35,734 bases of DNA from Candidatus Gastranaerophilales bacterium (lineage in GTDB: Bacteria; Cyanobacteriota; Vampirovibrionia; Gastranaerophilales; Gastranaerophilaceae): assembly GCA_944324055.1 (NCBI GenBank), contig CALUUV010000007.1, forward strand, positions 1 to 35,734, in the 5' to 3' direction. Positions 1 through 35,734 of the stretch are shown here, in pieces. Both the position numbers and the translations under genes were made by a program. Positions within the stretch are counted from its first letter, which is position 1. Each line of letters starts with the position of its first letter. The notes beneath the pieces are model-generated. The model was not told the origin of the DNA. It did not search any database and worked only from the letters and a program-made list of their open reading frames with translations.

Positions 1-2344
1 TAATGTTTATTGTTTTTTGTAAACCTTTTTTGTTTTTCTTTGAAATAATAATTTCTTCAAGAGAAAAAACTTTGTCTGTATTATACTTCAAATCCTCTAT
101 TTTGTAAAGTTCTGAATTAACCGGAGTAACTTTATATTCAGCCCAATAAACTGTTGTATCTATTGAATTATAAGGAGGCTGTAGTTTAACAATCGAAACT
201 ACTTTAGCTAATTCAGGCAAAACCTTTGTTAATTTAGCCTTAAAATCTTCAATAGAAACATCTTCTAATAAATCGACATCAACAAATTCACACTGACTTT
301 CTATAAATAAAGGTAATGCAACACCCATTGAAACTTTCATTGTAGGATTAAATCCGTGTGAATATGCAATTTTTAAACCTGTTCTTGAAAGTGCCTTCAA
401 GAAAGTGTTTTGCCAATCCAAGTGAGAAAAATATTTTAAAATACCAGTTTTAGTTACTTTTATACGGTATTTATAAATAACCTCGTTTTGATGTGATGTA
501 TCAAAAGCAGGATCAACGTGAACTTTGGGTTGAATTGCAAGTGCTTTTGCTGAAGGCTTATATGGTGGAGCTAAGATTTTTCTTGTCTTCAAATTAGGAC
601 AAACCCCACAATTTACACACTTTTGCTCACAAGTTGGTTGAATCACAAATTCACAACCTTGAGAAAATGCTGCTTTATATTCATTTATAAACCAAGTTTT
701 ATCAACGCCAATATTTATAAAATCCCAAGGCAAAGGTTCAGTCAATGAGTATTCTCGTTCTGCTAGTTTGGCTAAATCAACACCACATTCTTCTGCAGTA
801 CTTTGCCAAACACGTTTGTCAAAATACTCACCCCATGCATCTAAATAACAACCTTTTTTATAAAGAGCTTCAACATAATCACATAAGGAATCATCACCAC
901 GAGTTAAAACTGCTTCAATTTGAGACACGAATTTTTCGTGATAATTGATTTTAACACCTTTTAGATGAGCAATCTTATCTTTCAAATATTTGATATGTTC
1001 TGTCACCTTATCAAGGTTCATTTGAGGTGTCCATTGGAAAGGTGTAAAAGGTTTTGGAACAAATATTGATAACGTACAAGTTAAATCAAACCCGTGCTTC
1101 AAACCTTTTTCTTTCTTTATAAGTTTTGCTCTATATTTAATTTTTGATAAAAGTTCAGCAAGCTCGTCCATATCCTCCAAAGTTTCAGTTGGAAGACCAG
1201 CAATAAAATAGAACTTAATTCTAGACCAACCATTTTCATATAAAGTTAAAGCAGCATTCAAGATTTGTTCTTCTGAAATATTTTTCTTAATGACATTTCT
1301 CAACCTTTGGCTTCCTGCTTCTGGAGCCAATGTCATAGTTGATTTTCTAACCGATTGAACAAGATTAGCTAATTCTAAATTAAATCCATCAATACGTTGA
1401 CTTGGAAGAGATACAGAGATATTCTTTTCATTAAAATCAACTGATAATTCTTTAATTACTTCTTTAATATTCGAATAATCATTTGAAGACAATGACAATA
1501 ATGAATATTCGTCATATCCTGTATTTTCAACAAGTTCTTTTGCTATCTCTACAATTTCTTCGCCTTTTCTCTCTCTTATAGGCAAAGTAACGTGACCTGG
1601 TTGGCAGAATCTACACATTCTTCCGCAACCACGCCTAATTTCAATAACTGCCCTATCCTGAACAGAACTTGAATATGGGATAGGATAAGATTTGGGAGCA
1701 GTTTCCACTGATAGTTGAGCTATTCTTTTATTAACTTTTGAATTATAACCTTTAGCCCAAACTCCTTCTATCTTTGAAATTTCTCTAATTCTATCTTGTC
1801 TTGATTTCCCTTTAGTATTTTTTAAAACATCAGCGATTTCTTTAATAACATCTTCTCCGTCACCAATAACAAAAAAATCAATAAAATCAGAAACCGGAAG
1901 TGGGTTAAAACAACAAGGTCCACCAGCAAATATTATTGGATCTTCATCATTTCTAAACTCGTTTCTATATGGAATTTGTGACATTTCAAGCATTTTTAAT
2001 ACAGTTGGATATGCCATTTCATACTGCAATGAAAAGCCAATAGCATCAAACTCTTTCAAAGGTTTCTTTGTTTCTAAACCATATAAATAACTTACCTCAT
2101 AATCAGGTTCTGGCGCATAAACTCTATCTGCCATACACCCTTCATATTGGTTCAACAATTCATATAAAACACGAACACCTAAATTACTTATCCCAATCTC
2201 ATACTTATCAGGAAATGCTAATGCAATTCTTACATCAGATTTTTCAAAATCCTTGTTATATGATAAAAATTCACCACCTACATACTGATATGGTTTTGTA
2301 CATTTAAAAAGGTTTTCCCTTTGTTCTCTAAAAAAACAGTTCAT
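1..2344 (-). CDS. B12-binding-type radical SAM protein fused to DUF2344, 3' end missing
   Basis: An open frame starts with ATG at 2344 and runs off the left edge without a stop, giving about 781 visible residues. The N-terminal ~200 residues look like a cobalamin-binding-type domain. The radical SAM cluster motif C-x3-C-x2-C follows at C240, C244 and C247 (context RRGCGRMCRFCQPG), which should hold the SAM-cleaving [4Fe-4S] cluster. A second cysteine cluster (CEQKCVNCGVC) lies around residue 580 and could bind another Fe-S centre. The last visible ~170 residues, beginning near YKYRIKVTKTG and containing YFSHLDW and SHGFNPTMKVS, match the DUF2344 domain usually fused or adjacent to this enzyme. 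The family (TIGR03960/TIGR03936 type) is common in Firmicutes and Cyanobacteria, and its substrate is unknown. The start codon directly abuts the stop of the upstream gene at 2345, so the two are probably translationally coupled. Confidence 0.85.
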   Translation of the reverse strand, partial: MNCFFREQRENLFKCTKPYQYVGGEFLSYNKDFEKSDVRIALAFPDKYEIGISNLGVRVLYELLNQYEGCMADRVYAPEPDYEVSYLYGLETKKPLKEFDAIGFSLQYEMAYPTVLKMLEMSQIPYRNEFRNDEDPIIFAGGPCCFNPLPVSDFIDFFVIGDGEDVIKEIADVLKNTKGKSRQDRIREISKIEGVWAKGYNSKVNKRIAQLSVETAPKSYPIPYSSSVQDRAVIEIRRGCGRMCRFCQPGHVTLPIRERKGEEIVEIAKELVENTGYDEYSLLSLSSNDYSNIKEVIKELSVDFNEKNISVSLPSQRIDGFNLELANLVQSVRKSTMTLAPEAGSQRLRNVIKKNISEEQILNAALTLYENGWSRIKFYFIAGLPTETLEDMDELAELLSKIKYRAKLIKKEKGLKHGFDLTCTLSIFVPKPFTPFQWTPQMNLDKVTEHIKYLKDKIAHLKGVKINYHEKFVSQIEAVLTRGDDSLCDYVEALYKKGCYLDAWGEYFDKRVWQSTAEECGVDLAKLAEREYSLTEPLPWDFINIGVDKTWFINEYKAAFSQGCEFVIQPTCEQKCVNCGVCPNLKTRKILAPPYKPSAKALAIQPKVHVDPAFDTSHQNEVIYKYRIKVTKTGILKYFSHLDWQNTFLKALSRTGLKIAYSHGFNPTMKVSMGVALPLFIESQCEFVDVDLLEDVSIEDFKAKLTKVLPELAKVVSIVKLQPPYNSIDTTVYWAEYKVTPVNSELYKIEDLKYNTDKVFSLEEIIISKKNKKGLQKTINI

Positions 2345-2692
2345 TTATGCTAAATCTTCCGGAAAATACTTGTCTATTTCTATTATTGTTCCATTTAGAA
2401 CATTGTCATCAAATGCTCTTAAAAACTTCAGTAAATCTTCATTTTTTATATCGTAGTTATACAAACAAACTTCATCTTCAACCTTACGCATAACTCTTAC
2501 GATATAATGGCATTTTTTTGCATAAGCAGAAAGGCTTTGTTCATTAAACTTTTTGCCATTTTCATCACGTTTAATTTTTACATAATTATAACCAGCAAAA
2601 AATTTAATTTTTTCTTCTGTTTCAACAGGCAAATCATTGTTATGCCTATTAAAAATATTTATTACTTTCTTATTGATTTCATCTTCTGCCAT
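2345..2692 (-). CDS. hypothetical protein, 115 aa
   Basis: I do not recognise this small soluble protein. It is charged, with lysine- and aspartate-rich stretches (KIKRDENGKKFNEQ), no signal peptide and no membrane segment. The sequence alternates helix-like and strand-like segments (HYIVRVMRKVEDEVCLYNYD), suggesting a compact alpha/beta fold. A purine-rich AGGGA lies about nine bases before the ATG at 2692, supporting this start. Its stop codon touches the start of the radical SAM gene at 2344, so it is the first gene of a two-gene operon and may serve that enzyme. That functional link is inference from position only. Confidence 0.7.
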   Translation of the reverse strand: MAEDEINKKVINIFNRHNNDLPVETEEKIKFFAGYNYVKIKRDENGKKFNEQSLSAYAKKCHYIVRVMRKVEDEVCLYNYDIKNEDLLKFLRAFDDNVLNGTIIEIDKYFPEDLA

Positions 2693-2838
2693 AATTCAAT
2701 TCCCTACTATAATATTAAACAATATAAAAATGACATGTTCAAGTCGTACGTTTGGAGTATTAATGCTTAATAATTATACAATATTTTTTAATTTTATATA
2801 TAATAATTGTAAAAGTATAAATAACAGGAGAAATTAAA

Positions 2839-3087
2839 GTGTTACCATTAATAACAGAAGATCAATCATCTTTAGCTTTTTCAGAAATATTCCAAGACGT
2901 ACATGCTTGGCGTAAGAAAATGATTCATTACCTTAAAGATGAAAATCCTGAAATAAATACAGCCATTTTAGAAGCTGCTAAAACAACAGATTTAGACCCT
3001 AAAGCTGTTGCTCTTGGAGCTTACATGACATATAAATTATTAGAACTTGCATCTGATGAAGATGCTGCTTTTCAAGTAGAAGACTAA
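2839..3087 (+). CDS. small hypothetical protein, GTG start
   Basis: This encodes an 82-residue acidic protein that I do not recognise. The start is GTG at 2839, preceded by AGGAG at 2826-2830 with eight bases of spacing, which is ideal and decides the start. The chain is mostly helical (HAWRKKMIHYLKD, INTAILEAAKTT, PKAVALGAYMTYKLLELA) with an acidic C-terminus, and has no signal or membrane segment. It is transcribed divergently from the gene at 2692. It converges on ruvC, with the two stop codons overlapping by two bases (its TAA is 3085-3087, the ruvC TAG is read from 3086-3084). Nothing in its surroundings fixes a function. Confidence 0.75.
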   Translation: MLPLITEDQSSLAFSEIFQDVHAWRKKMIHYLKDENPEINTAILEAAKTTDLDPKAVALGAYMTYKLLELASDEDAAFQVED

Positions 3088-3560
3088 ATCAATCTTAAAT
3101 TTCTTTGATGACAAATTGCTATTGCAATTGCATCAACCGTATCATCAAGTTTTGGTAAGGTATCAGTATTTAACGCTATTTTTACCATTGATTCAACTTC
3201 TTTTTTTGATGCCCTACCATACCCTGTTAATACTTGTTTAACTTCTATCGGGGTATATTCATATATAGGAATTCCATATTTTGCAAGAACTGCTAATATT
3301 ACTCCTCTTGCTTCTGCTACAGGAATAATTGTTTTTTGGTTCTTAAAGAAATACAACTTTTCAATTGATGCACAATCTGGTTTATACATCTCAATAATAG
3401 TTGATAAATCATTATATATATCCAATAGCCTATTCTCGTCATTACAATCTTTACATGTCTGAATAGATCCAGATGCAACAACTTTTATATTCTCACTCTC
3501 TACTTCTAAAACCCCATAACCAACTATTGCCATTCCAGGGTCAATTCCTAATATCTTCAT
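3084..3560 (-). CDS. ruvC: RuvC, Holliday junction resolvase
   Basis: RuvC is the endonuclease that resolves Holliday junctions, made by recombination, together with RuvAB. The 158-residue protein has the RNase H-like fold signature MKILGIDPG at the N-terminus. The expected acidic catalytic residues are all present: D7, E67 (in SIEKLYF), D140 and D143 (in LDDTVDAIAIAICH). The conserved Q75 region (FFKNQKT) and GYGRASKKEV segment also match the family. The length is a little below the ~173 residues of the E. coli enzyme, at the C-terminus. No ruvA or ruvB is nearby. There is no Shine-Dalgarno sequence before the ATG. Instead a TATAAT-like box (3567-3572) sits six bases upstream, so the mRNA may be leaderless. 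Confidence 0.93.
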   Translation of the reverse strand: MKILGIDPGMAIVGYGVLEVESENIKVVASGSIQTCKDCNDENRLLDIYNDLSTIIEMYKPDCASIEKLYFFKNQKTIIPVAEARGVILAVLAKYGIPIYEYTPIEVKQVLTGYGRASKKEVESMVKIALNTDTLPKLDDTVDAIAIAICHQRNLRLI

Positions 3561-3566
3561 AAAATT

Positions 3567-3572
3567 ATTATA
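3567..3572 (-). promoter_or_regulatory. candidate -10 box for leaderless ruvC transcript
   Basis: Read on the minus strand this is a perfect TATAAT, ending six bases before the ruvC ATG. A start site the usual six to seven bases downstream would fall on the A of the ATG. No AGG or GGAG lies between the box and the ATG. No good -35 hexamer is visible 17 bases upstream, so the promoter call is tentative. Confidence 0.4.
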
Positions 3573-3642
3573 CCATTTACAAATTTATTTTGTGATATCA
3601 TTTAATTAGACTAGGGGGAAAATTCAAATTAAGGATTATAAA

Positions 3643-4701
3643 ATGAGCGATAAAAAAGTAATAGGTTTTCCAAGAGCAATGTCATATTTTACACACTATC
3701 CATTTTGGTATGGATTTTTTAATGCTCTAGGTATTGAAGTAGTACTATCTGATAAAACAACTAAAGAAACTGTTTCAAACGGAGCAGCACTTGTTGTAAC
3801 TGAAACTTGCTTACCTATTAAAATATTTGTAGGACACGTTATAAATCTTCTCGACAAAGGTATCGACAAAATCTTTGTCCCTTCTATTCAATCTATTGCT
3901 CCTAAAATTTATAACTGTTCAAAAATCAGAGGACTTCCTGATTTAATTAGAAATATTATAAAAAGAGATTTTCAACTTATTGAACCAACACTTGATAAAT
4001 CAGAAAAAGACCAAGGGTTATATAAACTACTTGCTGAAAGTGTTGAATGTTTTGGTATAACAGATTTTGATACTATTAGAAACGCATCAAAAGAAGGTTG
4101 GAAACTATACAACAATTTCCATGTTATGACAAGAAGCGGAATTCCATATAAACAAGCATTCAAAAATGCTCTAGAAGGAAACATCATACTAGATAACGAT
4201 GAACAAGAATATTCAATATCAGTTGCAATAGCTGCACACGATTACAATATTTTTGACGAACACGCAAGTATGAAAATTTTTGATAAACTCAAAAAAATGG
4301 GCGTTAAAGTTTATTCATCAATAAATCTAACTGATGAAAAGAAAATGGAAGGTCTAAATACACTTGAGCAAAAAATGTATTGGGCAAACGAGCTTGAAAT
4401 GAATGGTACAGCAGGCCACTATCTAAAAGATAATAAAATTGATGGACTAATTACAGTTAACTCATTTGGCTGCGGACCTGACTCACTTATGATTGAAAAA
4501 ATATCAAGAAAAGCAAAAGAATTTGGAAAACCAATGCTTATTCTGACAATTGATGAGCATACAGGAGAAGCAGGTTTCATCACTCGTCTTGAAGCATTTG
4601 TTGATATGCTTTATAGAAAAAAACGTAAACAAATAATTAAACAAGCTAATCTTAAAGAAGAATTTAGCCCAAACACTAATATTTGTAAAAATATCTTATA
4701 A
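3643..4701 (+). CDS. orphan DUF2229 (acyl-CoA dehydratase activase-related) protein
   Basis: The 352-residue protein resembles the DUF2229 part of large CoA-substrate-specific enzyme activases. It opens with KKVIGFPRAMSYFTHYPFWY and carries VTETCLPIKIFVGHV, a conserved cysteine in IYNCSKIRG, FGCGPDSLM and the C-terminal DEHTGEAGFITRLEAFVDML block. In the family, conserved cysteines are thought to hold an Fe-S cluster, and the proteins energise (R)-2-hydroxyacyl-CoA dehydratases or related benzoyl-CoA reductase-like enzymes. Here the ASKHA ATPase part (BadF/HgdC type) is absent both from the protein and from the visible neighbourhood, so it stands alone. Its reaction and partner are therefore unknown. 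An AGGGGG lies about 27 bases upstream, and AAGGA at 3632-3636 is the more plausible ribosome site for ATG 3643. Confidence 0.75.
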   Translation: MSDKKVIGFPRAMSYFTHYPFWYGFFNALGIEVVLSDKTTKETVSNGAALVVTETCLPIKIFVGHVINLLDKGIDKIFVPSIQSIAPKIYNCSKIRGLPDLIRNIIKRDFQLIEPTLDKSEKDQGLYKLLAESVECFGITDFDTIRNASKEGWKLYNNFHVMTRSGIPYKQAFKNALEGNIILDNDEQEYSISVAIAAHDYNIFDEHASMKIFDKLKKMGVKVYSSINLTDEKKMEGLNTLEQKMYWANELEMNGTAGHYLKDNKIDGLITVNSFGCGPDSLMIEKISRKAKEFGKPMLILTIDEHTGEAGFITRLEAFVDMLYRKKRKQIIKQANLKEEFSPNTNICKNIL

Positions 4702-4739
4702 GCATAGCAAAATTTTTTACTATTAAGCATTAAAATAGT

Positions 4740-6359
4740 ATGAAAATTTTTATGCCCATTTTTCAAAATAATACATATAAACAATCATCCCCAAGACGAT
4801 ATCCAAATCTTCAACCTTTAAAATATGATACAGTATCATTTGGAGCAATGAAAAAAAATCAATTCGAAGGAATTGATTATGGTTGTGTTGAAAAATATAA
4901 ACCACCAATTGAAAAATTTAATGATAACCAAGACTTACAAAATTGGGCACTTTCAAACTTAAATAAAATTGTTGATAAAGATTTTAAAGGCCGCAGACTC
5001 GAAACAAGAACTCAAAGAAAAGAAATGCTTAAGGAATGGAGTAATTACATAATCAATGAGAATGATACTTATACCCCAGTAATATGCTATATGATTATGG
5101 CTGGAATAACCAAAGACCTTAAAGCTGACAACGATAAACTTCCTCCTGTTTTAAACAAAGGAATATTAGCAGATACTGTATTTGAGATAGATAAAAATCT
5201 AAAAGAAAATAAAAAATATTCATTTGATTTAAACAAAATGTATCAAAAAAAGATACAAGAATCATTTTTTGAGACAGATGAAACCAATAACAATATAACT
5301 CAGTGGGTAGTGATACCTTCAAAAAATCAGGACAGAGAAAACTTTCCTGAAAATATTAATAAACTAAAACAACTTTCTCATAAAAATTGGTGTACTAAAT
5401 CCTTTAATGCAGAACCATACCTATCAGAAGGAGAATTCCATGTGTATCTAGAAAATGGAAAACCTAAAATTGGAATTCGATTTATAGGAGACAAGGTTGA
5501 AGAAATTCAAGGAGAAAAGAATAATGGGCAAATTCCTAATAAATACCTAGACATAACAAAAGAATATATTGCGACAAAATCACTGGAAACTAACGATAAG
5601 ACTAAAAGGGAAATTAAAAAAGCAGAAGAACTTAGAGTTGAATTCAATAAAATACATCAGGAATTAGATAAAGCAATAGAATCTAATGATGTTGCAAAAA
5701 TATTAAATCATTTTGGATATAATGCAACAGAAGATGAAAATCACAATGTGACAATATCTCACTACAACCAACCTTCACCAGATTATACATTCCAAGACCT
5801 CGGAATTAATGAAAATAATCTATTTAAAAAAATCACTAGAATTAAGGGAAACGCAAACTTTGGGAATTCAATACTAACAGATCTTGGAAAACTTGAAGTC
5901 ATAGAAGGAAATGCAAACTTCAATCACTCACAAATTAAGAGAATGGATAATCTTAAAGAAGTAAAAGGTAATGCAACTTTCCAAAACTCGAAATTAACAT
6001 CTTTATACAACTTAAAATCTATTTGCGGAATGGCAGACTTTGAAAAATCAAATCTAGAAGATTTGGGAGAATTAGAATTTATTGGAAGTTCTGCTTTCTT
6101 TGAAAATTCAAAAATTAAATCATTAAACAAATTAAAAGTTATAAATCAGCACTTATTCTTACCTAATTCAAACATCGAAGATTTAGGAGCTCTTGAATAT
6201 ATTGGTGGTAATGCAAACCTATATAACTCAAAAGTGAAAGATTTGAAAAACTTAAAATACATTGGTGGAAGCGCTTTAATTATGAATTCAAACCTTACAC
6301 CTGAAGACTTTAAAAATATAACTGTTGGAAAAAATATTGTAACAAGCAATACTAAATAA
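4740..6359 (+). CDS. FxG-motif protein with WCxx domain and eight 20-residue repeats
   Basis: This is a 539-residue protein of unknown function. A short motif VSFG occurs at residues 32-35, of the type also seen in three other unknowns in this window. Residues ~195-280 (NWCTK, EPYLSEGEFHVYLENGKPKIGIRF, EEIQG) resemble, from memory, a domain in phage and PcfJ-like proteins with a WC...YL..G.F pattern. After a helical linker, residues ~363-522 form eight repeats of 20 residues with consensus NLKxIgGNAxFxNSkIxxL, predicted to build a leucine-rich-repeat-like solenoid. There is no classical signal peptide or membrane segment. No convincing ribosome site precedes the ATG. The 3' end overlaps convergent prmC by eight bases. 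A role as an exported or interaction protein is only a guess. Confidence 0.7.
   Translation: MKIFMPIFQNNTYKQSSPRRYPNLQPLKYDTVSFGAMKKNQFEGIDYGCVEKYKPPIEKFNDNQDLQNWALSNLNKIVDKDFKGRRLETRTQRKEMLKEWSNYIINENDTYTPVICYMIMAGITKDLKADNDKLPPVLNKGILADTVFEIDKNLKENKKYSFDLNKMYQKKIQESFFETDETNNNITQWVVIPSKNQDRENFPENINKLKQLSHKNWCTKSFNAEPYLSEGEFHVYLENGKPKIGIRFIGDKVEEIQGEKNNGQIPNKYLDITKEYIATKSLETNDKTKREIKKAEELRVEFNKIHQELDKAIESNDVAKILNHFGYNATEDENHNVTISHYNQPSPDYTFQDLGINENNLFKKITRIKGNANFGNSILTDLGKLEVIEGNANFNHSQIKRMDNLKEVKGNATFQNSKLTSLYNLKSICGMADFEKSNLEDLGELEFIGSSAFFENSKIKSLNKLKVINQHLFLPNSNIEDLGALEYIGGNANLYNSKVKDLKNLKYIGGSALIMNSNLTPEDFKNITVGKNIVTSNTK
5826..6305 (+). repeat. eight 60-bp coding repeats (20-residue LRR-like units)
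   Basis: Within the 4740-6359 gene the protein repeats every 20 residues, for example GKLEVIEGNANFNHSQIKRM followed by DNLKEVKGNATFQNSKLTSL. Leucine/isoleucine at fixed positions, a central G-N-A and an N-S pair are the most constant features. The units have diverged at DNA level, so this is an old repeat rather than a recent expansion. Confidence 0.8.
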
Positions 6360-7179
6360 ATTGAGCATAAACAACTCTATCTAAACCAGCCATATCTTTT
6401 TCTATCATAATATTTTTAAAATTCGCCTCCTCTAATAATTCATAGACTGCGTTTCCTTGATTATAACCAATTTCAAATCCTATAAAACCATTTTTATTAA
6501 GATAATTCTTTGCATCTGGAATAATTCGTTTATAGAATTCTAAACCATCATAGTCTTCTGTAAATAAAGCTAATTTAGGTTCAAAAGTAACTTCTTTTTG
6601 CACCTCAGTATCTTTAGGAATATATGGTGGATTAGATACAATTACGTCAAATTTTTCACCATTTAAACCTTTAAACACATCAGATTTTAGAAATCTAATT
6701 TTTTTATCAACTTCTAACCTTTTAGCATTTTCTTGTGCTATTTCCAAAGCCCTATTTGATATATCAACAGAAGTAATATCACAATCAGATCTTTGGGCAA
6801 TTGAGCAAGGAATACAACCAGAACCAGTTCCGATATCTAAAACTGATTTATAGCCATTACTTCTAATAGCGTCTAATACACGCAAAACTAAATGTTCAGT
6901 ATCTCCTCTAGGAATTAAAACATTTTCGTTAACAATATATTTACTCCCCATAAAATCAGCAAACCCAATAATATACTGAATAGGAAGCTTAGTCCTTGCC
7001 CGAAGTTGAGCTTTTTCTTTAACTTGTTTAAGCTTTTCATAATCTAACTTTACACCTCTTATCACATCTAAAGCAGTATAGTTACAATAATGCTCTATCA
7101 TCATTTTTACTTCTATTTTTGCCTCATTTGGTTCTATCCCGCTATTGACCAATATGGCAACAATCTCCTGAATGTTCAT
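6352..7179 (-). CDS. prmC: PrmC (HemK), release factor glutamine methyltransferase
   Basis: PrmC methylates the glutamine of the GGQ motif in peptide chain release factors RF1 and RF2, using SAM, in the cytoplasm. The 275-residue protein has the helical N-terminal recognition domain, then the IPRGDTE segment. The SAM-binding motif LDIGTGSGCI is near residue 115 and the catalytic NPPYIP motif near residue 185. The length fits the family. Its start at 7179 lies inside the 3' end of the upstream gene (38-base overlap), so it is the last gene of a three-gene minus-strand operon (7848 to 6352). Usually prmC follows prfA; no prfA is visible here. Confidence 0.93.
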   Translation of the reverse strand: MNIQEIVAILVNSGIEPNEAKIEVKMMIEHYCNYTALDVIRGVKLDYEKLKQVKEKAQLRARTKLPIQYIIGFADFMGSKYIVNENVLIPRGDTEHLVLRVLDAIRSNGYKSVLDIGTGSGCIPCSIAQRSDCDITSVDISNRALEIAQENAKRLEVDKKIRFLKSDVFKGLNGEKFDVIVSNPPYIPKDTEVQKEVTFEPKLALFTEDYDGLEFYKRIIPDAKNYLNKNGFIGFEIGYNQGNAVYELLEEANFKNIMIEKDMAGLDRVVYAQFI

Positions 7180-7651
7180 CTAATATTTTTCCTATTTCGT
7201 TTTTTAAATCTAACCTTGATAAACTCTCTACATCTAACTTTTCTATATTATATTTTTTACATAACCTATCATAATAGTAAAGTTGTTTCTTAGTCGGAGC
7301 CTCTTTTGACATCTTTACTTCTTGCAAAAACTTACGTTTCTGCTTCTCAAACTCTTTTTGTTTCTCAATTAACGGAGCCTGAGATTTTTTATAATCATAA
7401 TATTTCTTGCACTCTTTTATAAATAACAAACTGTCACTTATAAAAGTTTCATCATCTATTAAATCCTTTAAAAATGGAAACCTTGATGAATTTATTTCTA
7501 AATAATATTTTTCATCATCAACAAACTTATCAAATATATCTTGAATATCCATATCAAGATTTTGTTTTACCAATGCTCTAATAAAGTTGCATAACGCACT
7601 TTTTTGAGTCTTATCCAAATCTAAATATATTCTTTTTTTTATCTCGTACAT
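7142..7651 (-). CDS. hypothetical protein, 169 aa, charged helical
   Basis: I do not recognise this protein. It is soluble and lysine-rich. A helical N-terminal half contains FLKDLIDDETFISDSLLFIKE, a coiled-coil-prone middle contains EKQKEFEKQKRKFLQEVK, and the C-terminal block is PTKKQLYYYDRLCKKYNI. Blocks of that last form (P-T-x-K-Q-L...L.KKYNI) occur at the C-terminus of various phage and DNA-metabolism proteins, but this does not define a function. The gene follows the small gene at 7654-7848 by two bases and overlaps the start of prmC by 38 bases, so it sits mid-operon. The C-terminus ends with two cysteines (GDCCHIGQ), which might bind metal. Confidence 0.7.
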   Translation of the reverse strand: MYEIKKRIYLDLDKTQKSALCNFIRALVKQNLDMDIQDIFDKFVDDEKYYLEINSSRFPFLKDLIDDETFISDSLLFIKECKKYYDYKKSQAPLIEKQKEFEKQKRKFLQEVKMSKEAPTKKQLYYYDRLCKKYNIEKLDVESLSRLDLKNEIGKILDEHSGDCCHIGQ

Positions 7652-7653
7652 AT

Positions 7654-7848
7654 CTACTTCAAAGAATCTTTGATTACATCTTTAATGCCAAATTTTCTTT
7701 GAGAATTACGAAATGCCGCAAGTCTAGAATATAAATCAGACTTTAATGGATTTGATTGATAAGCTTTCTCCGGTGTTTCCTGTACTTGTTCAACCTCAGG
7801 ATTTACACCTTCAATTACTGTGAAGTTTTTAAATCTTTCTTTATTCAT
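7654..7848 (-). CDS. small hypothetical protein, 64 aa, palindrome-controlled
   Basis: I choose the ATG at 7848 (MNKERFKNF) because GAGG lies eight bases upstream. A longer frame from 7872 has no ribosome site and would run through the palindrome. The 64-residue product is hydrophilic and I do not recognise it. It has an acidic, glutamine-rich middle (EVEQVQETPE) and a basic C-terminus (RLAAFRNSQRKFGIKDVIKD). It is first in an operon with the 169-residue unknown and prmC. Directly upstream is the 17-base palindrome shared with the gene at 31527, so these two genes are probably co-regulated. Confidence 0.6.
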   Translation of the reverse strand: MNKERFKNFTVIEGVNPEVEQVQETPEKAYQSNPLKSDLYSRLAAFRNSQRKFGIKDVIKDSLK

Positions 7849-7863
7849 ATTAGGGACCTCGTA

Positions 7864-7900
7864 TATATACAAAGTATATATCTCAAAAAAAATTGCTTTT
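7864..7900 (-). promoter_or_regulatory. shared palindromic promoter/operator element, copy A
   Basis: The core 7864-7880 is a perfect inverted repeat, TATATAC-AAA-GTATATA. It is followed at a fixed ten-base distance by an AATTG block embedded in A and T runs. The core lies 15 bases before the ATG at 7848. The second copy (31554) has the same core and the same distance to AATTG. The half nearest the gene can serve as a -10 box, which would place a bound protein across the promoter. Confidence 0.55.
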
Positions 7901-7991
7901 TTTATAACATTATATTAAGTATTGTAACGATAATTTTAATAAAGTCAAGGGCTATATACTGAAAATACTTAATATGACTGAGTTTTATAAA

Positions 7992-8792
7992 TTATTTAAC
8001 CATTTTATAAATATCATTTTTTGAAACATCAGTTAGTAAAGATAGAATTTTAGAAATATCTTTTGATGAGTAACCAGCATCTTTTAATATAGATATTTGT
8101 CTTTCAATATCTACATTATCATTGCTAGAAGTTTTATAAACCATACAAACGATCTCACCTTTTATACCATCTTTATAATGCTCAATTACGTTATCAATAT
8201 CATCGACAATAGACTCTTCAAAAAGCTTTGACAATTCTCTTGATAAAGCTATATTTACATTTCCTTTTATTGATTTAATAGTTTCTAAAGTTTTTATTAT
8301 CCTATTTGGAGATTCATAAAATACAATATTAGAATTAGAATACGAATTTAAAACATCCTTAATCTCATTTGCAGAACGAGGCATAAAACCAATAAATGTA
8401 AAGAATTCATCATCTCTTGGAGTCTGAGATAGAAAAGTTGTTACAGCACATGCTCCAGGAAGTGCCGTATAAGAAATTTTATTTTTAATTAGTTCTTTTA
8501 AAAGCCAACTTCCAGGATCACAAATCATTGGAGTACCTGCATCTGAAACAAGAGCAACCTTTTTACCCTCATTAAAAAGATTCATAAATAATTCTAATCG
8601 GCTTTTTTCATTATACTTATGATAAGAAATAAGCTTTGTATTTATTTCAAAATGGTTTAAGAGCTTTTGAGTAACTCTTGAATCCTCACAAGCTATTACA
8701 TCAACAGACTTTAAAACTTCTATTGCACGAAAAGTCATGTCTTGTAGATTTCCAATAGGAGTTGGAACTATATAAAACTGATACTCTCTCAT
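7992..8792 (-). CDS. rsmI: RsmI, 16S rRNA C1402 2'-O-methyltransferase
   Basis: RsmI methylates the 2'-O of C1402 in the decoding centre of 16S rRNA, using SAM. The 266-residue protein shows the tetrapyrrole-methylase-like fold signatures: YIVPTPIGNLQDMTFRAIEVL at the N-terminus, ACEDSRVTQKLL, VSDAGTPMICDPG near residue 85 and the later FYESPNRI and LSRELSKLFEE segments. The length is close to the usual ~280. Its ATG overlaps the last base of the sigma factor gene (8792), so translation is probably coupled and it is the last gene of that operon. No terminator hairpin is evident downstream. Confidence 0.93.
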   Translation of the reverse strand: MREYQFYIVPTPIGNLQDMTFRAIEVLKSVDVIACEDSRVTQKLLNHFEINTKLISYHKYNEKSRLELFMNLFNEGKKVALVSDAGTPMICDPGSWLLKELIKNKISYTALPGACAVTTFLSQTPRDDEFFTFIGFMPRSANEIKDVLNSYSNSNIVFYESPNRIIKTLETIKSIKGNVNIALSRELSKLFEESIVDDIDNVIEHYKDGIKGEIVCMVYKTSSNDNVDIERQISILKDAGYSSKDISKILSLLTDVSKNDIYKMVK

Positions 8793-9436
8793 TAGTAATC
8801 CTGACGACCTTTTGAAGCTAAGTACTCTCTAATACTAGCTAATGCTGATTGAACAATTCTTGTAATTCTTGATGGAGATAACCCAACTTGTTTTGCAATA
8901 TCTTTTGCTTGCATATTACGGTAAAAACGATATTCAACAACTGTACGTTCTTTTTGAGGTAAAGTTGCAATTGCTTGTTTAATCAATTTACTTAATTCTA
9001 CAATTTCAGCTTTTTCATCAGGTAAAGCTGAAGGATCTTTAATAAAGTCAAATGGGGAATCATTATCAGTAGCAGAAGCAGCTAAACCATCAATTGAAAG
9101 AATTGTTTCATATACTGCCTCTTTTACCTTACCAGCTGATGTTCCTTCTTCTGCTTCTTCATCATTAGAAGTATCAGCTTTATGTTTCATTGAATACCAT
9201 TTATAACGATGTCTAAGTTCATTTCTTATTGCCCATTTTACTGCAGTACCCATGTAGGCATCATTGTATTTTGCAAGCTGCTCTTCTGTTTTATTTTTAA
9301 TCATAGCTTGCACTGCAATAATCCCGATACTAACAAGCTCCTCATACTCAATCATATGATTGGGTATTCTTCTTTGCTCTATCTTCGCAACCTTCTGGAC
9401 TATACTAACATATTGTTTAAGTAAATTTTGATTCAT
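8792..9436 (-). CDS. diverged sigma-70 family factor (sigma-28/FliA-like by context)
   Basis: The 214-residue protein has sigma region 2 at about residues 25-85 (IEYEELVSIGIIAVQAMIKN, YMGTAVKWAIRNELRHRYKWYS). Region 4 is at about 150-205 (ATLPQKERTVVEYRFYRNMQAKDIAKQVGLSPSRITRIVQSAL), a clear helix-turn-helix. Between them lies an unusually acidic, low-complexity linker (TSNDEEAEEGTSAG) in place of a recognisable region 3. Its position 20 bases behind an flhB-type gene suggests a flagellar or export-specific sigma factor. However, region 2 lacks the familiar FliA wording, so an alternative sigma of another group is possible. No Shine-Dalgarno sequence is visible before ATG 9436. It shares one base with rsmI. 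Confidence 0.8.
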   Translation of the reverse strand: MNQNLLKQYVSIVQKVAKIEQRRIPNHMIEYEELVSIGIIAVQAMIKNKTEEQLAKYNDAYMGTAVKWAIRNELRHRYKWYSMKHKADTSNDEEAEEGTSAGKVKEAVYETILSIDGLAASATDNDSPFDFIKDPSALPDEKAEIVELSKLIKQAIATLPQKERTVVEYRFYRNMQAKDIAKQVGLSPSRITRIVQSALASIREYLASKGRQDY

Positions 9437-9456
9437 TTTATATCGATATTTAATTA

Positions 9457-10539
9457 TTACCTATTGTTTATGTTACCTTGATTTGATTTATTTTTCAAGT
9501 TGTAAACAAAAAGTAAAATTTCTGCTACAGCTTTAAATAATTCTGGAGGAATTTGTTGACCTATTTCAACCATTCTGAATACCGCTCTGGCTACTGGAGG
9601 ATTATCAATTACAGGAACATTATTTTCTTCTGCAATTCTTATAATTTCTTTAGCAATTAATTCAGCACCCTTCATAACAACAGTTGGAGAAAGCATGGTT
9701 TCAGCATCATATTTTAATGCGCATGCCACATGGGTTGGGTTTCTAACAACAAAATCAGCCTCTGCAACAGAATCCATCGCACCTTGTTGTAACATTTGCA
9801 TACGACGTTGACGTAATGCTGATTTTACATGCGGATCACCTTCTTGGTTTTTATATTCATCTTTAATTTCTTTAAAAGACATCTTTTGGTCTTTCATAAA
9901 CTTCCAACGAGTAACCCCATAGTCTGCAGCAGCAATTATTAAGAATGCAATACAAGCTTTATAAATAAAGTCAACAATTAACTTCCCAAATTCGACCATA
10001 ACTGCAAAGTTGTTATCAATTGAAGCCAACATTAAAATACTTTCTAAATGGTCAGAATAAACAACCCAACCAACAATTCCTAAAATTAAAACCTTTACAA
10101 TATTTTTAAATAACTCGAACATTGTTTTCACAGAAAACAAATTTTTAAAGTATTTAGAAGGATTTAACTTATCAAGTTTTGGAATTAATGGAGCAATAGC
10201 AACCAAAGGGCCAACTTGCATGAAATCACCAATAATTGCAACAAAAGCAGCTACAATTAAAACAAGACCAATAATCGTTGCAGTTGGGATTATTGCAGTT
10301 GTAAAAATATAAGTATAACCTATTGAGGCTAAATGCTGATTGGGGATTTGTTCATACAACGTTCGGAATAATCCGTTTAACATGTTCCACATTAAAGGAG
10401 CCATCATGTTAATAAAAGAAAAAACAATCAAAAGCGACAACGCAGTTGATACGTCTTTTGACTTAACAACCTGTCCTTCTTTTCTTGCCCTCTCAAGTTT
10501 CTGAGGGGTGGCGTCATATTGCTTATCTTCATCACCCAT
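9457..10539 (-). CDS. FlhB/SctU-type export switch protein, second paralog
   Basis: FlhB/SctU proteins sit in the inner membrane at the type III export gate. They switch substrate class by autocleavage between N and P of NPTH. This 360-residue protein has four hydrophobic segments in residues ~30-205 and the connector EIKDEYKNQEGDPHVKSALRQRR. The cleavage motif NPTH is at 267-270 in the context FVVRNPTHVACALKYD, followed by the conserved C-terminal domain. Compared with the copy at 21551, it lacks the EKTE N-terminal motif and the PKADVVVTNPTHYAV wording typical of flagellar FlhB, and it is separated from flhA. It is therefore the better candidate for a non-flagellar or accessory export switch. 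It follows aroA by 41 bases and precedes the sigma factor gene by 20. Confidence 0.88.
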   Translation of the reverse strand: MGDEDKQYDATPQKLERARKEGQVVKSKDVSTALSLLIVFSFINMMAPLMWNMLNGLFRTLYEQIPNQHLASIGYTYIFTTAIIPTATIIGLVLIVAAFVAIIGDFMQVGPLVAIAPLIPKLDKLNPSKYFKNLFSVKTMFELFKNIVKVLILGIVGWVVYSDHLESILMLASIDNNFAVMVEFGKLIVDFIYKACIAFLIIAAADYGVTRWKFMKDQKMSFKEIKDEYKNQEGDPHVKSALRQRRMQMLQQGAMDSVAEADFVVRNPTHVACALKYDAETMLSPTVVMKGAELIAKEIIRIAEENNVPVIDNPPVARAVFRMVEIGQQIPPELFKAVAEILLFVYNLKNKSNQGNINNR

Positions 10540-10580
10540 GAGTTATTTTTCCGATAGTTAAATTTTATGAGAATATATTA

Positions 10581-11861
10581 TCATAAAATAATAAGAGTTT
10601 CCATTAATGATAAAAACTCAGGAAGTGAAATATTAACCCATTGGAATTCATTGACTTTAATCTCATTTTTAGCTATTAATCCAGCGACATAAAGAGTCAT
10701 TGCTAAACGATGGTCATGATAAACCTCTACTTCAGAGCCGCCATTGATTGTTTGTTTTCCACCGATTACAAAACCATCAGAAAGTTCATCAATATCAATT
10801 CCTATTTTTCTGAACTCTGTAACAACAGCAGTTATTCTATCAGCCTCTTTGTTTCTTAAATCTCCGGCATCAGTTATTCTTGTTTCACCATCAGCTTGAG
10901 TTGCTAAAAGAGCTATAACAGGAAGTTCATCTATCAATCTTGGGACATCAGCTCCTGAAACATTACAACCTTTTAAATCTGAATAGCGAACTCTGATATC
11001 TCCTACTTTTTCACCAGATACAATTCTTTCATCTAAGATTTCAAGATTACCACCCATTCTTTGAACAACATCAATTATTCCAGTTCTAGTTTCATTCAAT
11101 CCTACATTTCTAATTATTATGTCAGAATCTGGAACAATTAAAGCCGCAACAATAAAGAATGCAGCAGAAGAAATATCACCTGCAACAACAATATCCTTTG
11201 CAATTAATTCAGATTTTTCAATACTTACCTTGTTTTTATCAACAGAAATATTTGCTCCCATATATTTAAGCATTAATTCTGAATGGTTTCTTGAAACATA
11301 TGGTTCAATAACTGTTGTAACTCCATCTGCATTCATGCCAGCAAGTAAAATTGATGATTTTACTTGTGCCGATGCAATAGGTGAATTGTACTCAATAGCA
11401 TGTAATTTACTACCCTGAATTTTTAAAGGCGCTCTTCCATCATTCGAATCGATTACAGCACCCATTTGAGATAATGGAGTGATAATTCTTTTCATTGGTC
11501 GTTTTGAAAGACTTTCATCTCCAACTAAAACAGAGTTAAAGTTTTGACCAGCTAATATACCTGACACAAGACGCATTGTTGTACCAGAATTTCCACAATC
11601 TAAATTGTTATTAGGAGGTGTTAACATTCCTGAAGAAGTAACAATTAAATTATGTTCATCTATAAATTCTATATCAACACCTAGATTCTTAAATAATCCA
11701 ACAGTTGAACGACAATCAGAAGCATACAAGAAATTAGATATTCTTGATTTACCTTTAGCTAAAGAAGCAAACATTACTGAACGATGAGAGATTGATTTAT
11801 CTGCTGGAATTGTAATCTCTCCCCTTAAACCTCTTTTTAATCCAGAAACTAATACATCCAC
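10581..11861 (-). CDS. aroA: AroA, EPSP synthase
   Basis: AroA transfers enolpyruvyl from PEP to shikimate-3-phosphate, the sixth step of chorismate synthesis. The 426-residue protein has the substrate-binding ADKSISHR motif at 20-27 and the LDCGNSGTTMRL motif near 88-99. It also has SLSKRPM, the SAQVKSSILLAG segment, IDELPVIALLAT and the C-terminal DHRLAMTL motif. Length and motif order are complete. It overlaps the upstream unknown gene by one base (11861) and is followed by the second flhB, an odd partnership that probably reflects loose operon packing. Confidence 0.95.
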   Translation of the reverse strand: MDVLVSGLKRGLRGEITIPADKSISHRSVMFASLAKGKSRISNFLYASDCRSTVGLFKNLGVDIEFIDEHNLIVTSSGMLTPPNNNLDCGNSGTTMRLVSGILAGQNFNSVLVGDESLSKRPMKRIITPLSQMGAVIDSNDGRAPLKIQGSKLHAIEYNSPIASAQVKSSILLAGMNADGVTTVIEPYVSRNHSELMLKYMGANISVDKNKVSIEKSELIAKDIVVAGDISSAAFFIVAALIVPDSDIIIRNVGLNETRTGIIDVVQRMGGNLEILDERIVSGEKVGDIRVRYSDLKGCNVSGADVPRLIDELPVIALLATQADGETRITDAGDLRNKEADRITAVVTEFRKIGIDIDELSDGFVIGGKQTINGGSEVEVYHDHRLAMTLYVAGLIAKNEIKVNEFQWVNISLPEFLSLMETLIIL

Positions 11862-12238
11862 TATTGAACCAACCTATCTGTTTCGTTAAATATAACCATA
11901 TAAAAATCTGGGTGTGTTAAATTTGGGTTATCTTTCATAAACTTTTTAACATTAAATTTTTCTATATATTTATCAAGCTTTGCAACAACTTTAGGTCTAT
12001 CTTGGTTAGCGATTTTTAATTTATCAATATACAATTCAGCCATTAATTGGACTTCTTCTTCAGTTAACATTGGTCTTCCACCAATTTTAACTTCATCAGC
12101 CTCAACTTGTTCTAACCACTTTTTCTCTTGTTTTTTTTGTTGCTGTTCCTTTTTTTGCCCATCAGAATCAGTAGAGGCTCCCATTTCGATTGCCTGCTGT
12201 TCTACTTGAGCTAAAAAGTTATTGATAAAACTAAACAT
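11861..12238 (-). CDS. hypothetical protein, 125 aa, Gln/Lys-rich
   Basis: This is an unrecognised soluble protein. The N-terminus (MFSFINNFLAQVEQQAIEM) is amphipathic. It is followed by a low-complexity Q/K/E stretch (KKEQQQKKQEKKWLEQVE) and then a folded-looking C-terminal half (GGRPMLTEEEVQLMAELYIDKL, DRPKVVAKLDKYIEKF, NPNLTHPDFYMVIFNE). TTGGAGAA is placed well before ATG 12238. It opens the minus-strand operon containing aroA, the second flhB, the sigma factor and rsmI, so a link to export or flagellar assembly is possible but unsupported by the sequence itself. Confidence 0.7.
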   Translation of the reverse strand: MFSFINNFLAQVEQQAIEMGASTDSDGQKKEQQQKKQEKKWLEQVEADEVKIGGRPMLTEEEVQLMAELYIDKLKIANQDRPKVVAKLDKYIEKFNVKKFMKDNPNLTHPDFYMVIFNETDRLVQ

Positions 12239-12351
12239 AAATTCTCCAAGATTTATTATAAACCAATTATCTAAAAAAGTTAAGAATATTTAATAATCCG
12301 GCACAAATATTTTGTTTTTGATAAAATTATTACATGTGAGGTTGGGAGATA

Positions 12352-13710
12352 ATGAAAGAGAGAATTGCGTTATTTACAATTTTAATAGGCTTAACAGCTT
12401 TTATTTATGTATTCCAATACCATGTAAATACATTATGGGGTTACGTTTTATTACTAACATTTATGAGCGTATATGGAATATATTCAACACTTGCAACAAT
12501 ACACAACAAACGTAAGCAAAGAAAATGCCCAATCAAAATAAACGAAGACTATAAACCATTTGTATCAATAATGGTTCCTGCACATAACGAAGAATCTGTT
12601 ATTGCACATACTATTGATAATATTATGCAATTAAATTATCAAAACTTTGAAATCATAATAATTGATGATAGAAGTACAGATAATACTGCAAATGTAATTA
12701 AGAACTTAGAGTTAAAATATAAAGGACAAGTAAAAACACTTATAAGAGATAAAGATGCATTCCCTGGGAAATCAGCAGTATTAAATGACGCTCTTCCTCT
12801 CGCAAAAGGCGAAGCTGTTTTGGTTTTTGATGCAGACGCTACAATTGAGCCTGATTTTCTTAATAAAATGATTCCTTGCCTTGAACCAGAAGATGTTGGA
12901 GCTGTTCAAGCAAGAAAAGTTATAAGAAACGGGGCATATAATCTACTAACAAAATGTCAGTATAACGAATACGTTTTAGACACATACCTACAAGTAGGAC
13001 GAGATGCTATTAAAGGTGCTGTTGAACTTAGAGGTAATGGTGAACTGATTAAACGTAAAGCCCTTGAAGATATCAATGGTTGGAATAATTATACAATTAC
13101 AGATGACCTTGATATGTCAACAAGATTACACATCAAAGGATGGGACGTTAGATACTGTCCATCTGCTGAAGTTTATGAAGAAGGTATTATCTATCTTATT
13201 CCTTTATTCAGACAAAGAAGAAGATGGCTTGAAGGTACTATTAGAAGATATTTAGAATATTCAAGTGAAGCAATTAAATCTGCAACAATGTCATTAAGAG
13301 CAAAATTAGACATGATTGCATATATTACTCAATTTATTATGCCTTTATGGATGATTTTAGAAATTGTTATTAGAGCATTCAAAGCTCTAACTGGCAAAGG
13401 CGTAATCCAAAATGAGCTTGTATCATCTGTTATCATTGCAGTTATAACTGCTGTCGGTTTCTTTATGGCAATCAGATATAGTTTAAGAAGATATGATAAT
13501 CAAAAAAGAATTGCAGCGCTTATTCAAGCAAGTTACACCGCAATATATATGTTAATTATTTGGTTCCCAATGGTATTATTTATTTGTGGTAAAATATTAT
13601 TCTGCAAGAAGGATATGAATTGGGGTAAAACAACACACGGGTTAGTTATGGAAGAAGAAGCTAGCCATCAAAATATAAATAGTAAGGAAAAAGAATTACA
13701 AGAGGTATAA
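12352..13710 (+). CDS. processive family 2 glycosyltransferase (BcsA/PgaC-like)
   Basis: The 452-residue membrane enzyme should polymerise or transfer sugars from nucleotide sugars on the cytoplasmic face, as in exopolysaccharide synthases. Two hydrophobic segments at residues ~5-50 precede the GT-A domain. The domain contains VSIMVPAHNEE and IIIIDDRSTDNT. It also has the D-A-D metal motif at 160-162, the catalytic TDD at 250-252 and QRRRW at 288-292, the hallmark of processive GT2 enzymes. Three further membrane segments follow (about 315-340, 356-378, 388-412). It has no PilZ domain. GGGAGATA directly precedes the ATG. It is followed by apt after one base. The substrate cannot be told from sequence; poly-GlcNAc or a cellulose-like glucan are the usual options. 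Confidence 0.88.
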   Translation: MKERIALFTILIGLTAFIYVFQYHVNTLWGYVLLLTFMSVYGIYSTLATIHNKRKQRKCPIKINEDYKPFVSIMVPAHNEESVIAHTIDNIMQLNYQNFEIIIIDDRSTDNTANVIKNLELKYKGQVKTLIRDKDAFPGKSAVLNDALPLAKGEAVLVFDADATIEPDFLNKMIPCLEPEDVGAVQARKVIRNGAYNLLTKCQYNEYVLDTYLQVGRDAIKGAVELRGNGELIKRKALEDINGWNNYTITDDLDMSTRLHIKGWDVRYCPSAEVYEEGIIYLIPLFRQRRRWLEGTIRRYLEYSSEAIKSATMSLRAKLDMIAYITQFIMPLWMILEIVIRAFKALTGKGVIQNELVSSVIIAVITAVGFFMAIRYSLRRYDNQKRIAALIQASYTAIYMLIIWFPMVLFICGKILFCKKDMNWGKTTHGLVMEEEASHQNINSKEKELQEV

Positions 13711-13711
13711 A

Positions 13712-14248
13712 ATGAATTTAGAAGCAGTAAAAGAAAAAATTAGACAGGTTCCAGACTTCCCTAAAAAAGGTATTGTATTTTTAGATATTACAACAGGTAT
13801 AAAAGATCCTGATACATTACAAAAAATGGTTGATTTCTTATACGACATATATAAAGATAGAAAAATTGACTATGTTGCAGGTATTGAATCTAGAGGCTTT
13901 ATTTTTGGCATGCCTTTAGCATACAAATTAAATGCTGGTTTTATTCCAATTAGAAAACCAAACAAATTACCTGCTGAAACAATCAAAGAAAGCTATGACC
14001 TAGAATATGGTTCAGATTCAATAGAAATTCATGCTGATGCGATTGAAAAAGGTGCTAATGTTGTTATTATTGATGACTTGTTAGCAACAGGAGGAACTGC
14101 ATGTGCGGCTTGTAATCTAATTAAAAAAGCTGGTGGTAATGTAGATTCTGCAGCATTCATTATTGAACTTACACCATTAAAAGGTGCTGAAAAAATTGAA
14201 AAAACTGGCGTTGAAGTTATCTCAATGCTTAAATATGATTTAGATTAA
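13712..14248 (+). CDS. apt: Apt, adenine phosphoribosyltransferase
   Basis: Apt salvages adenine to AMP using PRPP. The 178-residue protein opens with the family-typical VPDFPKKGIVFLDIT and contains GIESRGFIFGMPLA. The flexible-loop region is IRKPNKLP, and the PRPP-binding motif VVIIDDLLATGGT lies near residues 112-124. The length is standard. It begins one base after the stop of the glycosyltransferase gene, with AGAGGT of that gene's end serving as ribosome site. A strong terminator follows at 14255. Confidence 0.95.
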   Translation: MNLEAVKEKIRQVPDFPKKGIVFLDITTGIKDPDTLQKMVDFLYDIYKDRKIDYVAGIESRGFIFGMPLAYKLNAGFIPIRKPNKLPAETIKESYDLEYGSDSIEIHADAIEKGANVVIIDDLLATGGTACAACNLIKKAGGNVDSAAFIIELTPLKGAEKIEKTGVEVISMLKYDLD

Positions 14249-14254
14249 TATTAG

Positions 14255-14283
14255 AAAGGGAGTTAAATTATAACTCCCTTTTT
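14255..14283 (+). terminator. intrinsic terminator after apt (possibly bidirectional)
   Basis: An 11-base-pair perfect stem (AAAGGGAGTTA with TAACTCCCTTT) encloses a five-base loop and ends in a T run. It lies seven bases after the apt stop and five bases beyond the end of the convergent gene at 14289. It can end the plus operon well and the minus gene more weakly. Confidence 0.9.
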
Positions 14284-14288
14284 AATAA

Positions 14289-14546
14289 TTATTTTCGACT
14301 TCTTCTAAATTCAGAAATCATCTTTTTAACCCCAGCCTCAATAGATTCTATACTATTATGCATAGTTTCTTTTATTGTATTTTTTGTTTCTTTTACATAT
14401 TTAACCAAGTCTTTCCCTGTTACAACTCTGTCCTCTAAAACTTTGTAAGAAATATTTGATTCTTTTAACTCTCTTGTAATTTTGTTTAATCCTCTAGTTG
14501 AAGAATAAGGAAATGATCCTTTAAAATTAATTGTATTATTTCCCAT
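14289..14546 (-). CDS. small FxG-motif protein, 85 aa
   Basis: I place the start at ATG 14546 (MGNNTINFKG), because GAAAGG lies about ten bases upstream. A longer frame would need a TTG inside that ribosome site. The product has the N-terminal TINFKG motif (F8, G10), then a serine/threonine-rich stretch and a charged helical C-terminal half (KETKNTIKETMHNSIESIEAGVKKMI) ending in arginine/lysine. It is unknown in function, with no signal peptide or membrane segment. The gene lies downstream of the M49-like peptidase in the same direction. Its ribosome site is inside a 9-bp hairpin (14553-14586), so translation may be conditional. Confidence 0.65.
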   Translation of the reverse strand: MGNNTINFKGSFPYSSTRGLNKITRELKESNISYKVLEDRVVTGKDLVKYVKETKNTIKETMHNSIESIEAGVKKMISEFRRSRK

Positions 14547-14552
14547 AAAACA

Positions 14553-14586
14553 CACACCTTTCAATTATAAAAAACTAAAAGGTGTG
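14553..14586 (-). promoter_or_regulatory. intergenic hairpin masking a Shine-Dalgarno
   Basis: CACACCTTT (14553-14561) and AAAGGTGTG (14578-14586) form a perfect 9-bp stem around a 16-base loop. On the minus-strand RNA the 3' arm contains the AAAGG ribosome site of the 14546 gene. The hairpin lies between the peptidase stop and that ATG, so it could act as an attenuator, a weak terminator, or a switch for translation. Confidence 0.5.
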
Positions 14587-14617
14587 AGATTTTGCTACTT
14601 TGTATAGTTATTTAAAG

Positions 14618-16357
14618 TTATGCTTGTAATAATTTATCAGCTAGAGGAGATTCAACTTTTCCGTTCAATGTTTTTGAAACACGTTTAATATTCTCAGCCA
14701 TAACATCCATTTGATTTGTCCAAATAAAGTTATCTAAAACATATTTCTCTCCTTTAGCAAAATCACCGTCAACTTGAATTCTTATTATCTCTTCAAGCAT
14801 TTTCTTTGCAGTAGGTATCATTTTATCAATATTAACAGTTAGAACACCCTTCATATCAATAGTAAATGCACCTTCTTTTAAGAAATAATAATTTTGCATA
14901 ACTGAACGAACTCTATGAGCTTGAGATAATGTTGGTTTTGATTTCAACATATTATCAGCAGCATAAGTCACAATAATTTGGTCACGTTCTTCTTTTGTAT
15001 ACATACCATTTTCAACAAGAACATCAAGCATTGCAAGAGAAGTCATATCTGCTTTATTCTCTTCAATAATTGACTTATATTTACCCAATGCTTCAGTTCC
15101 AGAATTAGGTCCAAGAGAATGAGCATTTTCATGGCCTATTGTAAACCAGTGATCTGCTTCATCATTATAATATTTGTGTTGTTCTTTGTTTAATATTGCA
15201 TCAAGTCTTTCTTGCATTTTTTTCTTAGCATCTTCACTTGTTATTAGTCTAATTTGGCGGTGATATACATTTCTTCGACCTCCACCTATTGAAATTGATA
15301 ATTTATCATCATTTGGCAAGTTTTCTGCTAATGTAATACCAGCCCTAAACGCACCAACATCACCTGCTACCATTACTAAATCAACATCAACCATTGTTTG
15401 TTTTGATTCTTTATCAGCAGATATATTTTGAACATATTCATCTTTGAATGGCATATTTTTAGCCATAACAGGAAGAAATTCTTTCACTCTTAAAATAGCA
15501 TCGGTTCCTTTTTTGTTAACAATACCTACTCTGCCACCTAAAAAGTCTTTTGCGACAGGAGTAATATTATTTTCATCCAACATTGCTTTTAATTCTTCAT
15601 TTTCAATAACTGTTTCAGTCATCTCATCAGAATAGTTTTCTCTGGTTATTGTAAATTCTAATGGTGTATCTTGAAGAGTTGCCCATTTTTTATCAGCATA
15701 AGCATCTAACATTGGATCAGCTTGTCTTAATGCTTTAGCTTGAAGTTTTAGATATTCATTGAAATCTGAATTAGTAGAAACTTCGCTTGCTTTTTCTATA
15801 TAATCGGCCATTAATGAAAAATCATCTTTAAACTTATCGATATAATCAGTTGCCTTTAATTCATTACCACATCTTTCTACAACTGAACGTTGATTTAATA
15901 TAGTTTTAACTTCATCAACTTTACCTTCATTTAACATTGATTTTAATATATTATGAAATTCTTCAACTGATAAATTTTCAGGATAAACACCTTTTCCAGG
16001 CATTTCATGTACATCTTTTGCTAATTCAATAATATTTGATTCTCTATCAATTGCACAAAGTCCTTTTTGCGCATCATAAAGAATCTTGGTTAATTCTGCT
16101 TGTTTATTGCCCTTAGATATTTCTTCATTTAAAAACTCTTCAAATGGTAAATTATGGCAACTATCTAATTGCTTATTAATTCTTTCTAAAATATCACTTG
16201 CTTTTACAAGATATTTTAATGCTTCTTTATCGCCATCAGCTAAAGATACAAATTCTTCTGCATCAACATCTAACATTTTCTTAGTAGTTAAATAATCTTT
16301 GTGAGTTCGTTTTTCTAACTCTTCCATTGAAAGATTTAATTCATATTGTTTTGTCAT
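14618..16357 (-). CDS. M49-like (dipeptidyl-peptidase III-type) zinc metallopeptidase
   Basis: I choose ATG 16357 (MTKQYEL), because AAAGG sits nine bases upstream. The ATG three codons earlier overlaps that site. The 579-residue protein carries a zinc motif H-E-N-A-H at about residues 409-413 (context TIGHENAHSLGPN). About 20 residues later comes EENKADMTSL, supplying the third ligand glutamate. This pairing of HExxH + LGP with EE.KAD resembles the M49-like group related to dipeptidyl peptidase III, in which classical members have HExxxH. The N-terminal ~200 residues are helical. There is no signal peptide, so it is likely cytoplasmic or non-classically exported. The substrate is unknown. 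Confidence 0.65.
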   Translation of the reverse strand: MTKQYELNLSMEELEKRTHKDYLTTKKMLDVDAEEFVSLADGDKEALKYLVKASDILERINKQLDSCHNLPFEEFLNEEISKGNKQAELTKILYDAQKGLCAIDRESNIIELAKDVHEMPGKGVYPENLSVEEFHNILKSMLNEGKVDEVKTILNQRSVVERCGNELKATDYIDKFKDDFSLMADYIEKASEVSTNSDFNEYLKLQAKALRQADPMLDAYADKKWATLQDTPLEFTITRENYSDEMTETVIENEELKAMLDENNITPVAKDFLGGRVGIVNKKGTDAILRVKEFLPVMAKNMPFKDEYVQNISADKESKQTMVDVDLVMVAGDVGAFRAGITLAENLPNDDKLSISIGGGRRNVYHRQIRLITSEDAKKKMQERLDAILNKEQHKYYNDEADHWFTIGHENAHSLGPNSGTEALGKYKSIIEENKADMTSLAMLDVLVENGMYTKEERDQIIVTYAADNMLKSKPTLSQAHRVRSVMQNYYFLKEGAFTIDMKGVLTVNIDKMIPTAKKMLEEIIRIQVDGDFAKGEKYVLDNFIWTNQMDVMAENIKRVSKTLNGKVESPLADKLLQA

Positions 16358-16436
16358 ATAAAACATCCTTTCACTATTATTCCATACTAATATATCATAT
16401 AACCAGTATTAAAAATAAACTACAACTATAATAACC

Positions 16437-16465
16437 TTGTGTAACTTGAATTATTATGATATAAT
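16437..16465 (+). promoter_or_regulatory. sigma-70-type promoter of the diguanylate cyclase gene
   Basis: A TTGTGT hexamer (16437-16442), a 17-base spacer and a perfect TATAAT (16460-16465) precede the ATG at 16488 by 22 bases. This leaves room for a short leader with AGAGGG as ribosome site. Spacing and hexamers fit a housekeeping promoter. Confidence 0.65.
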
Positions 16466-16487
16466 TTTCCCGAAAAGAGGGCGTTTT

Positions 16488-17360
16488 ATGACAAATATAA
16501 TTATTTATAGCGAAACAAAAGAAAGTAAAATCAAAGATTTACTTATGGATATAGATGATGTAGATGTAAGAGTTGAAACTCCTGAATCAATGAGAGATTT
16601 TGCAGTTCTTAATCCTTCACTTATTATCCCTGAAAATGTTAATAATTTAAGTAATATTTTAATGACTACAAAATTCACTTGTCCAATTTTATTTATAGGT
16701 GATATTCCTGAAAACACAATTGTTAGAGCTGAAGGATATGACTTTATTAAAGAACCTGTAAATAAAAAAGAACTTGAAATTCGTGTAAAATCATTACTAA
16801 AAATTAGTTATTACAAAAACAGAATGAATGAAGTAAGTACAACTGATGAATTAACTGGTTTACACAACAGAAAATACTTACAAGAACAACTAGAATCTGA
16901 AATCTCAAGAGCAAGACGTTATGGTACAAAATTATCTTGCATCCTATTTGATTTAGATTATTTCAAAGTTGTAAATGATATGTATGGATATGAATGGGGC
17001 GATATCTTATTAACTAAAATATCTGGAATGTTAGCAGAAGCAGCAAGAAAAGAAGATATCGTAACAAGATATGGTGATGAAGAATTTTTAATCATTCTTC
17101 CAAATACATCAGAAGACAACGCATTTATCTTCGGTGAAAGATTTAGAAGAGAAGTTGAGAAATTTGAATTCATCCCTGCAGGAGAAGAAGAAAGACACCA
17201 AATCACAATATCTGGTGGTATTTCAACATTCCCTTGTATGGAAGAAGTTGCAGAAGATGCAAACACTCTTATCAGATACGCTGAACACGCTTTATACAAT
17301 GCTAAAAAACGTGGCAAAAATAAGATTGTTCAATTCTCTCATATGAACTTAGAATATTAA
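16488..17360 (+). CDS. GGDEF-domain diguanylate cyclase with degenerate receiver-like N-terminus
   Basis: The ATG at 16488 follows AGAGGG by six bases; an upstream extension to 16437 would cover the promoter and is rejected. The 290-residue protein has an N-terminal ~105-residue alpha/beta region resembling a response-regulator fold (VLNPSLIIPE, CPILFIGD, YDFIKEPVNKKELEIRVK) but lacks an obvious phosphoacceptor aspartate. The GGDEF domain runs from about 117 to 285: DELTGLHNRKYL, FDLDYFKVVND (metal D155) and the active-site loop G-D-E-E-F at 196-200. The loop's second glycine is replaced by aspartate. An inhibitory-site motif RKED (187-190) lies the right five residues upstream. It should make c-di-GMP if the variant loop is active. 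It converges on the flagellar operon, which encodes a PilZ receptor. Confidence 0.88.
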   Translation: MTNIIIYSETKESKIKDLLMDIDDVDVRVETPESMRDFAVLNPSLIIPENVNNLSNILMTTKFTCPILFIGDIPENTIVRAEGYDFIKEPVNKKELEIRVKSLLKISYYKNRMNEVSTTDELTGLHNRKYLQEQLESEISRARRYGTKLSCILFDLDYFKVVNDMYGYEWGDILLTKISGMLAEAARKEDIVTRYGDEEFLIILPNTSEDNAFIFGERFRREVEKFEFIPAGEEERHQITISGGISTFPCMEEVAEDANTLIRYAEHALYNAKKRGKNKIVQFSHMNLEY

Positions 17361-17374
17361 TTAAGTACTAAAAA

Positions 17375-18406
17375 TTAAATTCTTTTAAGAGCAAGCTTGA
17401 GTTTCTCAAGCTTCTCTTTTTTAGTACCAATTCCGGTTAATAACATTGTAGATATACTATTTGTTCTTTCATCTTCTATATTAAAAGAATATAACTTTTC
17501 AGATAGCTCATACCCAGTATAACCACTACGCTTTATCAAAATCTTAGTTATATCATCTCCGCCAAAATCATATTCAGGCAAAAATTCACGCATAGCGACT
17601 ATATTATTAATTAATTTTGATAATTCTTTTTTACCCCTAGAAGAATTTAAATAAGCAATATTACGTTCGATTGTCAATAATAAAGGATAAGAAGGAGATG
17701 TTGTTGTAATCATCTCAAGCTTCAAATCAATATCACAATTAACATGCAATAAAGCTGTCGGATTTAATCCTCCTGCAGTTTTATGCAAAGATTGAATTGT
17801 AAAATCAGCATATTTAATAGCAGATTCTGGCAACATATCTGAAAATGGATACAATGCACCGTGAGCCTCATCAACAATCAAATAAGTCCCATATTTTTCA
17901 CATAGTTGCTTCAATGCTTTTATATCAGAGACAAATCCTTCATAACTTGGAGAAGTAACTAATAAAGCTTTTATTTTAAAATTTTTAAAATACGGTTCAA
18001 CATCACTTACAGTTACCCCATTAGGGACACCAAAATCATCATCTAAAGGAACATTATAAAAAATAGGATTTGCACCTGCTAATTTAACTGCATTTAAGTG
18101 TGACTTATGAGCTTGAGACCATAATAAAATATTATCACAGCACCCATTAACAACAGATAATACCGATGCTAAAATTCCTGAAGTAGAACCATTTGTAAGA
18201 AATTTAGTTTGTTTTGTCCCATATACTTCTGCCGCAAATCTTTCAGCATCTTCCAACATATCTTCTGGATTATGAGTGTCAGTTTCAGAAACATCATATT
18301 TATAGAAATGACGGAATTTATTAAAAATACAAAACCTTTGAGAATGAGAAGGTGTTGTGAATAACTCTTTATTATATTTAGTTCTAATTAACTTATTAAA
18401 TCCCAT
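17375..18406 (-). CDS. short Orn/Lys/Arg decarboxylase-family PLP enzyme
   Basis: The 343-residue protein matches the major PLP domain of fold-type I ornithine/lysine/arginine decarboxylases. Evidence includes FLTNGSTSGILAS, WSQAHKSHLNAVKLAG, the VDEAHGALYPF motif (D179, H182) and the PLP lysine K209 in SLHKTAGGLNP. Family members are usually about 450-490 residues or longer; this one lacks most of the C-terminal domain that completes the active site. It may therefore be a specialised or altered enzyme, possibly in polyamine metabolism. It ends the flagellar operon, two bases after the small membrane protein gene. A role in flagellar function is not supported by any motif. Confidence 0.8.
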   Translation of the reverse strand: MGFNKLIRTKYNKELFTTPSHSQRFCIFNKFRHFYKYDVSETDTHNPEDMLEDAERFAAEVYGTKQTKFLTNGSTSGILASVLSVVNGCCDNILLWSQAHKSHLNAVKLAGANPIFYNVPLDDDFGVPNGVTVSDVEPYFKNFKIKALLVTSPSYEGFVSDIKALKQLCEKYGTYLIVDEAHGALYPFSDMLPESAIKYADFTIQSLHKTAGGLNPTALLHVNCDIDLKLEMITTTSPSYPLLLTIERNIAYLNSSRGKKELSKLINNIVAMREFLPEYDFGGDDITKILIKRSGYTGYELSEKLYSFNIEDERTNSISTMLLTGIGTKKEKLEKLKLALKRI

Positions 18407-18408
18407 AA

Positions 18409-18837
18409 TTATAAATCAATCTTTGACTCACCAAGATCAAAATCAGCATCTTCAAAAGCAAAGTTTTCAACTTCATCATTGGCTTCTTCATTATTCTTGG
18501 TAACAATCTTTAATTTTTCTTCCAACTCTTCTGGAGTAATCTTAGCATTTGCACGGATTAATTCTTCATATATTAAATCTTTATAATCAATAACAAGTTT
18601 TTTCTTAGGATTATCAAGAATTAATCCAGCAAGCCAACCTAAGGTACCTAACAATAAAATACCTGGGAAAATATGACGCAAAGCATCACTAACAGAATAG
18701 TAATCAATAGCCCAATGTTTTATCAGCACAATAATTCCAATTAGAAGAACTGTTGTACAGGTAAAAAACAAACAAAAAAATCTTCTAAAATAACTACTTT
18801 TTGTAAATGGTCTATTTTTTTTAACAATTCTTTCCAT
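18409..18837 (-). CDS. small two-helix membrane protein with acidic tail
   Basis: I do not recognise this 142-residue protein. It has a basic N-terminus (MERIVKKNRPFTKSSYFRRFF), then two hydrophobic segments (about 22-40 and 55-74, LFPGILLLGTLGWLAG-like). A cytosolic tail follows with a coiled-coil-like stretch (TPEELEEKLKIVTKNNEE) and a strongly acidic end (ENFAFEDADFDLGESK). By the positive-inside rule both termini should be cytoplasmic. It shares one base with the PilZ gene (18837) and is followed after two bases by the decarboxylase-family gene, so it belongs to the flhB-flhA operon and may be an accessory of the export or motor apparatus. Confidence 0.7.
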   Translation of the reverse strand: MERIVKKNRPFTKSSYFRRFFCLFFTCTTVLLIGIIVLIKHWAIDYYSVSDALRHIFPGILLLGTLGWLAGLILDNPKKKLVIDYKDLIYEELIRANAKITPEELEEKLKIVTKNNEEANDEVENFAFEDADFDLGESKIDL

Positions 18838-19427
18838 TATTTATTATCGTTTTCCATACTTTTCTTCATACAAAAATGAACTAATGACATCTTATCAACA
18901 TTACTTAAGTGAGTAAAACGACCAGATATAGTATATGTACCGTCATCACACTTTTCAACTCTGATTAATTGATATTTACAATTAACTTCGATTTCATCAT
19001 TTAATTGAATAGTAACATTATATTCATATTCAATATTAATATTATCATTAGTCTTAATTTTCATACCACCAGCAGATAAATCAAGAGTTCTTACTTTATG
19101 TACAGTTCCTTCATGAGATAACTCTAAATCTTCTAAGAATTTAATACGAGTAAATTTACGACGTTGCAAAAATCTATGTTTTTTAGGGTTTGCAATAGAA
19201 ATTTCATTCTCATGAATATCTCTAATATATGATTCAAAATACAAATATCCATTGTCAGTTAAAGAATAGAAATCGCAAATGTGTTTTTGCATCAAACCTC
19301 TAGGAATATATTTAAGACGCATCTTAAATCCTTCCATAGAAACTTCAGTAATTTTACCTTTATTTGTATCTTTAAAATCGTGAGGAACGATTGTAACTAT
19401 CTGATCTTTTTTTAATAATTCACGCAT
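18837..19427 (-). CDS. PilZ-domain c-di-GMP receptor, YcgR-like
   Basis: The 196-residue protein has an N-terminal YcgR-N-like beta domain (about 1-85; VTIVPHDFKDTNKGKITEVS, YLYFESYIRDI). The C-terminal PilZ domain (about 88-190) has both c-di-GMP-binding motifs: RxxxR as R90-K-F-T-R94 and DLSAGG at 116-121. YcgR-type proteins bind c-di-GMP and act on the flagellar motor to slow or bias rotation. Its place 12 bases after flhA in the flagellar operon strongly supports that role. It overlaps the next gene by one base. The nearby diguanylate cyclase at 16488 is a plausible but unproven source of the ligand. Confidence 0.87.
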   Translation of the reverse strand: MRELLKKDQIVTIVPHDFKDTNKGKITEVSMEGFKMRLKYIPRGLMQKHICDFYSLTDNGYLYFESYIRDIHENEISIANPKKHRFLQRRKFTRIKFLEDLELSHEGTVHKVRTLDLSAGGMKIKTNDNINIEYEYNVTIQLNDEIEVNCKYQLIRVEKCDDGTYTISGRFTHLSNVDKMSLVHFCMKKSMENDNK

Positions 19428-19439
19428 TTTATTACCTTT

Positions 19440-21545
19440 CTATCTTTTAGTAACTGGTACTCTAACTATGCCAATAGATTTTGCTTTTACATTTTGTGTA
19501 ATTTCATTATACGACATAATTGCAATTTGAGGATATGTTCTTTCAATTAAACGCCTAAATACCAACCGAATAGGGGATGAACATAATATAACAGGTTGAT
19601 TTCCTGTTGTAGAAATAGCTTTTTCCAACTCGGTATTCAAAGTATCTAATAATCTTCGAGTAAAGTCTGGGTCTAAAGTTAAATTTTGACCATCAGGGCT
19701 TACACCTTTAGCAATAGTAGTTTCAACATCAGGAGCTAATGTTATTGCTAACAATTCACCTGTATCAGCAAGATTTTGCTTACATATATTACGAGCAAGA
19801 GCTTGTCTTACTTGTTCAGTTAAATAATCATGATTTTTATTCACTTTAGCATGAATACTAATTGTTTCTAGGATAGTTTTTAAGTCTCTAACGGCAACAC
19901 GTTCTTTTAATAAATTTTGCATAATTAATTGAACATCAGCAACAGAAACATCTTTCATAACATCTGTAACATATTCTTCAGAAACTTCATTTTTAAGATT
20001 ATTAATAAGTTGTTGAACATCAGCACGAGAAAGTATTTCGGCTGCATTTTTCTTAATAACTTCAGTTAAGTGAGTAGAAACAACCGCAGAAGGGCTTACA
20101 ACAGTATATCCCGCAAGTTCTGCATCATCTTTGAATTTTTCTTCTATCCATAATGCAGGTAACCCAAACGCAGGTTCAACAGCATGAATACCTGTAATTC
20201 CTATATCTTCCGCATTACCACCTGCATTCATTGCTAAACTTCTATCTGGATATATTTCACCAGCTTCTAAAGCAACACCTTTTAATTTAATTTGATAAGT
20301 ATTTGGTGCTAACTGTAAATTATCTCTAACTCTTATTGACGGAAGAACAATACCTAAATCTAATGCAGTTTGACGTCTTATTTGAGCAATTCTTTCAAGT
20401 AAATCCCCACCCATTTCAATATTTAAAAGAGGAACTAAACGATAACCAACTTCAATTTCAATAGTTTCAACATTAAGAAGTTGCATAATGCTTTCTCTTG
20501 AGCCTTTTTTATCTTTTTTAGCTTCAAGCATTTTTTCTTGTTTTGCAACTTGTTCCTTAGATTCTTGTTCTTTAGTTTCTTCTGTTTTAGCTTTGTTTTT
20601 AAAATATGCCCCAGCACCAGCAATTAAACCAATTGTCATAAATGGAATTGTTGGCATGCCAGGAACAATACTTAACATCATTAATAAACCAGATAGAACA
20701 CCTAAAATTCTAGGGTCAGAGAACATTTCTTTATCAATGTCTTTTGATAAAGATTCATCTTTACCTGTTGCACGAGAAACAATCAAACCTGTAGCAGTAG
20801 AGATTAATAATGCAGGGATTTGAGAAACCAAACCATCACCAACTGTTAATATAGTATAAGTAGATAAAGCAGTTGCAGGATCCATTTTTAGCTGAATCAT
20901 ACCAATTATCAAACCACCAACAATATTAACAATAGTAATTATAATACCAGCAGTGGCATCACCTTTAACAAACTTTGAAGCACCATCCATAGTTCCATAG
21001 AAATCTGTTTCTCTCTCAAGTTTACGTCTTCTTTCTTTAGCCTGTTCTTCATCAATAATACCAGCATTTAAATCGGCATCAATACTTAATTGCTTACCAG
21101 GCATTTTATCCAATGTAAATCTGGCAGATACTTCAGCAACACGAGTTGCACCACCAGTGATAACCATAAAGTTAATCAATACAAGGATGATGAATATAAC
21201 GAAACCAACAACATAGTTACCGCCGACAACGAATTCACCAAAAGCATTAATAACGTTTCCAGCCTCACCTTGCAATAGAATCAGACGAGTAGAACTAACG
21301 TTCAAACCTAACCTGAACAAAGTTGCAATAAGCAATACTGTTGGGAAGGATGAATAATCAAGAGGTTCTTGAGTATATAAACATACTAAAAGGATAATAA
21401 CTGCAAGAGATATATTAACTGTTAATAAAATATCTAAGCAAAATGCAGGTAGAGGAATAATCATCATACAAACGATAACTACCAACCCCACAGCGAGGAT
21501 GATATCATCATTTTTTAATATGTTTGATAACTTAGTTAAATCCAA
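19440..21545 (-). CDS. flhA: FlhA, flagellar export gate protein
   Basis: FlhA forms the nonameric ring of the flagellar type III export gate and docks chaperone-substrate complexes. The 701-residue protein has about eight membrane segments in the first 320 residues, with the family motifs FPTVLLIATLFRLGLNVSSTR and GEFVVGGNYVVG. It also has the FHIPEP loop (DKMPGKQLSIDADLNAGIIDEEQA, then ERETDFYGTMDGASKFVKGDA) and GDGLVSQIPALLIS. The DFYGxMDGASKF wording is that of flagellar FlhA rather than SctV. A lysine/glutamate-rich linker (about 320-350) leads into the cytosolic domain. It follows flhB by five bases and precedes the PilZ gene by 12. Confidence 0.95.
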   Translation of the reverse strand: MDLTKLSNILKNDDIILAVGLVVIVCMMIIPLPAFCLDILLTVNISLAVIILLVCLYTQEPLDYSSFPTVLLIATLFRLGLNVSSTRLILLQGEAGNVINAFGEFVVGGNYVVGFVIFIILVLINFMVITGGATRVAEVSARFTLDKMPGKQLSIDADLNAGIIDEEQAKERRRKLERETDFYGTMDGASKFVKGDATAGIIITIVNIVGGLIIGMIQLKMDPATALSTYTILTVGDGLVSQIPALLISTATGLIVSRATGKDESLSKDIDKEMFSDPRILGVLSGLLMMLSIVPGMPTIPFMTIGLIAGAGAYFKNKAKTEETKEQESKEQVAKQEKMLEAKKDKKGSRESIMQLLNVETIEIEVGYRLVPLLNIEMGGDLLERIAQIRRQTALDLGIVLPSIRVRDNLQLAPNTYQIKLKGVALEAGEIYPDRSLAMNAGGNAEDIGITGIHAVEPAFGLPALWIEEKFKDDAELAGYTVVSPSAVVSTHLTEVIKKNAAEILSRADVQQLINNLKNEVSEEYVTDVMKDVSVADVQLIMQNLLKERVAVRDLKTILETISIHAKVNKNHDYLTEQVRQALARNICKQNLADTGELLAITLAPDVETTIAKGVSPDGQNLTLDPDFTRRLLDTLNTELEKAISTTGNQPVILCSSPIRLVFRRLIERTYPQIAIMSYNEITQNVKAKSIGIVRVPVTKR

Positions 21546-21550
21546 CTACC

Positions 21551-22630
21551 CTACTTACCTTTCTTGTTATAAACGTATGCTAAAATTTCTGCAACAGCAA
21601 CATATAAATCTGATGGTATTATACCATCAATTGGAACCGTATTGTATAATGCACGAGCAATTGGTCTGTTTTCTACAATCGGAACATCATTATTTTTTGC
21701 TATTTCTCTGATTCTAAACGCAACGTAATCAATACCTTTTGCAACTACAATAGGAGCAGGAGCAACTGTTTTGTCATATTTTATCGCTACAGCATAATGT
21801 GTTGGATTGGTTACAACAACATCTGCTTTTGGAACATTTGACATCATACGTTGTTTAGACATTTGTATCTGAATTGATTTAATTTTTGATTTGATTTTAG
21901 GATCACCTTCGATATCCTTATATTCATCTTTAACTTCTTGTTTGGTCATTTTTATTGATTTTTCATATTCCCAATCTTGATATTTTTTATCAAGCAAACC
22001 TAAAACAATCATCGCCAAACACATATTTATTAACATCTTGATTAAAATTGAACATATAACCCCCATGGAAGTTGCAGGATCAGCGCCTAGAATTGCAAAC
22101 AATTCATCTTTTCTGCTATTAGCAGTCGCATAACCACAAGCCCCAACAACAACTATTTTTATAATTGATTTTACAAATTCAACCATTGTTCTAGGCTCGA
22201 ATGGATTAAACAACTTCTTAGCATTTTCTAGAACTCTTTTAGGCGAAATATTATTGAAATCAAATTTCACCTTTTCAATAGCAAATACATGCCCAACATT
22301 AAGACGAACAATTATTAATGCAGATATTGCTAGAGTTAATAAAAATGGTAGAACGATGCCTGCACATTCTTTAAGATATGGAGCTAAAATTCCCATGATA
22401 TTATCCGTGCAAACTGTATCAGGGTGAATGTTTGTAAATGTAAATCTAAGAAGATTAACTAACCTATCTAACATAAATTTGCCCATAACAGCAAGCAGCG
22501 CAACAGAAACAGTAATAACCAAAGCTGATGCTAGGTCTCTGCTCTTTGAAATATTCCCTCGTTCACGTTCCTTCTCACGTCGACGGGCGGTGGCCGATTC
22601 GGTCTTTTCTGCAGCTGATTCGTTCCCCAT
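21551..22630 (-). CDS. flhB: FlhB, flagellar export switch protein
   Basis: FlhB partners FlhA in the export gate and switches from rod/hook to filament export by autocleavage at NPTH. The 359-residue protein has an N-terminus of flagellar type (AEKTESATARRREKERERGNISKSRDLASAL), four membrane segments and the QEVKDEYKDIEGDPKIKSKI connector. The cleavage motif NPTH is at 265-268 in the classic context PKADVVVTNPTHYAVAIKYD, and the C-terminal domain is complete. It heads the operon flhB-flhA-PilZ-membrane protein-decarboxylase. No clear Shine-Dalgarno sequence precedes ATG 22630. A second, more diverged paralog lies at 9457. Confidence 0.93.
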   Translation of the reverse strand: MGNESAAEKTESATARRREKERERGNISKSRDLASALVITVSVALLAVMGKFMLDRLVNLLRFTFTNIHPDTVCTDNIMGILAPYLKECAGIVLPFLLTLAISALIIVRLNVGHVFAIEKVKFDFNNISPKRVLENAKKLFNPFEPRTMVEFVKSIIKIVVVGACGYATANSRKDELFAILGADPATSMGVICSILIKMLINMCLAMIVLGLLDKKYQDWEYEKSIKMTKQEVKDEYKDIEGDPKIKSKIKSIQIQMSKQRMMSNVPKADVVVTNPTHYAVAIKYDKTVAPAPIVVAKGIDYVAFRIREIAKNNDVPIVENRPIARALYNTVPIDGIIPSDLYVAVAEILAYVYNKKGK

Positions 22631-22734
22631 AAATATTAGATTAAGTTAGAATCTTATCTAACTTATTAATCTTCCTCTCATCTAGTTTTGTACGTACTAA
22701 TTAATATGAATATTTTATCATAATTTAGCTAATA

Positions 22735-22769
22735 AAAAAAGGAGTTAACATTTCGTTAACCCCTTTTTT
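22735..22769 (-). terminator. intrinsic terminator after metK
   Basis: On the minus strand GGGGTTAAC and GTTAACTCC pair over nine positions (one G-T wobble) around a five-base GAAAT loop, followed by a run of seven T. It starts about 19 bases past the metK stop and separates metK from the flagellar operon. Confidence 0.85.
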
Positions 22770-22787
22770 ACAATTATTTACTATTGC

Positions 22788-24056
22788 TTATACGCAACAA
22801 CTAGCTTTTAAGTATTCACTTAATTTAGCAGCTTTATCAGTTGCTTCCCAAGGAACAACTAAATCAGTTCTTCCCATGTGTCCATATGCTGCTAATTTTT
22901 GATAGAATTTACCACCATTTTTAGCTGGTAAGTTTCTTAAATCAAATTGTTTAATAATTGCAGCTGGGCTTAAATCAAAGTTTTCAGAAACGATTGCTGA
23001 AATTTCATCATCTGATAATTTACCAGTTCCGAAAGTATCAACAAATACAGAAATTGGTTCAGCAACACCGATTGCATAAGCTAACTCAATTTCGCATTTT
23101 TCAGCAAGTCCTGATGCAACAATATTTTTAGCAACATATCTTGATGCGTAAGCAGCAGATCTATCAACTTTTGTTGGATCTTTTCCACTGAATGCACCAC
23201 CACCGTGTCTAGAATAGCCACCGTATGTATCAACAATAATCTTACGACCTGTTAAACCAGCATCACCTTGAGGTCCACCGATTACAAATCTTCCTGATGG
23301 GTTGATTAAGATTTTTGTTTCTGAATCTAATTTAATTGTTTCTGTTTCAAATACATAATCAATTACAAGTTGTTTTAAATCACGTCTAATAATTTCTTGT
23401 ACTTGTTTGTTATCAGAAATACCATTAATTTCTGGATCGTGTTGAGTAGAAAGAACAATTGTATGAATTCTTGATGGTTTTCCATCAACATATTCAACTG
23501 TTACTTGAGATTTACCATCTGGTCTTAAATAAGATAATAAACCTTCTTTTCTTACTTGAGCTAATCTATATGATAATTTGTGAGCCAAACTTATTGGAAG
23601 TGGCATTAATTCAGGAGTTTCGTTACAAGCATAACCAAACATAATACCTTGGTCACCAGCTCCTAAACTTTCTGTTTCTAATGAAGAAGTATCAGCATTA
23701 TCACTTCTTGTTTCTAATGCTTTATTAACACCACCAGCGATATCAACTGATTGTTCATCAATACTTGTTAATACTGCACAAGTGTTAGCATCAAATCCAC
23801 CACTTGATTCTCCAACATAACCAATATTTTTAATAGTATCTCTTACAACAGATGGGATATCTACATAACAATCTGATGTAATTTCACCAGATACTAAAAC
23901 CATACCTGTTGTTACAGATGTTTCTGCTGCTACTCTTGATTGAGGGTATTTTGTTAAAAATTCATCTAAAATAGCATCTGAAATTTGGTCACATACTTTG
24001 TCTGGATGTCCTTCAGTTACTGATTCTGAAGTGAACAAAAAATTTCTTGATTTCAT
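22788..24056 (-). CDS. metK: MetK, S-adenosylmethionine synthetase
   Basis: MetK makes SAM from methionine and ATP. The 422-residue protein contains [24 protein letters not shown] at the N-terminus (ATP-binding H17), [14 protein letters not shown] with the GAGDQG motif, and [21 protein letters not shown]. It also has the P-loop-like [16 protein letters not shown]. It is slightly longer than the usual 385-400 residues because of loop insertions and a C-terminus ending in CCV. TAAGGAG lies eight bases before the ATG. It is monocistronic: an intrinsic terminator follows, and a separate promoter with a ~65-base structured leader precedes it. SAM use by PrmC, RsmI and the radical SAM enzyme here is general metabolism, not evidence for a linkage. 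Confidence 0.97.
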
Positions 24057-24066
24057 TTATCATTCT

Positions 24067-24113
24067 CCTTAATTTATATACACAACCGGTAAGGTTTTTA
24101 ATTCCAACCCGGT
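24067..24113 (-). promoter_or_regulatory. structured metK leader, candidate cis-regulatory RNA
   Basis: On the minus strand, ACCGG (24113-24109) can pair with CCGGT (24089-24085), and an inner GG pairs with CC across a 3x3 internal loop, capped by an A-rich loop. Within it, CCTTA (24094-24090) is complementary to TAAGG (24071-24067) of the metK ribosome site, so an alternative fold could mask initiation. I do not recognise it as a known SAM riboswitch class. Confidence 0.35.
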
Positions 24114-24128
24114 CACTACTTTTATAAT

Positions 24129-24156
24129 ATTGTAGTACAAACATTAATAATAGCAA
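24129..24156 (-). promoter_or_regulatory. candidate metK promoter
   Basis: On the minus strand TTGCTA (24156-24151), a 16-base spacer and TACAAT (24134-24129) resemble a sigma-70 promoter. It would start transcription near 24122, giving a leader of about 65 bases that includes the hairpin. Confidence 0.45.
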
Positions 24157-24263
24157 TTTTTTTAGATAATATTCACATAAGTTTACTTTTTGTGATAAAA
24201 AAAAATATTTTTATTATAATAACCTTAAGGAGATATTTAATTAAATAAAGAGAGGTTAATATT

Positions 24264-24953
24264 TTGAACAATAAATTAAATGACGGAGTAGGTAAAAAGA
24301 TTGTAGAAGCACTTAAAAAACAATCAGAAGGTGAATTATTAGAAATAGAAGAGCCTACAAAACCATCTGCTAATGCAGTTGATGGATTAATTCCAAATAT
24401 TGAAGAAACAGTTCTTGCAACTGAAGCAGAAGAACCTAAACAAGATTCTGCAATGGATTTTTCTGATATTAAATTTGATTCAAATGAATCATTTGAAGAA
24501 GAACCTAAACAAGAACCAATTAATGATTTCATGGCAGAACCTATAAACGATGTTGTACAAACAAATTCATTTGCAGATATAAACCTTGGAAACTTTATGC
24601 AAGATGAACCACAACAAATTAAATTTTCTCCAGAAATAAATGATTTAGAAATGCCAGCAAATATTGTAATTCTAAAAAAACTTATTTCTCAACTTCCAAG
24701 CGGGGTTACTAGACATACAGGGGCGCAAATTATTAAACAAACAATGGAAGCTCTTGGTATTTCAATGAAAAATGTACTTAAAGAAGCTCAAGATGTTCAA
24801 GATAATTTAAAAGAATCTGCTAAAGAATGCCAAGCAACAATTCAAGAGTATAAAAGACAAATCGCAACTCTTGAAAAGCAATCTCAAAATTATCAAAAAC
24901 AATATGGTGCTTTGAATGATTTAATAAGCTTATTTATTCAAACTACAAAATAA
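24264..24953 (+). CDS. hypothetical acidic protein with C-terminal coiled coil, TTG start
   Basis: This is an unrecognised 229-residue protein. The start is TTG at 24264, chosen because AGAGG (24251-24255) lies eight bases upstream and the frame opens there with a good helical segment (NNKLNDGVGKKIVEALKKQ). Residues ~25-125 are acidic, low-complexity and partly repeated (EEPKQDSAMDFSDIKFDS, EEPKQEPINDFMAEPIND), probably disordered. Residues ~130-175 form a helical domain (ANIVILKKLISQLPSGVTRHTGAQIIKQTMEALG). The C-terminal ~50 residues are a coiled coil (KECQATIQEYKRQIATLEKQSQNYQKQ). The layout suggests a scaffold or partner protein of the cell envelope or division type, but nothing specific can be claimed. 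It is closed by a strong terminator. Confidence 0.75.
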   Translation: MNNKLNDGVGKKIVEALKKQSEGELLEIEEPTKPSANAVDGLIPNIEETVLATEAEEPKQDSAMDFSDIKFDSNESFEEEPKQEPINDFMAEPINDVVQTNSFADINLGNFMQDEPQQIKFSPEINDLEMPANIVILKKLISQLPSGVTRHTGAQIIKQTMEALGISMKNVLKEAQDVQDNLKESAKECQATIQEYKRQIATLEKQSQNYQKQYGALNDLISLFIQTTK

Positions 24954-24977
24954 AATCATTCAAAAAATAAATTAATA

Positions 24978-25007
24978 AAAAAGACCACTTGATTAAGTGG
25001 TCTTTTT
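24978..25007. terminator. bidirectional intrinsic terminator
   Basis: A 13-base-pair perfect stem (AAAAAGACCACTT with AAGTGGTCTTTTT) with a four-base loop lies between two convergent genes. It has A and T runs on both sides, so it can end transcription in either direction. Confidence 0.93.
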
Positions 25008-25028
25008 AGTATTATAAAAATCTTTTTC

Positions 25029-25418
25029 TTAAGCTTGTTTAGTTGAATCAATATATTGACAAGTATCAGCGATTTTAGCTGCAGATCCAACTACTGTTGA
25101 TAAAGCTGCAAATCCTGCTAAAGGCCCTGCAATTTTCTTCACAACAGGATGGCGTAAAAATTTACCTTTTTCAAATATTCTTAAGATTTTAGCTTTATTT
25201 GAAGCTTGAATTAATTTAGATTCTTGAATTAATTTTGTAACACTGTTTCCAACTCTAGAACCATTTCTTAAAGTTTGGAAAGTCGCTGCACCAACAGTTC
25301 CTCCAACAACCATTTCAGTTGAATTTTCTTTAACAGATTGTTTTGCTTTTTGAACTTGTTCTTTTGAAATACCTCTGTGAGGAACACCTACAAATGTTGT
25401 ATTAGAAACGCCATTCAT
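25029..25418 (-). CDS. hypothetical membrane-associated protein, 129 aa, FxG-type N-terminus
   Basis: I do not recognise this protein. The N-terminus MNGVSNTTFVGVPHRG has a weak form of the FxG motif. Two glycine/alanine-rich hydrophobic segments follow (about 36-52, MVVGGTVGAATFQTL, and about 92-115, KKIAGPLAGFAALSTVVGSAAKIAD), separated by a basic helical stretch. A near-perfect ribosome site GGAGGTGAT lies inside the end of the upstream gene, and the two genes share one base in TAATG, so translation is coupled. The pair probably forms one functional unit. Glycine-zipper segments could insert into membranes, but the length and low hydrophobicity make this uncertain. Confidence 0.7.
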   Translation of the reverse strand: MNGVSNTTFVGVPHRGISKEQVQKAKQSVKENSTEMVVGGTVGAATFQTLRNGSRVGNSVTKLIQESKLIQASNKAKILRIFEKGKFLRHPVVKKIAGPLAGFAALSTVVGSAAKIADTCQYIDSTKQA

Positions 25419-26155
25419 TATCTATCACCTCCAGAAGATCCTAAAGCTAAATCTAAGTTTGATTTGTCTTTATTACGACCAGCTAAATCATCAATTAATA
25501 CAGAAGCTGTTGTAGATGCTGCTAATGTATTTTCAACTGCAGTTTGAATCTTTTCTCCATTAACTGATTTTACAAGTGTTTTAGCTGCTTCTTTATAACC
25601 TTGAGCTTTTTCTACAAATGATTTTACATTAGGTTTTGCCATAAACTCAGCAGTTTTCTTACCTAATGTAGTATTTTTGAATGCTTTAATTGTTGGATTA
25701 CCAACGAACTTAGACCAAGCATTTGCTAATGATTTTAAACCATTTCCAACAGGTTTGAATGCTGATTTAGAAATATTAATTGCATCTTTAGCAACATTTG
25801 ATTTTGCAACACCTTTTAATATTCCGATTGAAATTTTAGCACCATATTTTGCAGTAACGAAAGCTGTAACAAGACCTAAAGCACCAGAAACTAAACGAAC
25901 TGCTTTTCCTGCTCCTTTAGATAACTTGCCAGGATTCTTATCTAAACTATCTGCAAACTTATCCATATCATTTTTAGTTTGCTCAATATCTGCAAGTTTT
26001 TTATCTCGTTCTGTTTCGAGTTCTTCTTGTGATGGTTCATGATAAAACTCATCAGGTTCCATTTCCTGAGGTTTATAACCTTCATCATCATAATTAACAG
26101 ATTGCCCAAATTTTACCGAATTTGTTACTGGTAAATTGCTTTGAATCCCTAACAT
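25418..26155 (-). CDS. hypothetical FxG-motif protein, 245 aa, with hydrophobic centre
   Basis: The ATG at 26155 (MLGIQSN) is preceded by GGAG at eight bases; a GTG nine bases earlier overlaps that site and is rejected. The N-terminus carries SVKFGQ (F16, G17). An acidic segment (EPDEFYHEPSQEELETERDKK) follows, then a hydrophobic stretch (about 87-112, AVRLVSGALGLVTAFVTAKYGAK). A long basic helical C-terminal part has alternating NPTIKAF/KPNVKSF-like phrases, and a late Ala/Thr/Ser-rich segment (ENTLAASTTASVLIDDL) completes the chain. There is no classical signal peptide. Function is unknown. It is translationally coupled to the 129-residue gene, and I infer a membrane-interacting or exported pair. 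Confidence 0.7.
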   Translation of the reverse strand: MLGIQSNLPVTNSVKFGQSVNYDDEGYKPQEMEPDEFYHEPSQEELETERDKKLADIEQTKNDMDKFADSLDKNPGKLSKGAGKAVRLVSGALGLVTAFVTAKYGAKISIGILKGVAKSNVAKDAINISKSAFKPVGNGLKSLANAWSKFVGNPTIKAFKNTTLGKKTAEFMAKPNVKSFVEKAQGYKEAAKTLVKSVNGEKIQTAVENTLAASTTASVLIDDLAGRNKDKSNLDLALGSSGGDR

Positions 26156-26299
26156 ATCACACACTCCAAAATGGTTTTGTACACTTATTGTAATGCATGT
26201 AAAGGGCTATTTTTGCTAGTTTTAAGCAAAAATTTTACAAAAGTTCATAATATTTTTTTACACTTTTGCAATACAATTAAATAAGAAGGTGAGGGGTAT

Positions 26300-27070
26300 A
26301 TGAATTATCCAAATTTGGAAGAATTAATAGAAGTTATTAGAGTACTTAGAAGTGAAAATGGATGCGTTTGGGATAGAGCTCAAACTCATGAATCTTTAAG
26401 ACCTAATATGTTAGAAGAAGCATATGAAGCCGTTGATGCTATTAATAAGGGTGATATTCTAAATCTTAGAGAAGAATTAGGAGATGTTCTTTTACAAGTT
26501 CTTCTTCATTCTCAAATTGCATCTGAAGCAAATAATTTTAATATTGAAGATGTGGCAAAAGAATTAAAAGATAAACTTATCCATAGACACCCTCACGTTT
26601 TTGGAAATGATAAAGCTGATACTCCAGAAGAAGTTGTAAAAAATTGGGAAAGACTAAAACAAGAAGAGAAAAAAGATAGAAAATCTCAAATGGATGGAAT
26701 CCCTAAATCACTTCCAGCTCTTGTTGCAGCACAAAAAATAAGTAAACGTGCAGTAAAAGTTGGCTTTGAATGGGACAAAGTAGAAACTCTTCTTGAATGT
26801 ATAAACTCTGAATATGATGAATTCAAAGAGGCTGTTGATAATAAAGATTCATTATCAATGGAAGATGAAATGGGAGATATTTTATTTGCAACTGTAAATC
26901 TTGCAAGATGGTATAAAATTGATGCTGAACAAGCATTATTAAAAGCAAATCAAAAATTTATGAAACGATTTAGAATGATGGAAAAATTAGCAACTAAACC
27001 TCTTGAAGAATATTCTTTTGAAGAATACGATAGATTATGGAAACAAGCTAAAAAGGAACTTGATAAATGA
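26300..27070 (+). CDS. mazG: MazG, nucleoside triphosphate pyrophosphohydrolase
   Basis: MazG hydrolyses (d)NTPs to monophosphates and pyrophosphate, in house-cleaning and stress control. The 256-residue protein has two all-helical MazG domains. The first has the EEAYEAVDAI...REELGDVLLQVLLHSQIA motif (EExxE and ExxD metal ligands). The second, from about residue 160, has YDEFKEAVDN...EDEMGDILFATVNLAR. Conserved LRPNMLEEAYE and GFEWDK phrases and the standard length support full function. AAGGTGAGGGG precedes the ATG. Its stop overlaps the start of nadE (ATGA), so the two are coupled. Confidence 0.94.
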   Translation: MNYPNLEELIEVIRVLRSENGCVWDRAQTHESLRPNMLEEAYEAVDAINKGDILNLREELGDVLLQVLLHSQIASEANNFNIEDVAKELKDKLIHRHPHVFGNDKADTPEEVVKNWERLKQEEKKDRKSQMDGIPKSLPALVAAQKISKRAVKVGFEWDKVETLLECINSEYDEFKEAVDNKDSLSMEDEMGDILFATVNLARWYKIDAEQALLKANQKFMKRFRMMEKLATKPLEEYSFEEYDRLWKQAKKELDK

Positions 27071-29166
27071 TAGATTATAGCATTTTAAATGAAAATGAAA
27101 TAAGTGATTTAGCAGAAGACTTATCAATTGAAGGTAATGAAAATAGTTTATTTTCTTTATCTGAAATCATGGATTGTATTCTTCAAAACAAAATTAATGT
27201 AAGCAACGACTTAAAAGATAAAATTGTTCTTAATATCAAAGAAATTATCTCTAAATACCCAAAAGGAAACATTGGACTTGCTCAAATAAATCCTATTGCC
27301 GGAGATATTGAATATAATGCTAAAAAAGTTATCAAATATATCAAATATGCTCAAAGTTTAAACCTTGATATGGTTGTGTTTCCTGAGTTAATTCTTATGG
27401 GATATCCTATTGAAGATACAATTGACAGACACCCAATTATTGTAGAAGAAAACGTTAAATGGCTTAAAGAAATTGCTGCAATTACAGAATCAACAGCAGC
27501 ATTAGTAGGATTTATTGAACCTAGAAAATATAATCTGAATACTGGTAAAAACTACTATAATTCAGTTGCAATATTACAAAATGGTGAAATTAAAGGAATA
27601 GTTAGAAAATCATTACTTCCAACATATTCAGAATTTAATGATTACAGATACATTGAACCATCTCCGGTTGTCGGGGTTCAACCTGATTCTACATTATGCC
27701 TTTTAGATGAAGACTCTGTTGTTGACTGTGATAAAACAATTACAATCAATGACGTAAAATATGGAATTTCAATTTGCGAAGACTGTTGGAACAATAAAGA
27801 TTTCTTTGACAAGACACTTTATTCAAAAGATCCAATAGAAGAACTTGCACAAGAGAAACCTGATGTATTTGTAAATTGTTCTGCATCTCCAAGTAGAGCT
27901 AAAAAAGAACAATTAAAACATAACATGTTATCATTCACTGCAAACTCTTATAAAATACCAATGGTTTATGTAAACCAAGTAGGAGCAATTGATAACAGTT
28001 CATTTGAAGGTTCAAGCAGAGCATTCTCTCCAGATGGAGCATTAATTGCAAGAGCTAAATCTTTTGAAGAGCAATTCCTTATTGTGAACCCACTAAAGAA
28101 AATAGGTAAGATTTACCCGCTTACAAAAGGTTTAGAAAAAACTCTTACTGAACAAAAAGTTTTTACATTAGAATACGAAAATGACCTTGAAAGAACATAT
28201 AGAACAATTACTCAAGGGATTAAAGATTATTTCAATAAAACAGGATTTGAAAGAGCTGTTCTAGGGCTTTCAGGCGGATTAGATTCTACTGTTTGTGCAG
28301 TTTTATTAGCTGATGCTTTAGGTAAAGAAAATGTTTTTGGTATAAGTATGCCATCTAAAATAACAAGTAATGAAAGCAGAAGTGATGCTGAAATACTTGC
28401 TAAAAATTTAGGTATTAATTTTGCAGAAGTTCCTATCAAAGATATGGTAGATACGACAAACAAAATGTTTGTGACATTATTCAATGAAGTAGAAGCAAAA
28501 TGGGATTGCAGATATAAACAATCATTTACACAAGATAATATTCAAGCACGTTCTCGTGCAATGTATTTGTGGGGAATAAGTAACGAATTTGCAAAATGTT
28601 TACCGATTGCAACTTCAGACAAATCAGAATTATATATGGGCTATGCAACTATCAATGGTGATATGTCAGGAGGTTTTGCACCTATTGCAGATGTACCTAA
28701 AACAAAATTATTTGCATTTGCAAGATGGCTTAATAAGAATAGAAAAGAAAAAAATGCTATTCCAGAAGCAATTATACTTAAAAAACCAGGTGCAGAACTA
28801 GCAATAGACCCTAAAACAGGAAAACCATTAATTGCTGAAGACGCGCTTATGCCTTATGAATTCTTAGACGAAATTATTTGGAGAGTTGAAAATAAACATG
28901 AACACTATTGGGATTTAATGAATGCAACTTTCCAATATGAAAAGAAAAATTATGTATCAAAAGAACAAAAAACAGAATGGCTTGATAAATTTTATAGAAG
29001 AATGTCAACAGCTCTATACAAATGGTCAATTTTGCCACCATCAGTAATTGTAGAATCTCGTTCTATTAACAAATATGATTACAAACAACCAATTACATCT
29101 TCTAGAATCAATTATAAAGGATTATCTAGAGATGAAATCAGAGGAATATTAAACGAAACGATTTAA
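27067..29166 (+). CDS. nadE: NadE, glutamine-dependent NAD+ synthetase
   Basis: NadE amidates nicotinate adenine dinucleotide to NAD+, with ammonia drawn from glutamine. The 699-residue protein has an N-terminal nitrilase-type glutaminase domain with the triad E107 (VFPEL), K181 (RKSLLP) and C237 (ISICEDCW). It is followed by the synthetase domain with the ATP-pyrophosphatase loop SGGLDS at 402-407 and later ATSDKSELYMGYATINGDMSGG and PSAEL-like PGAELAI segments. About 65 residues precede the glutaminase domain (SDLAEDLSIEGNENSLFSL onward), longer than in most homologues. It overlaps mazG by four bases and the convergent gene at 29149 by 18. Confidence 0.95.
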   Translation: MIDYSILNENEISDLAEDLSIEGNENSLFSLSEIMDCILQNKINVSNDLKDKIVLNIKEIISKYPKGNIGLAQINPIAGDIEYNAKKVIKYIKYAQSLNLDMVVFPELILMGYPIEDTIDRHPIIVEENVKWLKEIAAITESTAALVGFIEPRKYNLNTGKNYYNSVAILQNGEIKGIVRKSLLPTYSEFNDYRYIEPSPVVGVQPDSTLCLLDEDSVVDCDKTITINDVKYGISICEDCWNNKDFFDKTLYSKDPIEELAQEKPDVFVNCSASPSRAKKEQLKHNMLSFTANSYKIPMVYVNQVGAIDNSSFEGSSRAFSPDGALIARAKSFEEQFLIVNPLKKIGKIYPLTKGLEKTLTEQKVFTLEYENDLERTYRTITQGIKDYFNKTGFERAVLGLSGGLDSTVCAVLLADALGKENVFGISMPSKITSNESRSDAEILAKNLGINFAEVPIKDMVDTTNKMFVTLFNEVEAKWDCRYKQSFTQDNIQARSRAMYLWGISNEFAKCLPIATSDKSELYMGYATINGDMSGGFAPIADVPKTKLFAFARWLNKNRKEKNAIPEAIILKKPGAELAIDPKTGKPLIAEDALMPYEFLDEIIWRVENKHEHYWDLMNATFQYEKKNYVSKEQKTEWLDKFYRRMSTALYKWSILPPSVIVESRSINKYDYKQPITSSRINYKGLSRDEIRGILNETI

Positions 29167-30798
29167 GAAATTTGTTAATAAAACAGGAATAAATGAAGCA
29201 TCCAAATCAGTAAAATCAAATACTAATTCATTAATTCCTGCAGATATTAATTCATCAACCCTTTCAAAATCATGCATAACTTTGTCTTCAAACATATGCA
29301 TACGGCAGAAACCGTCACAAGTGAATGGAATTATTTTCTTCAATGATGGATCTTTAAGTGCAAAATTCCCTTTATGACAAGGGGCTTTGCAAGATAATCT
29401 TGAAATTACTGCACTATCGCTATTTAAAGGACAAAGTCCAGATGATGGAATACGTTTATTCCCTGCTATTGTATATTTTTTATTTGGAATTACATTTTTC
29501 AGTTTTTTAGCCGTTTTAATTACATTATCAATATTTTCAAATGAAGTAAAATCAACAGTATCAATAGGATGCAAATTATTTAAACAATTAATAGACATAC
29601 TATTCAAGAGATTAATTGCTTGTCCTATTTCAATTGGGAATCTATTCAAATCAGAATCATTAATCAACGCCCAAAAATATCCAATATTATTAATAATAAT
29701 TGATGATGGATGAGGTTCCATTAATACCAAGCTTTTTACATACTCATAAACCCTGTCAAAATCACGTTCAATAAGAATTCTAGGTGTTGAAAGTTGAAAT
29801 TTAATATCATTCTGAGAACAGAATTTTTTAACCTTCATTATAATTTCATTGAAACTACTTTTTGACAAATCAGCCGTAGAAAGGATTTCACCGTATTCTA
29901 TTGAATAAATTGGATTATAACCCAGTTTTTTAATAAATGATTTAATCTGATTAATTTGAGCTAATTCTGTTAAACGTAAATTTATCCTTGGTAAATTTTC
30001 GATTGGTTTTTCTAGAACTTCTTTCTTTAATCTTGAACGCTTAACTTCCCACTCAAAAGGAATAATATTCCTACTAAACTTAAAATCACGACCTGCAGCA
30101 CTAATCATATCTCCTGAAAAATGATTTGTTTGATAAATACTTCGTCTAACATGTTTGAATGGGAGTTTTTGATTCTTAAACATCTTTGGCTTATCAAGAA
30201 TTTTTTCTACTAATTCTAAACCGTCCAAAATATCCTCAGATGTTGCGAACTTACCTTTTATAACAACGCTATCTATTGCATCTAGTTTTTCTAATTCCTC
30301 TGCACACCAAGGAAGATTATCAGAATCAACGGCAAGAGAAAGATTTGTATATTTCTTAATCTTTGCAATATTTTTCATATAAATTTCTTCGGTTACTATT
30401 AGTTTATTAACCTTATGGAAATTATTAACAAAATCTATCCCTGATAAGTTATGAATATCAAAATAAGAATCAATGATAATATCAAATGGAAGGTTATAAC
30501 ATTTGATTGCCTCAATAATTGCAAAACTATTTATAAAAATACCATCAATATCAGTTTTTCGAAGATATTTAATCATCTTCTTAATCTCGATTAAATCTTC
30601 TTCTGTAATATTATGTTTAAAATTCACATAGATACGACAATTATTTCTATGAGCAGTTTCTATAAACTCGTTAAAATAATCGTAGTTATTAAAAAACTTA
30701 TGATGATAAACGTAAAAATCTCGACAAGAAGTATGTGGTAAAAAAGCCTCTATATCTTCCGGTTTCTTAATAGGTGCAACTATTGATATCTTCTTCAT
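29149..30798 (-). CDS. U32 peptidase-like (UbiU/UbiV/YhbU-type) protein
   Basis: The 549-residue protein looks like a TIM-barrel U32-family member. Strand-like segments include ISIVAPIKKPEDIEAFL, NCRIYVNFKHNITEEDL, IDGIFINSFAIIEAIK, DIIIDSYFDIHN and LSLAVDS. A second block of similar form starts near RINLRLTELAQINQIKSF. The C-terminal cysteines (SSGLCPLNS, LSCKAPCHKG, FTCDGFCRMH) could bind an Fe-S cluster as in UbiU/UbiV. The end DFERVDELISAGINELVFDFTDL is family-like. In other bacteria such proteins act in anaerobic hydroxylation or in collagenase-like roles; here the reaction is unknown. It has no ribosome site but an excellent promoter just upstream, suggesting a leaderless mRNA. Confidence 0.6.
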   Translation of the reverse strand: MKKISIVAPIKKPEDIEAFLPHTSCRDFYVYHHKFFNNYDYFNEFIETAHRNNCRIYVNFKHNITEEDLIEIKKMIKYLRKTDIDGIFINSFAIIEAIKCYNLPFDIIIDSYFDIHNLSGIDFVNNFHKVNKLIVTEEIYMKNIAKIKKYTNLSLAVDSDNLPWCAEELEKLDAIDSVVIKGKFATSEDILDGLELVEKILDKPKMFKNQKLPFKHVRRSIYQTNHFSGDMISAAGRDFKFSRNIIPFEWEVKRSRLKKEVLEKPIENLPRINLRLTELAQINQIKSFIKKLGYNPIYSIEYGEILSTADLSKSSFNEIIMKVKKFCSQNDIKFQLSTPRILIERDFDRVYEYVKSLVLMEPHPSSIIINNIGYFWALINDSDLNRFPIEIGQAINLLNSMSINCLNNLHPIDTVDFTSFENIDNVIKTAKKLKNVIPNKKYTIAGNKRIPSSGLCPLNSDSAVISRLSCKAPCHKGNFALKDPSLKKIIPFTCDGFCRMHMFEDKVMHDFERVDELISAGINELVFDFTDLDASFIPVLLTNFLNRFV

Positions 30799-30804
30799 AG
30801 AGAT

Positions 30805-30833
30805 ATTATAGACATATAACTATATGAAATCAA
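30805..30833 (-). promoter_or_regulatory. promoter of the U32-like gene, predicted leaderless
   Basis: On the minus strand TTGATT (30833-30828), a 17-base spacer and TATAAT (30810-30805) form a near-consensus sigma-70 promoter. Only six bases separate TATAAT from the ATG at 30798, so transcription should begin at or next to the start codon. Confidence 0.65.
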
Positions 30834-30837
30834 CATA

Positions 30838-31527
30838 TTAAGCTAAATAATTTTGAGCAATTATATTATTTTGTAATTGTTGATCTTTATATCTCATTTC
30901 ATTAACTAATGTACGTTCATAATCAATACCAGAAGTTAATTCTCTATCAACAAGATTAGTATTTTCATCTGCTTGACGAAATTCTTCTTGAGCAAATTCA
31001 TAATTTGTTAAATCAACTTTAGTCTGCTTACCATATACAAACTCTTGATTTGATACATAACTTGTTAATCTTTCTCTATCAGTAAGATTTGTATCAAGTT
31101 TTACGTTGCCTAGAGTTCCTGTTGTTGATAAATTTTTTCCTGCTAAAGTATATTTATCTAACAATTTCTTTGAAGCATTCCATATATCACCTTTAGCTAG
31201 TTTGTCCCAACCTTTTTTAGCTCTATTTGTTAAAGCTTGAACATATTCACTATGTTTTGGTTGAACATAATCAGCATGAACAGTATTAAACATTGCTTGG
31301 AGATTAGATTTTTCAGCCCTAATTTTTTGATATTGAGCCTCAAGTTCTGCCTTTTTCATTTCTTTATTATTGCCAGATATAGAATCTGTCAATAGCTGAT
31401 CTCTTGTAGCATTAGTTTGGGCTGAACGACGAGCTTCTAGTTTTTGTTTTTCTTCATCTGACAATAACGTAGTATCTACTTGATTCGAACTAGTTATTGA
31501 TGATACTTTAGTTTCTTCGCCAGCCAT
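30838..31527 (-). CDS. hypothetical helical protein, 229 aa, palindrome-controlled
   Basis: I do not recognise this protein. It is hydrophilic and nearly all helical. The N-terminus is serine/threonine-rich (EETKVSSITSSNQVDTTLLS), followed by a coiled-coil-like segment (EMKKAELEAQYQKIRAEKSNLQAMFN). Asn/Gln/Glu-rich helices come later (YEFAQEEFRQADENTNLVDRE, NEMRYKDQQLQNNIIAQNYLA). There is no signal peptide or membrane segment. The chemistry resembles rod-like structural or exported proteins, but that is a guess. TGAGG lies eight bases before ATG 31527, and the palindromic element shared with the gene at 7848 lies 26 bases upstream. Confidence 0.7.
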   Translation of the reverse strand: MAGEETKVSSITSSNQVDTTLLSDEEKQKLEARRSAQTNATRDQLLTDSISGNNKEMKKAELEAQYQKIRAEKSNLQAMFNTVHADYVQPKHSEYVQALTNRAKKGWDKLAKGDIWNASKKLLDKYTLAGKNLSTTGTLGNVKLDTNLTDRERLTSYVSNQEFVYGKQTKVDLTNYEFAQEEFRQADENTNLVDRELTSGIDYERTLVNEMRYKDQQLQNNIIAQNYLA

Positions 31528-31553
31528 ATAATTATCCTCATAATTATCCTATA

Positions 31554-31590
31554 TATATACAAAGTATATACTCATAGAAAAATTGACTTT
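31554..31590 (-). promoter_or_regulatory. shared palindromic promoter/operator element, copy B
   Basis: The core 31554-31570 is identical to that at 7864-7880 (TATATAC-AAA-GTATATA) and is followed after exactly ten bases by AATTG between A and T runs. It lies 26 bases before the ATG at 31527. The two copies share little else around them, so the element rather than a duplicated gene is what is conserved. Confidence 0.55.
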
Positions 31591-31605
31591 TTATGAGAGT
31601 AATTA

Positions 31606-32658
31606 TTAAGAATTGTTAAAACAGTTATCGTTAATTATTTCAACTTTTTTATTATAATCAGGGGTTATTTTTTGAGGTTTTGATTTTGAAATAGCATCTA
31701 AAAATACCTTATCAGAAAAATTCACATCTAACCTTGCTGGAACTATTAAACCTGATTTTGTCATTTTTTCTATATTAGTTTTTGAGGATAAAAATTCTAC
31801 AAATTTTTGAGCGGATTCTTTATGCTTAGAAGATTTTGATATTGCCCAGCCTGAAGCATCACAAGGTACGATTCCAGGGAAAGTCATTACTCCCCAATCA
31901 AACTTTGCATCAGTTGTATATTTAGGTACAAGCCATCGGCCTGATAAATGCATCGCAATTTTACCTTCTAAAAACATTTGACCAAGAGTTTTTGAACCAA
32001 CATTAGATTTTGAAGGTGCTACGTGATATTTATTTACAAGATTTTTATAAAACATCATGCCTGCATTTATATTATCGATATCACCACCTAAAGTTATTAT
32101 ATAAGGCATTGCATAATATACGTCTTCTTCATAACTTATACCAAATGTATTTTTATCAGTTAGTTTTTGAGCTGTTAACAATAAATCATTTACCCCCCAG
32201 TTAGGATTAGGGTAAGAGATATTTTGTTTATCAAAAATAGCTTTGTTATAGTAGATTACAAGATTAGACACATCTCGTGGTACAGCTAATAGTTTATTAT
32301 TATATGATAAAGCCTCTATTGATTGATTATAATATTTTGAGGTATCAATATTAAAAGGCTCTAAATAATTTGCATAAACAGGGAGATTAAGATTATTTAT
32401 AAAAATAACATCTGGAGCAAGGTTTGAAGCAAAAAGAAGATGTATTTTTTGAAAATAATTTTGAGGGATATGAAGTAATTCTATTTTAATTTTTGGATTA
32501 TTTAATTCAAAATCTTTTATAATCGGGGTCAGTATAGCCATTTCAGAAGCAGATCCCCAAGTTGAGAATTTAATCACTTCAACATCAGATTGTTTTTGGG
32601 TACAACCTGATAAAAATAGACAAATCAATACAAAAAATAGAACTAATCTTTTCATCAT
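31606..32658 (-). CDS. extracellular solute-binding lipoprotein (ABC sugar type)
   Basis: The 350-residue protein has a lipoprotein signal: a basic start, a hydrophobic core and the lipobox LSGC with C19. The mature part matches family 1 solute-binding proteins. It has VIKFSTWGSASEM, IIKDFELNNPKIKIELLHIP, the LFASNLAPDVIFINN phrase, the AVPRDVSNLVIYYNK hinge segment and GKIAMHLSGRW with FPGIVP. Such proteins deliver sugars or oligosaccharides to ABC importers. No permease or ATPase gene is in the window. It is somewhat shorter than the usual ~400 residues at the C-terminus. Its ATG overlaps the stop of the large repeat protein (ATGA), so the two are co-translated. Confidence 0.88.
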   Translation of the reverse strand: MMKRLVLFFVLICLFLSGCTQKQSDVEVIKFSTWGSASEMAILTPIIKDFELNNPKIKIELLHIPQNYFQKIHLLFASNLAPDVIFINNLNLPVYANYLEPFNIDTSKYYNQSIEALSYNNKLLAVPRDVSNLVIYYNKAIFDKQNISYPNPNWGVNDLLLTAQKLTDKNTFGISYEEDVYYAMPYIITLGGDIDNINAGMMFYKNLVNKYHVAPSKSNVGSKTLGQMFLEGKIAMHLSGRWLVPKYTTDAKFDWGVMTFPGIVPCDASGWAISKSSKHKESAQKFVEFLSSKTNIEKMTKSGLIVPARLDVNFSDKVFLDAISKSKPQKITPDYNKKVEIINDNCFNNS

Positions 32659-35294
32659 AAATCAATTAAATGGCTCATTTTTTTATCAGTTACTTCAATA
32701 ACCATTTTATATAGCCCAACTCTTACAATATATCTATAATTTGATTCCGACAATTGTTCTGCAGGTTTTATATAAATATTATTATTCACACATTCATCAA
32801 ATGTTTTTAATACAAAGATTTCATCTTTTATATACCCAATCAATGATGAGAAATTCTCAAAGTTTACTAGATAGAACCCACTTATATTATTTATAGGGGT
32901 TTGAGCAAGAACTGTTAAGCCATCAACAGTTGTTTCATAATCCCCTCTAAGTTCATCAAAAACAGAATCATCATTGTTTTCATCTGATGTTTCAACTTCA
33001 TCATCAAATACTAAGTTATTATTACGAAGTTCTTCAAAAATACTATCATCATCATCTGAAATTTGTTCAAAATCATTTATGTAGCCATCTGGTTCATAAT
33101 CATCAACTTCTTCTTGAACATCTTCTAAAATTTCTTCTTGTTGTTCTTCATCTAATTCTTCTTGAACCTCTTCTAATGTTTCGTCTTGAGGTTCTTCGTC
33201 TATCTCATCTTGAACATCTTCTGAGATTTCGTCTTGTTGTTCTTCATCAACCTCATCTTGAACGTCTTCTATGATTTCTTCTTGTTGTTCTTCATCTAAT
33301 TCTTCTTGAACCTCTTCTAATGTTTCGTCTTGAGGTTCTTCGTCAACTTCTTCTTGAACATCTTCTATGATTTCATCCTGAGGTTCTTCGTCTATCTCAT
33401 CTTGAACATCTTCTGAGATTTCTTCTTGAGGTTCTTCATCTACCTCATCTTGAACGTCTTCTGAGATTTCTTCTTGAGGTTCTTCGTCTAATTCTTCATG
33501 AACGTCTTCTAAGATTTCTTCTTGAGGTTCTTCATCTACCTCATCTTGAACGTCTTCTGAGATTTCTTCTTGAGGTTCTTCGCCAAATTCTTCATGAACG
33601 TCTTCTAAGATTTCTTCTTGAGGTTCTTCATCTAATTCTTCTTGAACATCTTCTAAGATTTCTTCTTGAGGTTCTTCATCTACCTCATCTTGAACGTCTT
33701 CTAAGATTTCTTCTTGTGGTTCTTCGTCTAATTCTTTTTGAACGTCTTCTAATGTTTCATCTTGAGGTTCTTCGTCGTCTTTTTGAATATTTTGAACAAC
33801 TTCCTCTGCAGAAATATTTGTATCAACAAAATCATCAATATCCTGAACTAAAGGTTTATCATCAATAGTTTCAGGGATATTTTCATCACCCATCATTTCT
33901 GCAAATGATGAATTAGTTTCTTCTAAAATTTCTTTTTCTTCATCTATTTCACTAACTGAATCTTCTACAACTTCATTCTCTTCTTCATTTTGTTCTTGAA
34001 CATATGTCACAACATTATTTTCAGATTCAGAATTAACTGAAGCTTGCTCCATCTGTTCTTTAATCTTTCTATTCATAAGAAGAATAAATAATATTACAAG
34101 TAAAGGGAAACCAATAGCAGATAAAACTAATAATAATTTAATTAAATTATTTCTTAAATTCATTAGCTCAGCTAGAGCAGACAACTTGTCTTGAATTTTC
34201 TTTATATGATTAGTTTTAGGCTTCACAACTTGTTTTGGTTCAGGTTTAACCTGTTCAACAGGAGTTTCAACAACCGGTTTTACCTGAGGTTTTGCTTGCT
34301 CAACTTGAGGTTTTACAACCGGTTTTACCTGTGGTTTTGCTTGTTGAACTTGAGGTTTTACAACTGGTTTTACCGGAGGTTTTGCTTGTTGAACTTGAGG
34401 TTTTACAACTGGTTTTACCGGAGGTTTTGCTTGTTCAACTTGAGGTTTCACAACTGGTTTTACCGGAGGTTTTGCTTGTTCAACTTGTGGTTTTACAACT
34501 GGTTTCACCTGAGGTTTTGCTTGTTCAACTTGAGGTTTTACAACTGGTTTCACCTGAGGTTTTGCTTGTTCAACTTGTGGTTTTACAACTTGTTTTACCT
34601 GTGGTTTTGCCTGTTCAACTTGTGGTTTTACAACCGGTTTTACCTGAGGTTTTGCCTGTTCAACTTGTGGTTTTACAACTTGTTTTACCTGTGGTTTTGC
34701 TTGTTCAACTTGAGGTTTTACAACCGGTTTTACCTGAGGTTTTGCCTGTTCAACTTGTGGTTTTACAACCGGTTTTACCTGAGGTTTTGCTTGTTGAACT
34801 TGAGGTTTCACAACTGGTTTCACCTGAGGTTTTGCCTGTTGAGATCCAGGTTGTTTTACTTGCGGTTTAATATCTTTTTTAATAACTATAGGTGCATTTT
34901 GAACATTAACACCTGCTTTTGCTGATATATTAATAGGCTTTTGAGATACGATTGTAATCTTAGTATAACCTTTACAACCTCCTGACACATATGGTTGTGT
35001 TTTTATTGATATCCCTGAAATTTCATTCGAAACATTATCAATTACAGGCTTTCCACATATTGAATTTTGAGTCTCAGGCAATAAAATAACATAAGTGTTA
35101 TTTGCTTTCTCATTAACATAAACAGGACTATTATAAGGTTTTGATGTCACAACATGAACATTAACCCCACCAGAAGAATCCTTATTAAGCTTTAAATTTA
35201 CAACACTATTTTTAAACTCTTCACCCACAACCGGATTAAGAGTTACTAATGCTGCACATAATATCAATGCTTTTTTTGCAAATCTACACTTCAT
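32655..35294 (-). CDS. bipolar repeat membrane protein with AMIN-like domain
   Basis: The 879-residue protein has a signal peptide (residues 1-24) and an AMIN-like beta domain (about 28-125; NLKLNKDSSGGVNVHVV, NNTYVILLPETQ). Then come about fourteen 15-residue basic Pro/Lys/Val/Gln repeats (153-359, QAKPQVKPVVKPQVE) and one membrane segment (about 384-407). A second region of fourteen 16-residue acidic repeats (about 507-730, DEEPQEEILEDVQDEV) leads to a C-terminal domain of ~90 residues (GFYLVNFENFSSLIGYIKDE). The predicted topology puts the AMIN domain and basic repeats in the periplasm and the acidic repeats in the cytoplasm. AMIN domains bind peptidoglycan or envelope parts, so an envelope-spanning scaffold, loosely like TonB or FimV, is reasonable. 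It is translationally coupled to the solute-binding lipoprotein. Confidence 0.8.
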   Translation of the reverse strand: MKCRFAKKALILCAALVTLNPVVGEEFKNSVVNLKLNKDSSGGVNVHVVTSKPYNSPVYVNEKANNTYVILLPETQNSICGKPVIDNVSNEISGISIKTQPYVSGGCKGYTKITIVSQKPINISAKAGVNVQNAPIVIKKDIKPQVKQPGSQQAKPQVKPVVKPQVQQAKPQVKPVVKPQVEQAKPQVKPVVKPQVEQAKPQVKQVVKPQVEQAKPQVKPVVKPQVEQAKPQVKQVVKPQVEQAKPQVKPVVKPQVEQAKPQVKPVVKPQVEQAKPPVKPVVKPQVEQAKPPVKPVVKPQVQQAKPPVKPVVKPQVQQAKPQVKPVVKPQVEQAKPQVKPVVETPVEQVKPEPKQVVKPKTNHIKKIQDKLSALAELMNLRNNLIKLLLVLSAIGFPLLVILFILLMNRKIKEQMEQASVNSESENNVVTYVQEQNEEENEVVEDSVSEIDEEKEILEETNSSFAEMMGDENIPETIDDKPLVQDIDDFVDTNISAEEVVQNIQKDDEEPQDETLEDVQKELDEEPQEEILEDVQDEVDEEPQEEILEDVQEELDEEPQEEILEDVHEEFGEEPQEEISEDVQDEVDEEPQEEILEDVHEELDEEPQEEISEDVQDEVDEEPQEEISEDVQDEIDEEPQDEIIEDVQEEVDEEPQDETLEEVQEELDEEQQEEIIEDVQDEVDEEQQDEISEDVQDEIDEEPQDETLEEVQEELDEEQQEEILEDVQEEVDDYEPDGYINDFEQISDDDDSIFEELRNNNLVFDDEVETSDENNDDSVFDELRGDYETTVDGLTVLAQTPINNISGFYLVNFENFSSLIGYIKDEIFVLKTFDECVNNNIYIKPAEQLSESNYRYIVRVGLYKMVIEVTDKKMSHLIDL
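33105..33776 (-). repeat. fourteen 48-bp tandem repeats (acidic 16-residue units)
   Basis: Each unit encodes 16 residues of the form D-E-E-P-Q-x-E-I-x-E-D-V-Q-x-E-[VLI], all in register, with few substitutions (for example GEEP or HEEF). Such close DNA identity implies recent expansion or gene conversion, and copy number probably varies between strains. Confidence 0.93.
34218..34838 (-). repeat. about fourteen 45-bp tandem repeats (basic 15-residue units)
   Basis: Each unit encodes QAKPxVKxVVKPQV plus E or Q. Thirteen units are near identical and the last, nearest the membrane segment, is degenerate. The long plus-strand open frames across this region are antisense by-products of the repeat. 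Confidence 0.93.
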
Positions 35295-35662
35295 TCCAAA
35301 GATATTTTAACACAATCATAGAAATATGTATAATTGTAAAGATTATTTGAAGTTGTGAAATTGAACAAAAAAATAAAAACTTTATAAAAGAGTAAGAGAT
35401 AAACAAGAGAGCAAAATTAAATTGCAAAATTAATCCATTAGGATTTATCTCAAATAAAGCGTTAAACACAGTAAATAAAAGAAAGGAGTCAGTTTTTGAG
35501 AGTTACATTAAAGAGTAAAGATGTAATAAAAATCAAAATCAGTCATAGATATTTTGATACTTGCTAAAAAAACTGATTTAATAGGCTACACAAGACTGAG
35601 GAGAAAAACGTTTAAATAAAAAAATAAGTTAAAAAAAGATTAATTTCTTTGGGAGCTGCAAG
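35295..35662. other. intergenic region with possible leader and mini-ORF
   Basis: This 368-base stretch has no convincing full gene. A mini-ORF of 23 codons starts with TTG at 35496 behind AAAGGAG (35483-35489) and ends at 35567. An 8-bp inverted repeat (AAATCAGT 35536-35543, ACTGATTT 35572-35579) spans its end, as might be expected of a leader. The promoter for the minus-strand repeat protein must also lie here, but no clean -35/-10 pair was found. An antisense frame at 35284-35469 lacks support. Confidence 0.5.
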
Positions 35663-35734
35663 ATGAGTACAATTTCACAATATACATTTACAAATGCATT
35701 TAATACAGACAAATTAACACAAAGACAAGTTCAA
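35663..35734 (+). CDS. start of an unknown gene, truncated by window edge
   Basis: ATG at 35663 follows GGGAG (35651-35655) by seven bases and the frame is open to the window end, giving 24 residues (MSTISQYTFTNAFNTDKLTQ and onward). The fragment is polar and Thr/Asn/Gln-rich, without a signal peptide. It is too short to identify. Confidence 0.6.
   Translation, partial: MSTISQYTFTNAFNTDKLTQRQVQ

Follow-up and report, generated by a model that had tools for sequence, protein, structure and literature searches.

Candidatus Gastranaerophilales, also called Melainabacteria or Vampirovibrionia, are non-photosynthetic relatives of Cyanobacteria. In Buchnera and Lysobacter enzymogenes, retained flagellar genes are taken as the remains of the bacterium's own flagellum. 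The flagellar genes of Melainabacteria were read as an incomplete, lost flagellum by Di Rienzi in 2013 (PMC3787301), and repeated flagellar loss was inferred by Soo et al. in 2014 (PMC4040986). Here, we analyzed a 35,734-nucleotide stretch of Gastranaerophilales DNA (the window), which carries two genes of the FlhB/SctU family. Our analysis suggests that copy 1 is probably the FlhB protein of a second apparatus of flagellar type, which is old in the class, separate from the flagellum, and likely to be a non-rotating exporter or rod.

Two FlhB copies in separate operons

The first-pass annotation of the window had described two FlhB-family genes with complete domains and an NPTH motif. This was borne out by profile searches, in which both genes, located on the minus strand, gave full-length matches to PF01312 (Bac_export_2), with copy 1 matching positions 1–335 of the 335 in the model. 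The two copies and their neighbors are as follows.

8792..9436, minus strand: FliA/WhiG-like sigma factor, downstream partner of copy 1 (TIGR02479, 81.5 bits, below the cut-off of 189.6)
9457..10539, minus strand: FlhB copy 1 (U1), 360 aa (PF01312, 373 bits, E = 1.8e-111), probable switch protein of the second apparatus
9730..9741, minus strand: NPTH cleavage motif of copy 1, Asn267
18409..18837, minus strand: small membrane protein after the PilZ gene, order as in genome G040, no Pfam match
18837..19427, minus strand: PilZ-domain protein of the flagellar flhB-flhA operon (PF07238, 57.5 bits)
19440..21545, minus strand: flagellar FlhA, not the second-system FlhA2 (TIGR01398, 855 bits, above the cut-off)
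21551..22630, minus strand: FlhB copy 2 (U2), 359 aa (PF01312, 394 bits, E = 7.9e-118), FlhB of the true flagellum
21797..21808, minus strand: NPTH cleavage motif of copy 2, Asn275

The two copies are 32% identical and are the only PF01312 genes found in the window's assembly (89.7% complete, 191 contigs). Copy 2 passes the TIGR00328 FlhB equivalog cut-off of 349.25 at 374.4 bits, while copy 1 lies just below it at 343.5 bits. As the first-pass annotation had also recognized, only copy 2 adjoins flhA, and in the tree this FlhA falls with those encoded at flagellar loci of the class and not with FlhA2. The PilZ gene occupies the same position in G040 (locus L131), a genome of the same genus, and an ORF of similar size follows flhA in the flagellate genome G032 (L143, 11779–12372). 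The sigma factor gene lies directly downstream of copy 1 in 108 of 122 loci, four other families included. The promoter scan around copy 1 gave chance-level matches only, and the E. coli sigma-28 consensus showed no enrichment over background upstream of second-set genes, with only two flagellin genes as a positive control.

Orthologues of copy 2 were found in genomes that also have flagellin, and copy 1 is the sole FlhB in most aflagellate relatives. Two explanations had been put forward on the first pass, a type III route other than the flagellar one and an accessory switch. The switch is unlikely for a single flagellum because most of these aflagellate relatives have copy 1 only. The idea of two routes was retained, since copy 1 is accompanied in its genome by its own FliR, FliI, FliF, FliE, FliM/N, FliO, FliP, and FliQ, but its injectisome form was not.

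A second flagellar-type gene set in nearly all genomes of the family

Genes such as fliR had been called not visible in the window; elsewhere in the genome we found two FliR, two FliI above the cut-off, and two FliF. The second set of this genome comprises FliMN-FliO-P-Q-R2 on contig C23, FliE-FliF on C77, FliI on C10, and FlhB1 (copy 1) in the window, and its FlgB/C, FliG/H, and FliJ/K were not located in this fragmented assembly. In G040, FliE, FliF, a possible FliG, FliH, and FlhA lie together. Flagellate genomes carry the second, diverged flagellar set in operons other than those of the flagellum. In G032, assembled in 7 contigs, it is found on L140, L141, and L142, while a separate flagellar set comprises FlgI, FlgK, FlgL, and FliP-Q-R-FlhB-FlhA (L143) and FlgB-FlgC-FliE-F-G-H-I (L191); these flagellar gene names were partly matched by profiles and otherwise read from order and sequence.

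To determine the distribution of the set, we surveyed 117 Gastranaerophilaceae genomes with profile searches for export, ring, rod, filament, and stator genes. Gate, MS-ring, ATPase, and rod-type genes of the second set occur in nearly all of them, including those without flagellin, P-ring, and MotB: FlhB was found in 114, FlhA in 116, FliR in 116, FliF in 114, and FlgE/F/G in 116 genomes, and FliI scored above its cut-off in 114. Among the 99 genomes at least 90% complete, FlhA, FliR, and FlgE/F/G were present in all 99, FliF in 98, FlhB in 96, and flagellin in 40. No FlhB of any type was found in G041 and G080, both 99% complete. The scores fall into two classes, with FlhA at about 848–885 bits (flagellar) or about 712–736 bits (near-universal), FliF at about 176–192 or 113–128 bits, and FliI at about 598–633 or 536–558 bits. 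Flagellin (49/117), the P-ring protein FlgI (46/117, at most one copy), and the MotB plug (47/117, all with a flagellum) occur almost exclusively in true flagellates, which are largely the genomes of the high-scoring class. Aflagellates typically have three FlgE/F/G-like genes and flagellates six, with the exceptions of G014 (four), G054 (two), and G031, G053, and G062 (one each). Both FlhB types are also present in other families of the class.

The second set has the parts of a flagellar-type base and exporter

Analysis of the aflagellate genome G049 revealed one operon with the Pfam-assigned order FlgF-FlgG-FlgB-FlgC-SLT transglycosylase-FliE-FliF-FliG-position protein-FliH-FlhA-FliI, and G077 and G012 have the same gene order. 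The aflagellate G006 encodes its parts at several loci: FliE-FliF-FliG?-FliH-FlhA; FlgF-G-B-C; FliJ-FliK-FlgE-like; FliMN-FliO-FliP-FliQ-(T2SS-T3SS_pil_N-like)-FliR; FliI; and FlhB1 with the sigma factor. The second-set FliJ and FliK lie below the Pfam cut-offs, and its FlhB, FlhA, FliR, and FliF do not reach the equivalog cut-offs of the flagellar models. G006 and G049 have FliE, FliF with its C-terminal domain, FliH, FliI, FlhA, FliO-P-Q-R, and rod proteins, which are the parts of a flagellar-type base and exporter. ExbB/ExbD/TonB-like ORFs were observed near fliPQR2 in G006 and G073.

The protein at the FliG position gave no significant sequence match (Pfam, hhalign, and hmmsearch against the PDB), and Foldseek searches with two AlphaFold models also gave no significant match. 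For its C-terminal domain, about 12 of the 32 weak Foldseek matches, the top three included, were FliG or C-ring chains (best E = 0.49).

These parts bear on whether the second set could be a non-flagellar type III secretion system of the injectisome type. Copy 1 reaches 326 bits on the SctU model, although this is below the cut-off of 358, and the tree places FlhA2 on a long separate branch that is united with the only SctV reference (support 88/86) at a meeting point of long branches. The remaining parts are of flagellar type. The second-set FliE scores 61–67 bits on the flagellar model (63–67 bits in G006 and G049), against at most 16 bits on the SctI model in these two genomes and 22.3 bits in the window's genome. 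FliF is about 540–590 aa long, and FliF2, of 556 aa, has the flagellar C-terminal domain PF08345, which differs from a short SctJ; FliO and FlgB/C/E/F/G-like proteins, including rod proteins, are present as well. The secretin (PF00263) was found in neither the window's genome nor the same-genus G040, and most other genomes of the family have one. An injectisome is therefore very unlikely, because no secretin is detectable in the window's genus, and was rejected also on the flagellar-type parts.

Ancestry and conservation of copy 1

To examine the ancestry of the two copies, we built an FlhB/SctU tree of 61 proteins. Copy 1 falls in a clade (support 100/99) that spans families f1, f2, f4, f7, f9, and f10 of the class and persists at 100/98 after four long references were dropped, while copy 2 groups with the class's flagellar copies, which adjoin flhA. 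A recent flhB duplication within the family was rejected (AU test, p = 2e-51) and two export gates are present, so that the two-route idea held against both a recent duplication and a single gate. A tree in which the copy-1 clade and SctU form one clade, which would favor the injectisome, was not rejected by the AU test (p = 0.069 with the full set and 0.49 with the long references dropped), the branches concerned being long. The label "flagellar-type" is accordingly based on gene content and not on the FlhB and FlhA trees. It is conceivable, though unlikely, that the second set branches off deeply and independently within the flagellar/type III family, inside neither flagella nor injectisomes, and is a non-motile, rod-building exporter kept by the whole class; such a branch would be informative on the flagellum/injectisome split.

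In the 11 genomes with both copies, the mean identity is 71% for copy 1 and 57% for copy 2, and copy 1 is the more conserved in 54 of 55 pairs, which are not independent. NPTH was found in 58/58 distinct copy-2 sequences. The first-pass annotation had treated this motif as a hallmark of copy 1 too; its N and P are invariant in the orthologues (119/119), but the T, found in 86, is replaced in 33 (I in 24, D in 5, V in 3, and A in 1). Some NP(T/E)H variants are known to retain cleavage (PMC7771051). As judged from its sequence, copy 1 is a predicted autocleaving substrate switch of the FlhB/SctU family.

These data also bear on the account implied by Di Rienzi 2013 and Soo 2014, in which the second set would be the decaying remnant of a lost flagellum. 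Aflagellate genomes do lack part of the flagellar gene complement (PMC3787301, PMC4040986), as this account expects. However, the separate copy-1 clade coexists with copy 2 in flagellates and so is not made of leftovers of the true flagellum, and the export genes across the family genomes, among the matches listed, are all open frames without internal stops. With copy 1 in a clade of its own and more conserved than the flagellar copy, the remnant account was rejected as highly improbable.

Proposed working of the second apparatus

No flagellin, P-ring, or MotB was found with the second set in aflagellates. That it builds no filament is suggested by the absence of flagellin and P-ring together with the published absence of L-ring, cap, and hook-filament junction in MEL.A1 (PMC3787301). 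The second-set machine would not swim, because no stator, outer rings, or flagellin was recognized, and the lack of a FliG torque domain and of MotB in aflagellates would fit a non-rotating machine.

In such an exporter, an MS-ring/C-ring base would be assembled in the inner membrane and the cell wall opened by the operon's transglycosylase. Rod- and hook-like proteins may then be exported via FlhA2/FlhB1/FliPQR2, with their length set by a FliK-like ruler. FlhB1 would change the substrates and, together with the ruler, set their order or length. The product may be a short rod and/or proteins secreted to the periplasm or outside, and expression may be coupled to the machine's state by the linked sigma factor, a role that FliA has in flagella.

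A different product was also considered, namely a cryptic organelle, for motility or in the periplasm, that has a filament not made of flagellin and draws on another energy source. The retention of all the rod, hook-like, ruler, and C-ring parts and the ExbB/ExbD/TonB-like ORFs near fliPQR2 in G006 and G073 could be counted in its favor. The periplasmic flagella of spirochaetes, which have no L-ring, offer a parallel. Against this, aflagellates have no MotB and the FliG torque domain was not recognized, and we regard such an organelle as quite unlikely. We keep to a probably non-rotating exporter or rod as the reading of the second set.

Comparison with known systems

The flagellar supertree of Di Rienzi used the ACD20 genes 15 flgG, 16 flgG, 18 flgC, 21 fliF, 23 fliH, 24 flhA, 25 fliI, and 28 flgE, as well as 6 fliP, 7 fliQ, and 9 fliR. 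This numbering fits the order of the second set, with gaps that correspond to (FlgB), (SLT, FliE), (FliG?), (FliJ, FliK), and (pil_N-like). Because both numbers and gaps match the second operons, the published gene numbers alone suggest that the supertree was probably built largely on the second set. If the fragments belong to a second intact machine, motility predictions and flagellar trees for this lineage, as well as the claim of a cyanobacterial ancestor with a flagellum, need to be revisited, because they probably drew on genes of the other machine. There would then be, throughout a class of common gut bacteria, a protein-export apparatus that evolves slowly and is unstudied; as a naturally filament-less exporter of flagellar type, it would bear on how export and motility joined. 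No earlier description of the second set in this class was found in the open-access literature.

The sets of aflagellate Melainabacteria (MEL.A1 and G. phascolarctocola; Di Rienzi 2013, Soo 2014) are very likely the same genes as the second set. They were published as the reduction or loss of one flagellum, whereas we read them as a separate, ancient set that is also found beside complete flagella. Buchnera and Lysobacter enzymogenes (PMC9927559) likewise retain a flagellar export apparatus without swimming, but the second set forms its own lineage, which coexists with a flagellum. Two flagellar sets per genome are also known from flag-2 of Enterobacterales (PMC6993521) and the second flagellum of Pseudomonas fluorescens F113 (PMC5031763); these are described as flagellar systems and are patchy, whereas the second set is near-universal in the family and, in aflagellates, comes without filament, ring, and stator genes. 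With the injectisome (SctU/SctV) it has the export-gate core in common, and it differs in its long FliF-type ring, FliE, FliO, and rod proteins and in the lack of a secretin in the window's genus. The closest resemblance in gene content and order is to the flagellar type III exporter and basal body, with a gate, MS-ring, ATPase complex, rod, FliE, FliO, and FliM/N-type C-ring. It departs from this model in that aflagellates carry it without flagellin, P-ring, and MotB, its operon includes a transglycosylase, a small T2SS-T3SS_pil_N-like protein is encoded between fliQ and fliR, and the protein at the FliG position is unrecognizable.

Genes accompanying the second export apparatus

In two related loci, the fliQ and fliR genes of the second, filament-less flagellar-type set flank a gene for a small protein that looks exported and weakly matches T2SS-T3SS_pil_N, a secretin-type N-domain:

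L134:10492-10860, small exported-looking protein
L139:9156-9488, small exported-looking protein

Equivalents are found in L129, L136, and L141, with the slot in L141 being taken by an equal-sized ORF. The aflagellate genome G006 retains a sigma factor of the FliA/WhiG family, which scores 242 bits on TIGR02479 and so passes the cut-off; its gene lies approximately 3.8 kb away from FlgF-G-B-C of the second set:

L183:4369-5208, sigma factor gene

Other proteins of the window and its genome

The N-termini of four window proteins bear short motifs of the kind 'NFKGSF' or 'VKFGQ' that were seen again in related loci:

4740-6359
14289-14564
25029-25418
25418-26164, the only one searched, with no family match found

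Another window protein begins with what resembles a signal peptide and contains two arrays of repeats, one Lys/Pro-rich and the other Glu/Asp-rich:

32655-35294, minus strand, 879-aa protein

Its match to fibrinogen-binding repeats is probably compositional. Elsewhere in this genome, contigs C40, C43, C50, and C62 hold very long open frames (1228–1418 aa) containing flagellin N-terminal domains.

An additional FlhA-family match

Most family genomes, including G045 and G067, contain one more PF00771 (FlhA family) match than their export gates account for, commonly giving two matches in aflagellates and three in flagellates. This surplus, lower-scoring match possibly represents a third FlhA-like gene. 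A second flhA, ACD20_26563 G0002, also appears on the list of Di Rienzi 2013 (PMC3787301).

Follow-up and report, generated by a model that had tools for sequence, protein, structure and literature searches.

We analysed a window of DNA, by which we mean the whole stretch of 35,734 nucleotides, from a genome of Candidatus Gastranaerophilales, a gut relative of the cyanobacteria. Near its end, on the reverse strand, lies a gene for a protein of 879 aa, followed directly by the gene for a solute-binding lipoprotein. Computation gave the following anatomy.

32655..35294, (-) strand: whole gene, encoding an 879-aa bitopic envelope protein (exact open reading frame, ATG start)
35229..35294, (-) strand: N-terminal export signal or first helix, aa 1-22 (predicted from the sequence)
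34917..35222, (-) strand: AMIN-like periplasmic beta domain, aa 25-126 (alignments, structure model, AmiC match, Pfam AMIN in relatives)
34251..34835, (-) strand: basic array, 13 repeats of 15 aa, aa 154-348, predicted periplasmic (Tandem Repeats Finder and protein count)
34080..34136, (-) strand: single transmembrane helix, aa 387-405 (hydropathy)
33102..33773, (-) strand: acidic array, 14 repeats of 16 aa, aa 508-731, predicted cytoplasmic (Tandem Repeats Finder and protein count)
32658..32939, (-) strand: C-terminal FliO-like double beta domain, aa 786-879 (model, weak Pfam FliO matches, profile comparisons)
31606..32658, (-) strand: solute-binding lipoprotein (SBP_bac_1/SBP_bac_8), 350 aa, its gene overlapping that of the 879-aa protein by 4 bp

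In the 879-aa protein, aa 387-405 form the sole strongly hydrophobic stretch (mean hydropathy 2.99), which bears out the single membrane helix proposed in a first-pass annotation of this DNA. Since the N-terminus is of the export type, the single later helix is followed by NRKIK, the N-domain has an AMIN-like fold and a lipoprotein is encoded next door, the N-domain is predicted to lie outside and the C-domain inside, presumably in the cytoplasm.

At the DNA level, Tandem Repeats Finder reported 13.1 copies of a 45-bp unit for the basic array (91% matches, score 926, 34252-34840) and 14.0 copies of a 48-bp unit for the acidic one (84% matches, score 879, 33100-33773), the latter also fitting a higher-order unit of 144 bp (score 1004); it listed just two other arrays in the whole window, both short with about 2 copies each. 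The first-pass annotation had counted about 14 basic repeats of 15 residues and 14 acidic repeats of 16, built from different units. The units are indeed unrelated between the arrays and the acidic count was right, while the basic array keeps its unit length and comes down to 13 full units; because the arrays exceed short-read length, the exact copy numbers in this metagenome bin may be off. Separately assembled close relatives carry arrays at both places as well. The outer linker (aa 129-386) consists of 23% V, 19% K, 18% Q and 18% P with a net charge of +36, and the inner linker (aa 406-784) of 31% E and 16% D with a net charge of -168. Fibrinogen_BP (PF08017) passes its cut-off (57.6 versus 50 bits) over aa 493-801, essentially the acidic array. 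We rejected homology to this family, as well as to pneumococcal PspC (NCBIfam), as a composition artefact, the matches being limited to charged or proline-rich low-complexity repeats. A PHROGs scan returned nothing useful.

The AMIN-like identity of the outer domain, already suspected in the first pass, is likely. Its structure model (pLDDT 91.2, pTM 0.84) is best matched by residues 33-128 of E. coli AmiC (4bin; 3.2 A over 92 residues) with a Z of 6.8 versus 5.7 for the next unrelated structure, a modest match, since a Z under 8 may reflect a common arrangement alone. Pfam AMIN (PF11741) is the commonest weak match among the family members (16/77, best 2.1e-4; none for the window copy), and a Foldseek search of solved structures had no hit for it at E <= 0.001.

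For the opposite end, the first pass had noted a conserved-looking domain and proposed predicting the structure of the protein's last 90 residues. This prediction yielded a confident all-beta model of eight strands (pLDDT 93.0), confirming a conserved folded domain, which splits into a first half (aa 786-836) and a second (aa 837-879) of four strands each. Pfam FliO is its commonest weak match, in 15 of 21 members (best 1.2e-4) and, in a larger set, in 37 of 79 at E <= 1 (best 1.1e-3); the window copy itself scores 14.1 bits against a cut-off of 22 (PF04347). Compared with seven FliO sequences, the C-domain profile reached a probability of 87% (E 4e-6), a value inflated because six of the seven had first been noticed through their similarity to the C-domain itself; two unrelated control profiles gave 0.7% and 0.1%. 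Two comparisons are free of this selection bias, the Pfam scan of the 79 members and that with the genome's own FliO, which was picked by its position beside fliP and passes the Pfam cut-off (24.7 versus 22 bits). Against this own-genome FliO, each half as well as the whole domain scored above 100/100 shuffles, with a probability of only 16%. Each half alone also exceeded 100/100 column-shuffled controls when compared with FliO, as did the two halves when compared with each other. The layout is of the FliO type too, with one membrane helix and then a small all-beta domain, probably cytoplasmic. Taken together, a FliO-like identity of the C-domain is well supported, and its duplication looks new. 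Foldseek against solved structures found no match for the C-domain at E <= 0.001; its nearest structural neighbours, in a comparison that held no FliO structure, are pairs of beta-propeller blades. RSL is a two-blade lectin that assembles its propeller by oligomerising, and by analogy the two-blade C-domain may form a propeller in the same way.

Searches of the family's 117 genomes found the C-domain in 110 and the N-domain in 87, the two usually sharing a single open frame about 500-940 aa long. Across a phylum-wide sample, 131/292 genomes matched, and every matching row belongs to the window's family or order. The match in G008, G046 and G032 comes from searches alone, loci L099-L104 being outside the locus analysis. 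The gene occurs in 67 of the 68 flagellin-negative and 43 of the 49 flagellin-positive genomes and therefore does not track flagella. This near-universal presence, with or without flagellin, looks new.

In 20 of 21 loci, the next gene downstream encodes a binding protein, at a spacing of -11 to +30 bp; L075, in which the gene is not adjacent, is the exception. These neighbours are 45-70% identical to the window's binding protein, all 20 match SBP_bac_1 and SBP_bac_8 at E <= 0.001, and the window's own reaches 105 bits versus cut-offs of 26 and 27. No other conserved neighbour was found across the 21 loci, the scattered ones resembling what we take to be Era, BamA, an OmpH-type protein and others. 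Nor was the gene found in any of them beside fliP or in a flagellar or type III secretion operon, and the window's genome carries its two fliP genes on contigs other than this one. The pairing with a sugar-type solute-binding protein rather than with fliP looks new as well.

We then compared the arrays among relatives. Computation reveals extensive array turnover. Both arrays are present in only 4 of 77 full-length copies, all from the window's own clade, and even close relatives have different units and copy numbers while retaining the polarity of basic outside and acidic inside. Array length differs greatly between them, in line with the earlier expectation that length varies by repeat number, and unit sequence and number have changed wholly even where the binding proteins of the relatives are still 93-94% identical. 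The first-pass annotation had further proposed a bipolar tether; such a tether as the core function is not supported across the family. The annotation itself had named homologues lacking an array as grounds for refutation, and most homologues are array-free; an acidic inner linker (net charge -10 or lower) occurs in only 15 of 76 orthologues. In these 76, the outer linker spans 93-344 residues and the inner one 148-501; the two lengths do not co-vary (Spearman 0.13, P 0.26). Moreover, four orthologues (L076-L079, 267-318 aa) have neither an AMIN domain nor a long linker. Some homologues lack both arrays as well as AMIN yet retain the helix across the membrane, the FliO-like domain and, next door, the binding protein. 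The arrays, local elaborations, are therefore fast-evolving disordered spacers, and the core function lies elsewhere.

Arrays without any function of their own would be compatible with each of the other readings of the protein. They could be disordered linkers of one genus that replication slippage has lengthened neutrally, as the confinement of double arrays to a single clade, the complete change of units between close relatives and the independent linker lengths would allow. Yet all four full-length clade members keep an outer array rich in K and Q, in either V or A, and in P, together with an acidic inner one, despite unrelated units; and 75 of 76 orthologues, the majority of them array-free, have an outer linker of positive net charge. 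In addition, third codon positions account for about two thirds of the unit-to-unit differences in the two arrays (232/350 and 414/630), which suggests constraint on the protein. We consider functionless arrays rather unlikely; in our main reading, given next, the spacers in the window's genus were rebuilt repeatedly by tandem duplication, with selection that would act on composition and not on sequence.

Our main reading, to which we give a probability of about 0.42, is that the 879-aa protein is a FliO-like, AMIN-anchored bitopic adaptor paired with a sugar-type binding protein. The AMIN-like domain would bind peptidoglycan, the flexible Lys/Pro/Gln-rich spacer would span from the inner membrane to the wall, and the single helix would cross the membrane. 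On the other side, a disordered spacer, strongly acidic in the window's genus, would hold the duplicated FliO-like domain off the membrane, where it could engage a cytoplasmic or membrane client. The likely periplasmic partner would be the binding protein, tethered likewise to this membrane either through a lipid or through a helix at its N-terminus, so that the wall-anchored adaptor would couple it to the client. Wall binding, this partnership and client docking are thus predicted activities. The adaptor would have left the export-gate operon and paired with the binding protein instead, and the minimal conserved unit would comprise the binding protein, the membrane helix and the double FliO-like domain. 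The pairing points less to a simple tether than to a secretion component put to new use. In a fuller version, which we find rather unlikely, the FliO domain, a chaperone of the export gate, would have been duplicated, joined through long disordered spacers to a wall-binding AMIN domain and co-opted along with the solute-binding protein to serve as receptor or hub across the membrane, and would now be a core gene of gut non-photosynthetic cyanobacteria.

The protein might instead still work as a FliO that happens to be encoded elsewhere, chaperoning the export gate either of the flagellum or of the second fliOPQR operon, which is of the non-flagellar type. FliP is present in 116 of 117 family genomes, so a client gate is almost always available; flagellar-type fliP genes at L105-L110 and L112 have no directly adjoining FliO-like gene, and AMIN-FliO is reported to stabilise FlhB in Campylobacter (PMC12403147). 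We nevertheless find this quite unlikely, since a FliO above the Pfam cut-off already sits beside fliP in the window's genome (L113), five sister-family genomes of the same class have FliP and no C-domain match, and the partner that is conserved beside the gene is a binding protein of the sugar type. A flagellar FliO as the main role was rejected, as presence does not track flagellin and the genome has a separate FliO. That partner might also suggest a nutrient uptake or sensing unit, in which the binding protein delivers to ABC permeases of the sugar type that lie scattered, and the membrane protein detects or positions it when loaded. Each of 5 genomes encodes exactly two SBP_bac_8 proteins, one of them this partner, and each also has 6 BPD_transp_1 permeases; two permeases (L205/L209 and L206/L208) are singletons without an adjacent binding protein, and Pfam confirms L208 and L209. 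However, the pairing alone shows no uptake role and the inner side carries no known signalling domain, and we regard such a unit as quite unlikely. A wall-bound polar or septal landmark like HubP/FimV, whose acidic repeats and C-domain recruit clients, would fit the general plan of a wall-binding-type domain, one helix, acidic repeats and a small C-domain. Neither LysM nor the FimV C-terminal domain matched the 879-aa protein in Pfam or NCBIfam, and acidity is confined to the 15 orthologues, which makes this unlikely; we rejected family membership and keep HubP/FimV as a working analogy only.

FliO is poorly conserved, and it has recently been shown to vary widely and to occur outside flagella (PMC12403147). 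If the main reading is true, a core gene that is present irrespective of flagellin, is tied to a binding protein and carries the FliO-like domain in duplicate would be a clear example of FliO being reused in nature. It would also give a testable function to a gene found across Gastranaerophilales, a common gut lineage. The arrays offer a natural experiment, since close relatives have built their repeats anew from unrelated units and yet obey one charge rule for either face of the membrane.

Among known systems, TonB/TolA-type proteins have periplasm-spanning linkers with a Lys/Pro-rich spacer, which the 879-aa protein shares; unlike them, it has no match to the TonB/TolA C-terminal domain, and its folded outer domain is N-terminal and AMIN-like. 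The first-pass annotation knew no named family with this plan, but two published architectures come close. HubP/FimV combines LysM, a transmembrane helix, acidic repeats and a C-terminal domain, and the HubP repeats differ in number, length and composition between close species (PMC12918733). A wall-binding-type domain outside, one helix, an acidic, fast-changing inner region (repetitive in HubP) and a small C-terminal domain are common to both. In our protein, however, an AMIN-like domain replaces LysM and a FliO-like beta domain replaces the FimV TPR domain, acidity and repeats are restricted to some clades, and the gene partner is a binding protein, which the available text on HubP/FimV does not mention (PMC12918733). 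Closer still in domain order, AMIN-TM-cytoplasmic FliO proteins were described by Andrianova et al. 2025 in Campylobacterota and other phyla; in that paper, FliO ranges from 80 to over 500 aa and the AMIN-FliO family occurs outside flagellar operons, even in non-flagellated bacteria (PMC12403147). Both appear to have an N-terminal AMIN-type domain outside, one helix and a small all-beta FliO-type domain in the cytoplasm. In contrast to the AMIN-FliO proteins as presented there, the window protein has a duplicated FliO-like domain that falls under the Pfam cut-off, long linkers and relatives of up to 935 aa among the proteins read, and its gene pairs with a solute-binding protein instead of fliP in a genome that encodes a separate FliO.

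The gene at window 32655-35294 (-) is an intact ORF of 879 aa, in which the membrane helix, both repeat arrays and the two end domains could all be located, bearing out the two-array membrane protein proposed in the first-pass annotation. Its count of 14 acidic units holds as well, whereas we found 13 basic units rather than "about 14". The window is an entire contig, one of 191 in a 2.07-Mb metagenome bin that is 89.7% complete.

Elements of the protein encoded at window 32655-35294 (-), in order
first element: export-type N-terminus
aa 25-126: beta domain (N-domain)
aa 154-348: basic array, 13 units of 15 aa; net charge of its linker (outer) +36
aa 387-405: strong hydrophobic helix
aa 508-731: acidic array, 14 units of 16 aa; net charge of its linker (inner) -168
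aa 786-879: conserved final domain (C-domain)

Long antisense ORFs cross the basic array at window 34191-34925 (+) and 34292-34870 (+); because of the 45-bp period, they are expected repeat shadows and not genes. The protein passes the curated cut-off of Pfam Fibrinogen_BP, but essentially via the acidic array alone; we rejected this label, a wrong name that automated annotation could give it.

An AlphaFold2 model of the C-domain, built with 79 sequences from the window and the named loci (those of relatives), reached a mean pLDDT of 93.0 and shows two sets of four strands, eight in total. Its structural likeness is to pairs of propeller blades in general, with Z up to 9.6, "blade" being our own reading. 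Pfam FliO was the commonest weak match (37/79 sequences; other families at most 9), and comparison of the C-domain profile with the FliO profile gave 87%, with control profiles at 0.7% and 0.1%. Both halves of the domain, compared with FliO and with each other, scored above 100/100 shuffled controls; against the fliP-linked FliO of the window's own genome alone, both again exceeded 100/100 shuffles, at low absolute probability. Taken together, the weak Pfam matches, the profile and the half-domain tests lead us to call the C-domain FliO-like and duplicated. We did not file it as FliO proper, since it falls below the Pfam FliO cut-off and its gene lies neither next to fliP nor within a flagellar or type III secretion operon.

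The outer domain was likewise modelled with AlphaFold2, from 77 sequences of the window and the named loci (mean pLDDT 91.2). The best of Foldseek's candidates was residues 33-128 of E. coli AmiC, which we take to be its AMIN domain (Z 6.8, 3.2 Å, 92 residues); the rows that follow, unrelated receptors, have a Z lower by 1.1. Pfam AMIN was the commonest weak match (16/77; any other family at most 4).

The suggested homologues carrying AMIN-like, transmembrane and C-terminal domains together do exist: 76/80 named loci encode all three on a single ORF, and in the other four (L115, L119, L120, L172) the ORF runs off the contig end. With the helix placed by a simple hydropathy window, so that single boundaries may be off, the outer linker is net basic in 75/76, and the net charge of the inner linker is -10 or below in 15, -9 to +9 in 51 and +10 or above in 10 of the 76. 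Four orthologues of 267-318 aa (L076-L079) have neither an AMIN-like domain nor long linkers, yet retain two hydrophobic segments and the C-domain, and their downstream gene is the same binding-protein gene as elsewhere. The AMIN-like domain is usual but dispensable.

Arrays were called in 77 genes including the window's, always requiring a score of 80 or more and no fewer than 2.5 copies, and only four genes, all of the window's clade, carry them in both linkers.

Genes with arrays in both linkers (unit length x copies)
Window: outer 15 aa x 13.1; inner 16 aa x 14.0
L116: outer 15 aa x 3.8; inner 15 aa x 10.8
L117: outer 18 aa x 3.6; inner 16 aa x 8.5
L118: outer 26 aa x 5.3; inner 23 aa x 5.7

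L116 and L117 have partner proteins that share 94% and 93% identity with that of the window, and the L116 C-domain is 91% identical, yet the array units of L116 and L117 differ in sequence from the window's; units therefore turn over fast, with their composition and their side of the membrane preserved. Within the window's arrays, units differ from one another mostly at third codon positions (232/350 and 414/630). Near its contig end, L116 also holds a 66-bp unit in two identical copies (16324-16452). The arrays are a genus-level elaboration and not the conserved core. An envelope-spanning tether of variable length, as first proposed, fits the spacers but not the protein as a whole, whose conserved core lies elsewhere.

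That core is the membrane helix, the double FliO-like domain and the sugar-type solute-binding protein, whose gene (31606-32658 (-)) adjoins downstream with a 4 bp overlap. The binding-protein gene is directly next in 20/21 loci, while other neighbours vary. A simple lipobox pattern occurs in 13/20 partner proteins; it fails to pick up a likely site in L074 at least, and other partner proteins seem to retain an N-terminal helix. Each of five genomes examined has exactly two SBP_bac_8 proteins and six BPD_transp_1 permeases, and hence a scattered transporter may be a further client of the partner. Sugar-type ABC permease genes at L205-L209 (in G050 and G000, the window's genome) are scattered singletons, apart from one another as well as from both binding-protein genes. 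The 229-aa protein at window 30838-31527 (-) had no match in Pfam or NCBIfam and only a weak one (0.003) in PHROGs, to an unknown family.

Among 117 family genomes, the N-domain query matched 87 and a query of the C-terminal 133 aa matched 110. One of the seven misses, G004, has the N-domain; G008, G046 and G029 were matched by the C-domain profile in a phylum-wide sample, and G025 marginally (8.3e-4); in G023 (85% complete) and G067 (78% complete) neither query matched. In that sample the profile matched 131/292 genomes, all from the window's family except for one, which belongs to a different family in the same order. In another family from the window's class it matched 0/5 listed genomes, all five of which have FliP.

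Flagellin was found in 49/117 family genomes and FliP in 116/117; the export gate is thus kept in many flagellin-negative genomes. The C-domain query matched 43/49 flagellin-positive versus 67/68 flagellin-negative genomes. The window's genome has 12 flagellin matches in total; those to the flagellin N-terminus at G000:C40, C43, C50 and C62 lie in open frames 1228-1418 aa long, possible giant flagellins. It also holds a second export-gate operon (L113 7346-11268, G000:C23) of a FliMN_C protein, FliO, FliP, FliQ, a T2SS-T3SS_pil_N protein and FliR. At the long-FliP loci L105-L110 and L112, no FliO-like gene directly adjoins fliP among the flagellar-type fliPQR genes. In three genomes (L093, L096, L097) a FliO-like gene of 167-190 aa lies away from fliP, beside what are presumably NeuB- and KdsC-type genes.

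Our best reading, to which we give a probability of 0.42, is a wall-anchored adaptor that would engage the periplasmic binding protein on its outer side and join it to a putative client inside. We found no published report of the family in searches that covered few subscription journals, which does not prove absence; of 110 papers naming at least two of FliO, solute-binding protein and three names of the lineage, none of the 15 listed mentions FliO. HubP/FimV are described in PMC12918733, and flagella of the window's bacterial lineage in PMC3787301. The main text of PMC12403147 does not mention Melainabacteria, Vampirovibrio, Gastranaerophil-, cyanobact-, duplication, tandem or solute. That paper describes FliO proteins carrying an AMIN or LysM domain, the occurrence of FliO in species that lack flagella, and a stabilisation of FlhB that depends on AMIN.
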